Positions 1 through 64,000 of a DNA stretch of 64,000 nt are shown piece after piece. Made by a program: the position numbers and the translations under genes. Under the pieces are notes generated by a model, which saw nothing but the letters and a program-made list of their open reading frames with translations, was not told the DNA's origin and ran no database searches. Source of the DNA: Cognatundibacterium jejuense (GTDB taxonomy: Bacteria; Pseudomonadota; Gammaproteobacteria; Burkholderiales; Burkholderiaceae_D); assembly GCF_014284255.1 (NCBI RefSeq), contig NZ_JACOFV010000013.1, forward strand, positions 62,001 to 126,000. The letters run 5' to 3'. Numbering within the stretch: the first letter of the stretch is position 1; each line of letters opens with the position of its first letter.

Positions 1-491
1 AAAACCCGTGGGTTATCGCCTAACTTGCGAGCGACCAACGTGGAGTCTTCTAAGTGGGCAACGCGCAGTGCCACATCGATATGCTCTGCAATCAAGTCAA
101 CCATGTGATCGTCGACCGTCAGCGCGATTTCTATCTTCGGATGGAGTGCAGTGAATTCGACCAGCAAAGGCACCAGATAGCGTTGCCCAAGTGGTCTGGG
201 GCAAGTAACACGTAAGCGCCCCTGCACCTCGCTTTGGTGTTGTTCAGTAAGTTGCTCAATATTTGATACTGCTCGATCAATTGAGCGCGCTTCTGCAAAG
301 ACCAGCTCACCAATTTCAGTTAGTGTCAGACGCCGGGTAGAACGCTGGATAAGGCGGGCACCAAGCTCATCCTCCAGCTTGGCAAGTTGACGAGATAAGA
401 CCGATTTATCCATTCCCAAAGTGGTAGCAGCTTTGCTGATACTGCCAGCATTGACGATCGCACTGAACATCGCCAGGCGCAGCGTATTCAT
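1..491 (-). CDS. LysR-family transcriptional regulator, N-terminal part (runs off left edge)
   Basis: Read on the minus strand from the ATG at 491, the first 163 codons are open to the window edge. The product starts MNTLRLAMFSAIVNAGSISK and continues with a winged helix-turn-helix typical of LysR regulators (KAATTLGMDKSVLSRQLAKL, then TRRLTLTEIGE). The start of the effector-binding domain follows (GRLRVTCPRPLGQRYLVPLL, and later DVALRV). LysR proteins of this subgroup usually control an adjacent divergent gene, and here an NADPH:quinone oxidoreductase-like gene starts 264 bp away on the other strand. The C-terminal half lies outside the window. The family assignment is firm; the target and effector are inferred. 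Confidence 0.93.
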   Translation of the reverse strand, partial: MNTLRLAMFSAIVNAGSISKAATTLGMDKSVLSRQLAKLEDELGARLIQRSTRRLTLTEIGELVFAEARSIDRAVSNIEQLTEQHQSEVQGRLRVTCPRPLGQRYLVPLLVEFTALHPKIEIALTVDDHMVDLIAEHIDVALRVAHLEDSTLVARKLGDNPRV

Positions 492-562
492 GGGTAACTC
501 CTTGTTTATTTATGCTTATAGAGCAACAGTATTATGCATAATTACTGACTATTCAAGCACTA

Positions 563-575
563 ATAGTGACTCTAT
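563..575. promoter_or_regulatory. small inverted repeat in the LysR/oxidoreductase divergent gap
   Basis: ATAG-N5-CTAT is a short dyad in the divergent intergenic region, 72 bp from the LysR start. LysR sites are usually short dyads with a T-N11-A core, so this is a weak candidate operator only. Nothing else in 492-755 stood out apart from the AGGAG ribosome site at 744-748. Confidence 0.2.
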
Positions 576-755
576 ACTTTGCTTCATCACGTCGCGACTA
601 AGAGGGAAACTGTCATGAGTAGGCTTTAAAGCATCCTTATTCAGCAGCAAGCCCAATGCACTGCGCGATAACTGATAACGCAACACAACATAAAATTTCG
701 ATCACTTAGCCTTGGTCCTTTTGATCACGGCATTTAATTTACCAGGAGTTCAAAA

Positions 756-1682
756 ATGAAAGCAGCCATCGTTAAAGCATACGGATCTGAGTTGGAAATC
801 ACAGATATTGCACAACCGGTTTTACTAGATGATAGTCTGATGATAGAAGTACACGCTACCAGCGTGAATCCGGTCGATAATCTGATACGCGCCGGTTATT
901 TGCAGAGTATGCTCCCTTTGCCTTTACCGTATGTCGTTGGCAATGATGTGTCGGGCATTGTGACCGCCGTCGGTAAAGACGTCACAACCTTTAAAGTAGG
1001 TGACGCTGTATTCGCCAGACCGCAAAGCATGCAGTCAGGTACGTTTGCCGAATACGTGGTAATCAAAGCCGTTGACGTAGCCCACAAACCTGCCAACCTG
1101 AGCCATGAGCAAGCCGCTTCTTTACCGTTGGTTGCACTGACCGCATGGCAAGCCTTGGTTACTAAGGCAAATCTGCAAGGTGGGCAAAAAGTCTTGATAC
1201 ATGCGGGTTCAGGCGGTGTAGGTTCGATTGCGATTCAGTTGGCTAAACATTTGGGAGCCACTGTCGCTGCTACCACCAGCACTGATAACCTGGCCTTGGT
1301 ACGCGAATTGGGTGCTGATATCGTGATCGATTACAAGCACGAAAAATTTGAAGATATCGTGCATGACTATGACGTGGTGTTTGACACTCTTGGTGGTAAC
1401 ACACGCGAAAAATCGTATGCAGTATTGAAAAAAGGTGGAACGCTAATCTCTATCATCGCACCTCCCGATACCAGCGGCATTGCTGAACAATTCGGTGTGA
1501 AGTCGGAAGTCTTCTTTATGTGGGCCAGCGGTGAACAGTTGGCACAGATTGGCAAATTGGCAGAGCAAGCGGTGATCAAACCATTGATTGATAAAACATT
1601 CCCACTGTCTCAGGCGCAAGAGGCATTGAATTACAGCCAATCTGGTCGTGCCAAGGGCAAAATTGTGGTGACGATCAAGTAA
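756..1682 (+). CDS. NADP-dependent zinc-free alcohol dehydrogenase / quinone oxidoreductase
   Basis: A 308-residue medium-chain dehydrogenase of the zeta-crystallin type. The N-terminal GroES-like domain contains the VNPVDNLIRAG segment. The Rossmann nucleotide site AGSGGVG is at residues 150-156. Neither a catalytic zinc site nor a structural zinc Cys cluster is visible, which is normal for quinone oxidoreductases and related enone reductases. The ATG is preceded by AGGAG at 744-748 with good spacing. The divergent LysR gene makes it a likely inducible detoxification enzyme reducing quinones or enones with NADPH. The family is clear; the substrate is not. A hairpin terminator follows. Confidence 0.9.
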   Translation: MKAAIVKAYGSELEITDIAQPVLLDDSLMIEVHATSVNPVDNLIRAGYLQSMLPLPLPYVVGNDVSGIVTAVGKDVTTFKVGDAVFARPQSMQSGTFAEYVVIKAVDVAHKPANLSHEQAASLPLVALTAWQALVTKANLQGGQKVLIHAGSGGVGSIAIQLAKHLGATVAATTSTDNLALVRELGADIVIDYKHEKFEDIVHDYDVVFDTLGGNTREKSYAVLKKGGTLISIIAPPDTSGIAEQFGVKSEVFFMWASGEQLAQIGKLAEQAVIKPLIDKTFPLSQAQEALNYSQSGRAKGKIVVTIK

Positions 1683-1724
1683 TTGCAATAGGCGTTAGGT
1701 GTTTGAATTTACTAATTTTTGTGC

Positions 1725-1759
1725 GAGCCTTGGTCGGACAGACTGAGGCTCTTTTGTTT
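1725..1759 (+). terminator. intrinsic terminator after the oxidoreductase gene
   Basis: GAGCCT at 1725-1730 pairs with AGGCTC at 1746-1751, partly extended inward, and a T-rich run follows. It lies 43 bp after the stop at 1682. Confidence 0.75.
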
Positions 1760-1859
1760 CCTATGGGCTTTATTTTTACGTTATGATTCAGGATGTTATT
1801 GCATAAAAAGCATGAATAAAGCATGAATGCAAACTTGCATTTTACCGGAAGAATAGATA

Positions 1860-2672
1860 GTGAACACTTTACGTCAACTATGCCAGATTGGGCTTTTTCT
1901 TGTCTGTAACACCTGTCTTCTGGCAACTGCCTCGGAGGTGATTTCAGCGCCACCTGAATCGAGTATTCCCAGCGGTATCAGTGGCGATGCCATTCGCATG
2001 GGTAAAAAAATCCTGACTGAAACGAATTTGGTCTTGCCCCGCAACGTTGACAATGGTCTCAATTGTGCGAATTGCCATCTCAAAGCCGGAACAGTGGCGG
2101 GAGCTGCACCTTGGCTTGGTATCTGGGGTGTGTTTCCCGAGTACAGGGCGCGCAGCGGCAAACTCATTTCTTTGCAGGAGCGGATTAACGATTGTTTCGA
2201 ACGTTCGATGAATGGGAAGCCATTAGATTTTGCTTCTCCGGAAATGAATAATATTCTCGCTTATATGCGTTGGCTTTCAACAGGTGTCCCAACTGGTACC
2301 AGCATTGCCGGTCGGGGTTTTATATCGATCAATCAGAAATTGAAACCAGACAGTGAGAGCGGGGCGAGTATCTATGAGGAAAAATGCGCGAGTTGTCATG
2401 GTAAAAAAGGGGAGGGTAGTAAAACGGAAAAGACCTATACTTTTCCGCCGCTCTGGGGGCCTGATTCATTCAACGATGGTGCTGGTATGGCAAGGACATA
2501 TACCGCCGCTGCATTTGTCAAACATAATATGCCGCTGGGGCAAGGTGAAACGCTGACTGATCAGGAAGCGATTGACGTTGCCGAGTACTTCACGCACCAG
2601 ATACGTCCGGTTTATTCCAAAAAATCCTTGGACTGGCCAAACGGTGATAAACCCAAAGATGCAAGATATTAA
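1860..2672 (+). CDS. tsdA: dihaem c-type cytochrome, TsdA-like thiosulfate dehydrogenase
   Basis: A 270-residue secreted dihaem cytochrome c. It starts at GTG 1860 behind a GGAAGA ribosome site and has a signal peptide of about 24 residues (hydrophobic stretch IGLFLVCNTCLLATA). Haem sites are CANCH at 69-73 and CASCH at 176-180. The RINDCFERSMNG block at 108-119 carries Cys112, which matches the unusual axial Cys ligand known in Allochromatium TsdA. Lys232 and Met235 near the second haem (FVKHNMP) fit its alternate distal ligands. TsdA oxidises thiosulfate to tetrathionate in the periplasm, or runs the reverse reaction. No partner cytochrome (tsdB) or other sulfur gene is adjacent. The alternative is a general dihaem cytochrome of the same fold. 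Confidence 0.75.
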   Translation: MNTLRQLCQIGLFLVCNTCLLATASEVISAPPESSIPSGISGDAIRMGKKILTETNLVLPRNVDNGLNCANCHLKAGTVAGAAPWLGIWGVFPEYRARSGKLISLQERINDCFERSMNGKPLDFASPEMNNILAYMRWLSTGVPTGTSIAGRGFISINQKLKPDSESGASIYEEKCASCHGKKGEGSKTEKTYTFPPLWGPDSFNDGAGMARTYTAAAFVKHNMPLGQGETLTDQEAIDVAEYFTHQIRPVYSKKSLDWPNGDKPKDARY

Positions 2673-2745
2673 TCATGCTCATCATACAAATTTGATACTT
2701 CGTCGTTTTTATCTAGCGCAAAAATTTAGAAATAAGAAAGTAATT

Positions 2746-3243
2746 ATGAAAATCCGTATCGATGATTTGCACGGTGATGAAATTCGCGCCTTGCTGGAAG
2801 AACATTTACAAGACATGTATGCCAATAGCCCGGCTGAAAGCGTACATGCGCTTGACCTCGAAGCTTTACGAGATCCACGCATTACCTTTTGGACTATCTG
2901 GGATGAAAATCAGCTGGCAGGATGTATTGCGCTCAAGCAGCTTGATACGCTGCATGCCGAAATCAAATCCATGCGCACGCCACGCAATTTGCGCCGGCGT
3001 GGTGCTGCCAGACAATTACTGCAGCATCTAATCGACGAAGCGCGTCAAAGAAATTATTCCAGACTCAGTCTTGAAACAGGTTCTATCAAATTCTTCGAAC
3101 CTGCGCGTGACTTGTACCGGAGTTTTGGCTTTGAATACTGTGAGCCATTTGCAGATTATGCTGAAGACCCAAACAGCGTGTTTATGTCGAAAGTGATTGT
3201 TTCGATTGTTCCGATTATTCCAATTTCTTCAACTTCTCTTTAA
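2746..3243 (+). CDS. GNAT-family N-acetyltransferase
   Basis: A 165-residue GNAT protein. I chose ATG 2746 (MKIRIDDLHGDEI) rather than upstream in-frame starts that overlap the preceding cytochrome gene; AAGAAAG lies just upstream. The acetyl-CoA motif A is visible as EIKSMRTPRNLRRRGAAR, with the R-x-x-G-A pyrophosphate loop, and motif B follows in the YRSFGFEYCEPFADY block. The sequence resembles putative small-molecule acetyltransferases of the YncA/PhnO-like kind. The substrate is unknown. The hydrophobic tail IVSIVPIIPISSTSL is slightly unusual. Confidence 0.85.
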   Translation: MKIRIDDLHGDEIRALLEEHLQDMYANSPAESVHALDLEALRDPRITFWTIWDENQLAGCIALKQLDTLHAEIKSMRTPRNLRRRGAARQLLQHLIDEARQRNYSRLSLETGSIKFFEPARDLYRSFGFEYCEPFADYAEDPNSVFMSKVIVSIVPIIPISSTSL

Positions 3244-3293
3244 TGTGCAGGCCTTTTTGTGAAGTTTAAAATGACAAAACGTAATACATTTTG

Positions 3294-4862
3294 TCACAGC
3301 GCTTTGATTAAGGCCTCAAATTGTGTATGCAGCGATTTGTCATGAGGTGTTACGGGTGGGATAGGTGTGGTGATACCCAGTAATTCGTAGACCGCCATTT
3401 GTGCTGCGCGTACTGAAAATTCCACCGTAAAAACGGTGTCTAGCGGAATCTCAACAAACTGGCTGATGAAGGCGAAATTTTTAGTCCCGGGTGGAATCGG
3501 CAGCGGCCGGTCACCTTGGGCGCGTGGCATAAACATACTCGTGATGTAGGGCATGCGACATGGAATACAGTTTGCCGTGAGCACCGTATCAAAGTCAAAG
3601 CGTAAATGCCCGCAAAGCTCCTGAAGTATTTCTTCACCTGTACAGTCAGCCATTGCCTTGGGAATGAAATTGCCGATACGGTCTGGAAATAATCCATAGC
3701 CCCAAAATACGAACACGTCTGAAGGTTGGTTGGCAAAATGCGGTTGGTGTGCCAGCACAATAGACATAAGCCAGTTCGAATCTTTAAATGTAACTAATCC
3801 CCCTGTACCTGCCTCATTCCCACTAAAGTTGTGCATCTGGTCAAAGAAAGCTGAGTCCTTTAAAGTGACCGTAAATGATGCCCAATCTGATTGTGCGACG
3901 CAGCTATTGAAGGCTTTTGGATTGCCCAACATGGGTCTTCCTTCGGCGATTTTTTCCCATAAAGACCAACTGCCGCTTTGTGTTTTCTTTAATTTGGCAG
4001 GTGCAGCAGTCATCGAGCCTAAGCTTGAGGCGTCTGTCATAGAGCCATTTTGTAGAAACGTGAGGTCGCCATCTTCTAATTGCAAGGTCTCGGTCTGACC
4101 CTTCAGTAAGTAACGCAGACCGAGAACTTCGATGTTATCGCCATCGTTCTTGAATTCCAGATCCGTTACCAGGCAGTTAGAAATCATATGCACACCTTGT
4201 GCTTCCAGCCACCGTTGCAAAGGTACGACCAGAGAATCATATTGGTTCAATACAGTGCGCTTTACACCCGCCAGCGTTTCGATGCGTACAAACTCCATCA
4301 GGAAACGATGCAGGTAGCGTCTGAATTCGACCGCGCTATGCCAGGGCTGAAAGGCAAAAGTCGTTACCCACATATACCAAAATTCAGTTTCAAAAAATTC
4401 TGGCGATAGGTGATCGGTAATTCGGCTGTTGCCTAATGCCTCTTCGTCAGCACTCGCTAGTTTGAGCAGCTCAACACGATCATGGATTGAGAAACCCATC
4501 GATTTAACCGGTACTTTGGCGCGGCGGCTGTCGACCAGACGTGCCATCGCGTTGGAATGATGTTTTTCGTTAAATTCTGCGGTTTCTTCAAAAATGCTTT
4601 TACCTGAGAGTGTCAGTGATGGGATAGATTTGAAAAGATTCCAGGTGCATTCGTAGTTATCCGTGGTCAACATACGTCCGCCACGCATAGAATAGCCTTT
4701 GACCGCGTCGCCGCAGCCATCCAGACTGCCACCCATGACCGAAGCCGCATCAAAGATGGAAATCTGATTGCCTGCCATCCCGCCGTCGCGAATCAAAAAT
4801 GCAGCACCAGCCAGTGAGCCGATTCCGCCGCCAACGAAATAAGCTTTACGTGTTGAAGTCAT
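3294..4862 (-). CDS. ohyA: oleate hydratase (FAD-binding fatty-acid hydratase)
   Basis: A 522-residue protein of the oleate hydratase / myosin-cross-reactive-antigen family. It adds water to the cis-9 double bond of unsaturated fatty acids such as oleate and needs FAD structurally. The dinucleotide motif VGGGIGSLAGA is at residues 10-20, and further family blocks include NYECTWNLF (69-77). In several characterised hydratases a Glu sits in a GGREM segment; here the segment is RGGRML at 60-65, with Met64 instead. That resembles the monomeric Rhodococcus-type enzymes that lack the Glu. The gene stands alone, with divergent DNA upstream. Family certain; exact activity and regiospecificity inferred. 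Confidence 0.9.
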   Translation of the reverse strand: MTSTRKAYFVGGGIGSLAGAAFLIRDGGMAGNQISIFDAASVMGGSLDGCGDAVKGYSMRGGRMLTTDNYECTWNLFKSIPSLTLSGKSIFEETAEFNEKHHSNAMARLVDSRRAKVPVKSMGFSIHDRVELLKLASADEEALGNSRITDHLSPEFFETEFWYMWVTTFAFQPWHSAVEFRRYLHRFLMEFVRIETLAGVKRTVLNQYDSLVVPLQRWLEAQGVHMISNCLVTDLEFKNDGDNIEVLGLRYLLKGQTETLQLEDGDLTFLQNGSMTDASSLGSMTAAPAKLKKTQSGSWSLWEKIAEGRPMLGNPKAFNSCVAQSDWASFTVTLKDSAFFDQMHNFSGNEAGTGGLVTFKDSNWLMSIVLAHQPHFANQPSDVFVFWGYGLFPDRIGNFIPKAMADCTGEEILQELCGHLRFDFDTVLTANCIPCRMPYITSMFMPRAQGDRPLPIPPGTKNFAFISQFVEIPLDTVFTVEFSVRAAQMAVYELLGITTPIPPVTPHDKSLHTQFEALIKAL

Positions 4863-5206
4863 GATAAATACTTTCTGTTGCAGTGGACTAAGTGACTGAC
4901 GTTATTTCATACGATCGCAAAGATCAGTACGCTGGCAAACATAAGGCGGCGTGTAACTGCCGATATTAAACGAGCTAACGCTGGCACATTGTTTTGAGCC
5001 GTGGAATGTGCTTATAGTGGCGGGAGGAATTTTTTTTGGGGTACAGAGGAAGTGAACATATACACGCAACTTAAAGCCATTTTTTTCGATGCCGTTTGTT
5101 GTTCACCGCACTGACATCAATAATCTATTTTCGATATTCTTTTTAACGTGATTATTAAAAATTTAAATGCTCTCAGTTCCAGAGAGAGCTGGAAGGTATT
5201 ATCTTC
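4863..5206. other. intergenic gap between oleate hydratase and receiver gene
   Basis: A 344-bp divergent gap that must hold both promoters. I see no gene. A small dyad GCTCTC-N9-GAGAGC lies near 5169-5189, directly before the GGAAGG ribosome site (5191-5196) of the receiver gene. A sigma-54-like TGGCAC at about 4983 lacks the GC of the -12 element. Confidence 0.5.
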
Positions 5207-5656
5207 ATGGATACAGAACTTCATTTTCTGGTGGTCAGCGATGAGCCAAATCTGAGGTCTTTGATTGTTAGCCTTTTAAAAGAAATCGGCTTTGTCAGAG
5301 TATCGGAAGCGGAAAACGGTGAAATGGCATTACGGACGTTAAATACCACTAAGTATATTGGCGCACCTATCGAATTCATTATCACCGATTTTGTCATGCC
5401 ACTTATGGATGGCTTGAATTTGATTCGTTCACTGCGTGGTGACCCAGAGTTAAATCATTTACCGATCTTGATGTGCAGCTCTCATGCAAGCAAAAAGAAT
5501 ATTCTTGATGCGGCAAATGCTGGAGCAGACGACTATATCGTCCGGCCTATAAATGCATTGAGCCTTTTAAAAAAGTTGGAAAAGATGCTTGCAAAGCTGC
5601 ATATCGTAACCATCGATTTTCCACGTGTTTGGCCACAGAACCGAATGAGAACGTAG
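5207..5656 (+). CDS. single-domain CheY-like response regulator, atypical
   Basis: A 149-residue protein that is almost entirely one receiver domain. The phosphoacceptor Asp61 is present in TDFVMPLMDG. Two conserved positions differ from CheY: the first of the paired acidic residues is Ser11 (VVSDEPNLR, keeping Asp12), and the conserved Lys is replaced by Arg in DDYIVRPIN. The protein still resembles CheY/Rcp-like single-domain regulators that bind a partner rather than DNA. No kinase, chemotaxis or output gene is adjacent. The start is supported by GGAAGG at 5191-5196. Whether it is phosphorylated normally is uncertain. Confidence 0.88.
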   Translation: MDTELHFLVVSDEPNLRSLIVSLLKEIGFVRVSEAENGEMALRTLNTTKYIGAPIEFIITDFVMPLMDGLNLIRSLRGDPELNHLPILMCSSHASKKNILDAANAGADDYIVRPINALSLLKKLEKMLAKLHIVTIDFPRVWPQNRMRT

Positions 5657-5666
5657 ATTACCTAAA

Positions 5667-6353
5667 TCAGGTTTCACTCCACTGACGCAGCAGATTATGG
5701 TAACAGCCTACCAAACTGCGGCGCGCGGTTTCGTCAGCCTGGGTGCGATTGAGCGTTTGAATCGACGTATCCATATCAAATAATAAGCTGCGTTGACCAT
5801 CATCTTTGACCAGACTCTGCACCCACAAAAAGCACGCTAAGCGGATGCCGCGAGTGACCGTCGTTACCTGATGTAAGCTGGTGGAGGGATACACTACCAT
5901 GTCTCCCGCAGCCAGTTTTACGCTGTGTGTACCATAGGTGTCGGCAATCTGTAACTCACCACCCTCGTATTCATCAGGTTCTGCCAGAAACAGCGTGCCA
6001 GAGACGTCAGTGCGCAGCTTACTTCCATTATGAGGATGTAAGCGTACGCTACCATCGACGTGCAATCCAAATCCCATGCCTTCACCGTAGCGGTTAAACA
6101 TCGGTGGATAAACGACATTCGGCAACGCTGCACTGATGAACAGCGGGTTACGTTCCAATGCGGATAGCACAATGTGCTGGCATTGGTGCGCCACTTCGGA
6201 ACGTTCGTCGATTTGTTGATTCAACTTTACTGGCGCACCTTGATAGCCAGCCGTGATGCGGCCATCCACCCACGCGTCGCCCGCCTGTAGCAGCATCGTG
6301 CGTACGGTATTTAACGTGTTGGTATCTAATACGCCGGGAATATGAATCAACAT
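5667..6353 (-). CDS. piuC: PKHD-type Fe(II)/2-oxoglutarate dioxygenase, PiuC/YbiX family
   Basis: A 228-residue Fe(II)- and 2-oxoglutarate-dependent hydroxylase. The metal triad His98, Asp100 (GLHVDGSVR) and His161 (STSLHQV) is visible, and Arg171 fits the 2-oxoglutarate anchor. Members of this family sit beside TonB-dependent catecholate or siderophore receptors and are iron-regulated, exactly as here, where the receptor gene lies 43 bp upstream on the same strand. The ATG is preceded by AAAGG. It is probably cotranscribed with the receptor and controlled by Fur. The modified substrate is unknown in this family. Confidence 0.92.
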   Translation of the reverse strand: MLIHIPGVLDTNTLNTVRTMLLQAGDAWVDGRITAGYQGAPVKLNQQIDERSEVAHQCQHIVLSALERNPLFISAALPNVVYPPMFNRYGEGMGFGLHVDGSVRLHPHNGSKLRTDVSGTLFLAEPDEYEGGELQIADTYGTHSVKLAAGDMVVYPSTSLHQVTTVTRGIRLACFLWVQSLVKDDGQRSLLFDMDTSIQTLNRTQADETARRSLVGCYHNLLRQWSET

Positions 6354-6396
6354 GGTCGACCTTTAATGAATGCAGAAAACGATGAACAATGTGTGA

Positions 6397-8625
6397 TCAG
6401 AAACGATACGCCACCGACAGCATCGCGCTACGACCAGTGCCTGGCACTGAGCGACCGCCGTCGGATGGAATTAAAGCATCGTAGTACATCTTATCGCTCA
6501 GATTAAACACGTTCAGACGAACGTCGTAATTTTTTTGCTTATACGCCATGGTTGCGTCCCAGCGCGTGTAACCTGCGACACTGACGACATTCGCCCCACT
6601 TGCATATCGCTGTGACATGTACACTGGACCACCACCGATTTCCCAACGTGGAGCGAATTCATACGTCGTCCATGCAGTGAGCGTATTGCGTGGTGTGTTG
6701 GCAGGGATTTTGCCCAGCGTACCATCTGCTGCTGATGCCGCTACTACTTTTGCATCGAGATAGGTGTAATTCATGGCGAGTTGTAAACCTTTGCTCAGCA
6801 AACCACTAGCACCAACTCTAAAGCCATTGACACGCACTGTGCCATCCATGCTGTACACGCCAGCACTGATCTGGCTACGGGCGTTTTCTTTTTGAATTTG
6901 GAAAACGGCTGAATTTAATGCCAGATTTCCGTTCAATAAATCCCATTTACCTCCCAACTCATAAGAACGATTTTTTTCTGGCGCAAGATTGGTTTGGCCT
7001 ACTGTACCGGTCAATTGTTCCAGAGATGGATTGAACGAAGTACCGTAGGATGCATAGTAAGATTGCTGCGCGTCAGGTTGCCAGATGCTACCCAGTCGGA
7101 CGCTGGTAAATCCTATGGTTTGGTCAGCCGACGGCAACGTTGTGCTTCCTGCGGTATTGCTGGAATTGATGGAATTAGTAATGCTGGCGCTGAATCTGTC
7201 GTAGCGTAATCCCCCGACCAATTTCACGTATGGATTAAGTTCCAGCGTGTCGTTGATATAAGTGGCTACTGTGTTAGATGAACCTCCGGCGCGATTGCCT
7301 GCTTTGCTGGCAACGTTAGTTGGTGAGTTGCCAGCATTGGGATTGATCAACGGTACACAAGCAACAAAGCCGCTGGTCGCCGTTGCCGTCGTGAGAGGGA
7401 CGCCGTTGCAGGAGCCATTTCTATAAAAATTCTGATTATCGTAACCATCGTGACCAAGCTCCAGACCCGCTAACAGGTTGTGTTTGTAGCCGCCACTCAT
7501 GACCGTTGTCGATATTTCAGTCTGATTGAAAATCGAATAGTCGCGGATGTTGCGGTCATGGCTTTGTAAACGTTCGTATAGGCTCGACAAGGGCAAATTG
7601 CTCATCGCAGAAACAGGCAGCGGTGTAAAACCTTTTGGTCCTACCGTACCTATTGTATTTGGCGCTGTCTCGACAGCTTTTGTGCTGACGTAATTGAATT
7701 GCGTCTGGTTGCGCAGCGTTGTTTGTGGGCTAAGCTTATGCACGATAGTGCTGTTTAATGCCGCGATATCGGAGTCAGTATGATCGTCGTTGTAACCATA
7801 GGCGGTATTGCGATCTACTGGCGCTGGGCGTCCGTTGAGTGGGCCTACTCCATAGTCAGGCATGTCGTGGTTATGTTGTAGCAGGGCAGATAAGGTGATT
7901 TCTGTTGGTGTACCTATGCCTAATCTTACCGACGGAGCGAGACCAAAATCTTGCAGTTTGGTTTGATCGCGAGTCGTGGCACTGCCGTCTTGCGCCATCG
8001 CCAGAACACGGACAGCAGATGTATCAGACGTCACTTTGTTGAAGTCAACTGTGGAACGTACCAGACCATTGCTGGTGACGGATCCTGTCAATTCAGTTTG
8101 GTTCTTGAGGAAAGGCTTTTTGGTCACTTGGTTGATCGCGCCACCAGTTGAACCGCGACCGAACAACATCGATGAAGGCCCCATCAATACTTCAATCGAA
8201 TCCAGCGCAAAGGTATCACGGTAGTATTGCCCACGATCGCGGAAACCATCCAGATACACGTCGGTTCTTGCAGAGAAGCCATTCAGATTAACGTTATTAC
8301 CGATTTGTCCGCCTTCTGCACCACCCAAGGTAATGCCCGAAACATTGCGCAAGGCTTCCGCCATTGAATTGGCACCTTGCGATTGCATGAGTGCTTTGTT
8401 TACGACCGTGACTGATTGCGGCACATCGCGCAGGTCGGCAGGCAATTTGCTTAAAGAAACAGCACCGGGTGCAAAATCATTCTGACTGGCCTGTACGTTG
8501 ATTTCTGGCAAGCTGCTTTTATTTTGCTGTGTAGCTGGTGCGCTGGACGTTGCCTGGGCGAATGTGGTGACTGGTTGTGCGAACAAAGTAATCAATGCGG
8601 CGGCAATAGGAGTGCGACGATCCAT
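6397..8625 (-). CDS. TonB-dependent siderophore receptor (Fiu-like)
   Basis: A 742-residue outer-membrane receptor with signal peptide (cleavage probably after TTFA, about residue 23). The plug domain follows, with VPQSVTVVNKALMQSQGANS, the RNVSGIT segment and YLDGFRDRGQYYRDTF. A 22-strand barrel ends in the C-terminal signature SVAYRF with terminal Phe. Length and the RDR/YRDTF features match monocatecholate receptors of the Fiu/PiuA type, which pair with PiuC-like dioxygenases such as the gene downstream. It imports ferric siderophore through TonB-ExbBD. A Fur-box-like element lies about 70-100 bp upstream. The ligand is inferred only. Confidence 0.93.
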   Translation of the reverse strand: MDRRTPIAAALITLFAQPVTTFAQATSSAPATQQNKSSLPEINVQASQNDFAPGAVSLSKLPADLRDVPQSVTVVNKALMQSQGANSMAEALRNVSGITLGGAEGGQIGNNVNLNGFSARTDVYLDGFRDRGQYYRDTFALDSIEVLMGPSSMLFGRGSTGGAINQVTKKPFLKNQTELTGSVTSNGLVRSTVDFNKVTSDTSAVRVLAMAQDGSATTRDQTKLQDFGLAPSVRLGIGTPTEITLSALLQHNHDMPDYGVGPLNGRPAPVDRNTAYGYNDDHTDSDIAALNSTIVHKLSPQTTLRNQTQFNYVSTKAVETAPNTIGTVGPKGFTPLPVSAMSNLPLSSLYERLQSHDRNIRDYSIFNQTEISTTVMSGGYKHNLLAGLELGHDGYDNQNFYRNGSCNGVPLTTATATSGFVACVPLINPNAGNSPTNVASKAGNRAGGSSNTVATYINDTLELNPYVKLVGGLRYDRFSASITNSINSSNTAGSTTLPSADQTIGFTSVRLGSIWQPDAQQSYYASYGTSFNPSLEQLTGTVGQTNLAPEKNRSYELGGKWDLLNGNLALNSAVFQIQKENARSQISAGVYSMDGTVRVNGFRVGASGLLSKGLQLAMNYTYLDAKVVAASAADGTLGKIPANTPRNTLTAWTTYEFAPRWEIGGGPVYMSQRYASGANVVSVAGYTRWDATMAYKQKNYDVRLNVFNLSDKMYYDALIPSDGGRSVPGTGRSAMLSVAYRF

Positions 8626-8694
8626 GGTTTCTTTCTATGTGAGTTCAACGGAGAGGAAAGTTGGCGGCTGGCTACTTTAAGTTACAATTTTAAT

Positions 8695-8725
8695 GCAAAT
8701 GAGAATTGTTATCAATTGTATTTGC
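8695..8725 (-). promoter_or_regulatory. Fur box upstream of the siderophore receptor
   Basis: The core GAGAATTGTTATCAATTG at 8701-8718 resembles the Fur consensus of GATAAT-type hexamers. It is framed by a 6-bp inverted repeat, GCAAAT at 8695-8700 and ATTTGC at 8720-8725. Position and gene context fit iron repression. Confidence 0.7.
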
Positions 8726-9135
8726 TAATTTAGTGCAAAAAATCTGAAGAATAAATTTTTTGAGATATTAAGTTGATAAGAAGGGTATTTTTTGATAGTT
8801 ACGCTGTGTTGGTTAAGCTATTTTTGCTCGTCGAAGTAAAGGGTGATGCAAATAATGCATCCTAAACTTCAGTCTGGTGCGCGCCCTTGGGGGGGATTTA
8901 TGCTGTGCTTCACGCAATCAGATACGGGTTAAGACTGACATCGGGGAAGAGATTGCATCCATGTTAAACGCAGAACCCAGAGTAAAATCACTTGTTTGCT
9001 CTAAGCCCTTGATTTGTAATATAATCTCTGCTTTCTTAGCCTACGCTTACTCTCCTTAGATTGTCGCAGATAGAGGTGATGCCGGTAATTTTGCTGGTTC
9101 CCTGTGCGGCTTGCGGGAGGCCCACCATAGAATAC
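8726..9135. other. intergenic region before rhlE
   Basis: This is the remainder of the divergent gap between the receptor and rhlE. It contains a small dyad GATGCA-N5-TGCATC near 8843-8859 and the rhlE promoter. I see no convincing gene. The reading frame of rhlE is open back to a TTG at 9061, but the homologous part starts at 9136. Confidence 0.5.
8996..9025 (+). promoter_or_regulatory. probable sigma-70 promoter of rhlE
   Basis: A perfect TATAAT at 9020-9025 has a weak TTGCTC -35 18 bp upstream. Transcription would begin near 9032, giving a leader of about 100 nt before the ATG at 9136. Confidence 0.55.
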
Positions 9136-10614
9136 ATGACTGATATAAAGTCCGACCTTGTTCAGGGCGCTGCCAGCCCGACCCTCATAGACACGCCTAT
9201 AGCCACTACTCGTTTTGAAGATTTTGGTTTGGCTCCTGAAATTTTGCGCGCTTTGTCTGAGCAGGGTTATGTACACCCGACGCCGATTCAAGCGGAAGCG
9301 ATTCCTGTTGTTTTGCAAGGCAAAGACGTCATGGGTGCTGCGCAAACTGGTACCGGTAAAACCGCTGGCTTCTCTTTACCTATCATTCAACGTTTGCTGG
9401 CGCATGCCAGCAGCAGTGCTTCTCCAGCGCGTCATCCTGTACGGGCATTGATCCTGACGCCAACCCGCGAACTGGCGGATCAGGTAGCGGAAAATGTCAA
9501 AGCCTACTCGCGTTTTACGCCACTACGTTCGACCGTGGTGTTTGGTGGCGTAGACATGGCGCCGCAAACTGCCATCCTGCGTTCCGGTGTTGAAATTGTG
9601 ATTGCGACGCCCGGTCGCTTGCTGGATCATGTGCAGCAGAAAACGATTAATTTGTCGCAGACACAGATACTGGTCATGGACGAAGCCGATCGCATGCTGG
9701 ATATGGGTTTCTTGCCAGACTTGCAGCGGATTATTAATTTACTGCCTAAACAGCGACAAAATTTGATGTTCTCGGCGACGTTCTCGCCAGAAATCAAAAA
9801 ACTGGCAGCAAGCTTTTTAAATAATCCGCAAACGATAGAAGTTGCGCGTAGCAATGCGACAGCTGATAACGTAACGCAGATTTTGTATAAAGTCGCTGAA
9901 GATGAAAAACGCGATGCCGTTTCTTTCATTATCCGTGAACGTGGTTTGAAACAAGTCATCGTCTTTTCTAATACCAAAATTGGTGCTTCGCGTCTGGCCG
10001 TGCATTTGGTGAAGCAGGGTGTCAAAGCCTCTGCAATTCACGGTGATAAATCGCAATCTGAGCGTATGTTGGCGCTGGAAGATTTCAAGCGCGGTGAAGT
10101 AGAAGTCTTGGTTGCTACCGACGTAGCAGCACGCGGTCTGGATATTTCTGAAATGCCGTGCGTGATTAACTACGACCTGCCATATAACGCTGAAGACTAT
10201 GTTCATCGTATTGGACGTACTGGTCGTGCCGGTGCAAAGGGCGATGCGATCTCGCTGCATACCGATCAGGACGAGCGTCTGCTGGTCGATATTGAAAAAC
10301 TGATCAAACAAAAAATTGTGCGTTTGACGCTGGCTGGTTTTGTGGCGACTTCTGTACAGGCACCTGAGCGCGCGCGTCATTCACGTGATCGTTCTGATCG
10401 CACAGATCGTAGCGGGACAGATAGACCAGAAAAATCGGGACGCAGTTTTCAAGCGCCGCGAGAGAAGGTTGATCCATGGTTTCTCAAACCGTATGAGCCT
10501 AGCGCCAGTACTTTACCGGTGGCTATTCCAGCAAATAGCCTTAGTTCAACTGGTAACACGACCACCAAGCCACAAAAACGTGCATTCCTGTTAGGCGGCA
10601 CACCGAAAGTCTGA
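9136..10614 (+). CDS. rhlE: ATP-dependent RNA helicase, DEAD-box family (RhlE)
   Basis: A 492-residue DEAD-box helicase that unwinds RNA duplexes in ribosome assembly and mRNA turnover. The Q motif (FGLAPEILRAL...PTPIQ) is near 30-51, motif I AAQTGTGKT at 68-76, PTRELADQ near 109-116, TPGRLLD near 158-164, DEAD at 182-185, SAT at 213-215, and HRIGRTGRAG in the C-terminal RecA domain. A basic/charged tail follows (repeated HSRDRSDRTDRS-type residues), common in RhlE. I chose ATG 9136 because it gives the usual short N-terminus; upstream in-frame TTG 9061 or ATG 9079 would add 25 or 19 non-conserved residues. The nearest SD-like sequence is GGGAGG at 9115-9120, rather far away. Confidence 0.95.
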   Translation: MTDIKSDLVQGAASPTLIDTPIATTRFEDFGLAPEILRALSEQGYVHPTPIQAEAIPVVLQGKDVMGAAQTGTGKTAGFSLPIIQRLLAHASSSASPARHPVRALILTPTRELADQVAENVKAYSRFTPLRSTVVFGGVDMAPQTAILRSGVEIVIATPGRLLDHVQQKTINLSQTQILVMDEADRMLDMGFLPDLQRIINLLPKQRQNLMFSATFSPEIKKLAASFLNNPQTIEVARSNATADNVTQILYKVAEDEKRDAVSFIIRERGLKQVIVFSNTKIGASRLAVHLVKQGVKASAIHGDKSQSERMLALEDFKRGEVEVLVATDVAARGLDISEMPCVINYDLPYNAEDYVHRIGRTGRAGAKGDAISLHTDQDERLLVDIEKLIKQKIVRLTLAGFVATSVQAPERARHSRDRSDRTDRSGTDRPEKSGRSFQAPREKVDPWFLKPYEPSASTLPVAIPANSLSSTGNTTTKPQKRAFLLGGTPKV

Positions 10615-10663
10615 TTGCAATGAGGTCGTGGTATGAAAGGCCTTGCTGTAACGAAAGTTAGAA

Positions 10664-10701
10664 TAAAAAAGAGACCGATATTAAATCGGTCTCTTTTTTT
10701 T
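10664..10701. terminator. bidirectional terminator between rhlE and ohr
   Basis: GAGACCGAT at 10671-10679 pairs perfectly with ATCGGTCTC at 10685-10693 around a 5-nt loop. An A-run precedes it and a T-run follows, so it can serve both convergent genes. Confidence 0.92.
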
Positions 10702-10717
10702 GCAAGGTGCAAATGAA

Positions 10718-11137
10718 TTACAGCAAAGTAATCGTCACTTCCACGTTGCCGCGAGTTGCGTTTGAATATGGGCAAACTTCGTGTGCTTTATTGATTAAGT
10801 CTTGTGCCGCTGCTCTGTCCATGCCTGGCAAGGAAACATTGAGCGCAACGGTAATGCCGAAGCCACCTTTGCCATTGGGGCCAATACCGACCAGACCATT
10901 TACTGAAACACCTGCAGGCAAAGCTATTTTTGCAGTTGATGCCACAAACTTCATTGCACCAATAAAGCAAGCTGAATAACCCGCTGCGAATAATTGCTCA
11001 GGATTGGTGCCGTCACCACCTGCACCACCTAATTCTTTTGGTGTCGTCAACTTGACATCGAGGTGACCATCATTGGATGTAGCGCGACCATCACGGCCGC
11101 CAGTTGCGGTTGCATTTGCTGTGTAAAGTACTTGCAT
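10718..11137 (-). CDS. ohr: organic hydroperoxide resistance protein
   Basis: A 139-residue OsmC/Ohr-family thiol peroxidase that reduces fatty-acid and other organic hydroperoxides, using lipoyl-dependent recycling in characterised members. The reactive and resolving cysteines are Cys57 (GYSACF) and Cys122 (EVCPYS), with family motifs [11 protein letters not shown] and NGKGGFG. GGAGAATTCC precedes the ATG. The gene lies downstream of ohrR on the same strand, with a palindromic operator between them, so it is almost certainly repressed by OhrR and induced by organic peroxides. Confidence 0.97.
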
Positions 11138-11199
11138 GGAATTCTCCGGTAATGAAATTTAAAAAAACGACTGGCTGCATCGATGGATTAATAATAGTG

Positions 11200-11214
11200 C
11201 ACAATTAAATTGTG
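11200..11214. promoter_or_regulatory. OhrR operator upstream of ohr
   Basis: The perfect palindrome CACAATT-A-AATTGTG lies 63 bp upstream of the ohr start. Slightly longer imperfect arms (TGCACAAT / ATTGTGTGCA) extend it. AT-rich dyads of this form are typical OhrR/MarR sites. Confidence 0.8.
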
Positions 11215-11311
11215 TGCAATCTAATATTTCATGATTTCGATTGATTTTTTCTATGGAGTCGATAGCGTAGTCTCTTTTTTTGACTATTTAAGCCATCAAT
11301 GATGGCACGGT

Positions 11312-11773
11312 TTATTCGTTAAATTCAGTATGTAACTGGTCGCGTAATTCTGAAAGTTGCTGGCGTAGGGCGACCAATCGCTCTTGCGTCTGGCCGCTAG
11401 CGCACAAAATTTTTGGCGGAATCGTGCTGGCGGCTTTTCGTAATTGTTTGCCTTCCTGAGTCAGAACAATTCTAACCTGACGTTCATCCGCCTCATCACG
11501 GCGACGGATTAATAAACCCGATGCTTCGAGGCGTTTTAATAGCGGGGTCAGGGTGCCTGAGTCAAGAAACAAGGCATTCCCGATATCTTTCACCAGCACA
11601 TCGTCTTGCTCCCACAGTACCAGCATGACCAGATATTGTGGATAGGTAAGATTGAGCTGTTCCAGCAAAGGTTTATAAGTTTTGGTCAATGCGAGAGAAG
11701 TGGAGTACAGCGCAAAACAGATTTGATTTTCCAGGGCGAGCAAATTGATCTCTTTTGTTGTTTTTTTGGTCAT
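11312..11773 (-). CDS. ohrR: MarR-family organic peroxide sensor/repressor OhrR
   Basis: A 153-residue MarR-family winged-helix repressor. The sensing Cys19 sits in the conserved N-terminal block LENQICFALYS, followed by LTYPQYLVMLVLWE. The DNA-binding wing is RRRDEADERQVRI. A second cysteine, Cys124 (PKILCASG), suggests the two-Cys class known from Xanthomonas, in which peroxide oxidation forms an intersubunit disulfide and releases DNA. It precedes ohr on the same strand. The 174-bp gap between them holds the palindromic operator, so it probably represses ohr and may autoregulate. Confidence 0.95.
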   Translation of the reverse strand: MTKKTTKEINLLALENQICFALYSTSLALTKTYKPLLEQLNLTYPQYLVMLVLWEQDDVLVKDIGNALFLDSGTLTPLLKRLEASGLLIRRRDEADERQVRIVLTQEGKQLRKAASTIPPKILCASGQTQERLVALRQQLSELRDQLHTEFNE

Positions 11774-11879
11774 AAAATTGCCGATTTTTCAGTGAATAGT
11801 GATCGTTCTAAAGTCTACTATGACATGATAATCAAATTTAAGCTGAACGGTTGCAGCATTTGCTGACGGTGCCCCACGG

Positions 11880-11885
11880 TATAAT
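11880..11885 (+). promoter_or_regulatory. -10 box of the pyrF promoter
   Basis: A perfect TATAAT lies 38 bp before the GTG start at 11923. No good -35 is visible. Its position argues against translation starting at the upstream in-frame codon near 11851. Confidence 0.5.
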
Positions 11886-11922
11886 GTCGATATTCCAAAA
11901 AAATGAAAATGCAGAGGTAATC

Positions 11923-12744
11923 GTGACTTTTATCAAAAAACTCAATGCCGCATGGGCCGGCAATCATTCCTTACTGTGTGTAGGCCTTGATCCCGATGTA
12001 ACGCGCTTCCCAGCTGAATTAGCGGGCAAACCAGATGCGATCCTGAGCTTTTGTAAAACCATCATTGATGCTACCGCCGATCTGGCTTGTTCTTTCAAGC
12101 CACAGATTGCGTACTTTGCAGCTTTACGTGCGGAAGATCAATTGGAAGAAATTTGCCGCTATATCAAAACGACTTATCCGACGATTCCGTTAGTGCTCGA
12201 CGCCAAGCGTGGTGATATTGGTGCTACCGCTGAACAATATGCGCGTGAAGCTTTCGAACGTTATGAGGCTGATGCGGTAACCGTCAACCCCTACATGGGC
12301 TTTGACTCCGTCGCACCATACATGGAATGGAAAGACAAAGGCGCGATTGTCTTATGTCGCACTTCTAACGCTGGTGGTTCAGATCTGCAATTTTTAGATG
12401 TAGGCGGTAAACCTTTATACCAACATGTGGCGCAATTGGTTGCCGATAAATGGAATGTCAACGGCCAATGCGCGTTGGTCGTAGGTGCGACGTTCCCGAA
12501 CGAACTGGCACAGGTACGACACATTATTGGCGACATGCCTTTGTTAGTCCCAGGTATTGGTGCCCAGGGTGGTGATATTGCCGCTACAGTACATGCCGGC
12601 AAAACAAATAATGGTAACGGAATGATGATCAATTCTTCTCGCGCTATTTTGTATGCCAAAGCGATAGGAGACGAAAATTACGCAGATGCGGCACGTCGTA
12701 TTGCTTTAGAAACTCGAGACGCTATTAATCAGTATCGGAATTAA
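11923..12744 (+). CDS. pyrF: orotidine-5'-phosphate decarboxylase (type 2)
   Basis: A 273-residue OMP decarboxylase that makes UMP in the last step of de novo pyrimidine synthesis. The catalytic charged cluster DAKRGD is at residues 93-98 in the sequence [24 protein letters not shown] at 19-25 and VNPYMGFD are further family blocks. Length and the AKRGDIG spacing fit the longer type 2 subfamily. I chose GTG 11923 because AGAGG at 11913-11917 precedes it at the right distance and a TATAAT box lies further upstream; a longer in-frame start at 11851 would overlap that promoter. The gene appears monocistronic. Confidence 0.96.
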
Positions 12745-12756
12745 TCTCGAAAGCTT

Positions 12757-12803
12757 GCGAGTGAAGACTTGTAAAATCAGCGTATGCTGCCACCGTCACT
12801 CGC
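12757..12803 (+). terminator. possible terminator-like inverted repeat after pyrF
   Basis: GCGAGTGA at 12757-12764 pairs with TCACTCGC at 12796-12803 across a 31-nt loop. There is no T-run, so intrinsic termination is doubtful. Confidence 0.3.
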
Positions 12804-12817
12804 GAGTTTGATCGTGT

Positions 12818-12858
12818 AACCAAAGAGCAACCAAAGATCAACCAAAGATCAACTAAAT
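12818..12858. repeat. 11-bp tandem repeat
   Basis: Three near-perfect copies of AACCAAAGATC (first copy AACCAAAGAGC) and a degenerate fourth stand head to tail in the gap before the HDOD gene. The 11-bp period is close to one helical turn. Confidence 0.7.
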
Positions 12859-12952
12859 TGCTACTAATTCACAACTAGAGCTCGAAAATGTATATCCTGA
12901 TAGCATATAAAAAAAATTAGAAGGCAGACCAGACGATCAATGAGAGCCCGCT

Positions 12953-13810
12953 ATGAGTGACAATAAGATGAATGAATTTGCCTTTTTGGAAGATTTTTCC
13001 ACAGAGCTGTCAAATAAAAAGTTAATCTTCCCGACGTCGGTCGCGGCTACCATGAAAATCAGGAAAGCCTTGAGCCAGCTTGATATATCAAATGATTTGA
13101 TTGCACGTATTATCGGTAGTGAACCGGTTTTGTCGGCCAAAGTTTTACATCTGAGTAATACCGCAGCATTCAATCCACAAGCGCGTCCTATCAGTGATTT
13201 ACGTGCGGCGACGATGCTGTTAGGTTTTGCAGCAGTACGCAATGTCGCTATCGCCGTTGGCATGAAACAACTTGCAGAAAATAAATTCAACGGTAACTTA
13301 GCGACGCAAATGGATGGCTTATGGCGACGTAGTTTACGGGTTGCTGCTTTATCGATGGTGATTGCGCGCACGCATACCAAATTGAGCGCAGATAAAGCCA
13401 TGTTGGCGGGCTTGCTACATGACATCGGCAAGTTTTATATCTTGAATCGTGCGCATCATTTCCAGGCATTATTTACGACGGATAAGATCCTTTGGGACTT
13501 GATCGATCAATGGCATGCCAGCATTGGGAGTGCAATTCTGGAAGATTGGGATATTTCTGAGGATATTCGCAATGCAGTTCTTAATCACCGTGGGTACATT
13601 CCCGGACGCGGAGTCAAAGCGAACCTGACCGATGTGCTGGCCACCGCAGATTTCCTGGACGCCCACTTTGTCGCTGAAAATATTGACCAGCTTGATTGGT
13701 CCGCAGTTCCACCGAGCTTGCTGCTACTCGGTGTGAATCAGGAAAATATCGAAAAACTGTTGCAAGACACCAGAGTTGAATTAACCATGGTGATGAAAGC
13801 AATTAGTTAA
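12953..13810 (+). CDS. HDOD-domain protein
   Basis: A 285-residue protein made mainly of an HDOD domain, a non-catalytic relative of HD phosphohydrolases used in bacterial signalling. The block LSAKVLHLSNTAAFNP near residues 60-75 and the LLHDIGKFYIL segment (His156-Asp157) are typical, followed by HASIGSAILEDWDI. An HD pair is present, but most HDOD proteins lack the full metal-binding set. No receiver, EAL or GGDEF domain is attached and no signalling gene is next to it. The role is unknown. Confidence 0.88.
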   Translation: MSDNKMNEFAFLEDFSTELSNKKLIFPTSVAATMKIRKALSQLDISNDLIARIIGSEPVLSAKVLHLSNTAAFNPQARPISDLRAATMLLGFAAVRNVAIAVGMKQLAENKFNGNLATQMDGLWRRSLRVAALSMVIARTHTKLSADKAMLAGLLHDIGKFYILNRAHHFQALFTTDKILWDLIDQWHASIGSAILEDWDISEDIRNAVLNHRGYIPGRGVKANLTDVLATADFLDAHFVAENIDQLDWSAVPPSLLLLGVNQENIEKLLQDTRVELTMVMKAIS

Positions 13811-13833
13811 GCTGCACTGTTGATGTGACCGGA

Positions 13834-15291
13834 TCAGCCAAATAATTTAATCATCAACGCGATCAACTTATTGGCTCTCTTATCGTACGGTGGCAGCATC
13901 ATTAATTTAATCGCAGAAAATCGCCCTTGATAAAACACGGGGCGCATTTTTGAAAACGTCGCAAATCCTTCGTAGCCATGGTAATGACCCATACCGCTTG
14001 CACCTACACCACCAAACGGAATATCGTGCTGAGCGACGTGTAATAAAGCCGTGTTGACCGACACACCGCCCGACATAATTCGTTTCAGATAAAAATCCAA
14101 AAGTACAGCATCGTTTGTAAATGGATAGAAGGCTAGCGGCCGATCATGTGCATTGACGTAATCGACGACTTCTTGTGGCCGTTGATAGGTTTTTACCGGG
14201 AGCAGCGGGCCAAAAATTTCTCGCTGCATGATTTCCATATCATCGGTCACGTTAAATACCAGCGTGAGCGGGAATTTACGTAGTGCACGGTCTGGCTGTG
14301 CAGAGTGAACAGATTCAAATAAATTAACTACACGTGCTCCTTTGTCCAGCGCGTCATTTAAGGTTGCTTCTAACCTGCAATACGAGCGTTCATCGATGAT
14401 CGAGGTGTAATCAGGATGGTTGATATCCGGATAGCGTTCTGCGACTAGTCGTTTGGCTTCGGTTGTGAATGCTTCCTCGCTGCCCTCGGGCAGATAAACG
14501 TAATCGACATTGGTACAAATCTGACCTGCATTAAACGCCTTGACCCAGATAATTCGATCGGCAGCTGTTGCTAAGGGAAAATCGGGCGCTACAACGGCAG
14601 GGGATTTTCCGCCCAATTCCAAAGTAACAGGCGTCAAATTGCGGGCCGCATTCGCCATGACAGCCCGACCTGTCTGCCCAGAGCCTGTAAAGAATAAGTG
14701 ATCAAACGGTAGCGATGAGAATGCCGGCCCACGGCCACCCCCATCCTCAAAGAATTGCAGCTTTTCTGGCGGAAAATACTTCGGTGTGATTTCAATGAGC
14801 AAGCGTGCCAGGTGCACAGAGTTTTCTGACATCTTTAGCATGGCACGATTGCCCGCAGCAAAAATCGCCGCCAAAGGAGCAAACGACAAATTGAGCGGGA
14901 AATTCCATGGAACAATGACACCAATCACCCCCAATGGTTGTGGTATGACAGCGACTTCAGAGCCCGGGTACAGTAAGACGTCGATATGGCGACGCTGCGG
15001 CTTCATCCACTTTTTCATGTGTTTGAGATTATCTTTGATCTCTTGCAGCACAACGAAAAATTCTGCAAACAAAGTTTCAAAGCTCGAACGGTTACCATAA
15101 TCTTGGTTGATCGCTGCGACCAATGCATCCTTATTCTCTTTTAGTAAGCGTGCCAAATTTTCTAAATCTGCGCGGCGGCTTGCATAATCAGGGTAGGGGT
15201 TGGTAAGGTAGGCAGCCCGTTGCAAATCAAAGCATTCGCTGAATTCGGCAGGCATGGCGTAAGACCGATGATTTAATTCAGGCGCGTTCAT
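13834..15291 (-). CDS. aldehyde dehydrogenase, coniferyl-aldehyde-dehydrogenase-like
   Basis: A 485-residue NAD(P)-dependent aldehyde dehydrogenase of the class 3-like group that includes bacterial coniferyl aldehyde dehydrogenase (CalB). Catalytic residues visible are Asn130 (VPWNFP), Glu225 (TLELGGKS) and Cys259 (NAGQICTNVDYV). The FTGSGQTGR block at 201-209 is the cofactor region. I placed the start at ATG 15291 (MNAPELNHRS); an upstream in-frame ATG at 15321 would add ten unlikely residues. The C-terminal hydrophobic stretch LIALMIKLF may contact membranes, as in fatty-aldehyde dehydrogenases. It could oxidise aromatic or long-chain aldehydes. The neighbours do not help. Confidence 0.88.
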   Translation of the reverse strand: MNAPELNHRSYAMPAEFSECFDLQRAAYLTNPYPDYASRRADLENLARLLKENKDALVAAINQDYGNRSSFETLFAEFFVVLQEIKDNLKHMKKWMKPQRRHIDVLLYPGSEVAVIPQPLGVIGVIVPWNFPLNLSFAPLAAIFAAGNRAMLKMSENSVHLARLLIEITPKYFPPEKLQFFEDGGGRGPAFSSLPFDHLFFTGSGQTGRAVMANAARNLTPVTLELGGKSPAVVAPDFPLATAADRIIWVKAFNAGQICTNVDYVYLPEGSEEAFTTEAKRLVAERYPDINHPDYTSIIDERSYCRLEATLNDALDKGARVVNLFESVHSAQPDRALRKFPLTLVFNVTDDMEIMQREIFGPLLPVKTYQRPQEVVDYVNAHDRPLAFYPFTNDAVLLDFYLKRIMSGGVSVNTALLHVAQHDIPFGGVGASGMGHYHGYEGFATFSKMRPVFYQGRFSAIKLMMLPPYDKRANKLIALMIKLFG

Positions 15292-15437
15292 GGATTCTTT
15301 CTTTTCTGAAAAATAGCACAAATAAAGGTGATGTTTTTTGCAAATAACTATTGGCGATACTTCGAGGCAAAATGTAAAGAATACGCCTTTTTTCTATCAA
15401 TGCATCATTATTTTCTGTCAGGGCAGATATTTGCAAG

Positions 15438-16184
15438 CTACTGTAAATGTTCCTTCAGACGCTCGTAGCCTGAACGGCTTACGGGTAATTTTTCACCATT
15501 GTTTAATACTGCAACGACGCTGTCTTTGTTTTGGCGTTCTATTCCTTTTAGCGCATTTAGTTGCAGGAGGTAAGAGCGATGTATCCGTATAAACTGCACT
15601 GGATTTAATTGCGTTTCAATGTCTGACAGGCTTTGTGTTTTCATCCAGGATTTGCCGGCGGCATGGATCAAAATATAATCATCTTCTGCTTTGATGTAGT
15701 CGATAGAGGCAATGGGAACAACATGAACCTGGTTGCGATCGCGAATCAGCAACCTTTTGTTTTTTTTTGTGTTTTCTGCGATTAATTGTTGAATGGCAGT
15801 TTCAGGAGATGCATCTGTTTGCTGCAGGAGTTTTCTTGCCTTATTCAGTGCCTCGTCAAAGCGTTGTTGTGAATACGGTTTTAGCAGGTAATCAATCGCA
15901 TGCAAATCAAATGCTTTCAAGGCAAATTGATCGTAGGCGGTGGTAAAAATAACACCGCTACGGCGGCCGGTCATTTCTAAGACTTCTAAGCCCGTCAACT
16001 CTGGCATCTGGATATCAAGAAAAATCAGATCAGGGCATTGTTGATTGATCGCATCCATCGCTTCTGTGCCGGTTTCGCACTCGGTAATAATGTGAATATC
16101 TTGGTGATGGCGTAAATATTCGGTGATCAGGCGACGTGCCAGTTCTTCGTCATCGGCAATGACTACGCTGATTTGCTTTGTCAT
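15438..16184 (-). CDS. LytTR-type response regulator
   Basis: A 248-residue response regulator. The receiver domain carries Asp10-Asp11/Asp12 acidic residues near ADDEE and the phosphoacceptor Asp57 (FLDIQMPELTG), with Lys in LLKPYSQ. A LytTR DNA-binding domain occupies about residues 145-248 (IASIDYIKAEDDYILIH, IRIHRSYLLQLNAL). It overlaps the kinase gene upstream by 4 bp and ends an operon of two LiaF-like membrane proteins, kinase and regulator. A repeat array at 18429-18481, with the 21-bp period typical of LytTR sites, lies upstream of the operon, so autoregulation is likely. Confidence 0.94.
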   Translation of the reverse strand: MTKQISVVIADDEELARRLITEYLRHHQDIHIITECETGTEAMDAINQQCPDLIFLDIQMPELTGLEVLEMTGRRSGVIFTTAYDQFALKAFDLHAIDYLLKPYSQQRFDEALNKARKLLQQTDASPETAIQQLIAENTKKNKRLLIRDRNQVHVVPIASIDYIKAEDDYILIHAAGKSWMKTQSLSDIETQLNPVQFIRIHRSYLLQLNALKGIERQNKDSVVAVLNNGEKLPVSRSGYERLKEHLQ

Positions 16185-17245
16185 GATTTCTTTGATTCCC
16201 AGGGTAGAGTCAGTTCAACGATAAATTCTTGTTCTGTGCGCTTCCACTCGACTCTGGCTTGATCATCATACAAAGCGTGAAAGCGGCAACGCAGATTTTG
16301 TAAGCCAAGACCAGAACCAGTGGCAGGAGAAATATCCGTAGTAACCGGATTGGTAACGCGAATGTGTAACCAATCCGTATTCCTCAGAATTTTTACCGTA
16401 ATACATCCGCCTTGACGGATGGTGCGGATGCCATGTTTAATTGCATTTTCTAATAATGGCTGTAAGATCATAGAAGGAATTAACGCATCATTTGTTGACG
16501 TATCGACCTCGATTGCGATTTGCAATTTCTTCCCAAAGCGGATTTTTTCTACCGCCAAAAAATCCTCACATAAACTCAGCTCTTGGTCCAGGCTAACTTT
16601 TTCTTGTTCCGATAAGGTCAGCGTTTTACGAAAAAAATCTGCCAGGGCGATGGTCATTTCTCGAGCTGCTTTCGCATCAATCGCTGTCAGAGCGCTAATC
16701 GAGTTAAGACTATTGAATAGAAAATGTGGATCAATCTGCGAGCGCAACACTTGCAACTCTGCATCACGTGCTAACAGGTGAGCATAGGTCTCGCGTTTTT
16801 CCGCTGCTCGCATATGTTCAAATGCAATCACGACGTCATAAGTCAATAGCGCTAACAGGTATAAGACAAAATAGCTGGCAAAGAGTGCGATATCAAGTTT
16901 TGATGTGATGTTATGAGGAGACGCAACGTCGTTTAAATTTTCCAGCAGGAGATTCCATGCATGGGCTACGCATAACGCCAGTGCAGCAGAGATGAACGAG
17001 CTGATGATAAATACCAGTGCTATAAGAAAGAACGTGTATTTCTGAATCTGAAATGAACGACAAATATAGTATGCGGAGCTGGTCAAAAAACCAAAAAATA
17101 AACTGACTGGCACTGCGAAAAAGCAAGCGTAGGAAAAATCGCTGAACTCTGCCGATACTAATATTTTTCCCATTATTAGCCCCGCTGCAAGCCATATCGC
17201 GATGTGCCAGAGAAATCTACGGAAATCCGATAGCAGTGGATGCAT
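16181..17245 (-). CDS. sensor histidine kinase, LytS/YehU-like
   Basis: A 354-residue membrane histidine kinase of the His_kinase (LytS/YehU) class. About four membrane helices fill residues 10-150, without the GAF or 5TM-LYT region of LytS proper. The phosphoacceptor His174 is in IDPHFLFNSLNSIS and the ATP-binding N-box is LLENAIKHG (Asn267), followed by a G-rich lid GLGLQNLRCR. GAGAG precedes the ATG. It partners the LytTR regulator, whose start overlaps its end. The LiaF-like genes upstream suggest it senses the state of the cell envelope. The signal is unknown. Confidence 0.93.
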   Translation of the reverse strand: MHPLLSDFRRFLWHIAIWLAAGLIMGKILVSAEFSDFSYACFFAVPVSLFFGFLTSSAYYICRSFQIQKYTFFLIALVFIISSFISAALALCVAHAWNLLLENLNDVASPHNITSKLDIALFASYFVLYLLALLTYDVVIAFEHMRAAEKRETYAHLLARDAELQVLRSQIDPHFLFNSLNSISALTAIDAKAAREMTIALADFFRKTLTLSEQEKVSLDQELSLCEDFLAVEKIRFGKKLQIAIEVDTSTNDALIPSMILQPLLENAIKHGIRTIRQGGCITVKILRNTDWLHIRVTNPVTTDISPATGSGLGLQNLRCRFHALYDDQARVEWKRTEQEFIVELTLPWESKKS

Positions 17246-17260
17246 GGGGCTCTCGTGAAT

Positions 17261-17950
17261 TTAGTTTCTGATTTCGACACCACCCATAATCGCATATCCT
17301 TGTATGAACAAGGTCTTGCTACGATCCATCGGTGGAACGGTACGATCTTCAATACCGCCTAAGATCGGAATCCCTTGTGAGATGACAGTCCAGTCACCAG
17401 GTACCTTTATTTCTATGCCACCCCACACTGCGAAAACATTGATGGTTGCGCTACCGTCGATCGATGCATTGCGCAAGTCGAGCTCGATGCCGCCCATGAC
17501 CGCTGTGAGCTCTCCTCCGCGAAAATTTTGCGATGAATTTTGGCTTTTAGACCCACTCATGACGGCGGATAAATTACAGCAATTGTCGCCGTCTTCCATA
17601 TTGCCAATCGACGGCGAAATTTCGGCCTTCAGGCGGTCTTTGAAGATGATAGATAAGCCCGCAAAAATCATCACCACTGGCCACAAACTACGGCTACTGA
17701 AATAGACAATACCCAGATGCTGTAAGGTCATCAACGCACCTACCGCAATAAAGCCGCCACCGATCAGATGACCAGAGACCGTGTCGCTGCGCGACATTTT
17801 TAGCGCGCCGATAACGATGAAAACAGTTGGCCAAAATTGGAGAATTTCTCTGGTATTAAAAATGTTTAAATTATCGATTAAAGCGAGGGCGCCAAAGATC
17901 AGAATAATGGTGCCAAACACAACGCGGTTGTGTTGCTTTTGTTGGTTCAT
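17261..17950 (-). CDS. LiaF-like membrane protein
   Basis: A 229-residue protein. The N-terminal half has about four membrane helices of the LiaI/LiaF type (VVFGTIILIFGALALIDNL, FWPTVFIVIGAL, GGGFIAVGALMTL, LWPVVMIFAGLSIIF). The C-terminal soluble half resembles the LiaF C-terminal beta-helix, with repeated AVMGGIELDLR / AVWGGIEIKVPG / IMGGVEIRN blocks. I chose ATG 17950, behind AAGGAGAA, over an upstream start. In Firmicutes LiaF inhibits the LiaRS system sensing envelope stress; here its gene lies next to LytS/LytR-type genes. A Cys-Cys pair (DNCCNLS) in the linker is unusual. Confidence 0.85.
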   Translation of the reverse strand: MNQQKQHNRVVFGTIILIFGALALIDNLNIFNTREILQFWPTVFIVIGALKMSRSDTVSGHLIGGGFIAVGALMTLQHLGIVYFSSRSLWPVVMIFAGLSIIFKDRLKAEISPSIGNMEDGDNCCNLSAVMSGSKSQNSSQNFRGGELTAVMGGIELDLRNASIDGSATINVFAVWGGIEIKVPGDWTVISQGIPILGGIEDRTVPPMDRSKTLFIQGYAIMGGVEIRN

Positions 17951-17964
17951 GTAATTCTCCTTCG

Positions 17965-18354
17965 TCAATGGGACTCTGAGGATATTCCGGATTCTGAGGA
18001 TGATTTGTTTAACGACAATAAGCCGAACACGATACTTTGCACGCCGACGGCGATCAGAATAATTGGCCAACTGGTGCCAAAGGTCCAGCCCCACAAATGT
18101 TCCATCGATGCATAGATCCAGAACGCAAAGATAATGTTGAAACAACCCTTGGCGATTTGTTTTGCTCTACGTGAAACCAGGATGTCAATCAACCCGCCCA
18201 ATGCAATTAGCGCGGGAACAAATATCCACCATTTCAGGTAAGCGATAAAGTCCAAACCGTTTATCAGAAATAAAACACCGGTACCGACTAAAGCAATACC
18301 AAAAACCAGATTCTTGGCATTTCTGGCAGCCGGGCTCATCGTATCGTCACGCAT
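17965..18354 (-). CDS. LiaI/LiaF-like small membrane protein
   Basis: A 129-residue protein with four predicted membrane helices in two pairs (LVFGIALVGTGVLFLINGL, WIFVPALIALGGLIDIL, FNIIFAFWIYASM, WPIILIAVGVQSIVFGLL), matching the DUF5668 LiaI-LiaF transmembrane region. It is the first gene of the four-gene operon and ends 14 bp before its LiaF-like neighbour. Its role is probably to anchor or modulate the LiaF-like partner, by analogy with Gram-positive LiaI. The C-terminal tail is Ser-rich (SSSESGISSES). Confidence 0.8.
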   Translation of the reverse strand: MRDDTMSPAARNAKNLVFGIALVGTGVLFLINGLDFIAYLKWWIFVPALIALGGLIDILVSRRAKQIAKGCFNIIFAFWIYASMEHLWGWTFGTSWPIILIAVGVQSIVFGLLSLNKSSSESGISSESH

Positions 18355-18428
18355 AGTCTTTCCTTTCGAATACGTTTATTTTGTGGTACTCACGATACTG
18401 CAAGCGCGCCGGCTTGTCGTGCAGTCAT

Positions 18429-18481
18429 CGGCGAATGACGGAAAGATGTCGGTGATTGACGATCGAAGGCGTCAATCACCG
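18429..18481. promoter_or_regulatory. repeat array, probable LytTR regulator binding sites
   Basis: CGGCGAATGACG (18429-18440) and CGGTGATTGACG (18450-18461) are direct repeats with a 21-bp period. A third copy is inverted at 18470-18481 and forms a perfect 12-bp inverted repeat with the second. The array starts 75 bp upstream of the LiaI/LiaF-like operon. LytTR regulators typically bind direct repeats two helical turns apart. Confidence 0.6.
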
Positions 18482-18548
18482 CAACGTGGCCGTAATATAG
18501 GGAAATCTGTCAGCCAGCTTATTGACCAACATTGACGTCAGAAATGAC

Positions 18549-18920
18549 TTAGCTCAGCAATTGTATAAACTCATCAGCTTGACGAACGATACGCTTGGAT
18601 TCGCTTCCAAATACATCGTGCGTCTCTTGAATGATGAATTCGTTTGAACCTTTGGTGCAGTACAGTATGCCCCGAAAATTTGTACCAAGATAAACAAACG
18701 GCGATAACTTTGTTTTTACGGGGGTATCGTTACCGATTAAGGCGCGCAACTTGCGTTCTACATCGTACAGACTTTTTTCATTTAAGTTGACCATCGCTCC
18801 CTTGGGTGTTGGAAAGCTGGTTTCAAATGAAGGGTTTTGTCCCATGGGATTTTTGACGTTGATTTTGACGCCTAATTTTAGAAATTTTGATACAGCAGTA
18901 AAATCGTTTTCATCGTACAT
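18549..18920 (-). CDS. hypothetical protein, 123 residues
   Basis: I do not recognise this family. The ATG is preceded by GGAGTTTGTC, a good ribosome site. The product is soluble, mixed alpha/beta in character, with no signal peptide or membrane helix and one cysteine (ILYCTKG). Segments such as FETSFPTPKGAMVNLNEKS and FVYLGTNFRGILYCTKG look like beta hairpins. It is flanked by the LiaF-like operon and a DUF1223 gene but is separated from both. No function is proposed. Confidence 0.7.
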   Translation of the reverse strand: MYDENDFTAVSKFLKLGVKINVKNPMGQNPSFETSFPTPKGAMVNLNEKSLYDVERKLRALIGNDTPVKTKLSPFVYLGTNFRGILYCTKGSNEFIIQETHDVFGSESKRIVRQADEFIQLLS

Positions 18921-19064
18921 GACAAACTCCTTGATTGGCGTATGCGTACAACTACTGTTGCACGAATGTATGATCTAACTTTGCCAGAATTCAAGCTAAT
19001 TGACAATCGCGATGCAAAATCTTGTTGTTGGCTTGTTTGTCTACCTCAACATGGCCGATGTAAT

Positions 19065-19826
19065 CTAAAGGCATACGGTTAATTCGACTGCTTGCAGGAT
19101 ATTTCCTTGTTGGTTTTGAATAAAAGCAACCAACGATAAATGCTGTCGATTGGCGTTAGCTGGAATATTGACCGTCATGGTAGTTTTTTTAGGCGTTGAT
19201 GCGACAACAGCGATGGGATCTATCCACACTCTGGCAACCGCATCGTGACGTAAAGTTATTCCCTGATTTTCTCCCGCAGAGACTTTACTCGACAAACCAT
19301 TTTCTAGCAGCGCCACATGTAATTCGCCTGACTGGCTGCTATTGCTGTCAATCTCGATAGAAATCTTATCGTTACTTATTCCTGTTTGACGTAGCTTGAT
19401 CGAGGCCAGTGCAGCTTGCTGTTTGATTTTTTCTAATTCTGAAGTAAGGCCGGAATTCCAGTTGCGGAATTCTTTGCCGTTAATAAAAAACTCTGGTGTA
19501 TATACCGTCCTGCTATGAACGTAGGCTGATAATTCCTGTTGTCGCTCTGTGAACAAGCGCTTGGCAAACGGATCTTTCCAGCCGATATAATCCCAGTAAT
19601 CAACATGAAGTGCGAGTGGAATTACTTGATCCGGATGCAAACCAGCGTTTTGAGCGACGTTTTGTAAAAATTTGTCCGCCGGTGGACAGCTGCTGCATCC
19701 TTCCGATGTATATAACTCCAAAAGTGCAACAGTATGTGTAGGGCTCGATCTGCTGCAGAGCTCAATGGCGTTGCCAGTGGATATACATGACGCGAGTAAA
19801 CAGAAAGTGGCTATTGGGAGTTTCAT
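19065..19826 (-). CDS. DUF1223 secreted thioredoxin-fold protein
   Basis: A 253-residue exported protein of the DUF1223 family. I chose ATG 19826 (MKLPIATFCLLASC), which follows GAGGTCCAAGT and begins a clear signal peptide ending near GNA. The mature protein starts with the family block VALLELYTSEGCSSCPPADK, which carries the redox-like CSSC pair in a thioredoxin-type fold. LHVDYWDYIGWKDPFA and FINGKEF follow. Family members are periplasmic and of unknown function; a thiol-redox role is likely from the motif. An upstream in-frame start at 19886 is less likely. Confidence 0.88.
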   Translation of the reverse strand: MKLPIATFCLLASCISTGNAIELCSRSSPTHTVALLELYTSEGCSSCPPADKFLQNVAQNAGLHPDQVIPLALHVDYWDYIGWKDPFAKRLFTERQQELSAYVHSRTVYTPEFFINGKEFRNWNSGLTSELEKIKQQAALASIKLRQTGISNDKISIEIDSNSSQSGELHVALLENGLSSKVSAGENQGITLRHDAVARVWIDPIAVVASTPKKTTMTVNIPANANRQHLSLVAFIQNQQGNILQAVELTVCL

Positions 19827-20303
19827 ACTTGGACCTCGTAGTAAGTTAATCATCAGTCTGCAATATTCGGTTTTCCTTACATTCAAATTTTCTTTGCAAA
19901 AACGAATAGGTGACTTGAGAGGGGGCGATGCTTTGTCCCACTTTATTTATCCACTTGAACTGAATCATCAAATCGCTTTCATGGGCTGCATTGATTGTTA
20001 GTTTGATGGCTTTCGATAATTCAAAAAATACCAAGAAATATTTTATTAATCGCAATTATTGGCAACTATTGGCAATTATTGGAAATAATTATCAATAGAA
20101 AAACAAGTACTAACATCAATTAGTTTTCTCTCAAAATGCAGATTTATTATTCATTGACATGATATGTTACTTATTGTTACTACTCGCTATTTGAATTTAC
20201 ATTCTAAATTTTGATGCCTATAATTTGTGCATCGAGTCAATCGCAATACCAGCCAATTCAAAAAATCAGCCAGTATGTATTGCATTTTTTAGGTATTAAA
20301 AAA
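19827..20303. other. AT-rich intergenic region upstream of the peptide locus
   Basis: This gap is very AT-rich from about 19990 to 20210 and contains three near-repeats of GGCAA(C/T)TATT around 20051-20085. It marks the boundary between core genes and the peptide export locus. I see no convincing gene apart from the N-terminal extension of the following ORF. Confidence 0.45.
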
Positions 20304-20867
20304 ATGTTAAGCAAACGTTTGCTCTCAGCATCAAAAGTGCTTGGGACAATTATATTTCTGGTTTTATTGTCGACGCAGAGTAAGTATTTATTGGACCGTA
20401 CGACATCTCATGGTACCCCATTGTTCTCAAAGGTGGAGCAAGCATGCCTTGGTTGGGGTCGTGACACATTTCGATCCTTCGCACAATCGATTGCACTATC
20501 CGTGAATCAACCCGCAACGCCGATTGCGAAAGCACATCTACCATCAGTCGATTCAGATCTCGGCTCGACGAATTTTTTGTCCAACGCAAACGGTGTGTTT
20601 TCTAGCCATACGATAGATCGTTTTTTTCGTTATCTGGCAACTGTATTCCTTTCGCACTTTCAGGTCGAACAACACACAGTATTTGACGCCGATCGGATTA
20701 TCTCAATTCAGAGAAATAGCACATGTAATACTTCATCTGCACAGATCGACCAGCTACGTGCTGTCACTTTGAAAGCAACGGATGATTTGAAAAAATCGTA
20801 TACCCACACGATATGCATCAAATCGAAAAATGCAAAACTACCTATCTGCGGAGCTATTATCAGTTAG
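20304..20867 (+). CDS. hypothetical protein with one N-terminal membrane anchor (candidate immunity gene)
   Basis: An unrecognised protein of 187 residues from ATG 20304 (MLSKRLLSASKVLG); an in-frame start at 20211 would give 218. One hydrophobic segment, VLGTIIFLVLLS, near residues 13-24, would act as an anchor or uncleaved signal, with the remaining 155 residues outside the cytoplasm. Cysteines appear in QACLGWG, NSTCNTSS, HTICIKS and LPICGA. It lies 330 bp upstream of three double-glycine peptide genes on the same strand. That position would suit an immunity or accessory protein, but nothing in the sequence proves this, and the ribosome site is weak. Confidence 0.45.
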   Translation: MLSKRLLSASKVLGTIIFLVLLSTQSKYLLDRTTSHGTPLFSKVEQACLGWGRDTFRSFAQSIALSVNQPATPIAKAHLPSVDSDLGSTNFLSNANGVFSSHTIDRFFRYLATVFLSHFQVEQHTVFDADRIISIQRNSTCNTSSAQIDQLRAVTLKATDDLKKSYTHTICIKSKNAKLPICGAIIS

Positions 20868-21020
20868 CACGATAGCGACTAAAGCGAACCGTCTGCAATA
20901 GGTTAGGCATAAGTCGGTAACAGCTTTCGCGTTCGACTCATTTTCCAGAGAAATTTTTTATGAATGACTGACACAGTTGATGATGACTGTGCTGAATGGA
21001 GAGTTGCGTCAAAAATTTTT

Positions 21021-21060
21021 AACCGTGCTTAGTTATCACTCGCCATGTATAGGCACGGTT
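21021..21060. repeat. inverted repeat
   Basis: AACCGTGC at 21021-21028 is an exact inverted copy of GCACGGTT at 21053-21060. It could form a long hairpin in the leader of the peptide locus. Confidence 0.5.
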
Positions 21061-21111
21061 GAGCAAGTTTAAGTAGCTTGTGCACAAGATGCACATGAAA
21101 CTTAAAAAGCG

Positions 21112-21142
21112 GTTTGAACCAGATGTTTTATCAGGTTCAAAC
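21112..21142. repeat. perfect 9-bp inverted repeat
   Basis: GTTTGAACC at 21112-21120 and GGTTCAAAC at 21134-21142 are separated by 13 bp. It lies 56 bp upstream of peptide gene 1 and may be an operator or an RNA hairpin. Confidence 0.55.
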
Positions 21143-21154
21143 ATTTTACTAACG

Positions 21155-21186
21155 TCACATTTCAATATGAAAAAGTGTGATTTTTT
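21155..21186 (+). promoter_or_regulatory. terminator-like hairpin directly before the ribosome site of peptide gene 1
   Basis: TCACATTTCA and TGAAA...TGTGA form a stem with a 3-nt bulge and ATA loop, followed by six T residues (21181-21186). The AAGGA ribosome site starts at 21187. The layout fits an attenuator or processed leader rather than a simple terminator. Confidence 0.5.
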
Positions 21187-21197
21187 AAGGAAATAAA

Positions 21198-21395
21198 ATG
21201 CAAGTTTTAAACAATAGTAATGAATTGCAACAAGTCGCTGGTGGTGCTGGTTTTTTTTCTGGTCCGGCACATAATAGTGCCGTAATAAGCGGAAGAAATT
21301 GGGGAGCAGCTGGGCTCATTCTTGGTGCTGCTGGAGTATTTTTATATAGCAGCATTTCTACATATTTCCGTGGCGAATCTGCCAAGCGCCGCTAA
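21198..21395 (+). CDS. double-glycine leader peptide 1 (microcin-like precursor)
   Basis: A 65-residue precursor. The first 16 residues, MQVLNNSNELQQVAGG, form a canonical leader for C39-peptidase ABC exporters, with the EL-x-x-V-x-GG pattern of class II bacteriocins. The predicted mature peptide (49 residues, from AGFFSGPAHN) has no cysteine, one hydrophobic segment (WGAAGLILGAAGVFLYSSIS) and a basic end, SAKRR. AAGGA at 21187-21191 precedes the ATG. It is the first of three such genes upstream of a CvaA/CvaB/TolC-type exporter. Antibacterial activity is inferred from this arrangement; I recognise no known microcin. Confidence 0.8.
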   Translation: MQVLNNSNELQQVAGGAGFFSGPAHNSAVISGRNWGAAGLILGAAGVFLYSSISTYFRGESAKRR

Positions 21396-21446
21396 TGAAA
21401 TGCAATCGTCGTTAAAAACTTAAACGTATCTTAATATTCATCTGGC

Positions 21447-21468
21447 ATCACATAAATATCAATGTGAT
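21447..21468. repeat. hairpin between peptide genes 1 and 2 (ATCACAT arms)
   Basis: ATCACAT at 21447-21453 pairs with ATGTGAT at 21462-21468 across 8 nt. It sits just before the ribosome site AAAGGA of peptide gene 2 and shares the CATCAC arm with later hairpins. Confidence 0.6.
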
Positions 21469-21486
21469 AGCTTTGAAAGGAAAAAA

Positions 21487-21696
21487 ATGCAAGTTATCTC
21501 TACTACATCTGAGCTGAAACAAATCAATGGTGCTGCAAATGGATTCAATCGCTTCAACAATGCGTTGAGCGCAGGTCTTGACGCTGCACAAGGCGCTGCT
21601 ACTCACCCATTTACTTATGCAGCGCTAGGCTTTGTCGCTTTTGCTGGTTATGTGTACGGTCGTTACACCTATACTCCAAGCAGCCGCCGTCGTTAA
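21487..21696 (+). CDS. double-glycine-type leader peptide 2 (microcin-like precursor)
   Basis: A 69-residue precursor whose 16-residue leader MQVISTTSELKQINGA matches the other two residue for residue in layout. It ends in Gly-Ala instead of Gly-Gly, a variant some C39 peptidases accept. The predicted mature part is 53 residues, without cysteine: a FNRFNNALSAG block, then THPFTYAALGF and an aromatic run VYGRYTYTP, ending SSRRR. The FNNAL...HPF pattern recurs in peptide 3, so the two are paralogues. AAAGGA precedes the ATG. It is probably exported and matured by the C39-containing transporter downstream. Confidence 0.78.
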   Translation: MQVISTTSELKQINGAANGFNRFNNALSAGLDAAQGAATHPFTYAALGFVAFAGYVYGRYTYTPSSRRR

Positions 21697-21704
21697 TATA
21701 AGGC

Positions 21705-21747
21705 GAGTACGTTTCCCTTCTCCTGATAAAGCAGAGAAACGGTACTC
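21705..21747 (+). repeat. hairpin after peptide gene 2
   Basis: GAGTAC-GTTTC (21705-21715) pairs with GAAAC-G-GTACTC (21736-21747) with a single bulged base. It begins 8 bp after the stop codon. No T-run follows, so it may protect the 3' end of a processed mRNA. Confidence 0.6.
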
Positions 21748-21780
21748 CCTTAAAGCTTACTTTGCTCCTTGCTAGAAGGC

Positions 21781-21810
21781 ATGTGATGTCAACCTGAGTT
21801 GGCATCACAT
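21781..21810 (+). repeat. strong 13-bp hairpin upstream of peptide gene 3
   Basis: ATGTGATGTCAAC (21781-21793) and GTTGGCATCACAT (21798-21810) pair fully, with one G-T wobble, around a CTGA tetraloop. No T-run follows. A smaller hairpin, ATACGTA/TACGTAT, lies at 21833-21851. Confidence 0.75.
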
Positions 21811-21882
21811 GAAGTAACCATGTCAACAAGCCATACGTATTTGGTACGTATAGCGGCTCTAATTTTACACGAATATTTCATT

Positions 21883-22137
21883 ATGCAATTAGTTCTCAAT
21901 GTCAGTGATCTTCAGCATGTAGGCGGCGGCTTTTCCTGGCCAGCAGTCAATGCTCAAACAAATTTTCGCTTCAATAACGCCCTGACCGGAGCAGGTAGTG
22001 GCGCCTATTTAGGTTCAACTCTTGGCGGTGCAACTGGTCATCCGTTTGTTGGTGCATTCGGTGGTGCGGTTGTTGGCGGTACGCTAGGTTTTTACTTTGG
22101 TAATTATAACCCTGGCCCCATGAGTCGCCGCCGCTAG
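21883..22137 (+). CDS. double-glycine leader peptide 3 (microcin-like precursor)
   Basis: An 84-residue precursor from ATG 21883. The leader MQLVLNVSDLQHVGGG is again 16 residues with DL-x-x-V-x-GG. Longer in-frame starts (TTG 21799, ATG 21820) would bury this leader and are rejected. The mature part (68 residues) shares RFNNAL, GHPF and the SRRR end with peptide 2. Its middle is a Gly/Ala-rich segment with repeated G-x-x-x-G spacing (GSGAYLGSTLGGATG, GGAVVGGTLGFYFG), which often packs membrane helices. There is no cysteine. No ribosome site is obvious, so translation may depend on the upstream hairpins. Confidence 0.78.
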   Translation: MQLVLNVSDLQHVGGGFSWPAVNAQTNFRFNNALTGAGSGAYLGSTLGGATGHPFVGAFGGAVVGGTLGFYFGNYNPGPMSRRR

Positions 22138-22159
22138 TCTAAGGGATCGTGTTCCGAAT

Positions 22160-22232
22160 ATATTGGTCGTGACGCCATGTCTGACGCTGACGTATCAGAC
22201 ATGGTTTGGGCATCACAAGAAACGACCAATAT
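22160..22232 (+). repeat. nested hairpin between peptide gene 3 and the fourth small gene
   Basis: The outer arms ATATTGGTCGT (22160-22170) and ACGACCAATAT (22222-22232) are an exact 11-bp inverted repeat. The inner arms CCATGTCTGA (22175-22184) and TCAGACATGG (22195-22204) are an exact 10-bp one. A GGCATCACA copy lies between the right arms. Confidence 0.75.
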
Positions 22233-22266
22233 TGTATTGAATCATTAAAGTGAAATAGGAGTTGAA

Positions 22267-22431
22267 GTGAATAGAATGAATTTTAACGTTATACAAACAA
22301 AATTTACCGGCGTGATTGATCGTCGTTTTCGGATAATGCCTGTGCTTCGTCCTATATTTCCTGAAACGCCAGTAAGGAACGAACCGTTACCAACTAAACC
22401 TGTTACGCCTATCCGGTTTCATCACATGTGA
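22267..22431 (+). CDS. small proline-rich basic peptide, no double-glycine leader
   Basis: A 54-residue ORF from GTG 22267, with AGGAG at 22257-22261 and a five-base spacer, the best ribosome site in this locus. The product begins MNRMNFNVIQTKFTGVIDRR and continues with a proline-rich stretch (PVLRPIFPETPVRNEPLPTK). It lacks a double-glycine leader, cysteines and a membrane segment. The stop codon lies inside a palindrome, ATCACATGTGAT. Position between the peptide genes and the exporter suggests a role in the system (immunity, regulator or a fourth product), but no family is recognised. Confidence 0.6.
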   Translation: MNRMNFNVIQTKFTGVIDRRFRIMPVLRPIFPETPVRNEPLPTKPVTPIRFHHM

Positions 22432-22446
22432 TCGCTTGTCGATCAC
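22428..22446. repeat. hairpin overlapping the end of the small proline-rich gene
   Basis: GTGATCG (22428-22434) and CGATCAC (22440-22446) form a 7-bp stem with a 5-nt loop. The adjoining ATCACATGTGAT (22421-22432) is a perfect palindrome that could pair as an alternative. Confidence 0.5.
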
Positions 22447-22557
22447 GATTTGACTAACTCTCCTTTATGCAAATGCAGGCTACTGTTGCTGCATCGCTGA
22501 GAGTTGGCCGAAGTAAAGAATTGAATTCATCAACATCACGAAATATAAGAGCAAGCA

Positions 22558-23820
22558 ATGCAGTCTCGTACAGAAATAATCGCCAGACAAGCACATCGTT
22601 ACGGTCATGAAACGATACAACTCGGCATGAGTCCCTGGCGCTTAACGTCCATATTATTGGCAATCATGGCGTTGACAGTGTTGCTCCTTATCTGGCTATG
22701 CGATTACACAAAAAAAGCCAGAGTGTTGGGACAAGTTGTTCCTAGTCAGGGGTTGACCAAAGTCATCGCATTGCAGGCTGGGGTGGTCAATGATTTGCGG
22801 GTTACCGAAGGTCAGCATGTCAAAGCCGGCGATGTTTTATTACAGATTAATTCAAGTAAAGCACTCGTTCATGGCAGTTTGCAAAAAGAGGTACTGACTA
22901 GCATTGATGAACGATCAGCCAATTTAGAAGAAAGCAAGGAAGTTGTGCACTCTATGTATCGTGCCAAAAAACGCGAGGCAAAAGAAAAAGTCAGACAACT
23001 TAGTGCGCAGGCAAGTGATTTGGCTAAGCAGAAAAGCTTGTTGGAGCAAAGAAGTAAGTTAGCAAATTTGGCTTTGCAGAGACAACAAAAGTTACTGGAA
23101 GAAGGCTACGTGTCAGCGGCAAGTGTAGATGAAAAACGTGCGGAGCTGGCGATGGCTGATAGCCAGTTAGCAGCGTTGCGCAGTTCAGTTGCGGAAATGG
23201 CCCAACAACAAGCAACTGCAACATCGTTATTGGAACAGCTGCCTTTGTCGTCGCAATCTGAGCGAAATAGCTTGAATCGAGATATTGCTGCGCTGGCGGC
23301 AGAACGTGCACACCAAGAAAGCCAACGTGAGATGCGAGTGATTGCACCACGAGATGGCATCGTGACTGCATTACAGATAAAGCAAGGCGCGACTGTCACT
23401 GAGCAAACGGTTCTACTTCAATTATTGCCAGAAGGCGATAGCTACCAGGTGGAGCTATTCGTTCCAAGTCGAGATATTGGATTTGTAAAAACGGGGATGC
23501 AGGTATCGTTAAGGTATGAAGCTTTTCCGTATCAAAAATTTGGTGTTCAGACTGGACGTGTGTTGGAGCTGACTAAGACAGTGATTCCAGCTCGTGAATT
23601 GTCAGTCAGCTTACCTGAACGTGAAGACTATTACCGCTTACTGGTCAAATTGTCCTCTCAGAAAATAAATCATGCGAATCAAAGCTGGGATTTGCAAAGC
23701 GGCATGAAGGTAGAAGCGGATGTGACATTAGATACGCGTCCTATTTGGGAGTGGTTATTTGAACCACTTCTCGGTTTGAAAAAGAATCAAAAATTGAATT
23801 CTGAAAGAATGAAGTCATGA
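22558..23820 (+). CDS. HlyD-family membrane fusion protein (CvaA-like)
   Basis: A 420-residue periplasmic adaptor for type I secretion. One membrane helix lies near residues 29-48 (TSILLAIMALTVLLLIWLC). A barrel/lipoyl half follows (VIALQAGVVNDLRVTEGQHV), then a long coiled-coil hairpin of about 100-240, the second lipoyl half (REMRVIAPRDGIVTALQIKQ) and a C-terminal beta domain. It bridges the inner-membrane ABC transporter and the TolC-like channel. Its last four bases overlap the start of the transporter gene, so the two are translationally coupled. The type matches colicin V CvaA and other bacteriocin exporters. Confidence 0.92.
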   Translation: MQSRTEIIARQAHRYGHETIQLGMSPWRLTSILLAIMALTVLLLIWLCDYTKKARVLGQVVPSQGLTKVIALQAGVVNDLRVTEGQHVKAGDVLLQINSSKALVHGSLQKEVLTSIDERSANLEESKEVVHSMYRAKKREAKEKVRQLSAQASDLAKQKSLLEQRSKLANLALQRQQKLLEEGYVSAASVDEKRAELAMADSQLAALRSSVAEMAQQQATATSLLEQLPLSSQSERNSLNRDIAALAAERAHQESQREMRVIAPRDGIVTALQIKQGATVTEQTVLLQLLPEGDSYQVELFVPSRDIGFVKTGMQVSLRYEAFPYQKFGVQTGRVLELTKTVIPARELSVSLPEREDYYRLLVKLSSQKINHANQSWDLQSGMKVEADVTLDTRPIWEWLFEPLLGLKKNQKLNSERMKS

Positions 23821-26006
23821 GTACGATAGACAGTTTTTTGACGATGCTGCAAACGAGCTGGCGTCGTCGATTGCCGGTGCTTCGGCAAACTGAAGCAGCC
23901 GAATGTGGACTTGTTTGTGTCACGATGGTAGCCAGTTACTACGGAAAAATGCTGGACATAGCACAACTGCGGCGTCAAATTGGCATTTCTCTTCTGGGAA
24001 TGACGATGTTCGATATGATCAACGTAGCTAAGAACATGGACATGAGTGGAAGAGCATTGAGACTTGAACTTTCGGAATTAACTCAATTGAAGTGTCCGGC
24101 AATTCTTCATTGGGACATGAACCATTTTGTCGTTCTAAAAAAAGTTGGTCGTCGGCACATCATTATTCATGATCCTGCAAGCGGTATTAAAAAACTCAGT
24201 TTTACAGAGTTTAGTCAGCACTTTACTGGTATCGCTTTGGAGTTAGAACCGACTGAGAAATTTCAGAAAGAAGACACGCGTAACGCGATCAATTTGCGTT
24301 CCATCATGGGCAAGGTAGATGGCCTCAACGCTGCGATGGTACACATTTTATTGTTGTCACTGGTGATGGAAATATTTGTTCTTGCCACACCCTTAGTTAT
24401 GCAAATGGTGACAGATGAAGTGTTGGTCAGTTTTGATCGTGATTTATTAACCTTATTGATCATTGGAACGATAGGCCTTGGACTTGCAAAAACCATGACT
24501 AATTTTGTTCGTGGTTGGGTGATTACGCATATATCAACAAGACTCAATGTGTTGTGGCAAACACGGGTGTTTGAACATTTGCTGAAGTTGCCGCTCGCGT
24601 ACTTTGAAAAGCGCCATGTTGGCGATATTGTGTCACGCTTTGAATCTTTGCATTCGATTCAAGAGATGTTGACGATGCAATTAATCGAAGGGATTCTCGA
24701 CGGTGTCGTTGCCCTCATCGCGTTTGTTTTGATGCTCATGTATAGCCCGACCTTAGCGTTTGTGGCTTTAGGTTTTGTCTTGAGTTATGGTTTTTTACGT
24801 TGGTTGCGCTTTCGTCCTGTTCGCTACGCTCAAGAGGCACAAATTGTCTCTCGCGCAGAACTTGAATCACACTTTCTTGAGACGGTGCGAGGGATGCAAA
24901 CGGTTAAACTTTTTTCTGGTGGCGATATTCGCAGAGATGAATGGCTGCGTCGTTTGATTCGGACAACCAACGAAGGTCTGCGTTTGCGTAAGTTGGATCT
25001 GCTATTTCACATTGCACAAGGATTGCTGGTCGCATTTGAGCATGGCTTAGTTTTATGGCTAGGGGCGCAGGCAGTGTTGGGTGGCGTTTTTAGCGTCGGT
25101 GCATTATTGGCCTATCTTTCATGGAAAGACCAGTTTATCAGTGGGTTGGATGCTTTGATTGATAAGCTTGCTAATTTGGGAATGATACGGCTTTATGCCG
25201 AGCGTCTTTCCGATATCGTACAAACAGAACCGGAAGAGTTGCCACAGATCCCATTCTTAGGCATTGGCGAATTGCAATCAGATTTAGAGTTGCACAACGT
25301 GTGTTTTCGCTATGGTTCATTTTTACCGCGCGTCATTGATGCCGTTTCCCTCAAAGTACATGCAGGCGAGTACGTTGCTATTGCAGGAAGATCTGGCTTG
25401 GGTAAAACAACGCTTTTGAAGCTGATGTTAGGCTTATTGAGTCCTGAGCAAGGTGAGCTCAAGTTTGGTGGTGTCAATATAAATCAACTGGGTTCTGAAT
25501 ATAGAAAGAGAATCGCAGCGGTAATGCAAAGTGACCATTTACTGGCGGGTAGTCTGGCGGAAAATATCGCCTTTTTCGACGCGCAAGCAGATCAACAGTG
25601 GATAGAAGAGTGTGCGAAATTAGCCTGTCTGCATGAAGAGATTTTGGCGATGCCTATGGGTTACAGCACATTGGTGGGGGATATGGGAAGTGCCTTGTCA
25701 GGAGGTCAAAAGCAACGCTTGTTGCTGGCACGCGCTTTGTACCGGCGCCCACAGATTTTGTTCATGGATGAGGCAACGAGCAATCTGGACGTGTCACTCG
25801 AATTTCAGATTAATGAAAATATCAAACGCCTATCAATCACCCGTATCGCGGTAGCACATCGCCCTCAAACTTTGGCGATGGCGGATCGTGTTATTGATTT
25901 AAATCCGGATTCGCCATCCGTAAATGACGTTCCAACATACGAACAGCTTGTGACAGATAGTGAGAGTCAAACTGGTTTTGATTATCCAAGACTATTTCCC
26001 TTATAG
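23817..26006 (+). CDS. peptidase-containing ABC transporter for bacteriocin export (CvaB-like)
   Basis: A 729-residue exporter that both cleaves double-glycine leaders and exports peptides. The N-terminal C39 peptidase looks active: Cys30 (QTEAAECGLVC), His103 (WDMNHFVVL) and Asp119 (IIHDPASG). Six membrane helices lie at about 160-440. The ATPase domain has Walker A (GRSGLGKTT, about 523-531), signature LSGGQKQR (about 626-633) and Walker B (ILFMDEATSNLD). The intact catalytic triad separates it from HlyB-type transporters with a degenerate peptidase. Together with the adaptor gene it overlaps and the three leader peptides upstream, it defines a dedicated peptide secretion system. Confidence 0.95.
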   Translation: MSTIDSFLTMLQTSWRRRLPVLRQTEAAECGLVCVTMVASYYGKMLDIAQLRRQIGISLLGMTMFDMINVAKNMDMSGRALRLELSELTQLKCPAILHWDMNHFVVLKKVGRRHIIIHDPASGIKKLSFTEFSQHFTGIALELEPTEKFQKEDTRNAINLRSIMGKVDGLNAAMVHILLLSLVMEIFVLATPLVMQMVTDEVLVSFDRDLLTLLIIGTIGLGLAKTMTNFVRGWVITHISTRLNVLWQTRVFEHLLKLPLAYFEKRHVGDIVSRFESLHSIQEMLTMQLIEGILDGVVALIAFVLMLMYSPTLAFVALGFVLSYGFLRWLRFRPVRYAQEAQIVSRAELESHFLETVRGMQTVKLFSGGDIRRDEWLRRLIRTTNEGLRLRKLDLLFHIAQGLLVAFEHGLVLWLGAQAVLGGVFSVGALLAYLSWKDQFISGLDALIDKLANLGMIRLYAERLSDIVQTEPEELPQIPFLGIGELQSDLELHNVCFRYGSFLPRVIDAVSLKVHAGEYVAIAGRSGLGKTTLLKLMLGLLSPEQGELKFGGVNINQLGSEYRKRIAAVMQSDHLLAGSLAENIAFFDAQADQQWIEECAKLACLHEEILAMPMGYSTLVGDMGSALSGGQKQRLLLARALYRRPQILFMDEATSNLDVSLEFQINENIKRLSITRIAVAHRPQTLAMADRVIDLNPDSPSVNDVPTYEQLVTDSESQTGFDYPRLFPL

Positions 26007-26230
26007 CACCGTCGTTCACAAGTTCGTCACAATGTCTGCCGCTTCTCATCGAAGTCCAAACATTCTCGATCAATATGACTTGTGATGATGACTTTCTGAG
26101 GAAGGACGAATCTTTTTTGTGGATATTGTCTGCCGTATGTTCGATGTTTTTTTTTGATAAATCCGTTTTTATGAACTGTAAGTTACAAAGAATTAAATCG
26201 GATGATTTATTTAAATTTCTAGGTAAGTAA

Positions 26231-27595
26231 ATGCGTCAGCTTTTTTTCGCCATAATGGCGTTAAGTATTTTTCATTCTTCATCTGCGAAGGCAATGGGGT
26301 TATTACAAATTTATAGAGAGGCATTGATAAGTGATTCTATCTATGCAAGCGCTCGTGCCAGCCAGTTAGCCGGTGAAGAGAAAGCAGTCCAGGGGCGTTC
26401 CAGTTTGATGCCCAACGTCGTATTGAGTGGTCAAATTACACGCACTTCGCAAGAAAGTATTGGCGACTTTTCCTCAACTGGTGCTGCACTAGCGACGTCT
26501 GCTTCAAATAAAACTTACGGATTGCAATTGTCATACACCTTGCAAGTAACCCAGCCACTGTTTCGTTGGGCGAATTGGCAGCAATACGAGCAAGGTAAGT
26601 TGGCAGTCGTTGCTAGTGACGCGCAGTTTGCGCAGGCAAAATTAGATCTGATTGTTCGTGTGGCACAGGCCTATTTTGATGTGTTAGATGCTCAAAACGT
26701 GTCGACCACCCTACAGGCAGAAAAGTTATCCATTGCGCAACAGCGCATAGCTGCAAAGCGTAACTTTGACATAGGAACCGCAACGATTACCGATAGTCAT
26801 GAGGCGCAAGCTAGATATGATCTTGTGGTAGCCCAAGAATATGCTGCCATTGCAGATTTGAATTTGAAACGCGCGGTGTTGCAACAGATGAGTTCTAAAG
26901 ATATTGGTGAACTGCCTATGTTAAAGAAGGGAGTGACTCTTGCACCACTTGAATCAGCGGAAGAAGCCTATTGGTTAAGTTTGGTTGACACCAAAAATTA
27001 TGAAGTAATTGCAGCACAGGTACGATTGGAAATCGCCAAAAGAGCCATTTCGGTTAGTCGCGCAGGACATTATCCGACGGTAGATTTACTTGCGACAATG
27101 CAGCGCACACGAGCCAGTGGTGACTTACCTGGATCGTTTCCCAGCGCCGATTCAAATAGAACCAATAGTATCGGGATTCAAGTAAGTATTCCTTTGTTTT
27201 CTGGCTTCATGGTGAGCAGTCAGGTAAACGAAGCAATTGCCTTGAAGGAAAAGGCGAGATTTGATCTGGAGTCTGCTCGCCGTGGAGCTGCGCAAAATGC
27301 TCGCACTACGTTATTCGGTTTTAACAGTGGCATGGAGAAGGTAAAGGCGTTAGAAGTCGCAGTTGTATCCGGAGCCGCTTCATTGGCTTCAAATGTTCGG
27401 GGTTACGAAGTCGGTGTGCGCATTAACATTGACGTCTTGAATGCACAACACCAACTACATCAGACAAGAAGAGAGTTGGAGAAAGCACGTTATGACGCGA
27501 TCATGAATGGACTGAGATTAAAAGCGATCGCGGCGTCTCTAAGAGAAACTGATTTGATCGATGTCGCATCGTTGTTAGCGTATGGTGATGAATGA
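26231..27595 (+). CDS. TolC-family outer-membrane channel of type I secretion
   Basis: A 454-residue outer-membrane efflux protein with signal peptide MRQLFFAIMALSIFHSSSAK. It has the duplicated TolC architecture of two coiled-coil halves, with family blocks such as LQVTQPLFRWANWQQYEQ, VAQAYFDVLDAQN, GTATITDSHEAQAR and VSIPLFSGFMV. AGGTAAG precedes the ATG. A 224-bp gap separates it from the transporter gene, and it may have its own promoter. It completes the tripartite export machine for the leader peptides. Dedicated TolC genes are not always present in such loci, so the set here is self-contained. Confidence 0.93.
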   Translation: MRQLFFAIMALSIFHSSSAKAMGLLQIYREALISDSIYASARASQLAGEEKAVQGRSSLMPNVVLSGQITRTSQESIGDFSSTGAALATSASNKTYGLQLSYTLQVTQPLFRWANWQQYEQGKLAVVASDAQFAQAKLDLIVRVAQAYFDVLDAQNVSTTLQAEKLSIAQQRIAAKRNFDIGTATITDSHEAQARYDLVVAQEYAAIADLNLKRAVLQQMSSKDIGELPMLKKGVTLAPLESAEEAYWLSLVDTKNYEVIAAQVRLEIAKRAISVSRAGHYPTVDLLATMQRTRASGDLPGSFPSADSNRTNSIGIQVSIPLFSGFMVSSQVNEAIALKEKARFDLESARRGAAQNARTTLFGFNSGMEKVKALEVAVVSGAASLASNVRGYEVGVRINIDVLNAQHQLHQTRRELEKARYDAIMNGLRLKAIAASLRETDLIDVASLLAYGDE

Positions 27596-27790
27596 TTAAG
27601 TTCTAGCCTTGACAGATGGATCTATCCCTACCTATTATGAATAGGCAGAAGCGAAGGGCAATATTTTTTTCAGAAATTAATTGATTTGGTCCGTGTTTAA
27701 TGAACGTAGCTCACATTTAACGATGCCAACTTTCACATTGAACGAAACGCAAACTTGCTGATTGCCTAGTTTGAAACGGGATGAAGAAAT

Positions 27791-28588
27791 ATGCAAATAC
27801 TGAAGATCCTTTTTATATTTTCTTTCATTCTGTTTTCCAGAATTTCTTTATCTTCGGATTTGCCGATTTGTCCGAAGCATCCAATTCGTTATGCAGTATT
27901 TGACTCGGGATTTTACTATCATAACGGTAAAGGGATGGATGTCGATATTGCCAATGCATTGAAAACCAGAACATCATGTGAATTTGAGATTATTGTTCTA
28001 CCCATTGCCCGTATTTGGGTCGAAATTCAAAACGGTAAAGTGGATATGGTAGGAACTGGAGTCCAAACGCCGGAGCGTGTGAAACACGCGTATTTTTACA
28101 ATTTACGTTACTCAACGCCGTATCTTATTTCGACACGATCAATGCAAAAGAAAATCGAAACAATGGATCAGTTGATGCTTGACCCGGATATCACTTTAGG
28201 CATCCAGCGACAATTTGATCATGGCTCTTATTTTAATCACTACTTAGAGCAACTACGCGAAAAAAAAAGACTGGTCGAAGCCGCGGATACGGAGACACTA
28301 TTGAAAATGTTAGTTGCAAAAAGGTTTAATCTAGCCTTAGTCTATCCTATGTCTTATCGCCCGATCGCTAAAGAGTTGCAATTGGACGATAGCTTGCTTG
28401 TGTATGATGTCAGTCCACCGCGCACTGGTAAATACGGAGGCCTGGCGCTATCCCGGCTTTCATTTTCCGAAATTGAAGCCGAGAAGTGGGGGGCATTGAT
28501 ATTGAGGATGCACAAGGACGGAACCGTGCGTAAAATTCTGAGTAATTATTTGCCAGAACAGGAAGCGAAAAAAATTGCTATTCCGTAA
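27791..28588 (+). CDS. periplasmic substrate-binding protein (SBP_bac_3 family)
   Basis: A 265-residue exported protein with signal peptide (ILFIFSFILFSRISLSS). It has the two-lobe amino-acid-binding-protein fold: AVFDSGFYYHNGKGMDVDIA at the first lobe, then an IQNGKVDMVGTGVQTPERVK segment typical of family 3 solute-binding proteins. No ABC permease or ATPase is adjacent, as with many orphan binding proteins in Burkholderiales. It follows the TolC gene by 195 bp on the same strand. Whether it belongs to the peptide locus is unclear. The ligand is unknown. Confidence 0.82.
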   Translation: MQILKILFIFSFILFSRISLSSDLPICPKHPIRYAVFDSGFYYHNGKGMDVDIANALKTRTSCEFEIIVLPIARIWVEIQNGKVDMVGTGVQTPERVKHAYFYNLRYSTPYLISTRSMQKKIETMDQLMLDPDITLGIQRQFDHGSYFNHYLEQLREKKRLVEAADTETLLKMLVAKRFNLALVYPMSYRPIAKELQLDDSLLVYDVSPPRTGKYGGLALSRLSFSEIEAEKWGALILRMHKDGTVRKILSNYLPEQEAKKIAIP

Positions 28589-28597
28589 GCATTAAGG

Positions 28598-29578
28598 TTA
28601 AACAAATCTTGAAGCTGCATCCAAATTTAATATCAAGGATTTAAATTCGGTATAACTTTGCGGTACATTCCCGTCATGTACTAATACGGTGCGTAGTCGT
28701 TTGATCAGTTCTTCTTGTAGCAGGTTTTTCGAATTTTCTGATGTAGGCTTGAATCGTTGATCTTGAATAGATTGTAAATTATTTGTCAGCCATTGCAGAT
28801 CTAAAGTTGGATGGTTGAGATGTAGTGCAGAATCTTTTTCAATTGCATGCAACTGCTCAAAATCTCTGGACATATGCTTGACCGCATACACTAATAAGTT
28901 ATAACTGTCGGCAGATTTTATCCACCAGACGTTATTTGAAAACTGTTGGTGCAACATTGTGAGCATGGGTGTTAAAACGCTGGGCTTCCCCCACACGTTA
29001 GCGACCAGCACACCACTGTGGTTCAGTTGTCGGTAACAGTTGGCATAGAATTGAGCTGAATTGAGTGACGGAACCAGACCGTGGATGTCATACGCATCCA
29101 GAAAAATCACATCGGCATTACATTCTTGTTGCGGCAGCCATTCAACTGCGTCAGCATGAATAATTCTGAGTCGCGCGTCATCGTCAGGAATCATAAATTG
29201 CCGACGCATAGCGATAACATCAGCATTAATTTCTACTGCGGTAATACGGCAATCTGGTAAATTTTGATAACAATATTTGACCAGCGAGCCACCGCCGAGT
29301 CCAATCAGAATAATGTGTTTGGGGTTTGGATTGAATAGTAAAAAACCCATCATTGCTCTGGAATACGCACATAACAACTGATCCGGTTGATCAATACGCA
29401 TAACGCTTTGCATACAAGTAGGTGTCAGATACATCATGCGCAGTGGCTCATCGTTCAGAATAAACGGTTTGCCTGCTGCAGCCTCCGCCAGCCCTTTCAA
29501 TGTTGCTTGATGCTGCAACTCCTCGGTACTCGGCTTATTCAAAAACAAACGCGATAAACTTTGACGAGCTTTAGCCAT
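28598..29578 (-). CDS. spermidine-synthase-like methyltransferase-fold protein
   Basis: A 326-residue protein with the SAM-type Rossmann fold of spermidine synthases: IILIGLGGGSL, AVEINADVIAMRR, IIHADAVEWLP and VIFLDAYD. In true spermidine synthases this domain transfers an aminopropyl group to putrescine. Many bacterial homologues like this lack the N-terminal beta domain and an adjacent speD and may have other roles. Here the neighbours are a binding protein (convergent) and a ParB-like gene (same strand). Activity is therefore unproven. A C-terminal extension of about 100 residues has no clear motif. Confidence 0.8.
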   Translation of the reverse strand: MAKARQSLSRLFLNKPSTEELQHQATLKGLAEAAAGKPFILNDEPLRMMYLTPTCMQSVMRIDQPDQLLCAYSRAMMGFLLFNPNPKHIILIGLGGGSLVKYCYQNLPDCRITAVEINADVIAMRRQFMIPDDDARLRIIHADAVEWLPQQECNADVIFLDAYDIHGLVPSLNSAQFYANCYRQLNHSGVLVANVWGKPSVLTPMLTMLHQQFSNNVWWIKSADSYNLLVYAVKHMSRDFEQLHAIEKDSALHLNHPTLDLQWLTNNLQSIQDQRFKPTSENSKNLLQEELIKRLRTVLVHDGNVPQSYTEFKSLILNLDAASRFV

Positions 29579-29673
29579 GGTAGTTTATATTTTCAATGTC
29601 TACGTTGAATGCAAAAAACCTTTTCGAATATCATCACTTCAAGGTGTTCAGTTTTAGGCGTGCTGTTGATAGG

Positions 29674-30534
29674 CTAATAGCTACCAGTGTGTACTTTTTC
29701 TAATGCCGCCTGCAACTCCGCAATTTTTTTAAGCAGGGCGGCATTTTCGGATTGTAAAGCAATAATCTTTTGTTGAAGAACCGGCACTTCCGCATCGCCG
29801 CCATAGTGATGTGATGTCACTGCATTGCCATTATTGACATCTGAGGATTCTTCAGATTCTGCGACTTGCTTTGCGATTTTGGTTGGTGCTTTTTGCTCAC
29901 GAATTTTTTCGCGTACTTGTCTGGCCGCTTGCTGTAATTCTTTACGACCACCTGCCACTGCGGCTTGCTGTTCCTCATCAGGCAATGAAGCGACAGCCGC
30001 TGCTGCACTGATAGAAATCGTACCATCTCGCACCGCTTGCACCAATGCAGGTGACGCTGTCCTTTGGATTTTTTCAATTTGCACGACTGCATTGCTGCTA
30101 ATGCCTGCTTCCCGAGCTATTTCCTGTCGGCTTTGGGTCGGCTTAATTACGGGAACGGCGATATCCGCTTCACCTTCCACAGACGGAGCATTGGTGTCAT
30201 GGTGCTTAGTGCGGGCAGTGATGATTTCTTTTTTTCTCAAAGCCAGCATGCCACGCTGAAAGTCAGATACGCTGCGACGCGCAAGGTGATTGTCTATCAT
30301 CCACAGTTGAACATCTTCAATATTACTGAAATTGTCGTTTTGCACAACCTTAAACGGTATTTGATGCTTTTGGCAGATAGCGTAGCGGTTATGTCCATCA
30401 ATCAGCACGTCACCCCAGCAAACCAACGCATCGCGGCAGCCTTCGGTCAATATGCTACGTTCCAGGGCTGCATACTCATGCTCGGTCAGTGGATCAATAT
30501 AAGCGCGTAATGCCTCGTGAATAGTGATGTTCAT
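29674..30534 (-). CDS. orphan ParB-like nuclease/partition-domain protein
   Basis: A 286-residue protein with an N-terminal ParB/Srx domain (ALERSILTEGCRDALVCWGD, VLIDGHNRYAICQKHQIPF). The DGHNR segment is the family's signature. A helix-turn-helix region follows (SRQEIAREAGISSNAVVQIE) and then a C-terminal leucine-rich coiled coil (LQQKIIALQSENAALLKKIA). I chose ATG 30534 (MNITIHEALRAY), with AAGGG upstream, over an in-frame ATG at 30558. No ParA gene or parS-like array is adjacent, so it may be a regulator or the remnant of a plasmid or phage module rather than a chromosome partition factor. Confidence 0.85.
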   Translation of the reverse strand: MNITIHEALRAYIDPLTEHEYAALERSILTEGCRDALVCWGDVLIDGHNRYAICQKHQIPFKVVQNDNFSNIEDVQLWMIDNHLARRSVSDFQRGMLALRKKEIITARTKHHDTNAPSVEGEADIAVPVIKPTQSRQEIAREAGISSNAVVQIEKIQRTASPALVQAVRDGTISISAAAAVASLPDEEQQAAVAGGRKELQQAARQVREKIREQKAPTKIAKQVAESEESSDVNNGNAVTSHHYGGDAEVPVLQQKIIALQSENAALLKKIAELQAALEKVHTGSY

Positions 30535-30912
30535 CGTTCTACCCTTGCAATATTTCATGGAAGGCGAAATTGTAGCTGAGAAATCTGTCCAGAAATCATG
30601 TCAGCGTAGAAGTAGGGCTGCTCTAGCTTAGATTACGGTCGGATTGCCTGTCGCGTGTACAATACTGTGCTTAACAAAGCGTAGCCTGCCTTTTTCATAC
30701 CAACAGCTATACTGAAAGATGACATTATTTGCGCTAATTGAACGATAAAAATGCCAATCCAGTGTTTTTTGCGCGCTTTCTTATTGCGTTAGTCAGAGTT
30801 GGCATCCATTCTCCAAGCTGATTTCCTGGCATCTTCTGATATCTTGAGGCTATTGCCAAAATTTTTACCCATTATCAGGTGTATTAACACCTGTTTTTAA
30901 GGAATTTCCATT
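30535..30912. other. divergent gap between parB-like and small gene
   Basis: This 378-bp gap holds no clear gene. ATGCCAA (30751-30757) and TTGGCAT (30799-30805) form a 7-bp inverted repeat 41 bp apart. A terminator-like hairpin (30876-30898) sits immediately before the next gene. Confidence 0.5.
30876..30898 (+). terminator. terminator-like hairpin in the 5' leader of the following gene
   Basis: CAGGTGT (30876-30882) and ACACCTG (30887-30893) form a perfect 7-bp stem around ATTA, followed by five T residues. The next start codon is at 30913, with AAGGAA between. The upstream gene points away, so this may be an attenuator rather than an end-of-gene terminator. Confidence 0.6.
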
Positions 30913-31161
30913 ATGATGACCTATGAGCAATATCTGGACGAAGTCACCACACTGATGACTGAGAAATTTGATCTGACTGACGAGGATGCGATCAAACATG
31001 TAATGCGTGCGCAAGCCAACGACTTTTTCACTTTGCATGACGATGTGCCTGAAATGCGCACCCAGGAACGTGCAGAACAAGACGCACAGACGATTTATGA
31101 TCAGCGCAACAAGTCCCGTCCACATACACCACCGCAGCGTCCTTCCAAGCCGCGTAAATAA
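30913..31161 (+). CDS. conserved small hypothetical protein
   Basis: An 82-residue acidic-then-basic soluble protein. The N-terminal half is rich in acidic helices (YEQYLDEVTTLMTEKFDLTD) and the tail is Pro/Lys/Arg-rich (SRPHTPPQRPSKPRK). AAGGAA lies just before the ATG. It is 29 bp upstream of the RIO kinase gene on the same strand, so the two are probably cotranscribed. I do not know its function; a partner or substrate of the kinase is possible. Confidence 0.75.
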   Translation: MMTYEQYLDEVTTLMTEKFDLTDEDAIKHVMRAQANDFFTLHDDVPEMRTQERAEQDAQTIYDQRNKSRPHTPPQRPSKPRK

Positions 31162-31190
31162 TTCACTCCGCTAAAGAGTAAAGAGATTAG

Positions 31191-32036
31191 ATGAAAACAC
31201 CAAAAAGAATCCAACCACTGGTCGAAGAAGGACTGGTTGATGAGGTTCTGCGTCAATTGATGAGTGGTAAAGAAGCGACGGTCTACGTGGTGCGATGCGA
31301 GAATGAAATTCGCTGCGCCAAAGTGTATAAGGAAGCAAGTCAGCGCAGCTTTAAGCAAGCGGCATCTTATCAGGAAGGTCGCAAAGTCAAAAATAGCCGG
31401 CAAGCGCGCGCCATGGAAAAAGGCACACGCTACGGTCGCAAGATGCAGGAAGAAGTCTGGCAAAATGCCGAAGTCGATGCCCTGTATAAACTGGCTGCGG
31501 CTGGCGTCAAAGTGCCTAAGCCGTATATTTGCTTTGAGGGCGTGTTGCTGATGGATTTGGTGACGGATGCTGATGGCAATGCCGCACCACGCCTGAATGA
31601 TGTTGAACTCTCACACACATTGGCATTGCAATACCATGCACAATTATTGCAGCAGGTAGTTTTGATGTTATGTGCTGGCGTGATTCATGGCGATCTGTCT
31701 GAATTTAATATTCTGGTCGATGCTGATGGTCCAGTCATTATCGATTTGCCGCAAGCGATTGACGCGGCAAGCAATACCGAAGCGGCAAAAATGTTAGACC
31801 GCGATGTCACCAATCTGGCGTCGTATTTTGGTCAGTTTGCACCCGAACTCAACGATACCCAATACGGTAAGGAAATCTGGAAACTATATGTCGCCGGAGA
31901 ATTGACACCAGAAAGTAAATTAACGGGGCATGTTGCCGCAGATACTCGACCGGTCAATGTTGGTGAGGTTATGAAAGAAATTGAATCAGCGATTTTCGAA
32001 GAACAGGAACGTTTGCGCCGTATGGCAGAGATGTAA
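31191..32036 (+). CDS. RIO-type protein kinase (PA4780 family)
   Basis: A 281-residue atypical serine kinase of the bacterial RIO group. The nucleotide loop is SGKEATVYVV at 25-34 with Lys44 as the likely ATP-binding lysine. The catalytic loop is IHGDLSEFNIL with Asp168, and the metal-binding Asp185 sits in IIDLPQAID. Eukaryotic and archaeal RIO kinases act in ribosome maturation; the bacterial members are uncharacterised but keep all catalytic residues. AAAGAG is upstream of the ATG. The small gene before it is probably in the same transcript. Confidence 0.9.
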   Translation: MKTPKRIQPLVEEGLVDEVLRQLMSGKEATVYVVRCENEIRCAKVYKEASQRSFKQAASYQEGRKVKNSRQARAMEKGTRYGRKMQEEVWQNAEVDALYKLAAAGVKVPKPYICFEGVLLMDLVTDADGNAAPRLNDVELSHTLALQYHAQLLQQVVLMLCAGVIHGDLSEFNILVDADGPVIIDLPQAIDAASNTEAAKMLDRDVTNLASYFGQFAPELNDTQYGKEIWKLYVAGELTPESKLTGHVAADTRPVNVGEVMKEIESAIFEEQERLRRMAEM

Positions 32037-32153
32037 AAGTTAAATACAATTCAGTTCGGGCGGGTGCAAACAGCGCTGCAATTTTACGGTAGCAGACTTG
32101 GCGGGTTGCGCCCGCGCCTTACAATAAAATGTCTCGTCAAAGCCAATGTCCCA

Positions 32154-32184
32154 CAAAAAAACCTCATGTTGTACACATGAGGTT
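32154..32184 (-). terminator. intrinsic terminator of the YHS-domain gene
   Basis: AACCTCATGT (32160-32169) and ACATGAGGTT (32175-32184) form a perfect 10-bp stem around TGTAC. Read on the minus strand it is followed by a T-run (the A-run at 32154-32161). Confidence 0.85.
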
Positions 32185-32199
32185 GGTCGATTTATTTCT

Positions 32200-32679
32200 C
32201 TACTTCTCTACATAAGTACCAGCTTTTAATTCTGGCCAGTTTTGATTAGCATCTTTGATGTAGCCTGGGATATCTTCCTGCCAGCGCTTCAGTACGACTT
32301 TACTCAGATTCAGATAAAGTTTGCCGTCGACCACTTTGTAGGCATTTGGATCCGTCTCAGGTGTGTAGCCTTGCGCCACACCATAAGCGCAGTAGCCGCC
32401 GTATTGTGGTGCGTATTTTTCCGGGTCGGCTTTGAATGCGTCCAGATTAGCCTGGTTACTAAAATGCCAGGTTGCACCTTGCCATTCATACGATAAATTG
32501 GCTTTGCCTTTGACCGGCTTGTTGAGTTTAAAGTAGGCGACCGGGTCGTAACCACGGATCGCCCCAGCTTGCGTAGAGAAGATAGGCGCAATCGGATCAG
32601 CGAATGCTGTGCTGCCAGCGATTGAAAAAACGGCAGCCGCAAATAATTTGATCAAGAGTGAACGGCGAGTAGTTAGCAT
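32200..32679 (-). CDS. secreted YHS-domain protein
   Basis: A 159-residue exported protein with a YHS-type domain (GYDPVAYFKLNKPVKGKANL, then WHFSNQANLDAFKADPEKYAPQYGGYCAYGVAQG). YHS domains are small folds often linked to metal binding. The N-terminus TTRRSLLIKLFAAAVFS has a twin arginine before a hydrophobic stretch, so export may use Tat. This would suit a protein that binds metal before export, though a Sec signal is also possible. It is a common orphan family in proteobacteria. Confidence 0.85.
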   Translation of the reverse strand: MLTTRRSLLIKLFAAAVFSIAGSTAFADPIAPIFSTQAGAIRGYDPVAYFKLNKPVKGKANLSYEWQGATWHFSNQANLDAFKADPEKYAPQYGGYCAYGVAQGYTPETDPNAYKVVDGKLYLNLSKVVLKRWQEDIPGYIKDANQNWPELKAGTYVEK

Positions 32680-32785
32680 GGTGAGGCTCCTTTAATCGTA
32701 TCAAAGCAAATTTAAAAAACTGACATAACAAGTAGTCGACGCTGATACAAAAACCTTACATAGAAAATTCTCTATTTTTAAGAAC

Positions 32786-33487
32786 CTACATTGCGGCTTC
32801 CAGCGCTGCAATATCATCCATGATTTGAATTGGGACGTAACATAATACTTCTATTTGCGGATCAGCAAACACAGTGCGGCGATCGCGTTTCTCAGATAAT
32901 TTTTTCATGATGACATCACGTTGTTCGAGCAACGCCGAAATATGGTGACGGTATAACTGTACTAATGCCTGCAAAAAGGTATTGATCTCTTTTTTGCCCT
33001 TGCTAGCCTGAATTTTAAAATGCTGTAATCCCTGCTCACATTGTGCCTTCGTCAACCAGGCACCTTTAGTTACCCAGCGATTTACCACAAAAAATCCACT
33101 TGGTATACCTTGAGCGTCCATAGACACCGCAATTAAATGGGCTGGCGCAGAAGAATAGCGAGGGTCAGGTTTTCGTAATCCCATTTTTTCTGCATGCACA
33201 AACAGATGAAAATGGCCGTGTTCGACAAAGGGGCGCTGCAATCCGGGATGTGCATGGTAAAAATATTGCGAAGCATTTTTCTCATCGCGCACGTCGTTTT
33301 CGGGGTAATGATTCCATTCGACAAAAACATCATCGGCAATCAGTGTTTGAACGATTTGTTGATTTTTTTCGCTAAGTGCCTGCAGGCTGCTAACGAGCTT
33401 AGTTGCTGCTTTCAAGGAAATCTCGAGTTCAGCGTTTGAAAATTGTGTCCAGTCAGGTGTGTTGTTAAGTACCCGGGGGAGTTTCAT
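32786..33487 (-). CDS. conserved hypothetical protein with His-rich HGHFHLFVH motif
   Basis: A 233-residue soluble protein from ATG 33487 (MKLPRVLNNTPDW); an in-frame start 54 bp upstream would lie inside the adjacent terminator region. It contains YFYHAHPG and HGHFHLFVH, histidine clusters suggestive of metal binding, and then DPRYSSAPAHLIAVSMDAQG. I recognise it only as a conserved protein of unknown function. It lies downstream of the Cys-rich repeat gene on the same strand, with a hairpin terminator between. Confidence 0.7.
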   Translation of the reverse strand: MKLPRVLNNTPDWTQFSNAELEISLKAATKLVSSLQALSEKNQQIVQTLIADDVFVEWNHYPENDVRDEKNASQYFYHAHPGLQRPFVEHGHFHLFVHAEKMGLRKPDPRYSSAPAHLIAVSMDAQGIPSGFFVVNRWVTKGAWLTKAQCEQGLQHFKIQASKGKKEINTFLQALVQLYRHHISALLEQRDVIMKKLSEKRDRRTVFADPQIEVLCYVPIQIMDDIAALEAAM

Positions 33488-33531
33488 TATTTTGCCAAAG
33501 CGTGAATGGTGTGAAGGGGAATGGTGGAACG

Positions 33532-33577
33532 AAAAATGCACGCAATCAACGACAAATATTCGTTGTTGCGTGCATTC
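33532..33577 (-). terminator. terminator after the Cys-rich repeat gene
   Basis: The arms AATGCACGCAA...AACGA and TCGTT...TTGCGTGCATT (33535-33576) pair with a small internal mismatch. On the minus strand a run of five T residues follows. Confidence 0.8.
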
Positions 33578-33586
33578 TTAGAAAAA

Positions 33587-33895
33587 TTACTTCTTGGCAG
33601 CGCAGCAACCTTTTTTCGCAGCACAGCAGCCCGCTTTAGCAGCACAGCAGCCTTTTTTTGCGTGGTGTTTAGGATGCTTCTTCGCGCCACAGCAGCCCTT
33701 TTTCGCAGCACAGCAACCTTTTTTAGCGGCGCAGCAGCCAGTTTTAGCTGCACAGCAGGCTTTTTTGCCAGCACAAGCTGATTTTGGTGCACAGGCTGCT
33801 ACTGCTGCAACAGGTGCAGCGGCAATGGCGGATGCGGCAACTACAGAAGCGCCAACAACTTTTTTCAGAGCACTTGTCAGGGATGTAGATTTCAT
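33587..33895 (-). CDS. exported Cys-Cys/Lys tandem-repeat protein
   Basis: A 102-residue protein with a signal peptide-like N-terminus (VVGASVVAASAIAAAPVAA). A low-complexity domain follows, built of repeats of the seven-residue unit K-x-G-C-C-A-A-K, for example CCAAKKGCC. It has 18 cysteines, nearly all in pairs, and many lysines, plus a short HPKHHAKK insert. Such a protein could bind soft metals or crosslink, but I know no characterised family for it. No DUF692/MbnB-type gene lies beside it. The ribosome site GGAGGAAC precedes the ATG. Reverse-strand frames over it are artefacts of the repeat. Confidence 0.8.
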   Translation of the reverse strand: MKSTSLTSALKKVVGASVVAASAIAAAPVAAVAACAPKSACAGKKACCAAKTGCCAAKKGCCAAKKGCCGAKKHPKHHAKKGCCAAKAGCCAAKKGCCAAKK

Positions 33896-34302
33896 ATGTT
33901 CCTCCGGTTTGATTAAACGAGCCTGTAGCTAGGCTAAATAGGTGATGCGATTTTTGATGCTACAGTGACTTGGTCGGGCTGCATATGAATAACTTACAAG
34001 CTTATTTGAAATTTATTAAAAATAAATAAAATTTAGTAATTTGTAATTTTTTTGAATAAATACGCTGTTTAATTGTACTTATTTAAATTAATTGCTGGTG
34101 CTTTGTTGTTTTTTTTAAAGGTTTTTATACTAAGTTTTTTAAAAAATTTGCATGATGAATGCTGAAAATTCGTTAAAACGACAGAAAAAGCAGTCGCACC
34201 AATAGCTTCAGCATTAAACAAAAAAGGCATGCCGGTGGTGATCAGCATGCCTTATATACTTTTACTCGTGAGGATTTAATAAACTATCATGCAGCGTCAG
34301 GT
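33896..34302. other. AT-rich intergenic region
   Basis: A 407-bp gap between two minus-strand genes. It is extremely AT-rich from 33990 to 34160, with A/T tracts that may act as an UP element or bent DNA for the Cys-rich gene's promoter. I see no gene. The phasin terminator is at its far end. Confidence 0.5.
34218..34253 (-). terminator. terminator of the histone-tailed phasin gene
   Basis: AAGGCATGC (34224-34232) and GCATGCCTT (34245-34253) form a perfect stem. On the minus strand it is followed by a T-run (A-run 34219-34225). Confidence 0.85.
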
Positions 34303-35301
34303 TTATTGACGTACGCGCTTCTTTGCGCCAGTTGCAGGACTTGTTTTGGCCTTAAATGCTGGTCTGCCGCCAGCCTGGGGGAATCCAGGTTTATCTGCTT
34401 GTAAGTTTTGTGTCAGCGCCGCTGGAAATTTCACGGCAGATTTTTTTTCGACAACGGGCTTGTTAGAAACTTCCGCCGCCGTATCGGGCACGGATTTGGT
34501 TTGCGACGCGCTGGCGTTGGATTTTGGTGTGGTTGAAGTCACTTTGACTTTTTCGCTTTCTTGTTTTGGCTCACTGGCAACCGCGGTACTTTTTGTAGCT
34601 ACCACTGGTTTCTCAGTTGTTTTGTTAACGTTCTTAGGGCTTGGCTTTACGCTAGTTGCGAGCGCTGGCTTGGTTTCTGCGGTAGCCTTGGCGTTTGTTT
34701 TATTCGCTGGCTTACTGACTTTTTTGGTTGCCGGTTTAGCTGCAGCTTTGACCACTGGCTTAGCAAGCTTTTTTACTTCTGGTTCTGTGAGTAAGTTTAA
34801 TTGCGTATTTGCGGGTGATTTTGCTGTAGCTTTGATCGTCGCTTTTTTTGTTATTTCTTTAACTTCAGTGATTTCTTTTTTTGGAGCAGGAGTAATGTCG
34901 ATAATTTCGGCCTTTTCAACTCTCGGGAGTGTCACGGTTTTAGTTTCCACGACGATGGTAACAGGCGGTGCTGAAAAAGTCTGGGTGTTTCCGACCAGAT
35001 GCAATAGTTCTTCGCGCAATGTGCTGGAAATCGTTGCTAGTTCTCGACCATAAGCCAACAGGTGTTCAATTTCTGGAATCGCATGTGCATGTGCTAGTAA
35101 TTCATGAGACGCATTTGCCGAAAAAGCTTGTTCAGTTTTGCTTGAAACTCTCTCAAATGCCTGTCTTGCCGTTGCAAAATTAAGTGCGATCACTTTTTCT
35201 AACCCGCTGAATGCTGTGCTGGAGAACGCTTGGATTGTTGCGAGTTGCTTCTCTATTTGATCTTGCGTTGCAGCAGAAATCTGATGGTGAATCAAAGGCA
35301 T
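34303..35301 (-). CDS. phasin with histone-like Lys/Ala/Pro tail
   Basis: A 332-residue two-part protein. Residues 1-105 match the phasin family (ISAATQDQIEKQLATIQAFS, FSGLEKVIALNFATARQAFE), which coats polyhydroxyalkanoate granules. Residues 150-332 are a Lys/Ala/Pro/Thr-rich, histone H1-like tail (KPVVKAAAKPATKKVSKPAN) ending GAKKRVRQ. The layout resembles PhaF of pseudomonads, which links PHA granules to the nucleoid and helps divide them between daughter cells. It may do the same here; the tail is likely disordered and DNA-binding. A second, ordinary phasin gene lies 1 kb away. Confidence 0.85.
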   Translation of the reverse strand: MPLIHHQISAATQDQIEKQLATIQAFSSTAFSGLEKVIALNFATARQAFERVSSKTEQAFSANASHELLAHAHAIPEIEHLLAYGRELATISSTLREELLHLVGNTQTFSAPPVTIVVETKTVTLPRVEKAEIIDITPAPKKEITEVKEITKKATIKATAKSPANTQLNLLTEPEVKKLAKPVVKAAAKPATKKVSKPANKTNAKATAETKPALATSVKPSPKNVNKTTEKPVVATKSTAVASEPKQESEKVKVTSTTPKSNASASQTKSVPDTAAEVSNKPVVEKKSAVKFPAALTQNLQADKPGFPQAGGRPAFKAKTSPATGAKKRVRQ

Positions 35302-35653
35302 AAATCTCTCCTTAAAGTTGGGGGGGCACTAATGTCGGTAGAATGTCAGCAAAATATCCGAAGAATGCATAAATAAACATCACGATAATGCATTTTACTA
35401 TTCTAACTCTGCTTCTTGCCTATCGTCACGTAAATGTTTTGCGGTGCAGCATAAAAACTCTGTAAGAATGATTTTGGGTAGAAACTTAAAAAGGCAAATG
35501 GACAAATGGGCAAATGCTATTCTTCATTTCTCTTACGGCTATTATTGGGTCTGGCAAGGTAGATAGTCATGTCGATATGGATCAGGCATAAAGCTGAAGA
35601 GGTGGTTTGGGCTTAGCCCTCAACAAGTATATTTTTGACGGTTGACGAGGTGA
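35302..35653. other. divergent gap before the MazG-like gene
   Basis: A 352-bp region with both promoters. TTGCGGTGCAGCA at 35439-35451 weakly resembles the probable PhaR sites found upstream of phaP. I see no gene. Confidence 0.4.
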
Positions 35654-36073
35654 ATGGTGGTGGATGAAGAAATGAAAGAAGGCGCGAACGAACATCATGG
35701 GCACGGTGGTTTAGATAGTATTCGTGAGCGCTTACGTGTGTTTGCGGCCGAGCGCCAATGGGAGCAATTTCATACGCCCAAGAATCTGGCTAGTGCGCTG
35801 GTGGTTGAAGCTGCTGAATTATTAGAGCCGTTTCAGTGGTTAAACCATGGGATCAAAACAGAGCTCGGCGCAGATCAGTATATGGCAGTAAAACATGAAA
35901 TGGCCGACGTGCTCAGTTATCTGGTGATGTTGGCCGATAAACTTGAGATTGACCTGGTTTCGGCAACCCACGAGAAAATTACTTTGAATGCGCTGAAATA
36001 TCCTGTCGACAAGGTAAAAGGAGATGCCCGGAAATATTTGGATTACCAAGACGACATCCAACAAAATAAGTAG
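35654..36073 (+). CDS. MazG-like nucleotide pyrophosphohydrolase
   Basis: A 139-residue protein of the all-alpha NTP pyrophosphohydrolase superfamily (MazG/DCTPP1 type) that hydrolyses NTPs or dNTPs to the monophosphate. Metal-binding acidic motifs are EAAELLEPFQW and KHEMADVLSYLVMLAD. The GAGG just before the ATG supports the start; the first 20 residues are not conserved. The stop codon (36071-36073) falls at the edge of a MITE-like element, so the last residues (DIQQNK) may have been altered by the insertion. Confidence 0.85.
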   Translation: MVVDEEMKEGANEHHGHGGLDSIRERLRVFAAERQWEQFHTPKNLASALVVEAAELLEPFQWLNHGIKTELGADQYMAVKHEMADVLSYLVMLADKLEIDLVSATHEKITLNALKYPVDKVKGDARKYLDYQDDIQQNK

Positions 36074-36172
36074 GACTTACGTAAAACCGCCCCAGCGGCG
36101 TTATAGCACCTAGTCGTATCCTTGTACTGTCGTCGTCACCATGCCTTGCTGGAATAGTTTTGCGTAAGTTCG
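36070..36172. mobile_element. MITE-like element (about 100 bp, imperfect terminal inverted repeats)
   Basis: GGACTTACGTAAAAC at 36073-36087 and GTTTTGCGTAAGTTC at 36157-36171 are inverted copies with 13 of 15 matches. AATAA flanks both sides (36065-36069 and 36173-36177), as a target duplication would. The interior carries no gene. Confidence 0.6.
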
Positions 36173-36206
36173 AATAAACGAATGTGTTGATAACTTCAAA
36201 CATGGA

Positions 36207-36250
36207 TTAAAAAACGCCTGATGTAAATGAATGCATCAGGCGTTTTCTTT
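36207..36250. terminator. bidirectional terminator beside phaP
   Basis: AAAACGCCTGATG (36211-36223) pairs with CATCAGGCGTTTT (36234-36246), with A and T runs at both ends. It serves phaP on the minus strand. Confidence 0.9.
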
Positions 36251-36280
36251 CAGTTTCGTACTGCGTCAATAATTCAAAAA

Positions 36281-36859
36281 TTACTTTTTCGCAGATGTAC
36301 GCGGTGCGGCTTTCGATGCTTGTTGTGTCGCTTGAGAAATTTGTGTGACTGTGCTGTTCAGATTTGCTTCCATTGTTTCAACAGCTTGTTTTGTTGTCTG
36401 GCTCAGTTGTTCGTAGCCAGCACTTGCATTGTTCATTGCAGTTTTAAAAAAGGATACGAGCTGCTCAGAGCCTGCTGGTGCATTTTTAGACACTTCTTCA
36501 AACAAAGCTTGCACTTTACGATTGTTTTCAGCGATTTGCGTTTCTGCAGCGCTGGTAAATTCGGACTGTGCATTAGATGCAATGCTTGCCAGGTGACGGC
36601 TGTATGCCAGCAGCTTTTCAGCTGTTGGTTGTGTATGTGATGATGTCAGAGTGAAAAATTCCTGTGGATCTTTTGCGGCCAACAGTTGCTTGGTTGTTTC
36701 TGCTGACTCTTCCAATGTGCTTTTTACCGCATTCAAATTGAGTTCTACGAGCTTTTCTACACTTTCAAATGCTTTTCCGCTCAATGTCGAAAACAGCGCA
36801 AGTTGTGCATCGATATTGGCTTTAGTTGCTGCTGAGAATTGTTCTGGTACAGAAAACAT
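36281..36859 (-). CDS. phaP: phasin (PHA granule-associated protein)
   Basis: A 192-residue phasin of the Burkholderiales type that coats polyhydroxybutyrate granules and limits their size. The family blocks FSAATKANIDAQLALFSTLS and AFESVEKLVELNLNAVKSTL are clear, followed by amphipathic helices and an Ala/Lys-rich end (KAAPRTSAKK). I chose ATG 36859 (MFSVPEQF), preceded by GGGAG, over an upstream in-frame start. The probable PhaR sites upstream (36943-37031) suggest induction when PHA accumulates, as in Ralstonia phaP. Confidence 0.95.
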   Translation of the reverse strand: MFSVPEQFSAATKANIDAQLALFSTLSGKAFESVEKLVELNLNAVKSTLEESAETTKQLLAAKDPQEFFTLTSSHTQPTAEKLLAYSRHLASIASNAQSEFTSAAETQIAENNRKVQALFEEVSKNAPAGSEQLVSFFKTAMNNASAGYEQLSQTTKQAVETMEANLNSTVTQISQATQQASKAAPRTSAKK

Positions 36860-37248
36860 AGTGATCTCCCGGAAGTGGAAAGTAAGCAAAAATGTCGCTT
36901 ATGCGAGTGCTTGTAATGAGTCAAATGGTATTGCTACATTGCATTTGTGCGTTGCAACGACTCATATTACATTGATTTATAAGACTTAATCAACTTTGAT
37001 TTGTGCGTTGCAAGGCGAAGTTGCTGCACAATTTTAATCGTAATAATTATTTACATTGATAAAATAAGTACAACATCTTGATTGTAGTTTGCACTTGTTT
37101 TATGACAGGATTGTGAACTGAGTTCCCTATGTTAAACTTTTGAACTGTTAAGATTGATCTTGCAAAATATAAATATCCTGACTGCGTTTTTCTTCGTTAA
37201 AAATGCGGTGACTGAATGTTGTTGTTTGGTTACACTTTATTGGCTCTC
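36860..37248. other. phaP upstream region
   Basis: This 389-bp divergent gap holds the phaP and thioesterase promoters and the repeated TTGTGC-type sites described separately. I see no gene. The remainder is AT-rich. Confidence 0.5.
36943..37031. promoter_or_regulatory. repeated operator upstream of phaP (probable PhaR sites)
   Basis: ATTTGTGCGTTGCAA occurs exactly twice, at 36943-36957 and 36999-37013, 56 bp apart. A related copy on the other strand, TTGCTGCACAA, is at 37021-37031. PhaR in betaproteobacteria binds TGC/GCA-rich sites upstream of phaP; assignment to PhaR is inferred. Confidence 0.6.
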
Positions 37249-37692
37249 ATGAAAATACAGGCGAAATCCCGCGAGCATTTCAGGCACTTTCTTCCGATTG
37301 CAACTAGATGGATGGACAATGACGCTTATGGGCACGTCAATAACGTCGTGTATTACAGCTGGTTTGATACGGTCGTCAATCAATTCTTGATAGCCCATCG
37401 GGTATTGGACATAGAGCAAAGTCAGGTAATTGGTCTGGTGATTGAAACTCAATGTAATTATTTCGCCTCTGTTGCGTTTCCCGATACCATCGTTGCCGGT
37501 CTGGCTGTCAGCAAGTTAGGTAACTCCAGTGTTCGCTACGAACTGGGTATCTTTAAAGAGAATGAATCGCAGGCTTCCGCTCAGGGGCATTTTGTTCATG
37601 TATATGTTGACCGTGAACAGCGTCGTCCCGCACCAATTCCTGACGCCATGCGTCATCTATTAATGTCGATACAAAGTGATAAACATGATTAG
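37249..37692 (+). CDS. acyl-CoA thioesterase, 4-hydroxybenzoyl-CoA thioesterase family
   Basis: A 147-residue hotdog-fold thioesterase (YbgC/FadM-like). The catalytic block is RWMDNDAYGHVNNVVYYSWFD, with the Asp in NDAYGHVNN typical of this family. I prefer ATG 37249 (MKIQAKSREHFRHF); an in-frame ATG at 37216 has a GGTGA in front but would add a hydrophobic 11-residue extension not expected for a cytosolic enzyme. The nitroreductase gene overlaps its end by 8 bp. It may hydrolyse acyl- or aromatic-CoA esters; the substrate is unknown. Confidence 0.88.
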   Translation: MKIQAKSREHFRHFLPIATRWMDNDAYGHVNNVVYYSWFDTVVNQFLIAHRVLDIEQSQVIGLVIETQCNYFASVAFPDTIVAGLAVSKLGNSSVRYELGIFKENESQASAQGHFVHVYVDREQRRPAPIPDAMRHLLMSIQSDKHD

Positions 37693-38380
37693 TTCCACCA
37701 TTCAGCAGTGCGTTGATGAAGTTATCCTTAGCCGTCGTTCTATTCGCGCATTTTTACCTGACGCATTATCAGAGGAAGATGTACTTAACATACTTGAAGT
37801 CGCTCAGCGTGCACCCTCGGGCAGTAATACTCAACCGTGGAAGGTGTATGCGCTAATGGGGGATAAGCTCAAACAGTTATCCGCAGCGATTTTGGAGGCG
37901 CATAATCATCCATCGGCGGATCAACCGCATACTGAAGAATATAACTACTATCCGGTAACCTGGGTAAGCCCTTATCTTGAGCGTCGCCGTAAAGTGGGGT
38001 GGGATCTGTACGCTTTATTGGGCTTAGGACGTGAAAATAAGCAAGGCATGCACGCGCAACATGGCCGCAATTACGCTTTCTTTGATGCACCAGTTGGTTT
38101 GATCTTCACGATAGATCGCATTATGGAGCGGGGTTCCTGGCTGGATTACGGTATGTTTCTGCAAAATATTATGATCGCTGCTAAAGCGCGTGGGCTTGAT
38201 ACCTGCCCGCAAGCAGCATTTACCCAATATCACAAGATAATTAGTGAAAAATTGCACTTGCCAGCGAATGAAATGTTGGTGTGTGGAATGGCCTTGGGTT
38301 ACGCGGATAAGAGCAAAATTGAAAATACTTTGGTGACCGAACGCGATGACGTGCAACACTTTGTGACCTTTGTGAAGTAA
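37685..38380 (+). CDS. nitroreductase-family FMN oxidoreductase
   Basis: A 231-residue nitroreductase. FMN-binding residues lie in SRRSIRAFLPD near the N-terminus and APSGSNTQPWK, with a C-terminal MALGYAD block. These enzymes use FMN and NAD(P)H to reduce nitroaromatics, quinones or flavins. The start at ATG 37685 overlaps the thioesterase stop; a GTG at 37676 is an alternative. Coupling to the thioesterase suggests a joint role in aromatic or acyl-CoA metabolism, but that is an inference. Confidence 0.9.
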   Translation: MISSTIQQCVDEVILSRRSIRAFLPDALSEEDVLNILEVAQRAPSGSNTQPWKVYALMGDKLKQLSAAILEAHNHPSADQPHTEEYNYYPVTWVSPYLERRRKVGWDLYALLGLGRENKQGMHAQHGRNYAFFDAPVGLIFTIDRIMERGSWLDYGMFLQNIMIAAKARGLDTCPQAAFTQYHKIISEKLHLPANEMLVCGMALGYADKSKIENTLVTERDDVQHFVTFVK

Positions 38381-38490
38381 TCTCTTTCTTCAATAAATTG
38401 CGCTAAGCCTTTAATTATCTTGCGATTTTTCGGATATTTGCTACACTCCATTTAAATTTTTGGCACATTTTATTCGAGGAGTTGTTGATA

Positions 38491-39519
38491 GTGAAATTTG
38501 CCCGTCAAGCTTTTGTTTTTTCTTTTGCAGTATTGCTGCCCATGTCGGTATTGGCGGTCAATGCTGACAATACATCACGTTCAAAACACGCAGCGCCCAA
38601 AAAACATGTGGTACATAAAAAAATAACATATGCCGCAGGTACGCAGCCAGTAAAGCGTTATGTCTTGGTGCATGGTAAACGACGTCTGGTGACTCAAAAA
38701 GCCACCCTTGCACCGGTGGCCTTAGATAAACCGAGCTTTGGTGATGCTGAAGGTTTGAATCACTCCAAGGATCCTTTATCACTTCAATCTAACGTCGCTT
38801 ATGTCGTTGATCAGGCCAGTTCTAAGGTGCTGTTTGAAAAAAATCCTGATGTTTCTTTACCTATCGCCTCGATTACCAAGCTCATGACCAGCTTGGTTGT
38901 GGTTGAAGCGAATCAGGACATGAATGAAGAAATTGAAGTCACGACCGATGATATTGATAAAGAAAAAGGTACTGGTTCACGTTTAAAAATTGGAGCAAAA
39001 CTCTCTCGTGCCGATATGTTGCATATCGCTCTCATGAGCTCAGAAAATCGCGCAGCTTCCGCGCTGGGACGTAATTATCCGGGTGGGCGTGAGGCGTTTG
39101 TCTCAGCAATGAATGCGAAAGCACGTCAGTTAGGGATGACTGATACCCACTATGTTGATTCAAATGGGTTGTCTAGTCAGAATCGGGCCAGCGCAAAAGA
39201 CTTGGTGAAATTAGTGAATGCTGCTTACCAATTCCCGATTATTCGTCAATATTCGACCGATTCTAAATATGTTGTGAATCCCGGTGGATCGTCTTTGGAA
39301 TATGGTTCATCGAATAAACTAGTTTCAAATCCTTCATGGGAAATCGGTTTGCAGAAGACGGGTTTCATCAATGAAGCAGGACGCTGCCTGGTGATGCAAG
39401 CGATGATAGAAGGGCGTGCGGTGGTCATGGTATTCCTCGATTCCAAAGGGAAATATTCACGCTTGGCGGACGCTGGTCGTATCAAAAAATGGCTGGAAAC
39501 AACGAAGCCTCAACTTTGA
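38491..39519 (+). CDS. pbpG: D-alanyl-D-alanine endopeptidase, PBP7/PbpG type
   Basis: A 342-residue low-molecular-weight penicillin-binding protein that cleaves peptidoglycan crosslinks in the periplasm. The signal peptide is VFSFAVLLPMSVLA. The three active-site motifs are S-x-x-K (SITK, Ser127-Lys130), SEN (MSSENRAAS) and KTG (LQKTGFINEAG). The start is GTG 38491, nine bases after GAGGAG (38476-38481); the TTG directly next to GAGGAG is rejected. A basic stretch near residues 30-65 (APKKHVVHKK) may bind the wall. A terminator follows at 39548. Confidence 0.94.
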   Translation: MKFARQAFVFSFAVLLPMSVLAVNADNTSRSKHAAPKKHVVHKKITYAAGTQPVKRYVLVHGKRRLVTQKATLAPVALDKPSFGDAEGLNHSKDPLSLQSNVAYVVDQASSKVLFEKNPDVSLPIASITKLMTSLVVVEANQDMNEEIEVTTDDIDKEKGTGSRLKIGAKLSRADMLHIALMSSENRAASALGRNYPGGREAFVSAMNAKARQLGMTDTHYVDSNGLSSQNRASAKDLVKLVNAAYQFPIIRQYSTDSKYVVNPGGSSLEYGSSNKLVSNPSWEIGLQKTGFINEAGRCLVMQAMIEGRAVVMVFLDSKGKYSRLADAGRIKKWLETTKPQL

Positions 39520-39547
39520 TGCTCTGATGTTCTGCGATGTGCAGACG

Positions 39548-39577
39548 AAAAAAACCGGACGCTGATCCGGTTTTTTT
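39548..39577. terminator. bidirectional terminator between pbpG and glnE
   Basis: AACCGGA (39553-39559) pairs with TCCGGTT (39566-39572), with an A-run before and a T-run after. It serves both convergent genes. Confidence 0.9.
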
Positions 39578-42308
39578 ATGCCTGCTCAGCAAATAGTGCT
39601 TGCCACAACGAGACTGTTGCTGCCGCTTCGTTTTCGATTTTGTCATGCGCAATCCGTGCGCGATCCTCACCTTGCAAGCGAATGCTGTGCTGGAGTTTTC
39701 TGAACCAACGGTAGGCAGTCGAAGTCCTATCCGCTAATTCAGCGTCAATGAGACCCAATTCTCCACTTAATTTAAGCAGGGCGATATTGCCGATATTCGC
39801 AGTTAATTGCGGATATTGGTGTGCATATCTTAGTACCAGATTTTGTACGATAAATTCGATATCGATCATCCCGCCGGCATCGTGTTTAAGGTCGAATAAA
39901 TCGCTACGATTGATATGCGCATCATGCATTTTCTTACGCATACTGAGAATTTCTTGTGCCAATTTATGTGCGTCACGTTCTTGCCTTAAAACCTGACCGC
40001 GGATTTGCTCGAATCGCTGGCCGATTTCTGCATCGCCTGCGCAATAGCGTGCTCGCGTGAGCGCCTGATGCTCCCAAAGCCAAGCTGATTTTTCCTGATA
40101 TCTGGCAAATGAATTGACGGAAGAAACTAATAATCCGCTCGCACCATCTGGGCGTAAAGCAATATCGATGTCAAATAAAATGCCCGCTGGGGTATGACTG
40201 GTCATCCAGGTGATGAAGCGTTGCGCCAGTTTTGCATAATTTCCTGGCGCATCCTGATCGTCATCGTCATACAAAAAAATGACATCGAGGTCGGATGCAT
40301 AGCCGAGTTCTTTGCCCCCCAGTTTGCCGTAAGCAATGACCGCAAAGCGTGGAACCGGACGATGGCGGCTGGCGATGGTTTCCCACGCGGCCTGTATGGT
40401 GGCCGTAACGATCAGATCAGCGAGCTGGGATAGCTCATCGGCCAGGTGCTCGACACTTAACTGACCTTCCAGATCTTGCGCTAGTAGCCGGAACTGCATC
40501 GCATGATGGAGTTCTCGCAAGGCTTCCATTTGCCTTTCCGTATCGCCAGTGTGTTGGGCTAATTGTTGTTGTAAATCCCGTTGAAATGCGAGCCAATCAG
40601 GGCGCTGATGCAAAGAGGATTCATCTAACAGTTCATCTAGCAGTATCGGATGGCGGGTCAAAAATATCGCCGCCCATTCACTGGCACCCATCATCCTCAC
40701 CACGCGAGCCAAAGCATGCGGATACTCGGTTAGCAATGCAAGGTATGCGGATCGTCTTGCGATCGCTTCCATAAAGTCTAGTAGCCGATTCCAGCAGACC
40801 AGGTGATTATTGTCTTGCCTGGCTATCAATCCTAGCGCACTGTTGACCAGCGCGATTAATTTGCTGCGACTGGCTTCTGATAGCGTTTGCATTTTGGGAG
40901 ACTGCCAAGTCGCAATCAGGCGACGTGCGGCACTAGTGGCATCGGTAAAGCCTGCCTTGGTCAGTTGTGCTGCGAGGTTCTCTTCATTCTCATTGTTGGC
41001 CAGATTGGCTGCCAATAAATCTTGTTCCGCTTCGTTATCACTGTTCGCTTTGTCTTTAAAGATGGCATCAAACTGTTCTGCCACAAATGCGCGATGCGGC
41101 TGGAGTTGGGCAAGTAACTCTGGCACATCGGCGCAACGCATCATTTGTGCAATTCTTTGCTGATCTTCGCTTTGCACTGGAAAGGTATGCGTTTGTGCAT
41201 CATCCAGATATTGCAGGCGATGCTCAAGATTGCGTAAGAAGGTATACGATTCCAATAATCTTTCAACAATATGTGGGTCGAGTATGCCTTTGCTTGCTAA
41301 TGTGTTTAAGGTGTTGCGGGTCGAGCGGTCACGCAGGCTGGCATCGCGCCCACCGCGTATCAGTTGAAAAACCTGAGCCAAAAATTCGACTTCACGGATA
41401 CCACCGCGGCCAAGTTTGACATTATTACTGCGTTCCGGATGCTTGGTTTCCTGACGTACGACTTCCGCACGAATTTGAGCGTGCATGGAGCGTAATGAGT
41501 CGATGGAACCATAATCAAGATAGCGCCGATACACAAACGGGCGAATGATCTTGTCCAGCGTCGCGATATCATCTGCCTTGCCAGTCATGGCGCGGGCTTT
41601 GACCCAAGCGTAGCGTTCCCATTCGCGCCCTTGGATCATAAAGTATTCTTCTATCATGCCAAAGCTGGCGACGAGTGGCCCGGAATTGCCATTGGGACGT
41701 AATGCCATATCCACCCGGAAACTAAATCCATCTTCGGTAATTTCGGCAATTGCTGCAATTAATTTTTTACCCAGACGGCTAAAGTATTCGTGATTTGACA
41801 GGCAGCGCTGATTCTCATTGCTGATGTGTGTTTCACCATCCTCCGCATAACAAAAAATTAAATCGATGTCCGAAGACACATTTAATTCATAGCCGCCTAG
41901 CTTGCCCATGCCCAAAACGATCATTTCTTGCTCAATGCCACTATCTTCACCAATCGGTACGCCGTAGATCGCGGATAGTTCAGTGTGTAATTCTTGTAGG
42001 TGTTGATGGACGACAAAGTCAGCAAATTCACTGATCGTTGTTACTACTTCGTTTAAGTCGGCTTTATCTTCGAGATCGCGCTTAATCAGGGTGCAGATCA
42101 CCAGATTTCGCAGGCGTCGCATGGCTTTGTTCAGACTTGCGCCACTTAACATTTCTTTTTGTAAAATCTGAGCAAAAATGGCTGGGCTCAAGGATAATCT
42201 CGACATCTCATCCAACAACGGCTGACGTTGCTCATCCGCATCGAGCCAGCGCTGCAAAAAGCGAGAAGCCGTAAGGTGGGCGGCAGCGGGAGATGAAGTC
42301 ATCGTCAT
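39576..42308 (-). CDS. glnE: glutamine synthetase adenylyltransferase / adenylyl-removing enzyme
   Basis: A 910-residue bifunctional enzyme that adenylylates and deadenylylates glutamine synthetase in nitrogen control, under PII. It has two nucleotidyltransferase domains with the GS-x(10)-D-x-D pattern: GGYELNVSSDIDLIFCY in the N-terminal half and GGKELGYASDLDVIFLY in the C-terminal half, each followed by conserved R-x-G-x-S/G regions (LRPNGNSGPLV and LRPDGASGLLV). Length matches the family (946 in E. coli). It is a core chromosomal gene. Confidence 0.97.
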   Translation of the reverse strand: MTMTSSPAAAHLTASRFLQRWLDADEQRQPLLDEMSRLSLSPAIFAQILQKEMLSGASLNKAMRRLRNLVICTLIKRDLEDKADLNEVVTTISEFADFVVHQHLQELHTELSAIYGVPIGEDSGIEQEMIVLGMGKLGGYELNVSSDIDLIFCYAEDGETHISNENQRCLSNHEYFSRLGKKLIAAIAEITEDGFSFRVDMALRPNGNSGPLVASFGMIEEYFMIQGREWERYAWVKARAMTGKADDIATLDKIIRPFVYRRYLDYGSIDSLRSMHAQIRAEVVRQETKHPERSNNVKLGRGGIREVEFLAQVFQLIRGGRDASLRDRSTRNTLNTLASKGILDPHIVERLLESYTFLRNLEHRLQYLDDAQTHTFPVQSEDQQRIAQMMRCADVPELLAQLQPHRAFVAEQFDAIFKDKANSDNEAEQDLLAANLANNENEENLAAQLTKAGFTDATSAARRLIATWQSPKMQTLSEASRSKLIALVNSALGLIARQDNNHLVCWNRLLDFMEAIARRSAYLALLTEYPHALARVVRMMGASEWAAIFLTRHPILLDELLDESSLHQRPDWLAFQRDLQQQLAQHTGDTERQMEALRELHHAMQFRLLAQDLEGQLSVEHLADELSQLADLIVTATIQAAWETIASRHRPVPRFAVIAYGKLGGKELGYASDLDVIFLYDDDDQDAPGNYAKLAQRFITWMTSHTPAGILFDIDIALRPDGASGLLVSSVNSFARYQEKSAWLWEHQALTRARYCAGDAEIGQRFEQIRGQVLRQERDAHKLAQEILSMRKKMHDAHINRSDLFDLKHDAGGMIDIEFIVQNLVLRYAHQYPQLTANIGNIALLKLSGELGLIDAELADRTSTAYRWFRKLQHSIRLQGEDRARIAHDKIENEAAATVSLWQALFAEQA

Positions 42309-42438
42309 AATCTGAAGTTGTCAAAGATGCAGTCGTTGTGCGGAGGGAGGCTTGGATTGATTTTAAGGTATCTCTTGTTACGTGGTAAGGTATTTGTCAG
42401 AGAAAACGCAAAGAATAAACCTGTAGGCTCCAGATAGT

Positions 42439-42462
42439 AAATATACTCTTAGGAGTATATTT
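42439..42462. repeat. perfect AT-rich hairpin between glnE and yhdP
   Basis: AAATATACTC (42439-42448) and GAGTATATTT (42453-42462) are exact inverted copies around a TTAG loop. In a divergent region, it could be an operator. Confidence 0.55.
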
Positions 42463-42588
42463 TATGATACATAATGTTTGTTTTGATAAGTTTGATATTT
42501 TTGAAAATTAATAGGGGAGTATGTTGAGAATCAGGGATTATTCAGTGACTTCTGAGACACTTGCTACAGTAAAAAGCCACTGCCCATA

Positions 42589-45500
42589 ATGACAACGGAA
42601 ATTCCTGCTACTGAAACTGTGATCGAAAACGTAGATAAAAGTGCATTAGAAAATCAAGCACCACGTGGCCTTTGGTACAGTTTAAGCCGTCTTTTTGCGC
42701 ACACAACGTATGCTTGTAATGCTGGCATGCGATGGTCGCTGCGCGTGCTCGTTTTGTTTTACTTCATTTTTTGCAGTCTGGTATTAGTGTTGCGGTATGT
42801 GGTTTTACCTCACGTTTCAGACTACAAACCACAAATAGAAAAAGTTATTGGCCGTGCATTAGGGCGCGAGGTTCATATTGCTTCTTTGCAAGCCTCTTGG
42901 CATGGATTAAATCCACACCTTGATTTGAAAAATGTCGTTATTCTTGATCTTCATGGCCAACCCGCATTGACCTTGCCGGAAGTGAACACGACCTTGTCGT
43001 GGTTATCTCTGGTGACAGCTGATTTACGTTTTGAAACGATAGAACTTAAACAACCCGCTTTAGATATTGTCAGGGATCCCGATGGGAAGCTTTATGTCGG
43101 TGGCTTTTTTATTGACACGAAAAATTCTGATAGTGGTAATAATGGCGACAATAAAGCCGTGGATTGGATCCTGGCACAACGTCAGATACTGATTAGCCAA
43201 GGTGCAGTGAGTTGGGATGATCGCTTATTAAAATCACCGATACTGCAACTAACTAAACTTAATTTTGCTCTGCAAAATCGCTGGCGCCATCATTTGTTCG
43301 CTTTACATGCGACCCCGCCAGCCTCAGTTTCGGCACCGATCGATATTCGTGGCGATCTGCAACACAAGGCATTTAGTAAAAAACTCACCAATTTATCTTC
43401 TTGGAGTGGTGACCTCTATGCCGATCTCACAAAGGCCGATCTGCATCAGTTGAAAACCTATGTTGATTATCCGATAGAAGTGGATAAAGGATTTGGCTCG
43501 GTGCGTTCATGGTTGCATTTGGATGCTGGACGTATTGCGGATTTCACTGCCGACCTACGCATATCTGATGTGTTAGGTCGTTTCTCTGATGACCTGCCTG
43601 AACTCGATATGACTGAGATCAGTGGTCGTGTACAACTCAGTGAAAAAGCGGATTTGGGTAAGAAGTATTTACCATCGATCTTTGGTAAAGCAGGGCATTC
43701 GATTGCTATTCATCATTTTTCTATGCATGCACGCGATGGCAGCGTGTTGCCGCCGACGACGATTACGGAGAGTTTTACTCCCGGTGTAAAGGGGCAGCCA
43801 GAAAGTACAGAGTTATATGCGCAATATCTCGATTTGCAGATATTAGCCAATTTTGCCTCTCACCTTCCATTGCCACCTGATCAGCGACAAATGCTCACTG
43901 ATTTTTCTCCGTCTGGTGTGTTGAAAGAATTTACAGCAGTTTGGCAGGGTAATTATCCGAATATTTCAGCCTATAAAGTTAAGGGAAAATTCACCAATCT
44001 GTCGATGTTGGCGCAGCCAGCTCAGCTTGCCAGCGTAAAAACTGCCACCACCCCAGCGAAAGCAGCGGTGCCTGCGATTCCTGGCTTTGATCATTTGTCA
44101 GGCACTTTAGACGCGAATGATAAAGGTGGACAATTTACCTTGGATTCGAGTGATTTATCTTTAAATCTGAGTAGTTACTTTGTTGACCCTGTGATGCCAT
44201 TTAATCGTTTGCAAATGCGTGCGAACTGGCGCTTTGATGCAGGTGATAAGCTGGTTTTTCAAGTCGATCAAATGGAAGCCCAGCAAGACAGTATGCATCT
44301 GAGTCTGACGGGTAAGCATGTATTACCAATGCGTAAAACTTCCACAGCGCAGCCCGGTGATGCAGATATTACGGCACATATTACTGGTTTTGATTTAAAA
44401 AATTTGGATCGTTACGTTCCTGCCGCAACGCCTGTCGATCTTCGCAATTGGCTGATCAGAGGAATACTTGATGGTGTCGCCGATGATGTTCACCTGCGCG
44501 TCAAAGGGGATCTTGCCTATTTCCCTTTTTCAGCGAACGACATAAAAGAGCGTTCTAAAGGTGAGTTTTTGGTCAAAGGTAATCTGCTTGGTGCAAAGCT
44601 GGATTTTACCGGTGGCGCGCTGACGGAAGTGGGAAATGCGCCGCTGTGGCCGTTGATTGATGATATCCATGGTGATTTTGTTTTTGACCGGAGTCGCATG
44701 GAAATTAATGGCAATACCGGAAAAACTTTGGGTGCTGACTTACGCGGTGTAAAGGCCATCATACCGGATTTGATAACACATAATCCCATATTGAATATTG
44801 ATGGCGTTGTCAGCAGTAATTTGCCAACAATGCTGACCTATGTTGCCTCCAGTCCTGTCGATGCATGGTTAGGACATTTCTCAAAAGATACCAAAGCCTC
44901 TGGCGCTGCAGGCCTACGTTTGAAACTGCAAATTCCTTTGCAACATGTGGTTGATACTAAAGTCAACGGGACATTACAGTTCTCTAACAATGAGGTCCAA
45001 CTTCAGCCAGAAATTCCGCTGATCAGCGGCATTAATGGTAAGTTAGAATTTAACGAACACGGCGTGAATCTCGACATGCTAAAAGGTAGTGCTTTAGGCG
45101 GTCCGGTGGTCGTCAGTGGCGGCTCGCAAAAAGACAATAGCATCCGTATTCGCGTTGATGGCACAGCAACGAGTGATGGACTGGTACAGTATTTGCCGGC
45201 CAATTTGCGACCACATTTGCGCGATAAATTAAATGGTGCGACAAGGTATTCTACGGTCGTAGACGTAAAACAGCAGCAACCTGCAATTACGATTGAATCG
45301 GCGCTGCAAGGAATGGGTTTAAATTTTCCTGCACCTTTACGTAAAGCGCCAAACGAGTTAATGCCATTACGGGTTGATGTGATGCCATTGGCAAATGGCG
45401 GCGACGCTATGTCAAAAATTTTGCAAAATGAGATACGCATTCAACTAGGTAATCTATTACACGCGAAATATCGTCGTCAAAAAAATATTGAAAATGATAC

Positions 45501-46842
45501 TAACTGGAAAATTCTGGCAGGAGGCATTGGCATTAACGCTACAACCCCCGAGCCTGAAAGAGGTTTGTCTGCAAACGTAGAAACGACCGATTTAAATGTC
45601 GATGAATGGCGTAATTTACTGAGTTCCAGTGCTGGAGCCAACGCCAACGATAAAGCTAAAACTGATGCTGTTGATGCTGCCTTTGATCTGGCTCCGTATA
45701 TCGCCGCCGATACCTTGGCATTGAGAACGGGGCAACTTCAAATTTTCGATAAGCAACTCAATAACGTGATTTTGGGGCTATCTCATCAACATGGTATCTG
45801 GCAGGCGAATATTGATGCGAAACAGATTTCTGGTCATTTGACCTGGAATGAGCCCAGCTCCGGCAAAACTATGGGCAGTATCTCGGCGCGCCTAAGTCAG
45901 TTAATCATTCCTCAGTCTGCGGCGTCAGACGTAGGTGATTTGCTTGCTGGCAAAACGACCGGGACACAGATCCCGGGATTAGATATCATTGCCGAAAATT
46001 TTGAGCTGTTTAATAAAAAAATGGGACATCTGGAGCTGCAAGCCAATAACCAGATCAATGCGGGCGTCAGCGAGTGGCAATTGAGTAAAGTCGTATTGAA
46101 AAATCCTGACGCCGAACTAAAAGCCAGTGGCAAGTGGATAAGTCACGACGGCACAGGTAATACGCAACTGGATTACGTACTGGATATAGCTAATACCGGA
46201 CAGTTATTGGACCGATTAGGTTTTGCGAATGTCATGCGCGGTGGTCGTGGTCGGTTAGACGGAAATTTGAAATGGAATGGGCTGCCATATGACATCGATA
46301 TTCCAAGTATGAGCGGTAAAGTTCAGCTCGATCTCGCTGCAGGCCAGTTTTTAAAAGTCGATCCGGGTGCTGCTAAATTGCTAGGCGTGTTGAGCATGCA
46401 GGCTTTACCGCGACGCTTAACGTTGGATTTTAGCGATGTATTTTCCGAAGGCTTTGCTTTTGACGCAATTACAGGATCGGCACAAATCGAACAGGGAAGT
46501 GCAAAAACCGATAATTTGAAGATGCGTGGCGTTAGTGCTACGGTATTAATGAGTGGCACTGCAGACATTGTTAATGAGACACAGCAAATGCAAGTCGCAG
46601 TCATACCAGTGGTGAATGCCGGCGCAGCCTCAGTGGTATATGGTTTGGCTGTGAACCCAGTGATCGGTCTTGGTACTTTCCTGGCACAGTTATTTTTGAA
46701 AGAACCGCTCGCTCGCGCATTTACTTTTGAATATACGATCAGCGGGTCGTGGTTGGCTCCACAGGTCACTAAAATTGATCATCAACAAGCAATTGATGCT
46801 GCTAATAAATTGCACCAAGCCCCAGGTAAGAAAGGTGAATAA
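42589..46842 (+). CDS. yhdP: YhdP-family AsmA-like envelope protein
   Basis: A 1417-residue inner-membrane-anchored protein of the YhdP/AsmA-like group. One membrane helix near residues 46-69 (VLVLFYFIFCSLVLVLRYVV) is followed by a long periplasmic beta-rich body (VIGRALGREVHIASLQASWH, DLKNVVILD). YhdP in enterobacteria helps phospholipid transport to the outer membrane, bridging the periplasm. Its stop overlaps the ATG of the nitrilase gene by one base. The yhdP-nitrilase-tldD order is common in Burkholderiales. Confidence 0.93.
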   Translation: MTTEIPATETVIENVDKSALENQAPRGLWYSLSRLFAHTTYACNAGMRWSLRVLVLFYFIFCSLVLVLRYVVLPHVSDYKPQIEKVIGRALGREVHIASLQASWHGLNPHLDLKNVVILDLHGQPALTLPEVNTTLSWLSLVTADLRFETIELKQPALDIVRDPDGKLYVGGFFIDTKNSDSGNNGDNKAVDWILAQRQILISQGAVSWDDRLLKSPILQLTKLNFALQNRWRHHLFALHATPPASVSAPIDIRGDLQHKAFSKKLTNLSSWSGDLYADLTKADLHQLKTYVDYPIEVDKGFGSVRSWLHLDAGRIADFTADLRISDVLGRFSDDLPELDMTEISGRVQLSEKADLGKKYLPSIFGKAGHSIAIHHFSMHARDGSVLPPTTITESFTPGVKGQPESTELYAQYLDLQILANFASHLPLPPDQRQMLTDFSPSGVLKEFTAVWQGNYPNISAYKVKGKFTNLSMLAQPAQLASVKTATTPAKAAVPAIPGFDHLSGTLDANDKGGQFTLDSSDLSLNLSSYFVDPVMPFNRLQMRANWRFDAGDKLVFQVDQMEAQQDSMHLSLTGKHVLPMRKTSTAQPGDADITAHITGFDLKNLDRYVPAATPVDLRNWLIRGILDGVADDVHLRVKGDLAYFPFSANDIKERSKGEFLVKGNLLGAKLDFTGGALTEVGNAPLWPLIDDIHGDFVFDRSRMEINGNTGKTLGADLRGVKAIIPDLITHNPILNIDGVVSSNLPTMLTYVASSPVDAWLGHFSKDTKASGAAGLRLKLQIPLQHVVDTKVNGTLQFSNNEVQLQPEIPLISGINGKLEFNEHGVNLDMLKGSALGGPVVVSGGSQKDNSIRIRVDGTATSDGLVQYLPANLRPHLRDKLNGATRYSTVVDVKQQQPAITIESALQGMGLNFPAPLRKAPNELMPLRVDVMPLANGGDAMSKILQNEIRIQLGNLLHAKYRRQKNIENDTNWKILAGGIGINATTPEPERGLSANVETTDLNVDEWRNLLSSSAGANANDKAKTDAVDAAFDLAPYIAADTLALRTGQLQIFDKQLNNVILGLSHQHGIWQANIDAKQISGHLTWNEPSSGKTMGSISARLSQLIIPQSAASDVGDLLAGKTTGTQIPGLDIIAENFELFNKKMGHLELQANNQINAGVSEWQLSKVVLKNPDAELKASGKWISHDGTGNTQLDYVLDIANTGQLLDRLGFANVMRGGRGRLDGNLKWNGLPYDIDIPSMSGKVQLDLAAGQFLKVDPGAAKLLGVLSMQALPRRLTLDFSDVFSEGFAFDAITGSAQIEQGSAKTDNLKMRGVSATVLMSGTADIVNETQQMQVAVIPVVNAGAASVVYGLAVNPVIGLGTFLAQLFLKEPLARAFTFEYTISGSWLAPQVTKIDHQQAIDAANKLHQAPGKKGE

Positions 46843-47654
46843 TGAAAATCGCTGCGATACAAATGATTTCTACGCCAAATATTGCTGACAACATGGCCAC
46901 TGCAAAGCGCCTTATGATCTCGGCGGTTGATGCTGGTGCTCGTCTATTATTGTTGCCTGAGTACTGGCCTTTGATGGGAATGCATGAAACTGATAAGCTC
47001 CGCGTTGCTGAGGCTCCTGGCCATGGGCAATTGCAGGATTTTCTCGCTGACATGGCGAAAGCGCTTGGCGTGTGGGTGATTGGTGGAACGATTCCTTTGC
47101 AGTCACCAGAAGAAAGTAAAGTCTTAAACACCACATTGGTATTTAACCCGCAGGGAATGCTCGAAGCCCGCTACGACAAGTTACATTTATTCGGTTTTCG
47201 CAAAGGTGACGAATCGTATGAAGAAGCGCGTACGATCAGTGCTGGTGATAAAGTCGTCAGCGTTGAAACTGAAGTGGGACGGGTTGGTTTGTCGATTTGC
47301 TATGATTTGCGATTCCCTGAAATGTATCGCGCTATGGGTGATTGCTCGTTGATCGTCGTCCCAGCTGCGTTTACCTATACGACAGGGCAGGCACATTGGG
47401 AAATTTTGTTAAGATCCCGCGCTATTGAGAACCAATGTTATGTACTGGCGTCGGCACAAGGCGGAAAACACGAAAACGGTCGTCGCACCTGGGGTCATAG
47501 TATGTTGATTGACCCATGGGGTAAGATTGTTTCCGAATTCGTCGAAGGAGAAGGCATTGTTGTCGGAGAGCTCGACGCCTCATTGATCCGCAGTGTCAGA
47601 GAGAGTTTGCCAGCATTACAGCACAGACGCCTGAAGGCTGCGAGTATGTTTTAA
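46842..47654 (+). CDS. carbon-nitrogen hydrolase (nitrilase/omega-amidase-like)
   Basis: A 270-residue nitrilase-superfamily amidase with the catalytic triad Glu40 (LLPEYWPL), Lys113 (RYDKLHLFGF) and Cys153 (LSICYDLRFPEMYR). The last two blocks match Nit1/Nit2-type enzymes that remove deaminated glutathione or alpha-keto amides. It overlaps yhdP by one base and precedes tldD by 183 bp. Metabolite repair is the likely role, from the family. Confidence 0.93.
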   Translation: MKIAAIQMISTPNIADNMATAKRLMISAVDAGARLLLLPEYWPLMGMHETDKLRVAEAPGHGQLQDFLADMAKALGVWVIGGTIPLQSPEESKVLNTTLVFNPQGMLEARYDKLHLFGFRKGDESYEEARTISAGDKVVSVETEVGRVGLSICYDLRFPEMYRAMGDCSLIVVPAAFTYTTGQAHWEILLRSRAIENQCYVLASAQGGKHENGRRTWGHSMLIDPWGKIVSEFVEGEGIVVGELDASLIRSVRESLPALQHRRLKAASMF

Positions 47655-47837
47655 AACAAATTCATAAATCGTTTTGGCAAATTGGTGTAAATTTAATTTA
47701 TTGCCTATAAATCGTCGATAAATTGCCTTTCGCCCGATAGTACTTTTTGTTATGACTGAATTTCACTTCAATTCAATCATTTCGTTTTAAATTTTATACA
47801 ATGCAAACATCGCATTTTTTAGTATTGGTTAGTATCC

Positions 47838-49298
47838 ATGACTCCATATGATTCTAGTTTGAGCCACCTCGCGATTGCACGCGATGTTTTATTGACGCCG
47901 TTTGGTCTTGATGAGCGTAATTTGTCCAAAGTACTGGGGTCCATGTTTACGCATCGTGTCGATTATGCGGATTTGTACTTCCAGTTTACCCGCAGTGAAG
48001 GCTGGAGCCTTGAAGAAGGTATCGTCAAGACAGGCAATTTCTCCATAGACCAAGGGGTTGGTGTTCGCGCAATTTCAGGTGATAAAACGGCCTTTGCCTA
48101 TTCTGACGAGATTTCTGAAAAGGCTTTATTTGATGCTGCCAAAGCGACTCGTACGATCGCAACGCAAGGCAACGGCAAAATTAAAGTGGCTTCAAGTTTG
48201 CAAGGGGCGATGGGGCGTGACCTGTATTTGCGTGAAGACCCGCTGCATTCTTTGGACGCGAACCAAAAAGTGCTGCTGTTGGAACGCATAGAGAAAATTG
48301 CCCGTGCTAAAGATCCGCGAATTGTGCAAGTGATGGCAGGCTTGGCGGGTGAGTATGATGTGGTGCTGGTGGCGCGTAGCGATGGATTACTTGCTGCTGA
48401 TATTCGTCCTTTAGTGCGGATTTCTATCACTGTCATTGCTGAACAAAACGGCCGGCGCGAGACGGGATCGAGCGGTGGTGGTGGTCGTTATGATTATTCG
48501 TATTTCTCTGACGCCTTGCTAGAACAATATGCAGATGAGGCTGTGAAGTCGGCGCTGGTTAATCTCGAATCACGTCCGGCGCCTGCCGGACCAATGACGG
48601 TGGTGCTCGGTTCTGGTTGGCCAGGCGTGTTATTGCATGAAGCGATTGGACATGGTCTGGAAGGTGATTTTAATCGTAAAGGTTCCAGTACTTTCTCTGG
48701 TCGCATTGGTCAACGTGTAGCTGCGAAAGGAGTTACCGTGGTTGATGACGGTACCATGCAACACCGTCGTGGCTCCTTAAATATCGACGATGAAGGCAAC
48801 CCGACACAATGCAGCACCTTGATTGAAGACGGCATTCTCAAGGGCTATATGCAAGACACTATGAATGCCCGTCTGATGAAAATGGATATTACTGGCAATG
48901 CCCGCCGTGAGTCTTTTGCGCATCTTCCTATGCCGCGTATGACGAATACGTATATGTTGGCCGGCGATAAAGATCCTGAAGAAATCCTGGCTTCAGTCAA
49001 GAGCGGGCTTTACGCGGTTAATTTTGGTGGTGGTCAGGTTGATATTACTAATGGTAAATTTGTATTTTCAGCCAGCGAAGCGTACATGATAGAAAACGGC
49101 AAAGTTACCTATCCGGTGAAGGGCGCAACCTTGATCGGCAATGGACCAGAAGTATTAAATCATGTCTCTATGATAGGTAACGATTTACGTCTCGATTCCG
49201 GCATCGGAGTTTGCGGCAAAGAAGGGCAAAGTTTACCAGTCGGTGTTGGTCAACCAAGTTTAAGAATCGAAGGCTTAACTGTTGGTGGTACTGCTTAA
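47838..49298 (+). CDS. tldD: metalloprotease TldD
   Basis: A 486-residue metalloprotease that forms a heterodimer with TldE/PmbA and degrades unfolded peptides; it also matures some microcins and modified peptides. The metal site HEAIGH (H267-E268-H272) and the surrounding [20 protein letters not shown] block are intact. PmbA is not in the window. Family assignment is certain. Its chromosomal location is ordinary, so a link to the peptide locus at 21 kb is only a possibility. Confidence 0.97.
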
Positions 49299-49420
49299 GC
49301 AAACCTTGTGAACTGTATTGGTTGTCTTTCTATATGACGAGATGATCGAAGTGTGGGAAATTTTTTGCAAGAAGCAGACTTTGGCTTTTATTTACTTCTT
49401 TTATTTGTTGGATAATTTCC

Positions 49421-50188
49421 ATGTACGTTATCGCCGTTGTTTCTGCTAAAGGTGGTGTAGGTAAAACTACGATCTCCGCAAATCTTGGTGCCGGTATTGC
49501 ACAGAGAGGGCGTCCGGCTTTAATTATCGACCTTGATCCGCAAAATGCGATGCAATGGCACTTGGGTGGACTGGATCAAAATGACTGTAAGGGAATTAGC
49601 GCTTTAAACGCCAGTCGTACCCGTCTTGCAGGAGTGACGCACACCAGTCCTTATGGCGTCAGCTTCACTCCTTATGGCAACGGCGGCGAAAGCAGGCGTC
49701 TCCGTTTTGAAGCGCAATTAGAAAACCAAGACGATTGGCTGCTCAAAAAATTGCAAAGTGCTAATCTTCATCCGGATACGATTGTTTTGTTGGACACCCC
49801 CCCGGGGCCCTCGGTTTATCTGAAGCAAGCGGTTCATGCGGCTGATTTTTTACTCGTAGTGATGTTGGCTGACGCAGCTTCGTATTCAACTTTGCCTGAG
49901 ATGGAAGAATTAATTGCAACCTATGGCGGGCATTCCGGTGCACGTATAGGCTCTGCTTATATCATTAACCAAGGCGCCAAACGCCAGCTCGCTCAGGATG
50001 TGCTCGCACTTTTTGCCGAACGACTTGGTAATCGTATGGTTCCTTTTGTTATTCCCGAAAGTGCAGAAGTAGAAGAGGCGCTTGCCTTTGAACGTCCGAT
50101 TTTAGAATACAAACCCACCAATGCTGCCGCCGAAAATCTACAGGCAATCATCGATTGGTTGCTTGCTGGTATCGCGCAACGCAGCTGA
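49421..50188 (+). CDS. bcsQ: BcsQ-like ParA/MinD-type ATPase, copy 1
   Basis: A 255-residue P-loop ATPase of the BcsQ (YhjQ) group that localises the cellulose machinery in characterised enterobacteria. The deviant Walker A is KGGVGKTT at residues 10-17, then IIDLDPQNAMQWHLG and LLDTPPGPSVYLKQA. It is one of two bcsQ-like genes in the cluster; the other starts at 51907. Their DLDPQNA and DTPPGPS blocks match, so they are paralogues. A 612-bp gap separates it from bcsD. Confidence 0.9.
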   Translation: MYVIAVVSAKGGVGKTTISANLGAGIAQRGRPALIIDLDPQNAMQWHLGGLDQNDCKGISALNASRTRLAGVTHTSPYGVSFTPYGNGGESRRLRFEAQLENQDDWLLKKLQSANLHPDTIVLLDTPPGPSVYLKQAVHAADFLLVVMLADAASYSTLPEMEELIATYGGHSGARIGSAYIINQGAKRQLAQDVLALFAERLGNRMVPFVIPESAEVEEALAFERPILEYKPTNAAAENLQAIIDWLLAGIAQRS

Positions 50189-50800
50189 GTTACTTAGTAC
50201 TACAACGGTTTCAAAGAAAAATGCTGTTAGGCAATTGTAAATTATCGTGATGTATTTGATATTTTTCATGTTTTTGGTTCATTTTTATCTTTGTTAGGAC
50301 GTTAACTAGTATTAACTACTTTAAAATTTTAACAAGTTTTCTTTGGTTGCTTTTTAGGCATGTATTTTTTATTACATGTTGTTTAATTTATTCTGGATAA
50401 CTGTTTCAAAAAAACATATGTAATGCTCTTGATGAAAATATCCAACAGTTAGTTACTGGTTTGACATTATCGGGTCACGAATTCGTGGTTAAATGGATAC
50501 ATATTCGCCATTTTTGGTGGCTAATCGGTGAATTTAGCCGAAAATTTTTGGCGTAAACCAATGTGTGAAAATTGTTGCTGAATAACTCAATGCTTAGGAA
50601 TTCCAGCACTTTATAAAAGTAATGGCGGGCGACCGTCTTGGATCTCTTACAAATTGTTACTTTTTATACTTTATTGACATTTGAGCATGGTGGAAGCATA
50701 GATTTTTGCGGACGCAGGATGATAAAGTAATTGCATATCAATAGTTCATTGATTCGAAATCTAATTTTAGCCATAAAACAGTACAGGGAAGTTTGCACCT
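50189..50800 (+). other. long AT-rich intergenic region between bcsQ and bcsD
   Basis: A 612-bp gap within the cellulose cluster with no gene. It holds a nested dyad, GGCTAA/TTAGCC (50519-50539) inside CGCCA/TGGCG (50506-50553), and a TTGACA at 50674-50679 with a weak -10 18 bp downstream. It is probably the promoter of the main bcs operon. I see no match to the c-di-GMP riboswitch. Confidence 0.55.
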
Positions 50801-51292
50801 ATGTCGACTAAGAGCGCGGAATATTACGAAAATCAACAATGCTCGATCCAATGGAAGGCATTTTTGAAAGCTTTTTCCGTTGAGTTTGCATCGAAAGGGG
50901 ACACCAGTGATCTTCGTACCTTTATGCACCAGTTGGGGCGCACGATGGCTCTGGAATTTTCAATTGGCGACGGAAGCAGCTTACTTTCCTTAGAGGCAGG
51001 TATGAATAAAATTTGGTCGGATTTGAATTGGGGTTGGGTTGAAATCATTGAAGAGGTTGATAGCCTGATTATCGCCCATCATGCATCGCCCTTAAAAGTG
51101 GCATTTGGCAATGAGGCTTTGTCATGGTCCCCTGCCTTGTTGGAGGGCATTTATGCACAATGGTTTGATGGATTGGGAATGGATAAATCTTTACGTTTAT
51201 CCCAGCGCGATAATGTTTTAGAAGAAGGGCAGTTGTTTGTGTACCAGTTGAAAAAGCAAGTGGAAGAACCGTCTTATTTCACGCGTCGTTAG
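50801..51292 (+). CDS. bcsD: cellulose synthase subunit D
   Basis: A 163-residue protein of the BcsD/AxcesD family. The blocks FMHQLGRTMALEFSIGDGSS, LSLEAGMNKIWSDLNWGWVE and LLEGIYAQWFDGLGMDKSL match it. In Komagataeibacter BcsD forms periplasmic or cytoplasmic octamers that align glucan chains for crystalline cellulose. AGGGAAG lies upstream of the ATG. BcsD marks the cluster as type I, together with the bcsAB gene. It is first in the tight run bcsD-bcsP-bcsQ2-bcsAB. Confidence 0.88.
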   Translation: MSTKSAEYYENQQCSIQWKAFLKAFSVEFASKGDTSDLRTFMHQLGRTMALEFSIGDGSSLLSLEAGMNKIWSDLNWGWVEIIEEVDSLIIAHHASPLKVAFGNEALSWSPALLEGIYAQWFDGLGMDKSLRLSQRDNVLEEGQLFVYQLKKQVEEPSYFTRR

Positions 51293-51340
51293 GTCGCATT
51301 ACGTAGCGTGCTTGGAAATTAAACAAGGATGGTGAAAATT

Positions 51341-51910
51341 ATGAATGATGATGTTAAAAATCTTTTTCAAAAATTTGGACAAACAACGAATTCGTATCAG
51401 GAAATTAATCGTGATATTGATAGTGAACAGGCAAAACAACGTTGGCCTCTCCTGCGTGATGTGCGTGTGAATGAAGCACCCCAGGACTTGAGCCACGAAT
51501 TCGAAGAGGCTGGAGTTGCCATCATGGCTCCTCCTGATGCCACTGCAGAATCGCTGTTGTCACAAGTTGCTACGCCTAAAGTCAATGGAGCGGCATTGAA
51601 CTCAACACCACCGGTTGCTCCTGCCGCCAATGATTTTTTTGAGATCAAACAATCTCTTTTTGCGACCAAAGTAGTTACACCACCTGTAGAGAATAAAGTG
51701 AATTCCTTATTTTCTTCTCGTCCTGTTGGATCAGCATCAACAACAGCATCAACAACAGCGTCAATATCAGCTTCAGTAAGTGCTATTCCACTCTCTTCAA
51801 AATCACATTCAGTGTCGGAAGTTTTTAAGCGTTTACTCAATCAAGATCAACAACCACAAAAAGTCGAAGCGCCAGTCAATTCATTTTTCAAAAAAATATT
51901 CAGACCATGA
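51341..51910 (+). CDS. BcsP-like cellulose biosynthesis protein
   Basis: A 189-residue protein from ATG 51341, with GGTGAA in front; an in-frame ATG at 51329 directly abuts AAGG and is less likely. The N-terminus VKNLFQKFGQTTNSYQEINR and QRWPLLRDV matches the short motif of BcsR/BcsP-type proteins, which help BcsQ-dependent cellulose secretion. The middle is a Ser/Ala/Thr-rich disordered segment (STTASTTASISASVSAI). The C-terminus VFKRLLN...NSFFKKIF looks like a short amphipathic helix. Its stop overlaps the second bcsQ start by 4 bp. The function is by analogy. Confidence 0.75.
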   Translation: MNDDVKNLFQKFGQTTNSYQEINRDIDSEQAKQRWPLLRDVRVNEAPQDLSHEFEEAGVAIMAPPDATAESLLSQVATPKVNGAALNSTPPVAPAANDFFEIKQSLFATKVVTPPVENKVNSLFSSRPVGSASTTASTTASISASVSAIPLSSKSHSVSEVFKRLLNQDQQPQKVEAPVNSFFKKIFRP

Positions 51911-52674
51911 GGGTTGTTGCAGTTATTTCTCCCAAAGGCGGCGTTGGTAAAACAACAGTGACCGCCAATCTGGCAGCTTCCTTAGCTCGCCTCGGTGCAG
52001 TAATTACCGTTTTGGATTTAGACCCGCAAAATGCGCTGAGATTGCATTTTGGCATGCCTCATAACGATGCTGCCGGGATTGCTACCTATAACCTGCCACA
52101 AGGGCAGTGGCGAAATGCCTTGCATGAAAGTAGTTTTGGCGTCGATTTTTTGCCGTATGGCTCAGTTGACGAAAAACAGCGGGATAAATTCGAACACACA
52201 ATCAAGACTGAACCGAATTGGTTACTATCACACCTCAACAGCCTTGGTCTGAATGAAATCGACGTGGTTTTAATTGATACACCACCTGGTCCTAGTATTT
52301 ATCTGCAACAAGTATTGAAAGTGGCCAATATTGGTTTGGTTGTGCTCAAGCCAGATGCCGCTTCGTATTCTACAATCCCATCCATTGAATCCCTGATTCA
52401 GTTCTATACAAAGGGGCGCAAGGATTTTCTAGGTTACTGCTATGTGCTGAATCAAATGGATGCCTCTAAACAACTGTGTCGTGATGTATTTGGGATGTTG
52501 CGTTCAAATCTGGGTGAACGCTTCGTGCCTACGGCCATTCATCGTGATGAGGCTGTTAGTGAAGCGCTCGCTTGCCAGACGCCAGTTTCTTACTACGCTC
52601 AACATAGTTCTGCCACTCAGGATATGCAATACCTGACGACTTGGTTGCAGAAAAATTTTGGATTGGTCGATTAA
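51907..52674 (+). CDS. bcsQ: BcsQ-like ParA/MinD-type ATPase, copy 2
   Basis: A 255-residue P-loop ATPase, same length and layout as the copy at 49421. Walker A is KGGVGKTT at 10-17, followed by LDLDPQNALRLHFG and LIDTPPGPSIYLQQ. It overlaps the BcsP-like gene by 4 bp and the bcsAB gene by one base (TAATG), so it is tightly coupled to the synthase. In enterobacteria BcsQ binds BcsR and is needed for synthesis at the pole. Two copies in one cluster may act as a heterodimer or be redundant. Confidence 0.93.
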   Translation: MRVVAVISPKGGVGKTTVTANLAASLARLGAVITVLDLDPQNALRLHFGMPHNDAAGIATYNLPQGQWRNALHESSFGVDFLPYGSVDEKQRDKFEHTIKTEPNWLLSHLNSLGLNEIDVVLIDTPPGPSIYLQQVLKVANIGLVVLKPDAASYSTIPSIESLIQFYTKGRKDFLGYCYVLNQMDASKQLCRDVFGMLRSNLGERFVPTAIHRDEAVSEALACQTPVSYYAQHSSATQDMQYLTTWLQKNFGLVD

Positions 52675-55600
52675 TGCGCTCGATACTTAATTCTCGTTAT
52701 TTGTATGGTCGCCTCAATGAGCTTGGCTTATCGATGGTCAACTGGCCAGGGTGGGAGCACAAGGTGCCTCGTGCACTGGCTTTAATTGCTGCATCCTTAC
52801 TGTATTGGGCTGCGATTAGCGTTCCTATGGAGTTGCCGCTACAGGCTTTTTTTTCCACTATTATTTTTTCAACGGCACTTTATCTACGGCGCTATACCGG
52901 AACCCTGATCTCATTAATCATGGTGATGTTTTCCGTCAGCGCGACCAGTCGCTACATCTATTGGCGTATCACCTACACAATAAGCAGTGAAAATCCATTG
53001 GACTTATTTTTTGCCTTGGTACTTGTCATGGCAGAAGTGTATGCATGGGTGGTTTTGTTATTAGGCTATTTGCAAACGGCATGGCCGTTAAAGCGTAAGC
53101 CAATCATGATGCCAGCGGATACGTCAACCTGGCCTACTGTTGATTTGTTTATTCCGACGTATAACGAAGACTTAAGTGTCGTTAAACCAACCGTGATGGC
53201 GGCAATGGGTATTGATTGGCCGCGGGATAAACTAAACATTATTATTTTGGATGACGGTAGACGGCCTGAATTTGCAGCATTTGCTGAGAGTATAGGCGTG
53301 AAATGTTATACCCGTGCCGACAATAAACATGCAAAAGCCGGCAACATCAATGCCGCTCTCAAAAGAACAGATGGCGAATACGTTGCAATTTTCGATTGTG
53401 ATCACATGCCGACGCGGTCATTTTTGCAATACACCATGGGCTGGTTTTTAGTTGACCCAAAGCTGGCAATGATACAGACCCCCCATCATTTTCTGTCGCC
53501 AGACCCATTTGAGCGAAATCTGCAAACTTTCCGAAACGTGCCGAACGAAGGGGAACTCTTTTATGGTCTGATCCAGGATGGCAATGACCTTTGGAATGCA
53601 ACTTTTTTTTGTGGTTCATGCGCGATTTTGAGACGTAGTTATCTTGAGGAAATCGGGGGTATTGCCGTAGAAACCGTGACTGAAGATGCGCATACAGCCC
53701 TCAAAATGCAAAGACGCGGCTATAACACAGCGTATTTGGCTTTACCTCAGGCGGCTGGACTGGCAACCGAAAGTTTGTCCGCTCACGTAGGGCAGCGAAT
53801 CCGTTGGGCCAGGGGTATGGCACAGATTTTTAGGATTGATAATCCTTTATTTGGCAGAGGTTTGAAGTTCGGGCAGCGCCTTTGTTACAGCAATGCGATG
53901 CTCCACTTTTTCTACGGTTTGCCACGCATGGTCTTTTTGCTGGCACCCATCTCTTACCTATTTTTTGAAGTTCACATTATTAAGGCTTCGGCACTGTCCA
54001 TTGCAGCCTATTCATTGCCTCATTTATTGCACGCCAACTTAACTAACTCCCGTATCCAAGGCCAACACCGGCATTCATTTTGGGCTGAAGTGTATGAAGC
54101 TACATTGGCCTGGTATATTTTCCGACCGACTCTGGTCGCCTTGATTAACCCTAAATTAGGTACGTTCAATGTGACGGCAAAAGGTGGTTTGGTTCAGGAG
54201 GAACACTTCGACTGGGTGATCTCTAAACCATATCTGGTCATGCTGACTTTAAATGTCCTTGGATTTCTGATCGGCATTGGACGGGCATTATGGTGGAATA
54301 CTTTTGAGCTCGATACCGTAATTCTGAACATGTTGTGGACCATTTATAACCTGGTAATTTTAGGCGCTACATTAGCTGTGGCAACGGAGACAAAACAGGT
54401 GCGCAGAACGCATAGGGTGAGGGCTATCTTAAACGCTACCTTGCGCTTATCGAATGGCCACTCTATCGTCTGTCAAACCGAAGATTTTTCTATGGGGGGA
54501 ATGTCCCTGAAAGTCCCAGATGGTTTTGCCATGCAAAAGGATGATTTACTTCTGGTTTCGTTATACGGAACAAATGGAGAATGCCTGTTTCCCTCTAAAG
54601 TGATCTTCGTGAAGAAAAACGTGCTGAGTGTGCAGTTTTTAGAATTGGATTTGCAACAACAAAAAGATTTAATTAGTTGTACGGTTGGGCGGGCTGATGT
54701 CTGGTTGAATTGGTCGGATGATCGTAATATTGATCATCCGTTGAATGGGTTAAAGGAAATTGCTTTTCATAGCGTACAGGGATTCGTCAGATTTGGCGAA
54801 GGACTAAAGCAATACTGGGAAAAAAGATCTGAAAATATGAATACACATACTGAAGCTGACATTGTGAAAAAAAATAAAACCAAACTACCTTGGAAACGCG
54901 CCGCTAAAACGACTTTGGTATTAGCGATTGCTGCTGGTTTGTCATTGACGATGCATGACAATGTTTATGCTAAGTCAAAACACAGCAAGCCAGCCGAAGA
55001 GCAGACTAGCGATGATCCAGCGGGCCCATCTACAACTGCTATTCCTGCGGCTGCACCTTCAAGCAATCAAAAGGTCTACACGATTACCTTAAAACAAATG
55101 TTGCCTGGCGATGCAATTGAGTTGCGTGGCATAGAAGGAGAACGTAGCTTCCCGTTTACGGTTCGCAGCGACGAGGTCATTACTTCAGCGAAAGTAAAAT
55201 ATGGTGTTGCCTATTCTCCCGCCTTATTACCTGAGTTGTCGCACCTCAAAGTGTTGGTCAATAATGAGTTAGTAAGTGCCGTTCCTCTACCAAGAGAAAC
55301 ATCGAAGGGTATCGTTCGTGAAGATACGATTGATCCACGTTTTTTCGCTGACTTCAATCAACTTAAATTCAAATTGATTGGTCACTACACCAGAGACTGC
55401 GAAGACCCATATCATTCCAGCTTGTGGGCGCAAATCAGCAACACCAGCTATCTCGAACTCACCGTGAATTCTCTGGATCTAGCCAATGACTTGGCATTGT
55501 TGCCAGCACCATTCTTTGATCGGCGTGACTCTAAATTATTGGATTTACCTTTCGTTCTGCCACAACAAGCTTCCTTAGACATGTTGCGCAATGCGGGTGT

Positions 55601-57209
55601 TGTCGCCTCATGGTTTGGTCACCTTGCCTCGTATCGTGGCGCGCGTTTCCCAGTATCGACAGAAGGTCTGCCGAAAGCACATGCGATCGTATTTGCTACT
55701 AGTAAAGAAGTGCCTGCGGGTATACAAATTCCAACGATCAATGGCCCAACATTAATGGTCGTTGCTAATCCCGCCAATCCTAAATATAAATTGTTACTGG
55801 TTTTGGGGCGTGATAATTCCGAACTGAAAATTGCGGCTCAGGCTTTAACTTTGGGGCAATCAGTATTATCTGGACCGAGTGCGTTGATTAAAGACTTCAA
55901 GGAGCCTGAATTACGCGCTGCCTACGATGCACCGAATTGGTTCCCAACCAATCGCCCGGTAAAATTTGGTGAAGTCTTATCCGTCGATGATTTGCAGGTG
56001 AGTGGAATGAACCCGGATGTCATCCGCTTGAATATGCGGGTTGCTCCAGATCTGTTCACCTGGCAGCGTGACGGCGTACCTATCGATTTGCGTTATCGCT
56101 TTACACCGCGACCAACGATAGATAAATCAACTCTCAATGTCGGTATTAACAATGGCTTTGTTCGTTCTTTGCCGCTGTCCGGTGCCGAAACAGAAAAAGG
56201 TAAGATCAAAGAATCAGTGATGTTATTTTTCAAAGAGGGCCATCGCTTTGCGCAAGAAGAAATTCAAGTACCTTTGTTTAAAATTGGTGCCGAAAATCAA
56301 TTGCAATTCCAGTTCTTTTACGATTACCCAAAGCAAGGACAATGTAAGGACGTTTATCTGGATAATGTCCGCTCTGCGATTGACCCGGATTCGACCATTG
56401 ATTTTTCGGATATGCCGCATTATGCGACCTTTCCTAATCTCGCCTATGTCGCTAATGCGGGATTCCCATTCACAAAATTTGCAGACTTATCTGCTTCAGC
56501 CGTAGTGATGCCTGATCGTCCAAGTAACGAGGAAGTTCAAGTTTTCCTAAATATGATGGGACGTATGGGCGAGTCTACCGGATACCCGGTGACGAATAGT
56601 ACGGTGATACGTAGCGTTGATGTTGACAAACACAGTGATAAAGACTTGTTGTTGATTGCAACGAATGGTGATCAGCCTTTATTGAAACAGTGGTCAAAAT
56701 ATATGCCTATGAGCATGGACGATACTGGCAATCATTTGCAAATCCCACGTGGTTTTTTGCGCGTATTGGCAAGATGGGCAGGCAAGGATCTGGATGATGT
56801 CGAGCGTCGTTCCGGAGAAATGTTAGCAAAAACCGGGAACGCTTTTGGAGCGATGATGCAGTTTGAGTCTCCTTTATCATCTGGACACTCAGTAATTGTA
56901 GTCACCGGCGGTAATGCCGAGAGCCTACTTGATGTGGTGAGCGGATTGAATAAGGCAGATTTACGTAGTAAATTTCAGGGGGATTTGGTACTGATTAAAG
57001 GAGATAAAATAGTCAATGCTCTGGTAGGTGACACTTATTACTCTGGACATCTTCCACTCTGGACTATGATTAAATGGAGTCTTTCAACTCGCCCGATTGT
57101 GTTGATTATTTTCCTGATGCTGGCGTCACTCATTGTAGCAACGATGTTATTCCGTTATTTGAGAAGAAAAGCGGCAAATCGCCTGCACGTCAATGACGGC
57201 AATGAATAA
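52674..57209 (+). CDS. bcsAB: fused cellulose synthase BcsA-BcsB
   Basis: A 1511-residue fusion from ATG 52674, overlapping the bcsQ stop; an in-frame start at 52641 lies inside bcsQ. The BcsA half has membrane helices, a family 2 glycosyltransferase with ILDDGRRPEF (near 190), FDCDHMPT (near 240), VTEDAHTA (near 335) and the QRIRW motif (near 373), then a PilZ domain binding c-di-GMP (RRTHRVR near 577 and DFSMGG near 604). The BcsB half starts after an internal hydrophobic segment (TTLVLAIAAGLSLTM, near 745) and ends in a membrane anchor and RYLRRKAANR. It polymerises UDP-glucose and guides the chain into the periplasm. Fusion matches AcsAB of Komagataeibacter. Confidence 0.93.
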   Translation: MRSILNSRYLYGRLNELGLSMVNWPGWEHKVPRALALIAASLLYWAAISVPMELPLQAFFSTIIFSTALYLRRYTGTLISLIMVMFSVSATSRYIYWRITYTISSENPLDLFFALVLVMAEVYAWVVLLLGYLQTAWPLKRKPIMMPADTSTWPTVDLFIPTYNEDLSVVKPTVMAAMGIDWPRDKLNIIILDDGRRPEFAAFAESIGVKCYTRADNKHAKAGNINAALKRTDGEYVAIFDCDHMPTRSFLQYTMGWFLVDPKLAMIQTPHHFLSPDPFERNLQTFRNVPNEGELFYGLIQDGNDLWNATFFCGSCAILRRSYLEEIGGIAVETVTEDAHTALKMQRRGYNTAYLALPQAAGLATESLSAHVGQRIRWARGMAQIFRIDNPLFGRGLKFGQRLCYSNAMLHFFYGLPRMVFLLAPISYLFFEVHIIKASALSIAAYSLPHLLHANLTNSRIQGQHRHSFWAEVYEATLAWYIFRPTLVALINPKLGTFNVTAKGGLVQEEHFDWVISKPYLVMLTLNVLGFLIGIGRALWWNTFELDTVILNMLWTIYNLVILGATLAVATETKQVRRTHRVRAILNATLRLSNGHSIVCQTEDFSMGGMSLKVPDGFAMQKDDLLLVSLYGTNGECLFPSKVIFVKKNVLSVQFLELDLQQQKDLISCTVGRADVWLNWSDDRNIDHPLNGLKEIAFHSVQGFVRFGEGLKQYWEKRSENMNTHTEADIVKKNKTKLPWKRAAKTTLVLAIAAGLSLTMHDNVYAKSKHSKPAEEQTSDDPAGPSTTAIPAAAPSSNQKVYTITLKQMLPGDAIELRGIEGERSFPFTVRSDEVITSAKVKYGVAYSPALLPELSHLKVLVNNELVSAVPLPRETSKGIVREDTIDPRFFADFNQLKFKLIGHYTRDCEDPYHSSLWAQISNTSYLELTVNSLDLANDLALLPAPFFDRRDSKLLDLPFVLPQQASLDMLRNAGVVASWFGHLASYRGARFPVSTEGLPKAHAIVFATSKEVPAGIQIPTINGPTLMVVANPANPKYKLLLVLGRDNSELKIAAQALTLGQSVLSGPSALIKDFKEPELRAAYDAPNWFPTNRPVKFGEVLSVDDLQVSGMNPDVIRLNMRVAPDLFTWQRDGVPIDLRYRFTPRPTIDKSTLNVGINNGFVRSLPLSGAETEKGKIKESVMLFFKEGHRFAQEEIQVPLFKIGAENQLQFQFFYDYPKQGQCKDVYLDNVRSAIDPDSTIDFSDMPHYATFPNLAYVANAGFPFTKFADLSASAVVMPDRPSNEEVQVFLNMMGRMGESTGYPVTNSTVIRSVDVDKHSDKDLLLIATNGDQPLLKQWSKYMPMSMDDTGNHLQIPRGFLRVLARWAGKDLDDVERRSGEMLAKTGNAFGAMMQFESPLSSGHSVIVVTGGNAESLLDVVSGLNKADLRSKFQGDLVLIKGDKIVNALVGDTYYSGHLPLWTMIKWSLSTRPIVLIIFLMLASLIVATMLFRYLRRKAANRLHVNDGNE

Positions 57210-57248
57210 CTAATGTCATTCGCAGTACATAAGTGAATGTAAAAAAAT

Positions 57249-57284
57249 AACCAATCAGGCCGCTTTGTTGCGGTCTGATTGGTT
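57249..57284 (+). repeat. 15-bp hairpin between bcsAB and bcsC
   Basis: AACCAATCAGGCCGC (57249-57263) and GCGGTCTGATTGGTT (57270-57284) pair with one G-T wobble around TTTGTT. No T-run follows, so it probably affects mRNA stability or partial termination within the operon. Confidence 0.7.
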
Positions 57285-57380
57285 AGAATGTCAAAAAACC
57301 TTTAAGAGTTTTATGATGTCTGAGAATGCGGCATCACGCGGTCTGTCAAGTATTTAACAGGGATTTAACAGGGGAAATGA

Positions 57381-60300
57381 ATGGTTTTCAAAAGAAAAGC
57401 GATGGTACTAGCGCTTTTGGCGATGTACTTCGAATTCGATGTGGCTTTTGCGAACTCTCCTCTGCAACAAAAATTAATTGAGCAAGCCCAATTCTGGGAA
57501 CAGCGCGGCCGTGATGACAATGCGGCCGATGCCTGGGGCAAATTGCTTAAAGTTGACCCGGATAATATCGATGCGCTGGTTGCGCTCGGTATGTATGAGG
57601 CGCGTAGCGGTCACCCTGAACAAGCAAAAACCTATCTGGAAAAACTCAAACAGCTAAAGGCGACCCAGGCGCAAATTCGTCCAGTTGACGAGGCAATACG
57701 TCGCGGAGCAGTGAATCCCAAGGTGCAACTGGAAGATGCTCGTAAATTAGCGCGGCAAGGCGATGTTGATGCAGCTGCAGACAGCTTTCGTTTGCTCGGC
57801 GATCCGTCCCGTCTGAAGGGAGATGCTGCGCTCGAATATTATCAGGTATTGGCGGGTACCTTGAATGGTTACAACGAGGCTAAATCTGGTCAGGCAAAGT
57901 TGGTCAAAGAGAATCCGACAAATTTGAAATATGCGCTGGCCTATGCCCAAACCTTGACCTATCGTGATGCATATCGTCATGAAGGCATAGGATTGCTAGA
58001 AAACCTCAGTAATAAACCGGAAGTATCTAAACAGGCGAATGAAGCCTGGCGTCAGGCATTAAGTTGGATGGGAGTGGCACAAAGCGATAGTAAATACTAC
58101 CGTGCTTATCTGGAAAAACATCCTGACGATAAAATGATACAGACTAAACTTGCCAACATCGGCAAGGTACCCAAAATAGAGGCAGTGGAAAGTCGCCGTG
58201 CGCCAAATAAGCCTAAGGTCGACACAGCATTTGTCAAAGGCCAGTCAGCTGGTTTTGCTGCCTTAGACGACAACGATGTCCCAACGGCGGAAAAAGAATT
58301 CACGACACTGATTAAGACTCACCCTAAAGACCCCGTTGGCTATGGTGGTATGGGCCTGGTAAAAATGCGTCAGGAAGAATTTGTCGAGTCACGTAAGTAT
58401 CTAGAAAAAGCCTTGAAATTATCTTCAAGTAGCGGCAGGGGCAACTGGAAGCAAGCGTATGACGGTGCAAACTATTGGGCGATCATCGAAGAGGCTCGTA
58501 GTGCATTTGAAGATGACGATAGCGCAAAGGGCATTGCCTTGTTACGTAAAGCCATCGCGCTCAACAGTAAAGAACCATCAGGTATTTTGCAGTTAGCTGA
58601 TGCACTCAAAGCTGATAACGATATGGTCGGTGCAGAGGAAAACTACAAGCGCGTTTTTAACGCCGACAAAACCAATATGCGCGCCTTGGACGGCTTGGTC
58701 GGAATTTATGATGTACAAAAACGGCTTGCTGATATGGAAGCGTTGACTCCGTACATGTTACCGCGACAATTGGCGATTTTGGCCAATTTGAAATCATCGC
58801 AATTAGTTGAAAAAGCCAAGCAACTAGAGGCAGCAGGCGACATTAACGGTGCGCAAATGGCACTGGAAGATGCGATTTTGATCAAGCCTGAAGATGCCTG
58901 GTTACGCATGGCTCTGGCTAAGATTTATTTGAAGCGGAATATGCCCGGTCAAGCACAAGCCTTGCTTGATGTGCTGACCAATGTTGATAAACCGGAAGCC
59001 GAGGCCTTGTACGTAAGTGCCTTGCTCAGTCAGTTACAACAATTGTGGTGGGAAGGCTTGGCAACATTGGAGCGTATTCCGCCCAATGCGCGCAGACCAG
59101 AAATGTTCACGCTGCAAAAAAGGTTGTGGATACGTGTTCAGCTTGACCGTATCGATTTGTTGAATAAGCGCGGCAAGACCGAGCAGGTCAGGGAAATTTT
59201 AGGGGAAATCAACGCTGCCGCTGATAAAGATCCGGAATTTGTTGGCACCGTTGCCGCCTTATATATCAAGCTGGGCGATACCGAGCGCGGCTACGCGATG
59301 ATACGTCAGGCGGTGCAAGACACGCCAAAGCCATCCGCGAGCTTGTTGTTGGAATACGCAACAACCCTGATGCAAGCTAATCAAGAGGCCGAATTAGAGG
59401 CTGTTATGCGGCGGGTTGCAAGTATGCCGAAGCTGAATGAAGATGAGGTTGCGGCATTCAAACAGCTGCAAAAAGCCCTGGCGATGCGCTACTCAGACCG
59501 TGCCCGTGAAGCCGGAGATTACGCTAGTGCCTATACCTACATTCAGCCAATGCTGATCGAAAATCCAGACGACAATCTGTTGCTATTGGCTCTTGCTCGC
59601 ATTTACTCGTCGTCTGGTGATACTGACTCAGCAAAAGAATTGTATGTCAAGGTGCTGAAAACCGAACCAGATAACCCTGAGGTTTTACAAGGACTGGTGT
59701 TTGCAGCGATACAGGTCAAAGATTTCAAAGGCGCTGAAGAAAATCTTGATAAGTTGATGCATCTGCAACCAGATAATCCACGCTTTATCGCTTTAGCGGG
59801 TAATGTGGCCAGAGCGCAAGGACAAAATGGTAAAGCACTAGGCTACTTCAAAAAAGCGCTGGCAATGGAGCAAGCGCAGAGACCATTGGCCGGTGATGGA
59901 AAAAGTGGTGCTGGTGGTCTGCGTTTAGTCGATCCGGTAGCACCTGTTGTCAACGTTGGCGATTTTAAAGTCAATCCGTTTGCCGAACGCAAAACTGAAG
60001 CAGTAGTGACTAAGACGGTCGCTGGTCCTGCATTAAAAGAAGTGCCGCAACTACCATCGCAGTATACAACTTCCGCTCCGTCGGCATTGAAGGTAACAAT
60101 TCCTGCCGCTGCTGTCGGCGCTGCAGCAACTGCTCCCGTTACCAGTATGGCACCTGCAAGTGTCGGCATATCAACGGCCCCGGTAGTTCCGGTGAACCCT
60201 GCTCCTGTCCTTAAAAGCGTACCGAGCTTACCTTCAACACAGCCTGCTGCTGTGCAGGTGCCTGTTCCGGTGAAGATTTCGCCCACAAGTCAAAATACGA

Positions 60301-61700
60301 CGTTCAATAGCAATACAGTTGCTAAAGCTGCGACGCAAAGTCCCGCTCAGAATACCTATACAACTGCTGCAATGAATGGTCGTTCGAGCGCTATTGCTTC
60401 AACAAGTTCAATGCCGACGTCTTCTAAGGGTGGACCGGCAGTCAGCCCTGAAGAAGAGGCGCTGATGAGAGAGATTGATTCGCTTAATGAGTTAAACCGT
60501 TCAGAAGTGACAGTAGGCTTGTCTGCACGTGCCCGCAGTGGGCAAAGCGGCTTGTCACAACTTAAAGACCTGGAAATACCCATTGAAGCGCATGTCTCAA
60601 CCTTGGGTTACGGGCAATCTGGTTTGAAAATCATTCCGGTGACGGTAGATCCAGGCGTCTTAAACTTGAATGATCCGAATAGCGGCGGCTTGTTTGGTAA
60701 AAATGTGATTTTGAGTCAGCAGGCGCAATTCGCCAATGTCCCGTTCACAACGATTGCGCGACAACAAGGCTTGTCTAATGCAGCATCGATTGATCAAGTC
60801 GCGAAAGGTGTTGCGCTTAGTCTGAGTTACGAACTCTCTGGCTTTAAAGTCGATATTGGATCGAGTCCTATTGGTTTTCCGATCAAGAATGTTGTTGGTG
60901 GAATTCGTTGGAGCAATCAGGTTGATGACATGAAATTCAGCGTTGAACTGGCACGCCGTTCCGTTACTGATAGCTACCTCTCTTATGCCGGGGCACGTGA
61001 TAGCATCTATGGATTAAGCTGGGGTGGTGTGACCAAGAACGGCTTGCGGGTTGACGCTGCCTACAACGAGGATGATGGCGGTGTCTACGGGGGTCTTGGT
61101 TTTGCAGAATTATTGGGAACCAATGTCGTCAAAAATACGGCATTGGATTTCGGCGGTGGTGCCTACTGGCGCGTCTATAAAACCAAAAATACCAGTGTCA
61201 CGGTGGGACTCAATTTGACCACCATGTTCTATAAGAAAAATCTGCAAAACTTTACCTACGGAAATGGTGGCTACTTTAGCCCACAATCTTATTACGCATT
61301 GAACCTGCCAGTTGAAGTAAGTGGCCGTAGCGGCAAATTGTCGTATCAGCTTGGCGCTGCGATAGGCGTACAATCGTTCCGCGTCGATGCTGCACCGTAT
61401 TACCCGCTGGTCAGTGCTGATCAGACTTCTTTAGAGTTATTTGCTGCGGCGAATCCAAAAGTCAGCATCAATACGACATATGCTGGGCAAACACATACAG
61501 GTATTCAATATAAATTAGCTGGTGCGGCAGAATACTTGCTATCGCCGCATTTTGCGCTGGGTGGACGCATGTCGGTTGATAACTCAGGTGATTTCACAGA
61601 TGCATCTGCCCTGGTGTACTTACGTTATACCTTTGAGCCTAAGCGCGGTCCGGTGTCGTTCCCACCAGTGGCACCTAAGCCGTATTACATGGGAAATTAA
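57381..61700 (+). CDS. bcsC: cellulose synthase outer-membrane subunit BcsC
   Basis: A 1439-residue exported protein with signal peptide ending near VAFA. Residues of about 25-830 are TPR repeats (for example NIDALVALGMYEARSGHPEQ) that form the periplasmic scaffold. A Pro/Ala/Ser/Val-rich linker spans about 840-1030. The C-terminal BCSC_C beta-barrel (from about 1060, ending YYMGN) is the outer-membrane pore for cellulose. It is longer than E. coli BcsC (1157), mostly through the linker. GGGGAAATGA precedes the ATG. The following gene overlaps its last base. Confidence 0.93.
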   Translation: MVFKRKAMVLALLAMYFEFDVAFANSPLQQKLIEQAQFWEQRGRDDNAADAWGKLLKVDPDNIDALVALGMYEARSGHPEQAKTYLEKLKQLKATQAQIRPVDEAIRRGAVNPKVQLEDARKLARQGDVDAAADSFRLLGDPSRLKGDAALEYYQVLAGTLNGYNEAKSGQAKLVKENPTNLKYALAYAQTLTYRDAYRHEGIGLLENLSNKPEVSKQANEAWRQALSWMGVAQSDSKYYRAYLEKHPDDKMIQTKLANIGKVPKIEAVESRRAPNKPKVDTAFVKGQSAGFAALDDNDVPTAEKEFTTLIKTHPKDPVGYGGMGLVKMRQEEFVESRKYLEKALKLSSSSGRGNWKQAYDGANYWAIIEEARSAFEDDDSAKGIALLRKAIALNSKEPSGILQLADALKADNDMVGAEENYKRVFNADKTNMRALDGLVGIYDVQKRLADMEALTPYMLPRQLAILANLKSSQLVEKAKQLEAAGDINGAQMALEDAILIKPEDAWLRMALAKIYLKRNMPGQAQALLDVLTNVDKPEAEALYVSALLSQLQQLWWEGLATLERIPPNARRPEMFTLQKRLWIRVQLDRIDLLNKRGKTEQVREILGEINAAADKDPEFVGTVAALYIKLGDTERGYAMIRQAVQDTPKPSASLLLEYATTLMQANQEAELEAVMRRVASMPKLNEDEVAAFKQLQKALAMRYSDRAREAGDYASAYTYIQPMLIENPDDNLLLLALARIYSSSGDTDSAKELYVKVLKTEPDNPEVLQGLVFAAIQVKDFKGAEENLDKLMHLQPDNPRFIALAGNVARAQGQNGKALGYFKKALAMEQAQRPLAGDGKSGAGGLRLVDPVAPVVNVGDFKVNPFAERKTEAVVTKTVAGPALKEVPQLPSQYTTSAPSALKVTIPAAAVGAAATAPVTSMAPASVGISTAPVVPVNPAPVLKSVPSLPSTQPAAVQVPVPVKISPTSQNTTFNSNTVAKAATQSPAQNTYTTAAMNGRSSAIASTSSMPTSSKGGPAVSPEEEALMREIDSLNELNRSEVTVGLSARARSGQSGLSQLKDLEIPIEAHVSTLGYGQSGLKIIPVTVDPGVLNLNDPNSGGLFGKNVILSQQAQFANVPFTTIARQQGLSNAASIDQVAKGVALSLSYELSGFKVDIGSSPIGFPIKNVVGGIRWSNQVDDMKFSVELARRSVTDSYLSYAGARDSIYGLSWGGVTKNGLRVDAAYNEDDGGVYGGLGFAELLGTNVVKNTALDFGGGAYWRVYKTKNTSVTVGLNLTTMFYKKNLQNFTYGNGGYFSPQSYYALNLPVEVSGRSGKLSYQLGAAIGVQSFRVDAAPYYPLVSADQTSLELFAAANPKVSINTTYAGQTHTGIQYKLAGAAEYLLSPHFALGGRMSVDNSGDFTDASALVYLRYTFEPKRGPVSFPPVAPKPYYMGN

Positions 61701-62134
61701 TGCAAATGGGTAAAATTTTGAGACGTTTATTCATGGTAGCCATGTTACCACTCGCTTTCTTTGCTCAGACTGCTTCATTTGCAGCAGATTTACAGGCAGA
61801 AGGCAGGATTCAACTTTCGCAAGGCGATAATGCAGAAGCGAGCAAAAAATTTGCCGAAGCAGCTAAAGTAAATCCGTTTGATCCGTCTGCGATCAATAAT
61901 CAGGCAGTGGCGGTTGCGGCTCAGGGCGATTATGAAAAAGCCCTGGCTTTGCTTGAGCGTGCGGTACGTCTGGGGCCGGGTAGGGCAGATATCGTGGTCA
62001 ATTTGCAAGAAATGCGCCGTTGGGTTGCGCGCAATGCACCCCAAATCAAAGTGTCAGAAAAAAGCAATCCGGTGATGAATGTCTATCCGGATAGTGATAT
62101 TCCACCAGAGCCGCCGCCACTTTGGAAAAAATAA
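61700..62134 (+). CDS. small exported TPR protein of the bcs operon
   Basis: A 144-residue protein with signal peptide (LFMVAMLPLAFFAQTASFA) and about two TPR repeats (QLSQGDNAEASKKFAEAAKV and AAQGDYEKALALLERAVRLG). The C-terminal tail is Pro-rich (DSDIPPEPPPLWKK). Its ATG overlaps the bcsC stop (TAATG). The position and TPRs suggest a periplasmic helper for BcsC. I do not know a named family for it; the function is inferred from the operon. Confidence 0.8.
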   Translation: MQMGKILRRLFMVAMLPLAFFAQTASFAADLQAEGRIQLSQGDNAEASKKFAEAAKVNPFDPSAINNQAVAVAAQGDYEKALALLERAVRLGPGRADIVVNLQEMRRWVARNAPQIKVSEKSNPVMNVYPDSDIPPEPPPLWKK

Positions 62135-62474
62135 TCGAGGTTTTTGATTTTTAGGCTTGCTAATTGCAAAATTTTGATGCAATATCAAAGTCTGACTTTT
62201 CAGGTTTTATCAGAATTTAATACAGGCTTTTCATTCAAGCACCTAATTTCATGAAAATGACACACTTCTTTTTCTTTTTTTACTTTAGCTATTCCCAGCC
62301 TCAGGCGGTCGGAAGAAGGTAAGCGCGCAAAGAAAAAGAGCCCAACCAGAATTCGTAAAAACCGCCAGCTGTGGCGGTTTTTTTTTGCCAGAAATTTTAG
62401 AATTTAGTATTCATTTAGTATTCACATAGCATTTAAATAGTAGTTACCTAGTATTGAGAAAAACGGGAGAAAAC
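62135..62474. other. gap between the bcs operon and aroG
   Basis: A 340-bp gap that holds the operon terminator (62357-62386) and the aroG promoter. Repeats of the short unit TAGTATTCA(T/C) (62405-62425) precede aroG. I see no gene. Confidence 0.5.
62357..62386 (+). terminator. terminator of the bcs operon
   Basis: AACCGCCA (62360-62367) and TGGCGGTT (62372-62379) form a perfect stem around GCTG, followed by a long T-run. It is 220 bp past the last bcs gene. Confidence 0.92.
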
Positions 62475-63539
62475 ATGCAGCGCACCGATGATTTACGTAT
62501 TCGTGAAATGAAGGAATTGGTTCCACCCTCACATTTGATTCGTGAGTTTGCCTGTTCCGAAAAGGCCTCTGAAACTGCCGCTAATGCCCGCACCGCATTG
62601 CATAGAATTCTGCACGGACAAGACGACAGATTGATGGTCGTCATCGGACCTTGTTCCATCCACGATACACAAGCAGCAATGGAATATGCACGCAAACTCG
62701 CTGCTGAGCGCGGGCGTTTCGCAGGCGAATTAGAAATCGTTATGCGTGTTTATTTCGAGAAACCACGCACCACCGTTGGCTGGAAAGGCTTGATCAATGA
62801 TCCTTATATGGACAATAGTTTCCGGATTAACGACGGCCTGCGTATCGCTCGTGAACTGCTGCTCAATATTAACGAACTTGGCTTGCCTGCCGGAACCGAA
62901 TACCTGGATGTGATCAGCCCGCAATACATCGCTGATCTAATTAGCTGGGGCGCGATCGGCGCGCGCACCACAGAGTCCCAAGTTCATCGTGAGTTGGCGT
63001 CTGGCTTATCCTGCCCGGTGGGATTTAAAAATGGCACTGATGGTAACGTCAAAATTGCCGTCGATGCGATCAAAGCCTCGTCGCAACCACATCACTTTTT
63101 ATCGGTCACCAAAGGCGGCCATTCTGCGATTGTTTCCACCAATGGCAATGAAGATTGCCACATCATTTTGCGTGGCGGTAAAACACCGAATTATGATGCT
63201 GCCAGTGTCGATGCAGCTTGCAAAGATATCGCTAATGCAGGTCTGGCTTCGCGCTTAATGATTGATGCATCACACGCAAATAGTTCGAAAAACCCTGCCA
63301 ATCAAATCCCAGTTTGCGCAGATATTGGTAATCAAATTGCTGCTGGCGATACGCGAATAGTTGGCGTGATGATCGAGTCGCATCTGGTCGCGGGACGTCA
63401 GGATCTGGTACCAGGTAAAGAATTGGTCTACGGTCAGTCAGTGACCGATGGTTGCATCGATTGGGATTCTAGCGTCGCTGTGCTGGAAGGATTGGCGAAC
63501 GCAGTTAAACAACGCCGTCTCGTGCAATCTGCGGTGTAA
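62475..63539 (+). CDS. aroG: 3-deoxy-7-phosphoheptulonate synthase (class I)
   Basis: A 354-residue DAHP synthase that joins PEP and erythrose 4-phosphate in the first step of the shikimate pathway. Family motifs include VVIGPCSIHD, YFEKPRTTVGWKG, GARTTESQVHRELASGL and IDASHANSSKNP. I chose ATG 62475 (MQRTDDLRIREM), with CGGGAG in front, over a non-ATG start at 62454. It resembles the feedback-regulated AroF/G/H type; which aromatic amino acid inhibits it cannot be read here. Confidence 0.95.
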   Translation: MQRTDDLRIREMKELVPPSHLIREFACSEKASETAANARTALHRILHGQDDRLMVVIGPCSIHDTQAAMEYARKLAAERGRFAGELEIVMRVYFEKPRTTVGWKGLINDPYMDNSFRINDGLRIARELLLNINELGLPAGTEYLDVISPQYIADLISWGAIGARTTESQVHRELASGLSCPVGFKNGTDGNVKIAVDAIKASSQPHHFLSVTKGGHSAIVSTNGNEDCHIILRGGKTPNYDAASVDAACKDIANAGLASRLMIDASHANSSKNPANQIPVCADIGNQIAAGDTRIVGVMIESHLVAGRQDLVPGKELVYGQSVTDGCIDWDSSVAVLEGLANAVKQRRLVQSAV

Positions 63540-63608
63540 ATAGAAAATTTGTCTTAGAAAAAATAGCTGAGCCAGATTGATTTCTGACCGGATATAGAAA
63601 CAGAGAAA

Positions 63609-63679
63609 AGCCCCACCCTTGATTTTGTTCCTGACTGCACTTTTTGTGCTGCTGGAACAGAATTATGAGGGGCATTTTT
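63609..63679 (+). terminator. nested terminator after aroG
   Basis: GCCCC (63610-63614) pairs with GGGGC (63669-63673), enclosing TGTTCC/GGAACA (63626-63631 and 63654-63659) and GCAC/GTGC. TTTTT follows the outer stem. It also lies at the end of the convergent protease gene. Confidence 0.65.
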
Positions 63680-63706
63680 GTTAGCGCGTATATTCTGCAG
63701 TCTGGA

Positions 63707-64000
63707 TCAAAAGCGTTTGCTCAGGGTCATTTGATCCCCTTCGCGGCGCATTTCCATGCGGTTTAAAAAGGACATACCCAATAAGGGGATGCTTAAGCCG
63801 GAGTCAAGGACGGCGGCATCGACTTGATAAAGTTCGATATCACCAATCTTGATGCTATCAAGTTTCACGCCGTAAGCGTTGACCACACCGCCAGCCGTGT
63901 TCATTCTACCGTGTGTGCCATTCGTGTAATGAATGCCCAGACGTACTGCGTCGCTAGCAGGTAAGGTGACGAGACTGGCACCGGTATCGACCATCATCCT
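63707..64000 (-). CDS. retropepsin-like aspartic protease, C-terminal part (runs off right edge)
   Basis: The last 97 codons of a gene read on the minus strand; the start is beyond the window. VDTGASLVTLP carries the Asp-Thr-Gly active site of clan AA proteases, followed by an AGGVVNAYGVKLDSIKIGDI hairpin and the typical IPLLGMSFLNRM ending. Bacterial members (TIGR02281-like) usually have one N-terminal membrane segment, which would be outside. The role is unknown. Confidence 0.88.
   Translation of the reverse strand, partial: RMMVDTGASLVTLPASDAVRLGIHYTNGTHGRMNTAGGVVNAYGVKLDSIKIGDIELYQVDAAVLDSGLSIPLLGMSFLNRMEMRREGDQMTLSKRF

Follow-up and report, generated by a model that had tools for sequence, protein, structure and literature searches.

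We analysed a window of 64,000 nucleotides from Cognatundibacterium jejuense, in which three genes for small double-glycine peptides are followed by the genes of a C39-type exporter (Table 1). The sequence-only reading had taken positions 21198–27595 as the unit, and had described the locus as self-contained. The latter description holds, while comparison of flanking genes showed that the real unit is the larger block listed in Table 1. In 7 of 42 other genomes of the genus, 54–104 bp (aligned ends) separate the DUF1223 and spermidine-synthase-like genes that flank this block, against 8.7 kb in the C. jejuense window; the peptide/exporter block of ~8.7 kb is an insertion in the chromosome. No 9-mer in direct orientation, and a single one in inverted orientation, was common to positions 19821–20230 and 28481–28720, and no Rfam RNA reached gathering scores within 19000–31500. 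Elsewhere in the window, outside the insert, are a cellulose synthase locus (BcsB and BcsC domains) 24 kb away, and a LytTR regulator and histidine kinase pair (15438–17245) whose end is separated from the insert by 2.6 kb and from peptide 1 by 4 kb.

Table 1. Features of the inserted block (positions of the window).
Feature	Position	Strand	Details
Inserted block (genomic island)	about 19887..28597	.	Between DUF1223 gene and spermidine-synthase-like gene; flanking-gene comparison, ends approximate
Orphan ORF, one hydrophobic stretch	20211..20867	+	Start uncertain, ATG at 20304 possible; 187–218 aa
Precursor peptide 1	21198..21395	+	65 aa; leader MQVLNNSNELQQVAGG; mature part 49 aa, net +4
Precursor peptide 2	21487..21696	+	69 aa; leader MQVISTTSELKQINGA; mature part 53 aa, net +4; homologue of peptide 3
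Precursor peptide 3	21883..22137	+	84 aa; leader MQLVLNVSDLQHVGGG; mature part 68 aa, two GxxxG runs, net +4
Small proline-rich ORF, doubtful gene	22267..22431	+	GTG start; AGGAG before start; codon score 0.007
HlyD-type membrane fusion protein	22558..23820	+	HlyD_3 PF13437 3.6e-21
C39 peptidase-ABC transporter	23817..26006	+	Peptidase_C39 PF03412 1.3e-37; ABC_membrane PF00664; ABC_tran PF00005
TolC-type outer membrane channel	26231..27595	+	OEP PF02321 4e-43; TIGR01844 260.9 bits
Family 3 solute-binding protein	27791..28588	+	PF00497 2.3e-11; carried in insert

The three same-strand small genes and their 16-residue leaders were confirmed as proposed. The leaders are of the double-glycine type and end in VAGG, INGA and VGGG for peptides 1, 2 and 3, respectively. 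Using a matrix made from 24 leaders hand-picked from among those found at related loci (window peptides excluded), peptide 1 took first place among the 608 short ORF sets of the window with 16.9 bits, followed by the frame of peptide 3 in second place (14.9 bits), while peptide 2 came seventh (9.3 bits). Maxima in 10 Markov-shuffled windows were 10.2–14.2 bits, and two ORFs of the window that are clearly unrelated reached 14.7 and 14.3 bits, so that peptide 1 alone is distinctive by leader score. Codon scores of the peptide genes were 0.28–0.30 bits/codon, similar to the 0.22–0.25 of the hlyD, ABC and tolC genes. Ribosome sites (AAGGA/AAAGGA) precede peptides 1 and 2, and no clear site was found upstream of peptide 3.

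The HlyD-like, C39-ABC and TolC-like genes that had been recognised after the peptides were borne out by domain matches, all above Pfam cut-offs, and the TolC-type protein also passes the cut-off of the TolC type I secretion family (TIGR01844, 225.15). The C39-ABC protein keeps Cys30, His103 and Asp119 along with Walker A and LSGGQ motifs, and its closest solved sequences are the bacteriocin-type transporters 8vp3 and 4ry2. An NHLP bacteriocin exporter (TIGR03796) was ruled out (462.8 versus a cut-off of 853.3). Given that exporter parts and catalytic residues are intact, cleavage at residue 16 and subsequent export of all three peptides are very likely. The genome encodes a second C39-ABC protein (C6:150267-152309, 45% identity), near which we found neither an hlyD match nor, by pattern, a leader-like ORF; the contig ends about 1.2 kb past it, and genes on that side may therefore be missing.

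Peptides 2 and 3 are homologous in their mature parts (none of 5000 shuffles scored as well; BLASTP pair E 7e-7), and pairwise comparison showed mature peptide 1 to be unrelated to either. All three end in RR, and the mature parts contain no cysteines, as had been noted from the letters. Peptide 3 has 8 GxxxG motifs, a number found in 5 of 10000 shuffles, arranged as a zipper of two runs with four GxxxG steps each, split by HP. Uninterrupted GxxxG runs in peptides 1 and 2 are single-step only, as in 50% and 28% of shuffles, respectively. In Pfam, peptide 3 (and only peptide 3) passes Gly-zipper_Omp (PF13488; 26.9 bits, gathering cut-off 25). Scores for Bacteriocin_IIc (PF10439) were below the gathering cut-off of 27.1 for peptides 1 (19.9) and 3 (17.7), and peptide 2 had no match; at E <= 1 eight control genomes out of 14 also match this model, which exceeded the cut-off in none of 43 genus genomes. 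No bacteriocin model in Pfam or NCBIfam scored over cut-off for the mature parts, and the peptide profile matched nothing among PDB sequences at E 1. The predicted structure of peptide 3 contains helices at 24–51 and 54–73, at low confidence (pLDDT 53, pTM 0.24).

A screen for an immunity gene near the peptides, based on codon score, ribosome site and hydrophobic stretch, yielded no convincing one. The orphan ORF upstream of the peptides is a possible immunity or accessory gene. It had no Pfam or PHROG match (NCBIfam best E 0.12), no match stronger than E 0.024 across the 42 other genomes of the genus, and none at 0.001 in 398 other genomes of the order. Its codon score is 0.017 bits/codon and its best 19-residue hydropathy 1.93; the pattern search found no ribosome site, and a single-sequence structure model was uninformative (pLDDT 38). 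Codon score is an unsure guide to genuine genes, considering that DUF1223, although clearly a member of its family, reaches no more than 0.061. ORF 26075–26230 (51 aa) was rejected as an immunity gene (0.007 bits/codon; failed the ribosome-site/hydrophobic-stretch filter). We also compared the small proline-rich ORF with Cys/Pro-rich double-glycine peptides that occupy the same position upstream of hlyD in related loci (L054–L059), and descent from these by decay was not established, as the proline tails alone align. Post-translationally modified peptides were set aside, as family searches with the insert ORFs brought up no modification enzyme; the three peptides are probably unmodified.

Searches of 391 genomes of the family and 368 of the class turned up no full-length relative, and loci pairing double-glycine peptides with C39 proteins were present in 22 of 42 related loci examined. 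Loci built in this way are thus frequent among those examined; calling the system new was an overstatement, and the novelty resides in the mature sequences. Peptides 1 and 3, searched by tblastn, had no match in a plasmid collection, and 43 pattern stretches found with the peptide profile in viral contigs yielded no confirmed case; plasmid and phage origins were set aside.

Among characterized systems, the locus can be likened by description to Cdz, the contact-dependent killing system of Caulobacter crescentus (CdzA-D, CdzI; PMC5380434). The sequence criteria given there for Cdz-like proteins are 60–151 residues, a leader ending in G[G/A/S], one or two zippers with proline or charged residues at their borders but not inside them, a short C-terminal tail of charged or polar residues, and type I secretion genes no more than 10 kb away. 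Further marks of the type are HMM similarity to CdzC/CdzD, retention on the cell surface, killing on contact and a transmembrane immunity protein, for which the orphan ORF is a weakly supported candidate here. Length and leader agree for peptides 1, 2 and 3 (65, 69 and 84 aa), as do the C-termini (AKRR, SRRR, SRRR) and the adjoining exporter, whereas the zipper is found in one of three, peptide 3, with single-step runs in the others. As judged from sequence, peptide 3 thus matches the published Cdz-like description, and peptides 1 and 2 do in part. Shared features are small zipper peptides with a short polar or charged tail, the presence of several peptides (three are reported for 5% of Cdz-like loci), and an adjoining type I exporter; like many Cdz-like systems, for which that report describes likely horizontal acquisition and immunity genes that are hard to recognise, this one is likely acquired and its immunity gene hard to recognise. 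Unlike cdz as described, the locus carries a TolC gene, lacks a clear counterpart of CdzI (three predicted transmembrane segments), has an extended zipper in peptide 3 only, and includes a peptide 1 with an unrelated mature part (PMC5380434).

Class II microcins are defined in PMC9746304 by five components, including a cognate immunity protein (51–216 aa, nearby, usually with transmembrane segments). As in the colicin V type, the locus has GG/GA precursors, a PCAT (C39-ABC) with Cys, His and Asp, a membrane fusion protein and TolC; the candidate for the immunity slot is the upstream orphan ORF, with its one hydrophobic stretch, low codon score and lack of a pattern-based ribosome site. Differences are the glycine-zipper mature peptide, the presence of three peptides (two paralogous) and the immunity gene, which was not identified. 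The proposed label of class II microcin-like is apt in the broad sense of this component set, but peptide 3, the sole peptide with a recognisable motif, is a zipper protein of the Cdz-like description. Similarity to class IIb two-peptide bacteriocins (PF10439) extends to weak profile matches of peptides 1 and 3, GxxxG motifs and a paralogous pair; however, scores are under the family cut-off and the exporter includes HlyD and TolC. Of 23 candidate class II microcins from Pantoea, Erwinia and Xanthomonas, 12 were active against E. coli, with far weaker inhibition than that of MccV (PMC13174018), and predictions of such peptides can thus be partly right.

We conclude, with moderate confidence, that the locus is an acquired island whose three double-glycine peptides are made and secreted most likely to kill or inhibit neighbouring related cells by membrane damage. 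The C39 domain would cut after residue 16 (GG, GA, GG), and the mature peptides, with predicted N-termini AGFFSG (1), ANGFNR (2) and FSWPAV (3), would leave the cell via the ABC-HlyD-TolC conduit. Peptide 3 and its paralogue peptide 2 would be of a helical glycine-zipper type, oligomerising in a membrane or on the cell surface, and peptide 1, unrelated to them, would be either a second membrane-active partner or a separate product. Related neighbours would then be affected through membrane damage, as for Cdz or class IIb bacteriocins, and self-protection could, speculatively, come from the orphan ORF or an unrecognised gene. This reading is supported by the complete exporter, leader scores (highest for peptide 1), coding signal, zipper, low-confidence helical model of peptide 3 and peptide 2/3 homology, by the +4 charge with RR ends and weak Bacteriocin_IIc matches, and by the insertion, its absence elsewhere and the agreement of peptide 3 with Cdz-like proteins. 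It is weakened by the lack of a confident immunity gene, by Bacteriocin_IIc scores below cut-off from a model that matches control genomes, by the single-step GxxxG runs of peptides 1 and 2, and by unrelated ORFs of the window that equal or approach peptides 2 and 3 in leader score. As a cognate immunity gene was not found with confidence, the antibacterial function is putative, and the peptides may serve roles other than killing. A more specific form, a three-component surface weapon in which zipper pair 2+3 acts with unrelated peptide 1, is exported through a dedicated TolC and is countered by an immunity protein of a novel kind (from the orphan ORF) or by none, is tentative and rather unlikely.

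Published peptides of similar kind count against killing. The Nap peptides of Neisseria gonorrhoeae, likened to ours by description, are likewise three cationic double-glycine peptides encoded on an acquired island; they killed none of the bacteria tested and have a role in autolysis (PMC11798529). Action on the producer population in stationary phase would also accord with our failure to find a confident immunity gene; nonetheless, the nap island is bounded by genes for a C39 protein and a FapF-type porin rather than having C39-ABC/HlyD/TolC, carries napI, whose product resembles a bacteriocin immunity protein, and encodes far shorter mature peptides (16–36 aa) (PMC11798529), and we consider this role doubtful. 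A matrix or biofilm function, with zippers driving surface aggregation, is suggested by Synechococcus EbfG1-4, several double-glycine peptides from one transcript that are required for biofilm formation and need the C39 domain of the transporter PteB for efficient secretion (PMC4997328). That likeness is by description to a cyanobacterial system, and although a cellulose synthase locus is in the same window, it sits outside the insert, and the cationic RR tails and weak IIc similarity would favour membrane activity; we regard a biofilm role as unlikely.

Two further possibilities appear more remote. The component set fits the class II definition except for immunity (PMC9746304), as would be expected of a diffusible class IIa microcin taken up by a specific outer-membrane receptor, like colicin V; yet peptide 3, rich in zipper motifs, belongs to a type prone to aggregate, and the bacteriocin models of Pfam and NCBIfam stayed below cut-off; we rate this reading as very unlikely. 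Signalling is the least probable: the solute-binding protein encoded inside the insert or the nearby LytTR pair could serve as the receiver of peptide pheromones, but the LytTR pair lies outside the insert, and zipper-type mature peptides of 49–68 aa are long for pheromones.

To our knowledge, few double-glycine peptide systems outside Enterobacterales have been tested, and to these systems our analysis contributes an island whose limits are well placed and three peptides that had not been seen before. The locus most resembles known systems directed by bacteria against their neighbours. Obvious candidates for sensitive indicator strains are congeners in which the site is empty, and with these the killing, self-lysis and matrix roles of such Gram-negative zipper peptides are directly testable.

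Open reading frames (ORFs) were found at the positions where the sequence-only reading had placed the three small peptide genes and the genes of their exporter (table below). The peptide genes were coding-like by codon score; every antisense or overlapping control ORF scored below zero. Each exporter protein exceeded the Pfam cut-off of its family or families (HlyD_3; Peptidase_C39, ABC_membrane and ABC_tran; OEP), and the catalytic residues claimed to be intact in the C39-ABC protein (Cys30, His103 and Asp119) were present, as were Walker A and LSGGQ. Its nearest solved sequences were the bacteriocin-type transporters 8vp3 and 4ry2. Scores stayed under the cut-off for HlyD against the narrower TIGR01843 (149.9, cut-off 208.65) and for the ABC protein against the NHLP exporter model (462.8, cut-off 853.3).

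Features of the inserted block, its flanks and other loci in the window (codon scores in bits per codon)
Feature	Coordinates	Strand	Particulars
LytTR response regulator and histidine kinase pair	15438-17245		outside island, 2.6 kb to its left
DUF1223 gene	19065-19886	minus	left flank of insert; codon score 0.061
Orphan ORF	20211-20867		in insert; one hydrophobic stretch; codon score 0.017
Peptide 1	21198-21395	plus	65 aa; leader 16, ending GG; mature 49 aa; codon score 0.283
Peptide 2	21487-21696	plus	69 aa; leader 16, ending GA; mature 53 aa; codon score 0.277
Peptide 3	21883-22137	plus	84 aa; leader 16, ending GG; mature 68 aa; codon score 0.303
Proline-rich ORF	22267-22431		GTG start preceded by AGGAG
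HlyD-like gene	22558-23820	plus	codon score 0.247
C39-ABC gene	23817-26006	plus	codon score 0.219
TolC-like gene	26231-27595	plus	codon score 0.254
Family-3 solute-binding protein gene	27791-28588		in insert
Spermidine-synthase-like gene	28598-29578	minus	right flank of insert
1522-aa ORF	52641-57209		Glycosyltransferase 2, PilZ and BcsB domains; looks like fused BcsA-BcsB; followed by a BcsC-like ORF

Good ribosome sites precede peptides 1 and 2. No clear site was seen before peptide 3, the frame of which stays open upstream as far as a TTG at 21799; its start was placed at 21883 because the leader match lies there. A leader matrix of 12 positions, trained on 24 leaders selected from related loci (window left out), placed peptide 1 first among the 608 short ORF sets of the window (16.9 bits), the peptide 3 frame second (14.9 bits) and peptide 2 seventh (9.3 bits); ten Markov-shuffled windows gave maxima of 10.2-14.2. 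Since the four ORFs ranked between peptides 3 and 2 were unrelated (14.7, 14.3, 12.5 and 12.0), only peptide 1 was distinct on leader score alone. The training leaders scored 19-34 on their own matrix, so those in the window represent a weaker form of the family pattern. The peptide set is convincing because the three genes follow one another immediately upstream of a C39 exporter and their leaders have the same spacing. Strong hairpins were predicted in the spacers before peptide 1 (21000-21148, z -5.3, limits chosen after its inverted repeats were seen) and after peptide 2 (21697-21840, z -4.4), with 0 of 200 shuffles as stable in either case; spacers 21396-21486, 22138-22266 and 22432-22557 fold less strikingly (z -1.2, -2.3 and -1.7).

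All three mature peptides have a net charge of +4, a pI >10 and RR at the C-terminus. Mature peptides 2 and 3 are homologous (0 of 5000 shuffles equally good); mature peptide 1 showed no relatedness to the other two (92% and 67% of shuffles equally good) and has only the leader in common with them. Peptide 3 exceeded the Pfam Gly-zipper_Omp cut-off (26.9 vs 25) and also matched, weakly, Bacteriocin_IIc and further zipper families. Its mature part carries eight GxxxG motifs (as many in 5 of 10000 shuffles) in two four-step runs with His-Pro between, and its low-confidence predicted structure (pLDDT 53) has helices at 24-51 and 54-73. Peptide 1 has three such motifs (5.9% of shuffles as many) and a weak Bacteriocin_IIc match (19.9, cut-off 27.1); peptide 2 has one (44% of shuffles as many) and no Bacteriocin_IIc match. 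The Bacteriocin_IIc model is an unclean signal: it exceeded its cut-off in none of the 43 genus genomes, and at a loose limit 8 of 14 control genomes matched too. A 75-aa glycine-rich peptide with a GG leader in the congener G224 (locus L137, 4630-4857) scored 25.2 bits, under the same cut-off; no HlyD or C39-ABC match lay within the 13 kb examined around it.

A profile of the three peptides recovered all three from their own genome (E 2e-36, 3e-31 and 2e-26). With a limited number of candidates scored per genome, the same profile gave no full-length peptide among 391 other family and 368 other class genomes. Seven of the former each held a single match, weak and partial (E 0.001-0.01), and in no case was the whole leader covered (the match in G288 starts at profile position 10, in a 302-aa open frame); three of the latter also matched weakly and in part (best 3e-5), in open frames that were 155-660 aa long. 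None of 43 pattern stretches in viral contigs was confirmed, and plasmids searched with peptides 1 and 3 gave no match. Transporters of the C39-ABC type are, by contrast, common: an ABC match was present in 195 of 195 genomes searched, many nearly full-length at 40-51% identity among the matches listed. Around 42 transporter loci (40 chosen from the matches, the genome's own second one included, plus two more), an ORF fitting an ATG-only leader pattern lay near 25, or 22 after three (L072, L078 and L086) were removed by eye; several of these peptides (L060, L073, L076 and L085) are also glycine-rich by eye. The architecture is therefore ordinary in the family and the mature sequences are not, so that the claim of a new system stands for the latter only. 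The literature titles and abstract beginnings listed for double-glycine, class II microcin, Cdz, zipper or two-peptide and Burkholderiales/Oxalobacteraceae topics held no description of these peptides. In another genus of the family, loci L054-L059 carry double-glycine peptides of a recurrent type, one beside each HlyD/C39-ABC pair: the leader resembles MAIQQLSxxEIDxVSGG, the core contains cysteines and a long tail of prolines follows. In the window, the proline-rich ORF is placed similarly, immediately upstream of hlyD, and has no GG leader of its own. The second C39-ABC of the genome (8196-10313 of locus L053, from contig C6) adjoins a TraB/gumN-family gene, with neither hlyD nor a pattern-fitting leader-like ORF within the stretch examined.

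Both flanking genes were sought in 43 same-genus genomes, own included. The synthase-like protein had some match at 1e-20 in all 43 (in many only a paralogue, ~30-37% identity) and DUF1223 at 1e-15 in 16. Seven of the 42 others (G187, G202, G207, G208, G212, G215 and G226) keep the two as neighbours, with order and orientation unchanged and a gap of 54-104 bp between aligned ends, from which we infer an insertion of ~8.7 kb at this site, spanning roughly 19887-28597; in eight further DUF1223 genomes (G085, G154, G201, G209, G213, G217, G218 and G225) no pair was visible, the synthase-like orthologue being missing or weak, distant, or on a different contig. The alternative, loss of the block from the seven congeners, is countered by the genus at large, where none of 42 other genomes held a full-length peptide 3 (weak partial matches in 26, best E 0.001). 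Comparison of two edge stretches of the insert showed no 9-nt direct repeat. The GC content of the block resembles that of the window; third-position GC is lower in the peptide genes (0.27-0.39 vs 0.46).

On sequence grounds, the exporter has all its parts, the leaders are plausible and the block is an insertion. The proposed self-contained microcin-like locus holds up to that extent and falls short in immunity: no confident immunity gene was found, which counts against a killing reading. In size, and with its one hydrophobic stretch, the orphan ORF would suit an immunity protein, yet it has no ribosome site by pattern and no convincing relatives; its near-zero codon score need not disqualify it, since DUF1223, a clear gene, scores little higher. 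Roles other than killing must stay among the candidates, because GG peptides in other systems serve autolysis (excerpts of PMC11798529) or biofilm (excerpts of PMC4997328). According to excerpts of PMC5380434, Cdz-like loci are frequently acquired horizontally, have immunity genes that are hard to find, include three candidate toxins in 5% of cases and occur in Burkholderia cepacia; acquisition, an elusive immunity gene and three candidate toxins are common to the island, and by the criteria excerpted there peptide 3 qualifies as Cdz-like and peptides 1 and 2 do so in part. We file the island as a putative double-glycine, C39-exported bacteriocin-like system, nearest the Cdz-like group. The peptides would be cleaved after residue 16 and their mature parts exported; more tentatively, peptides 2 and 3 may assemble through their glycine zippers, either within membranes or at the cell surface, and may inhibit related cells without the island.
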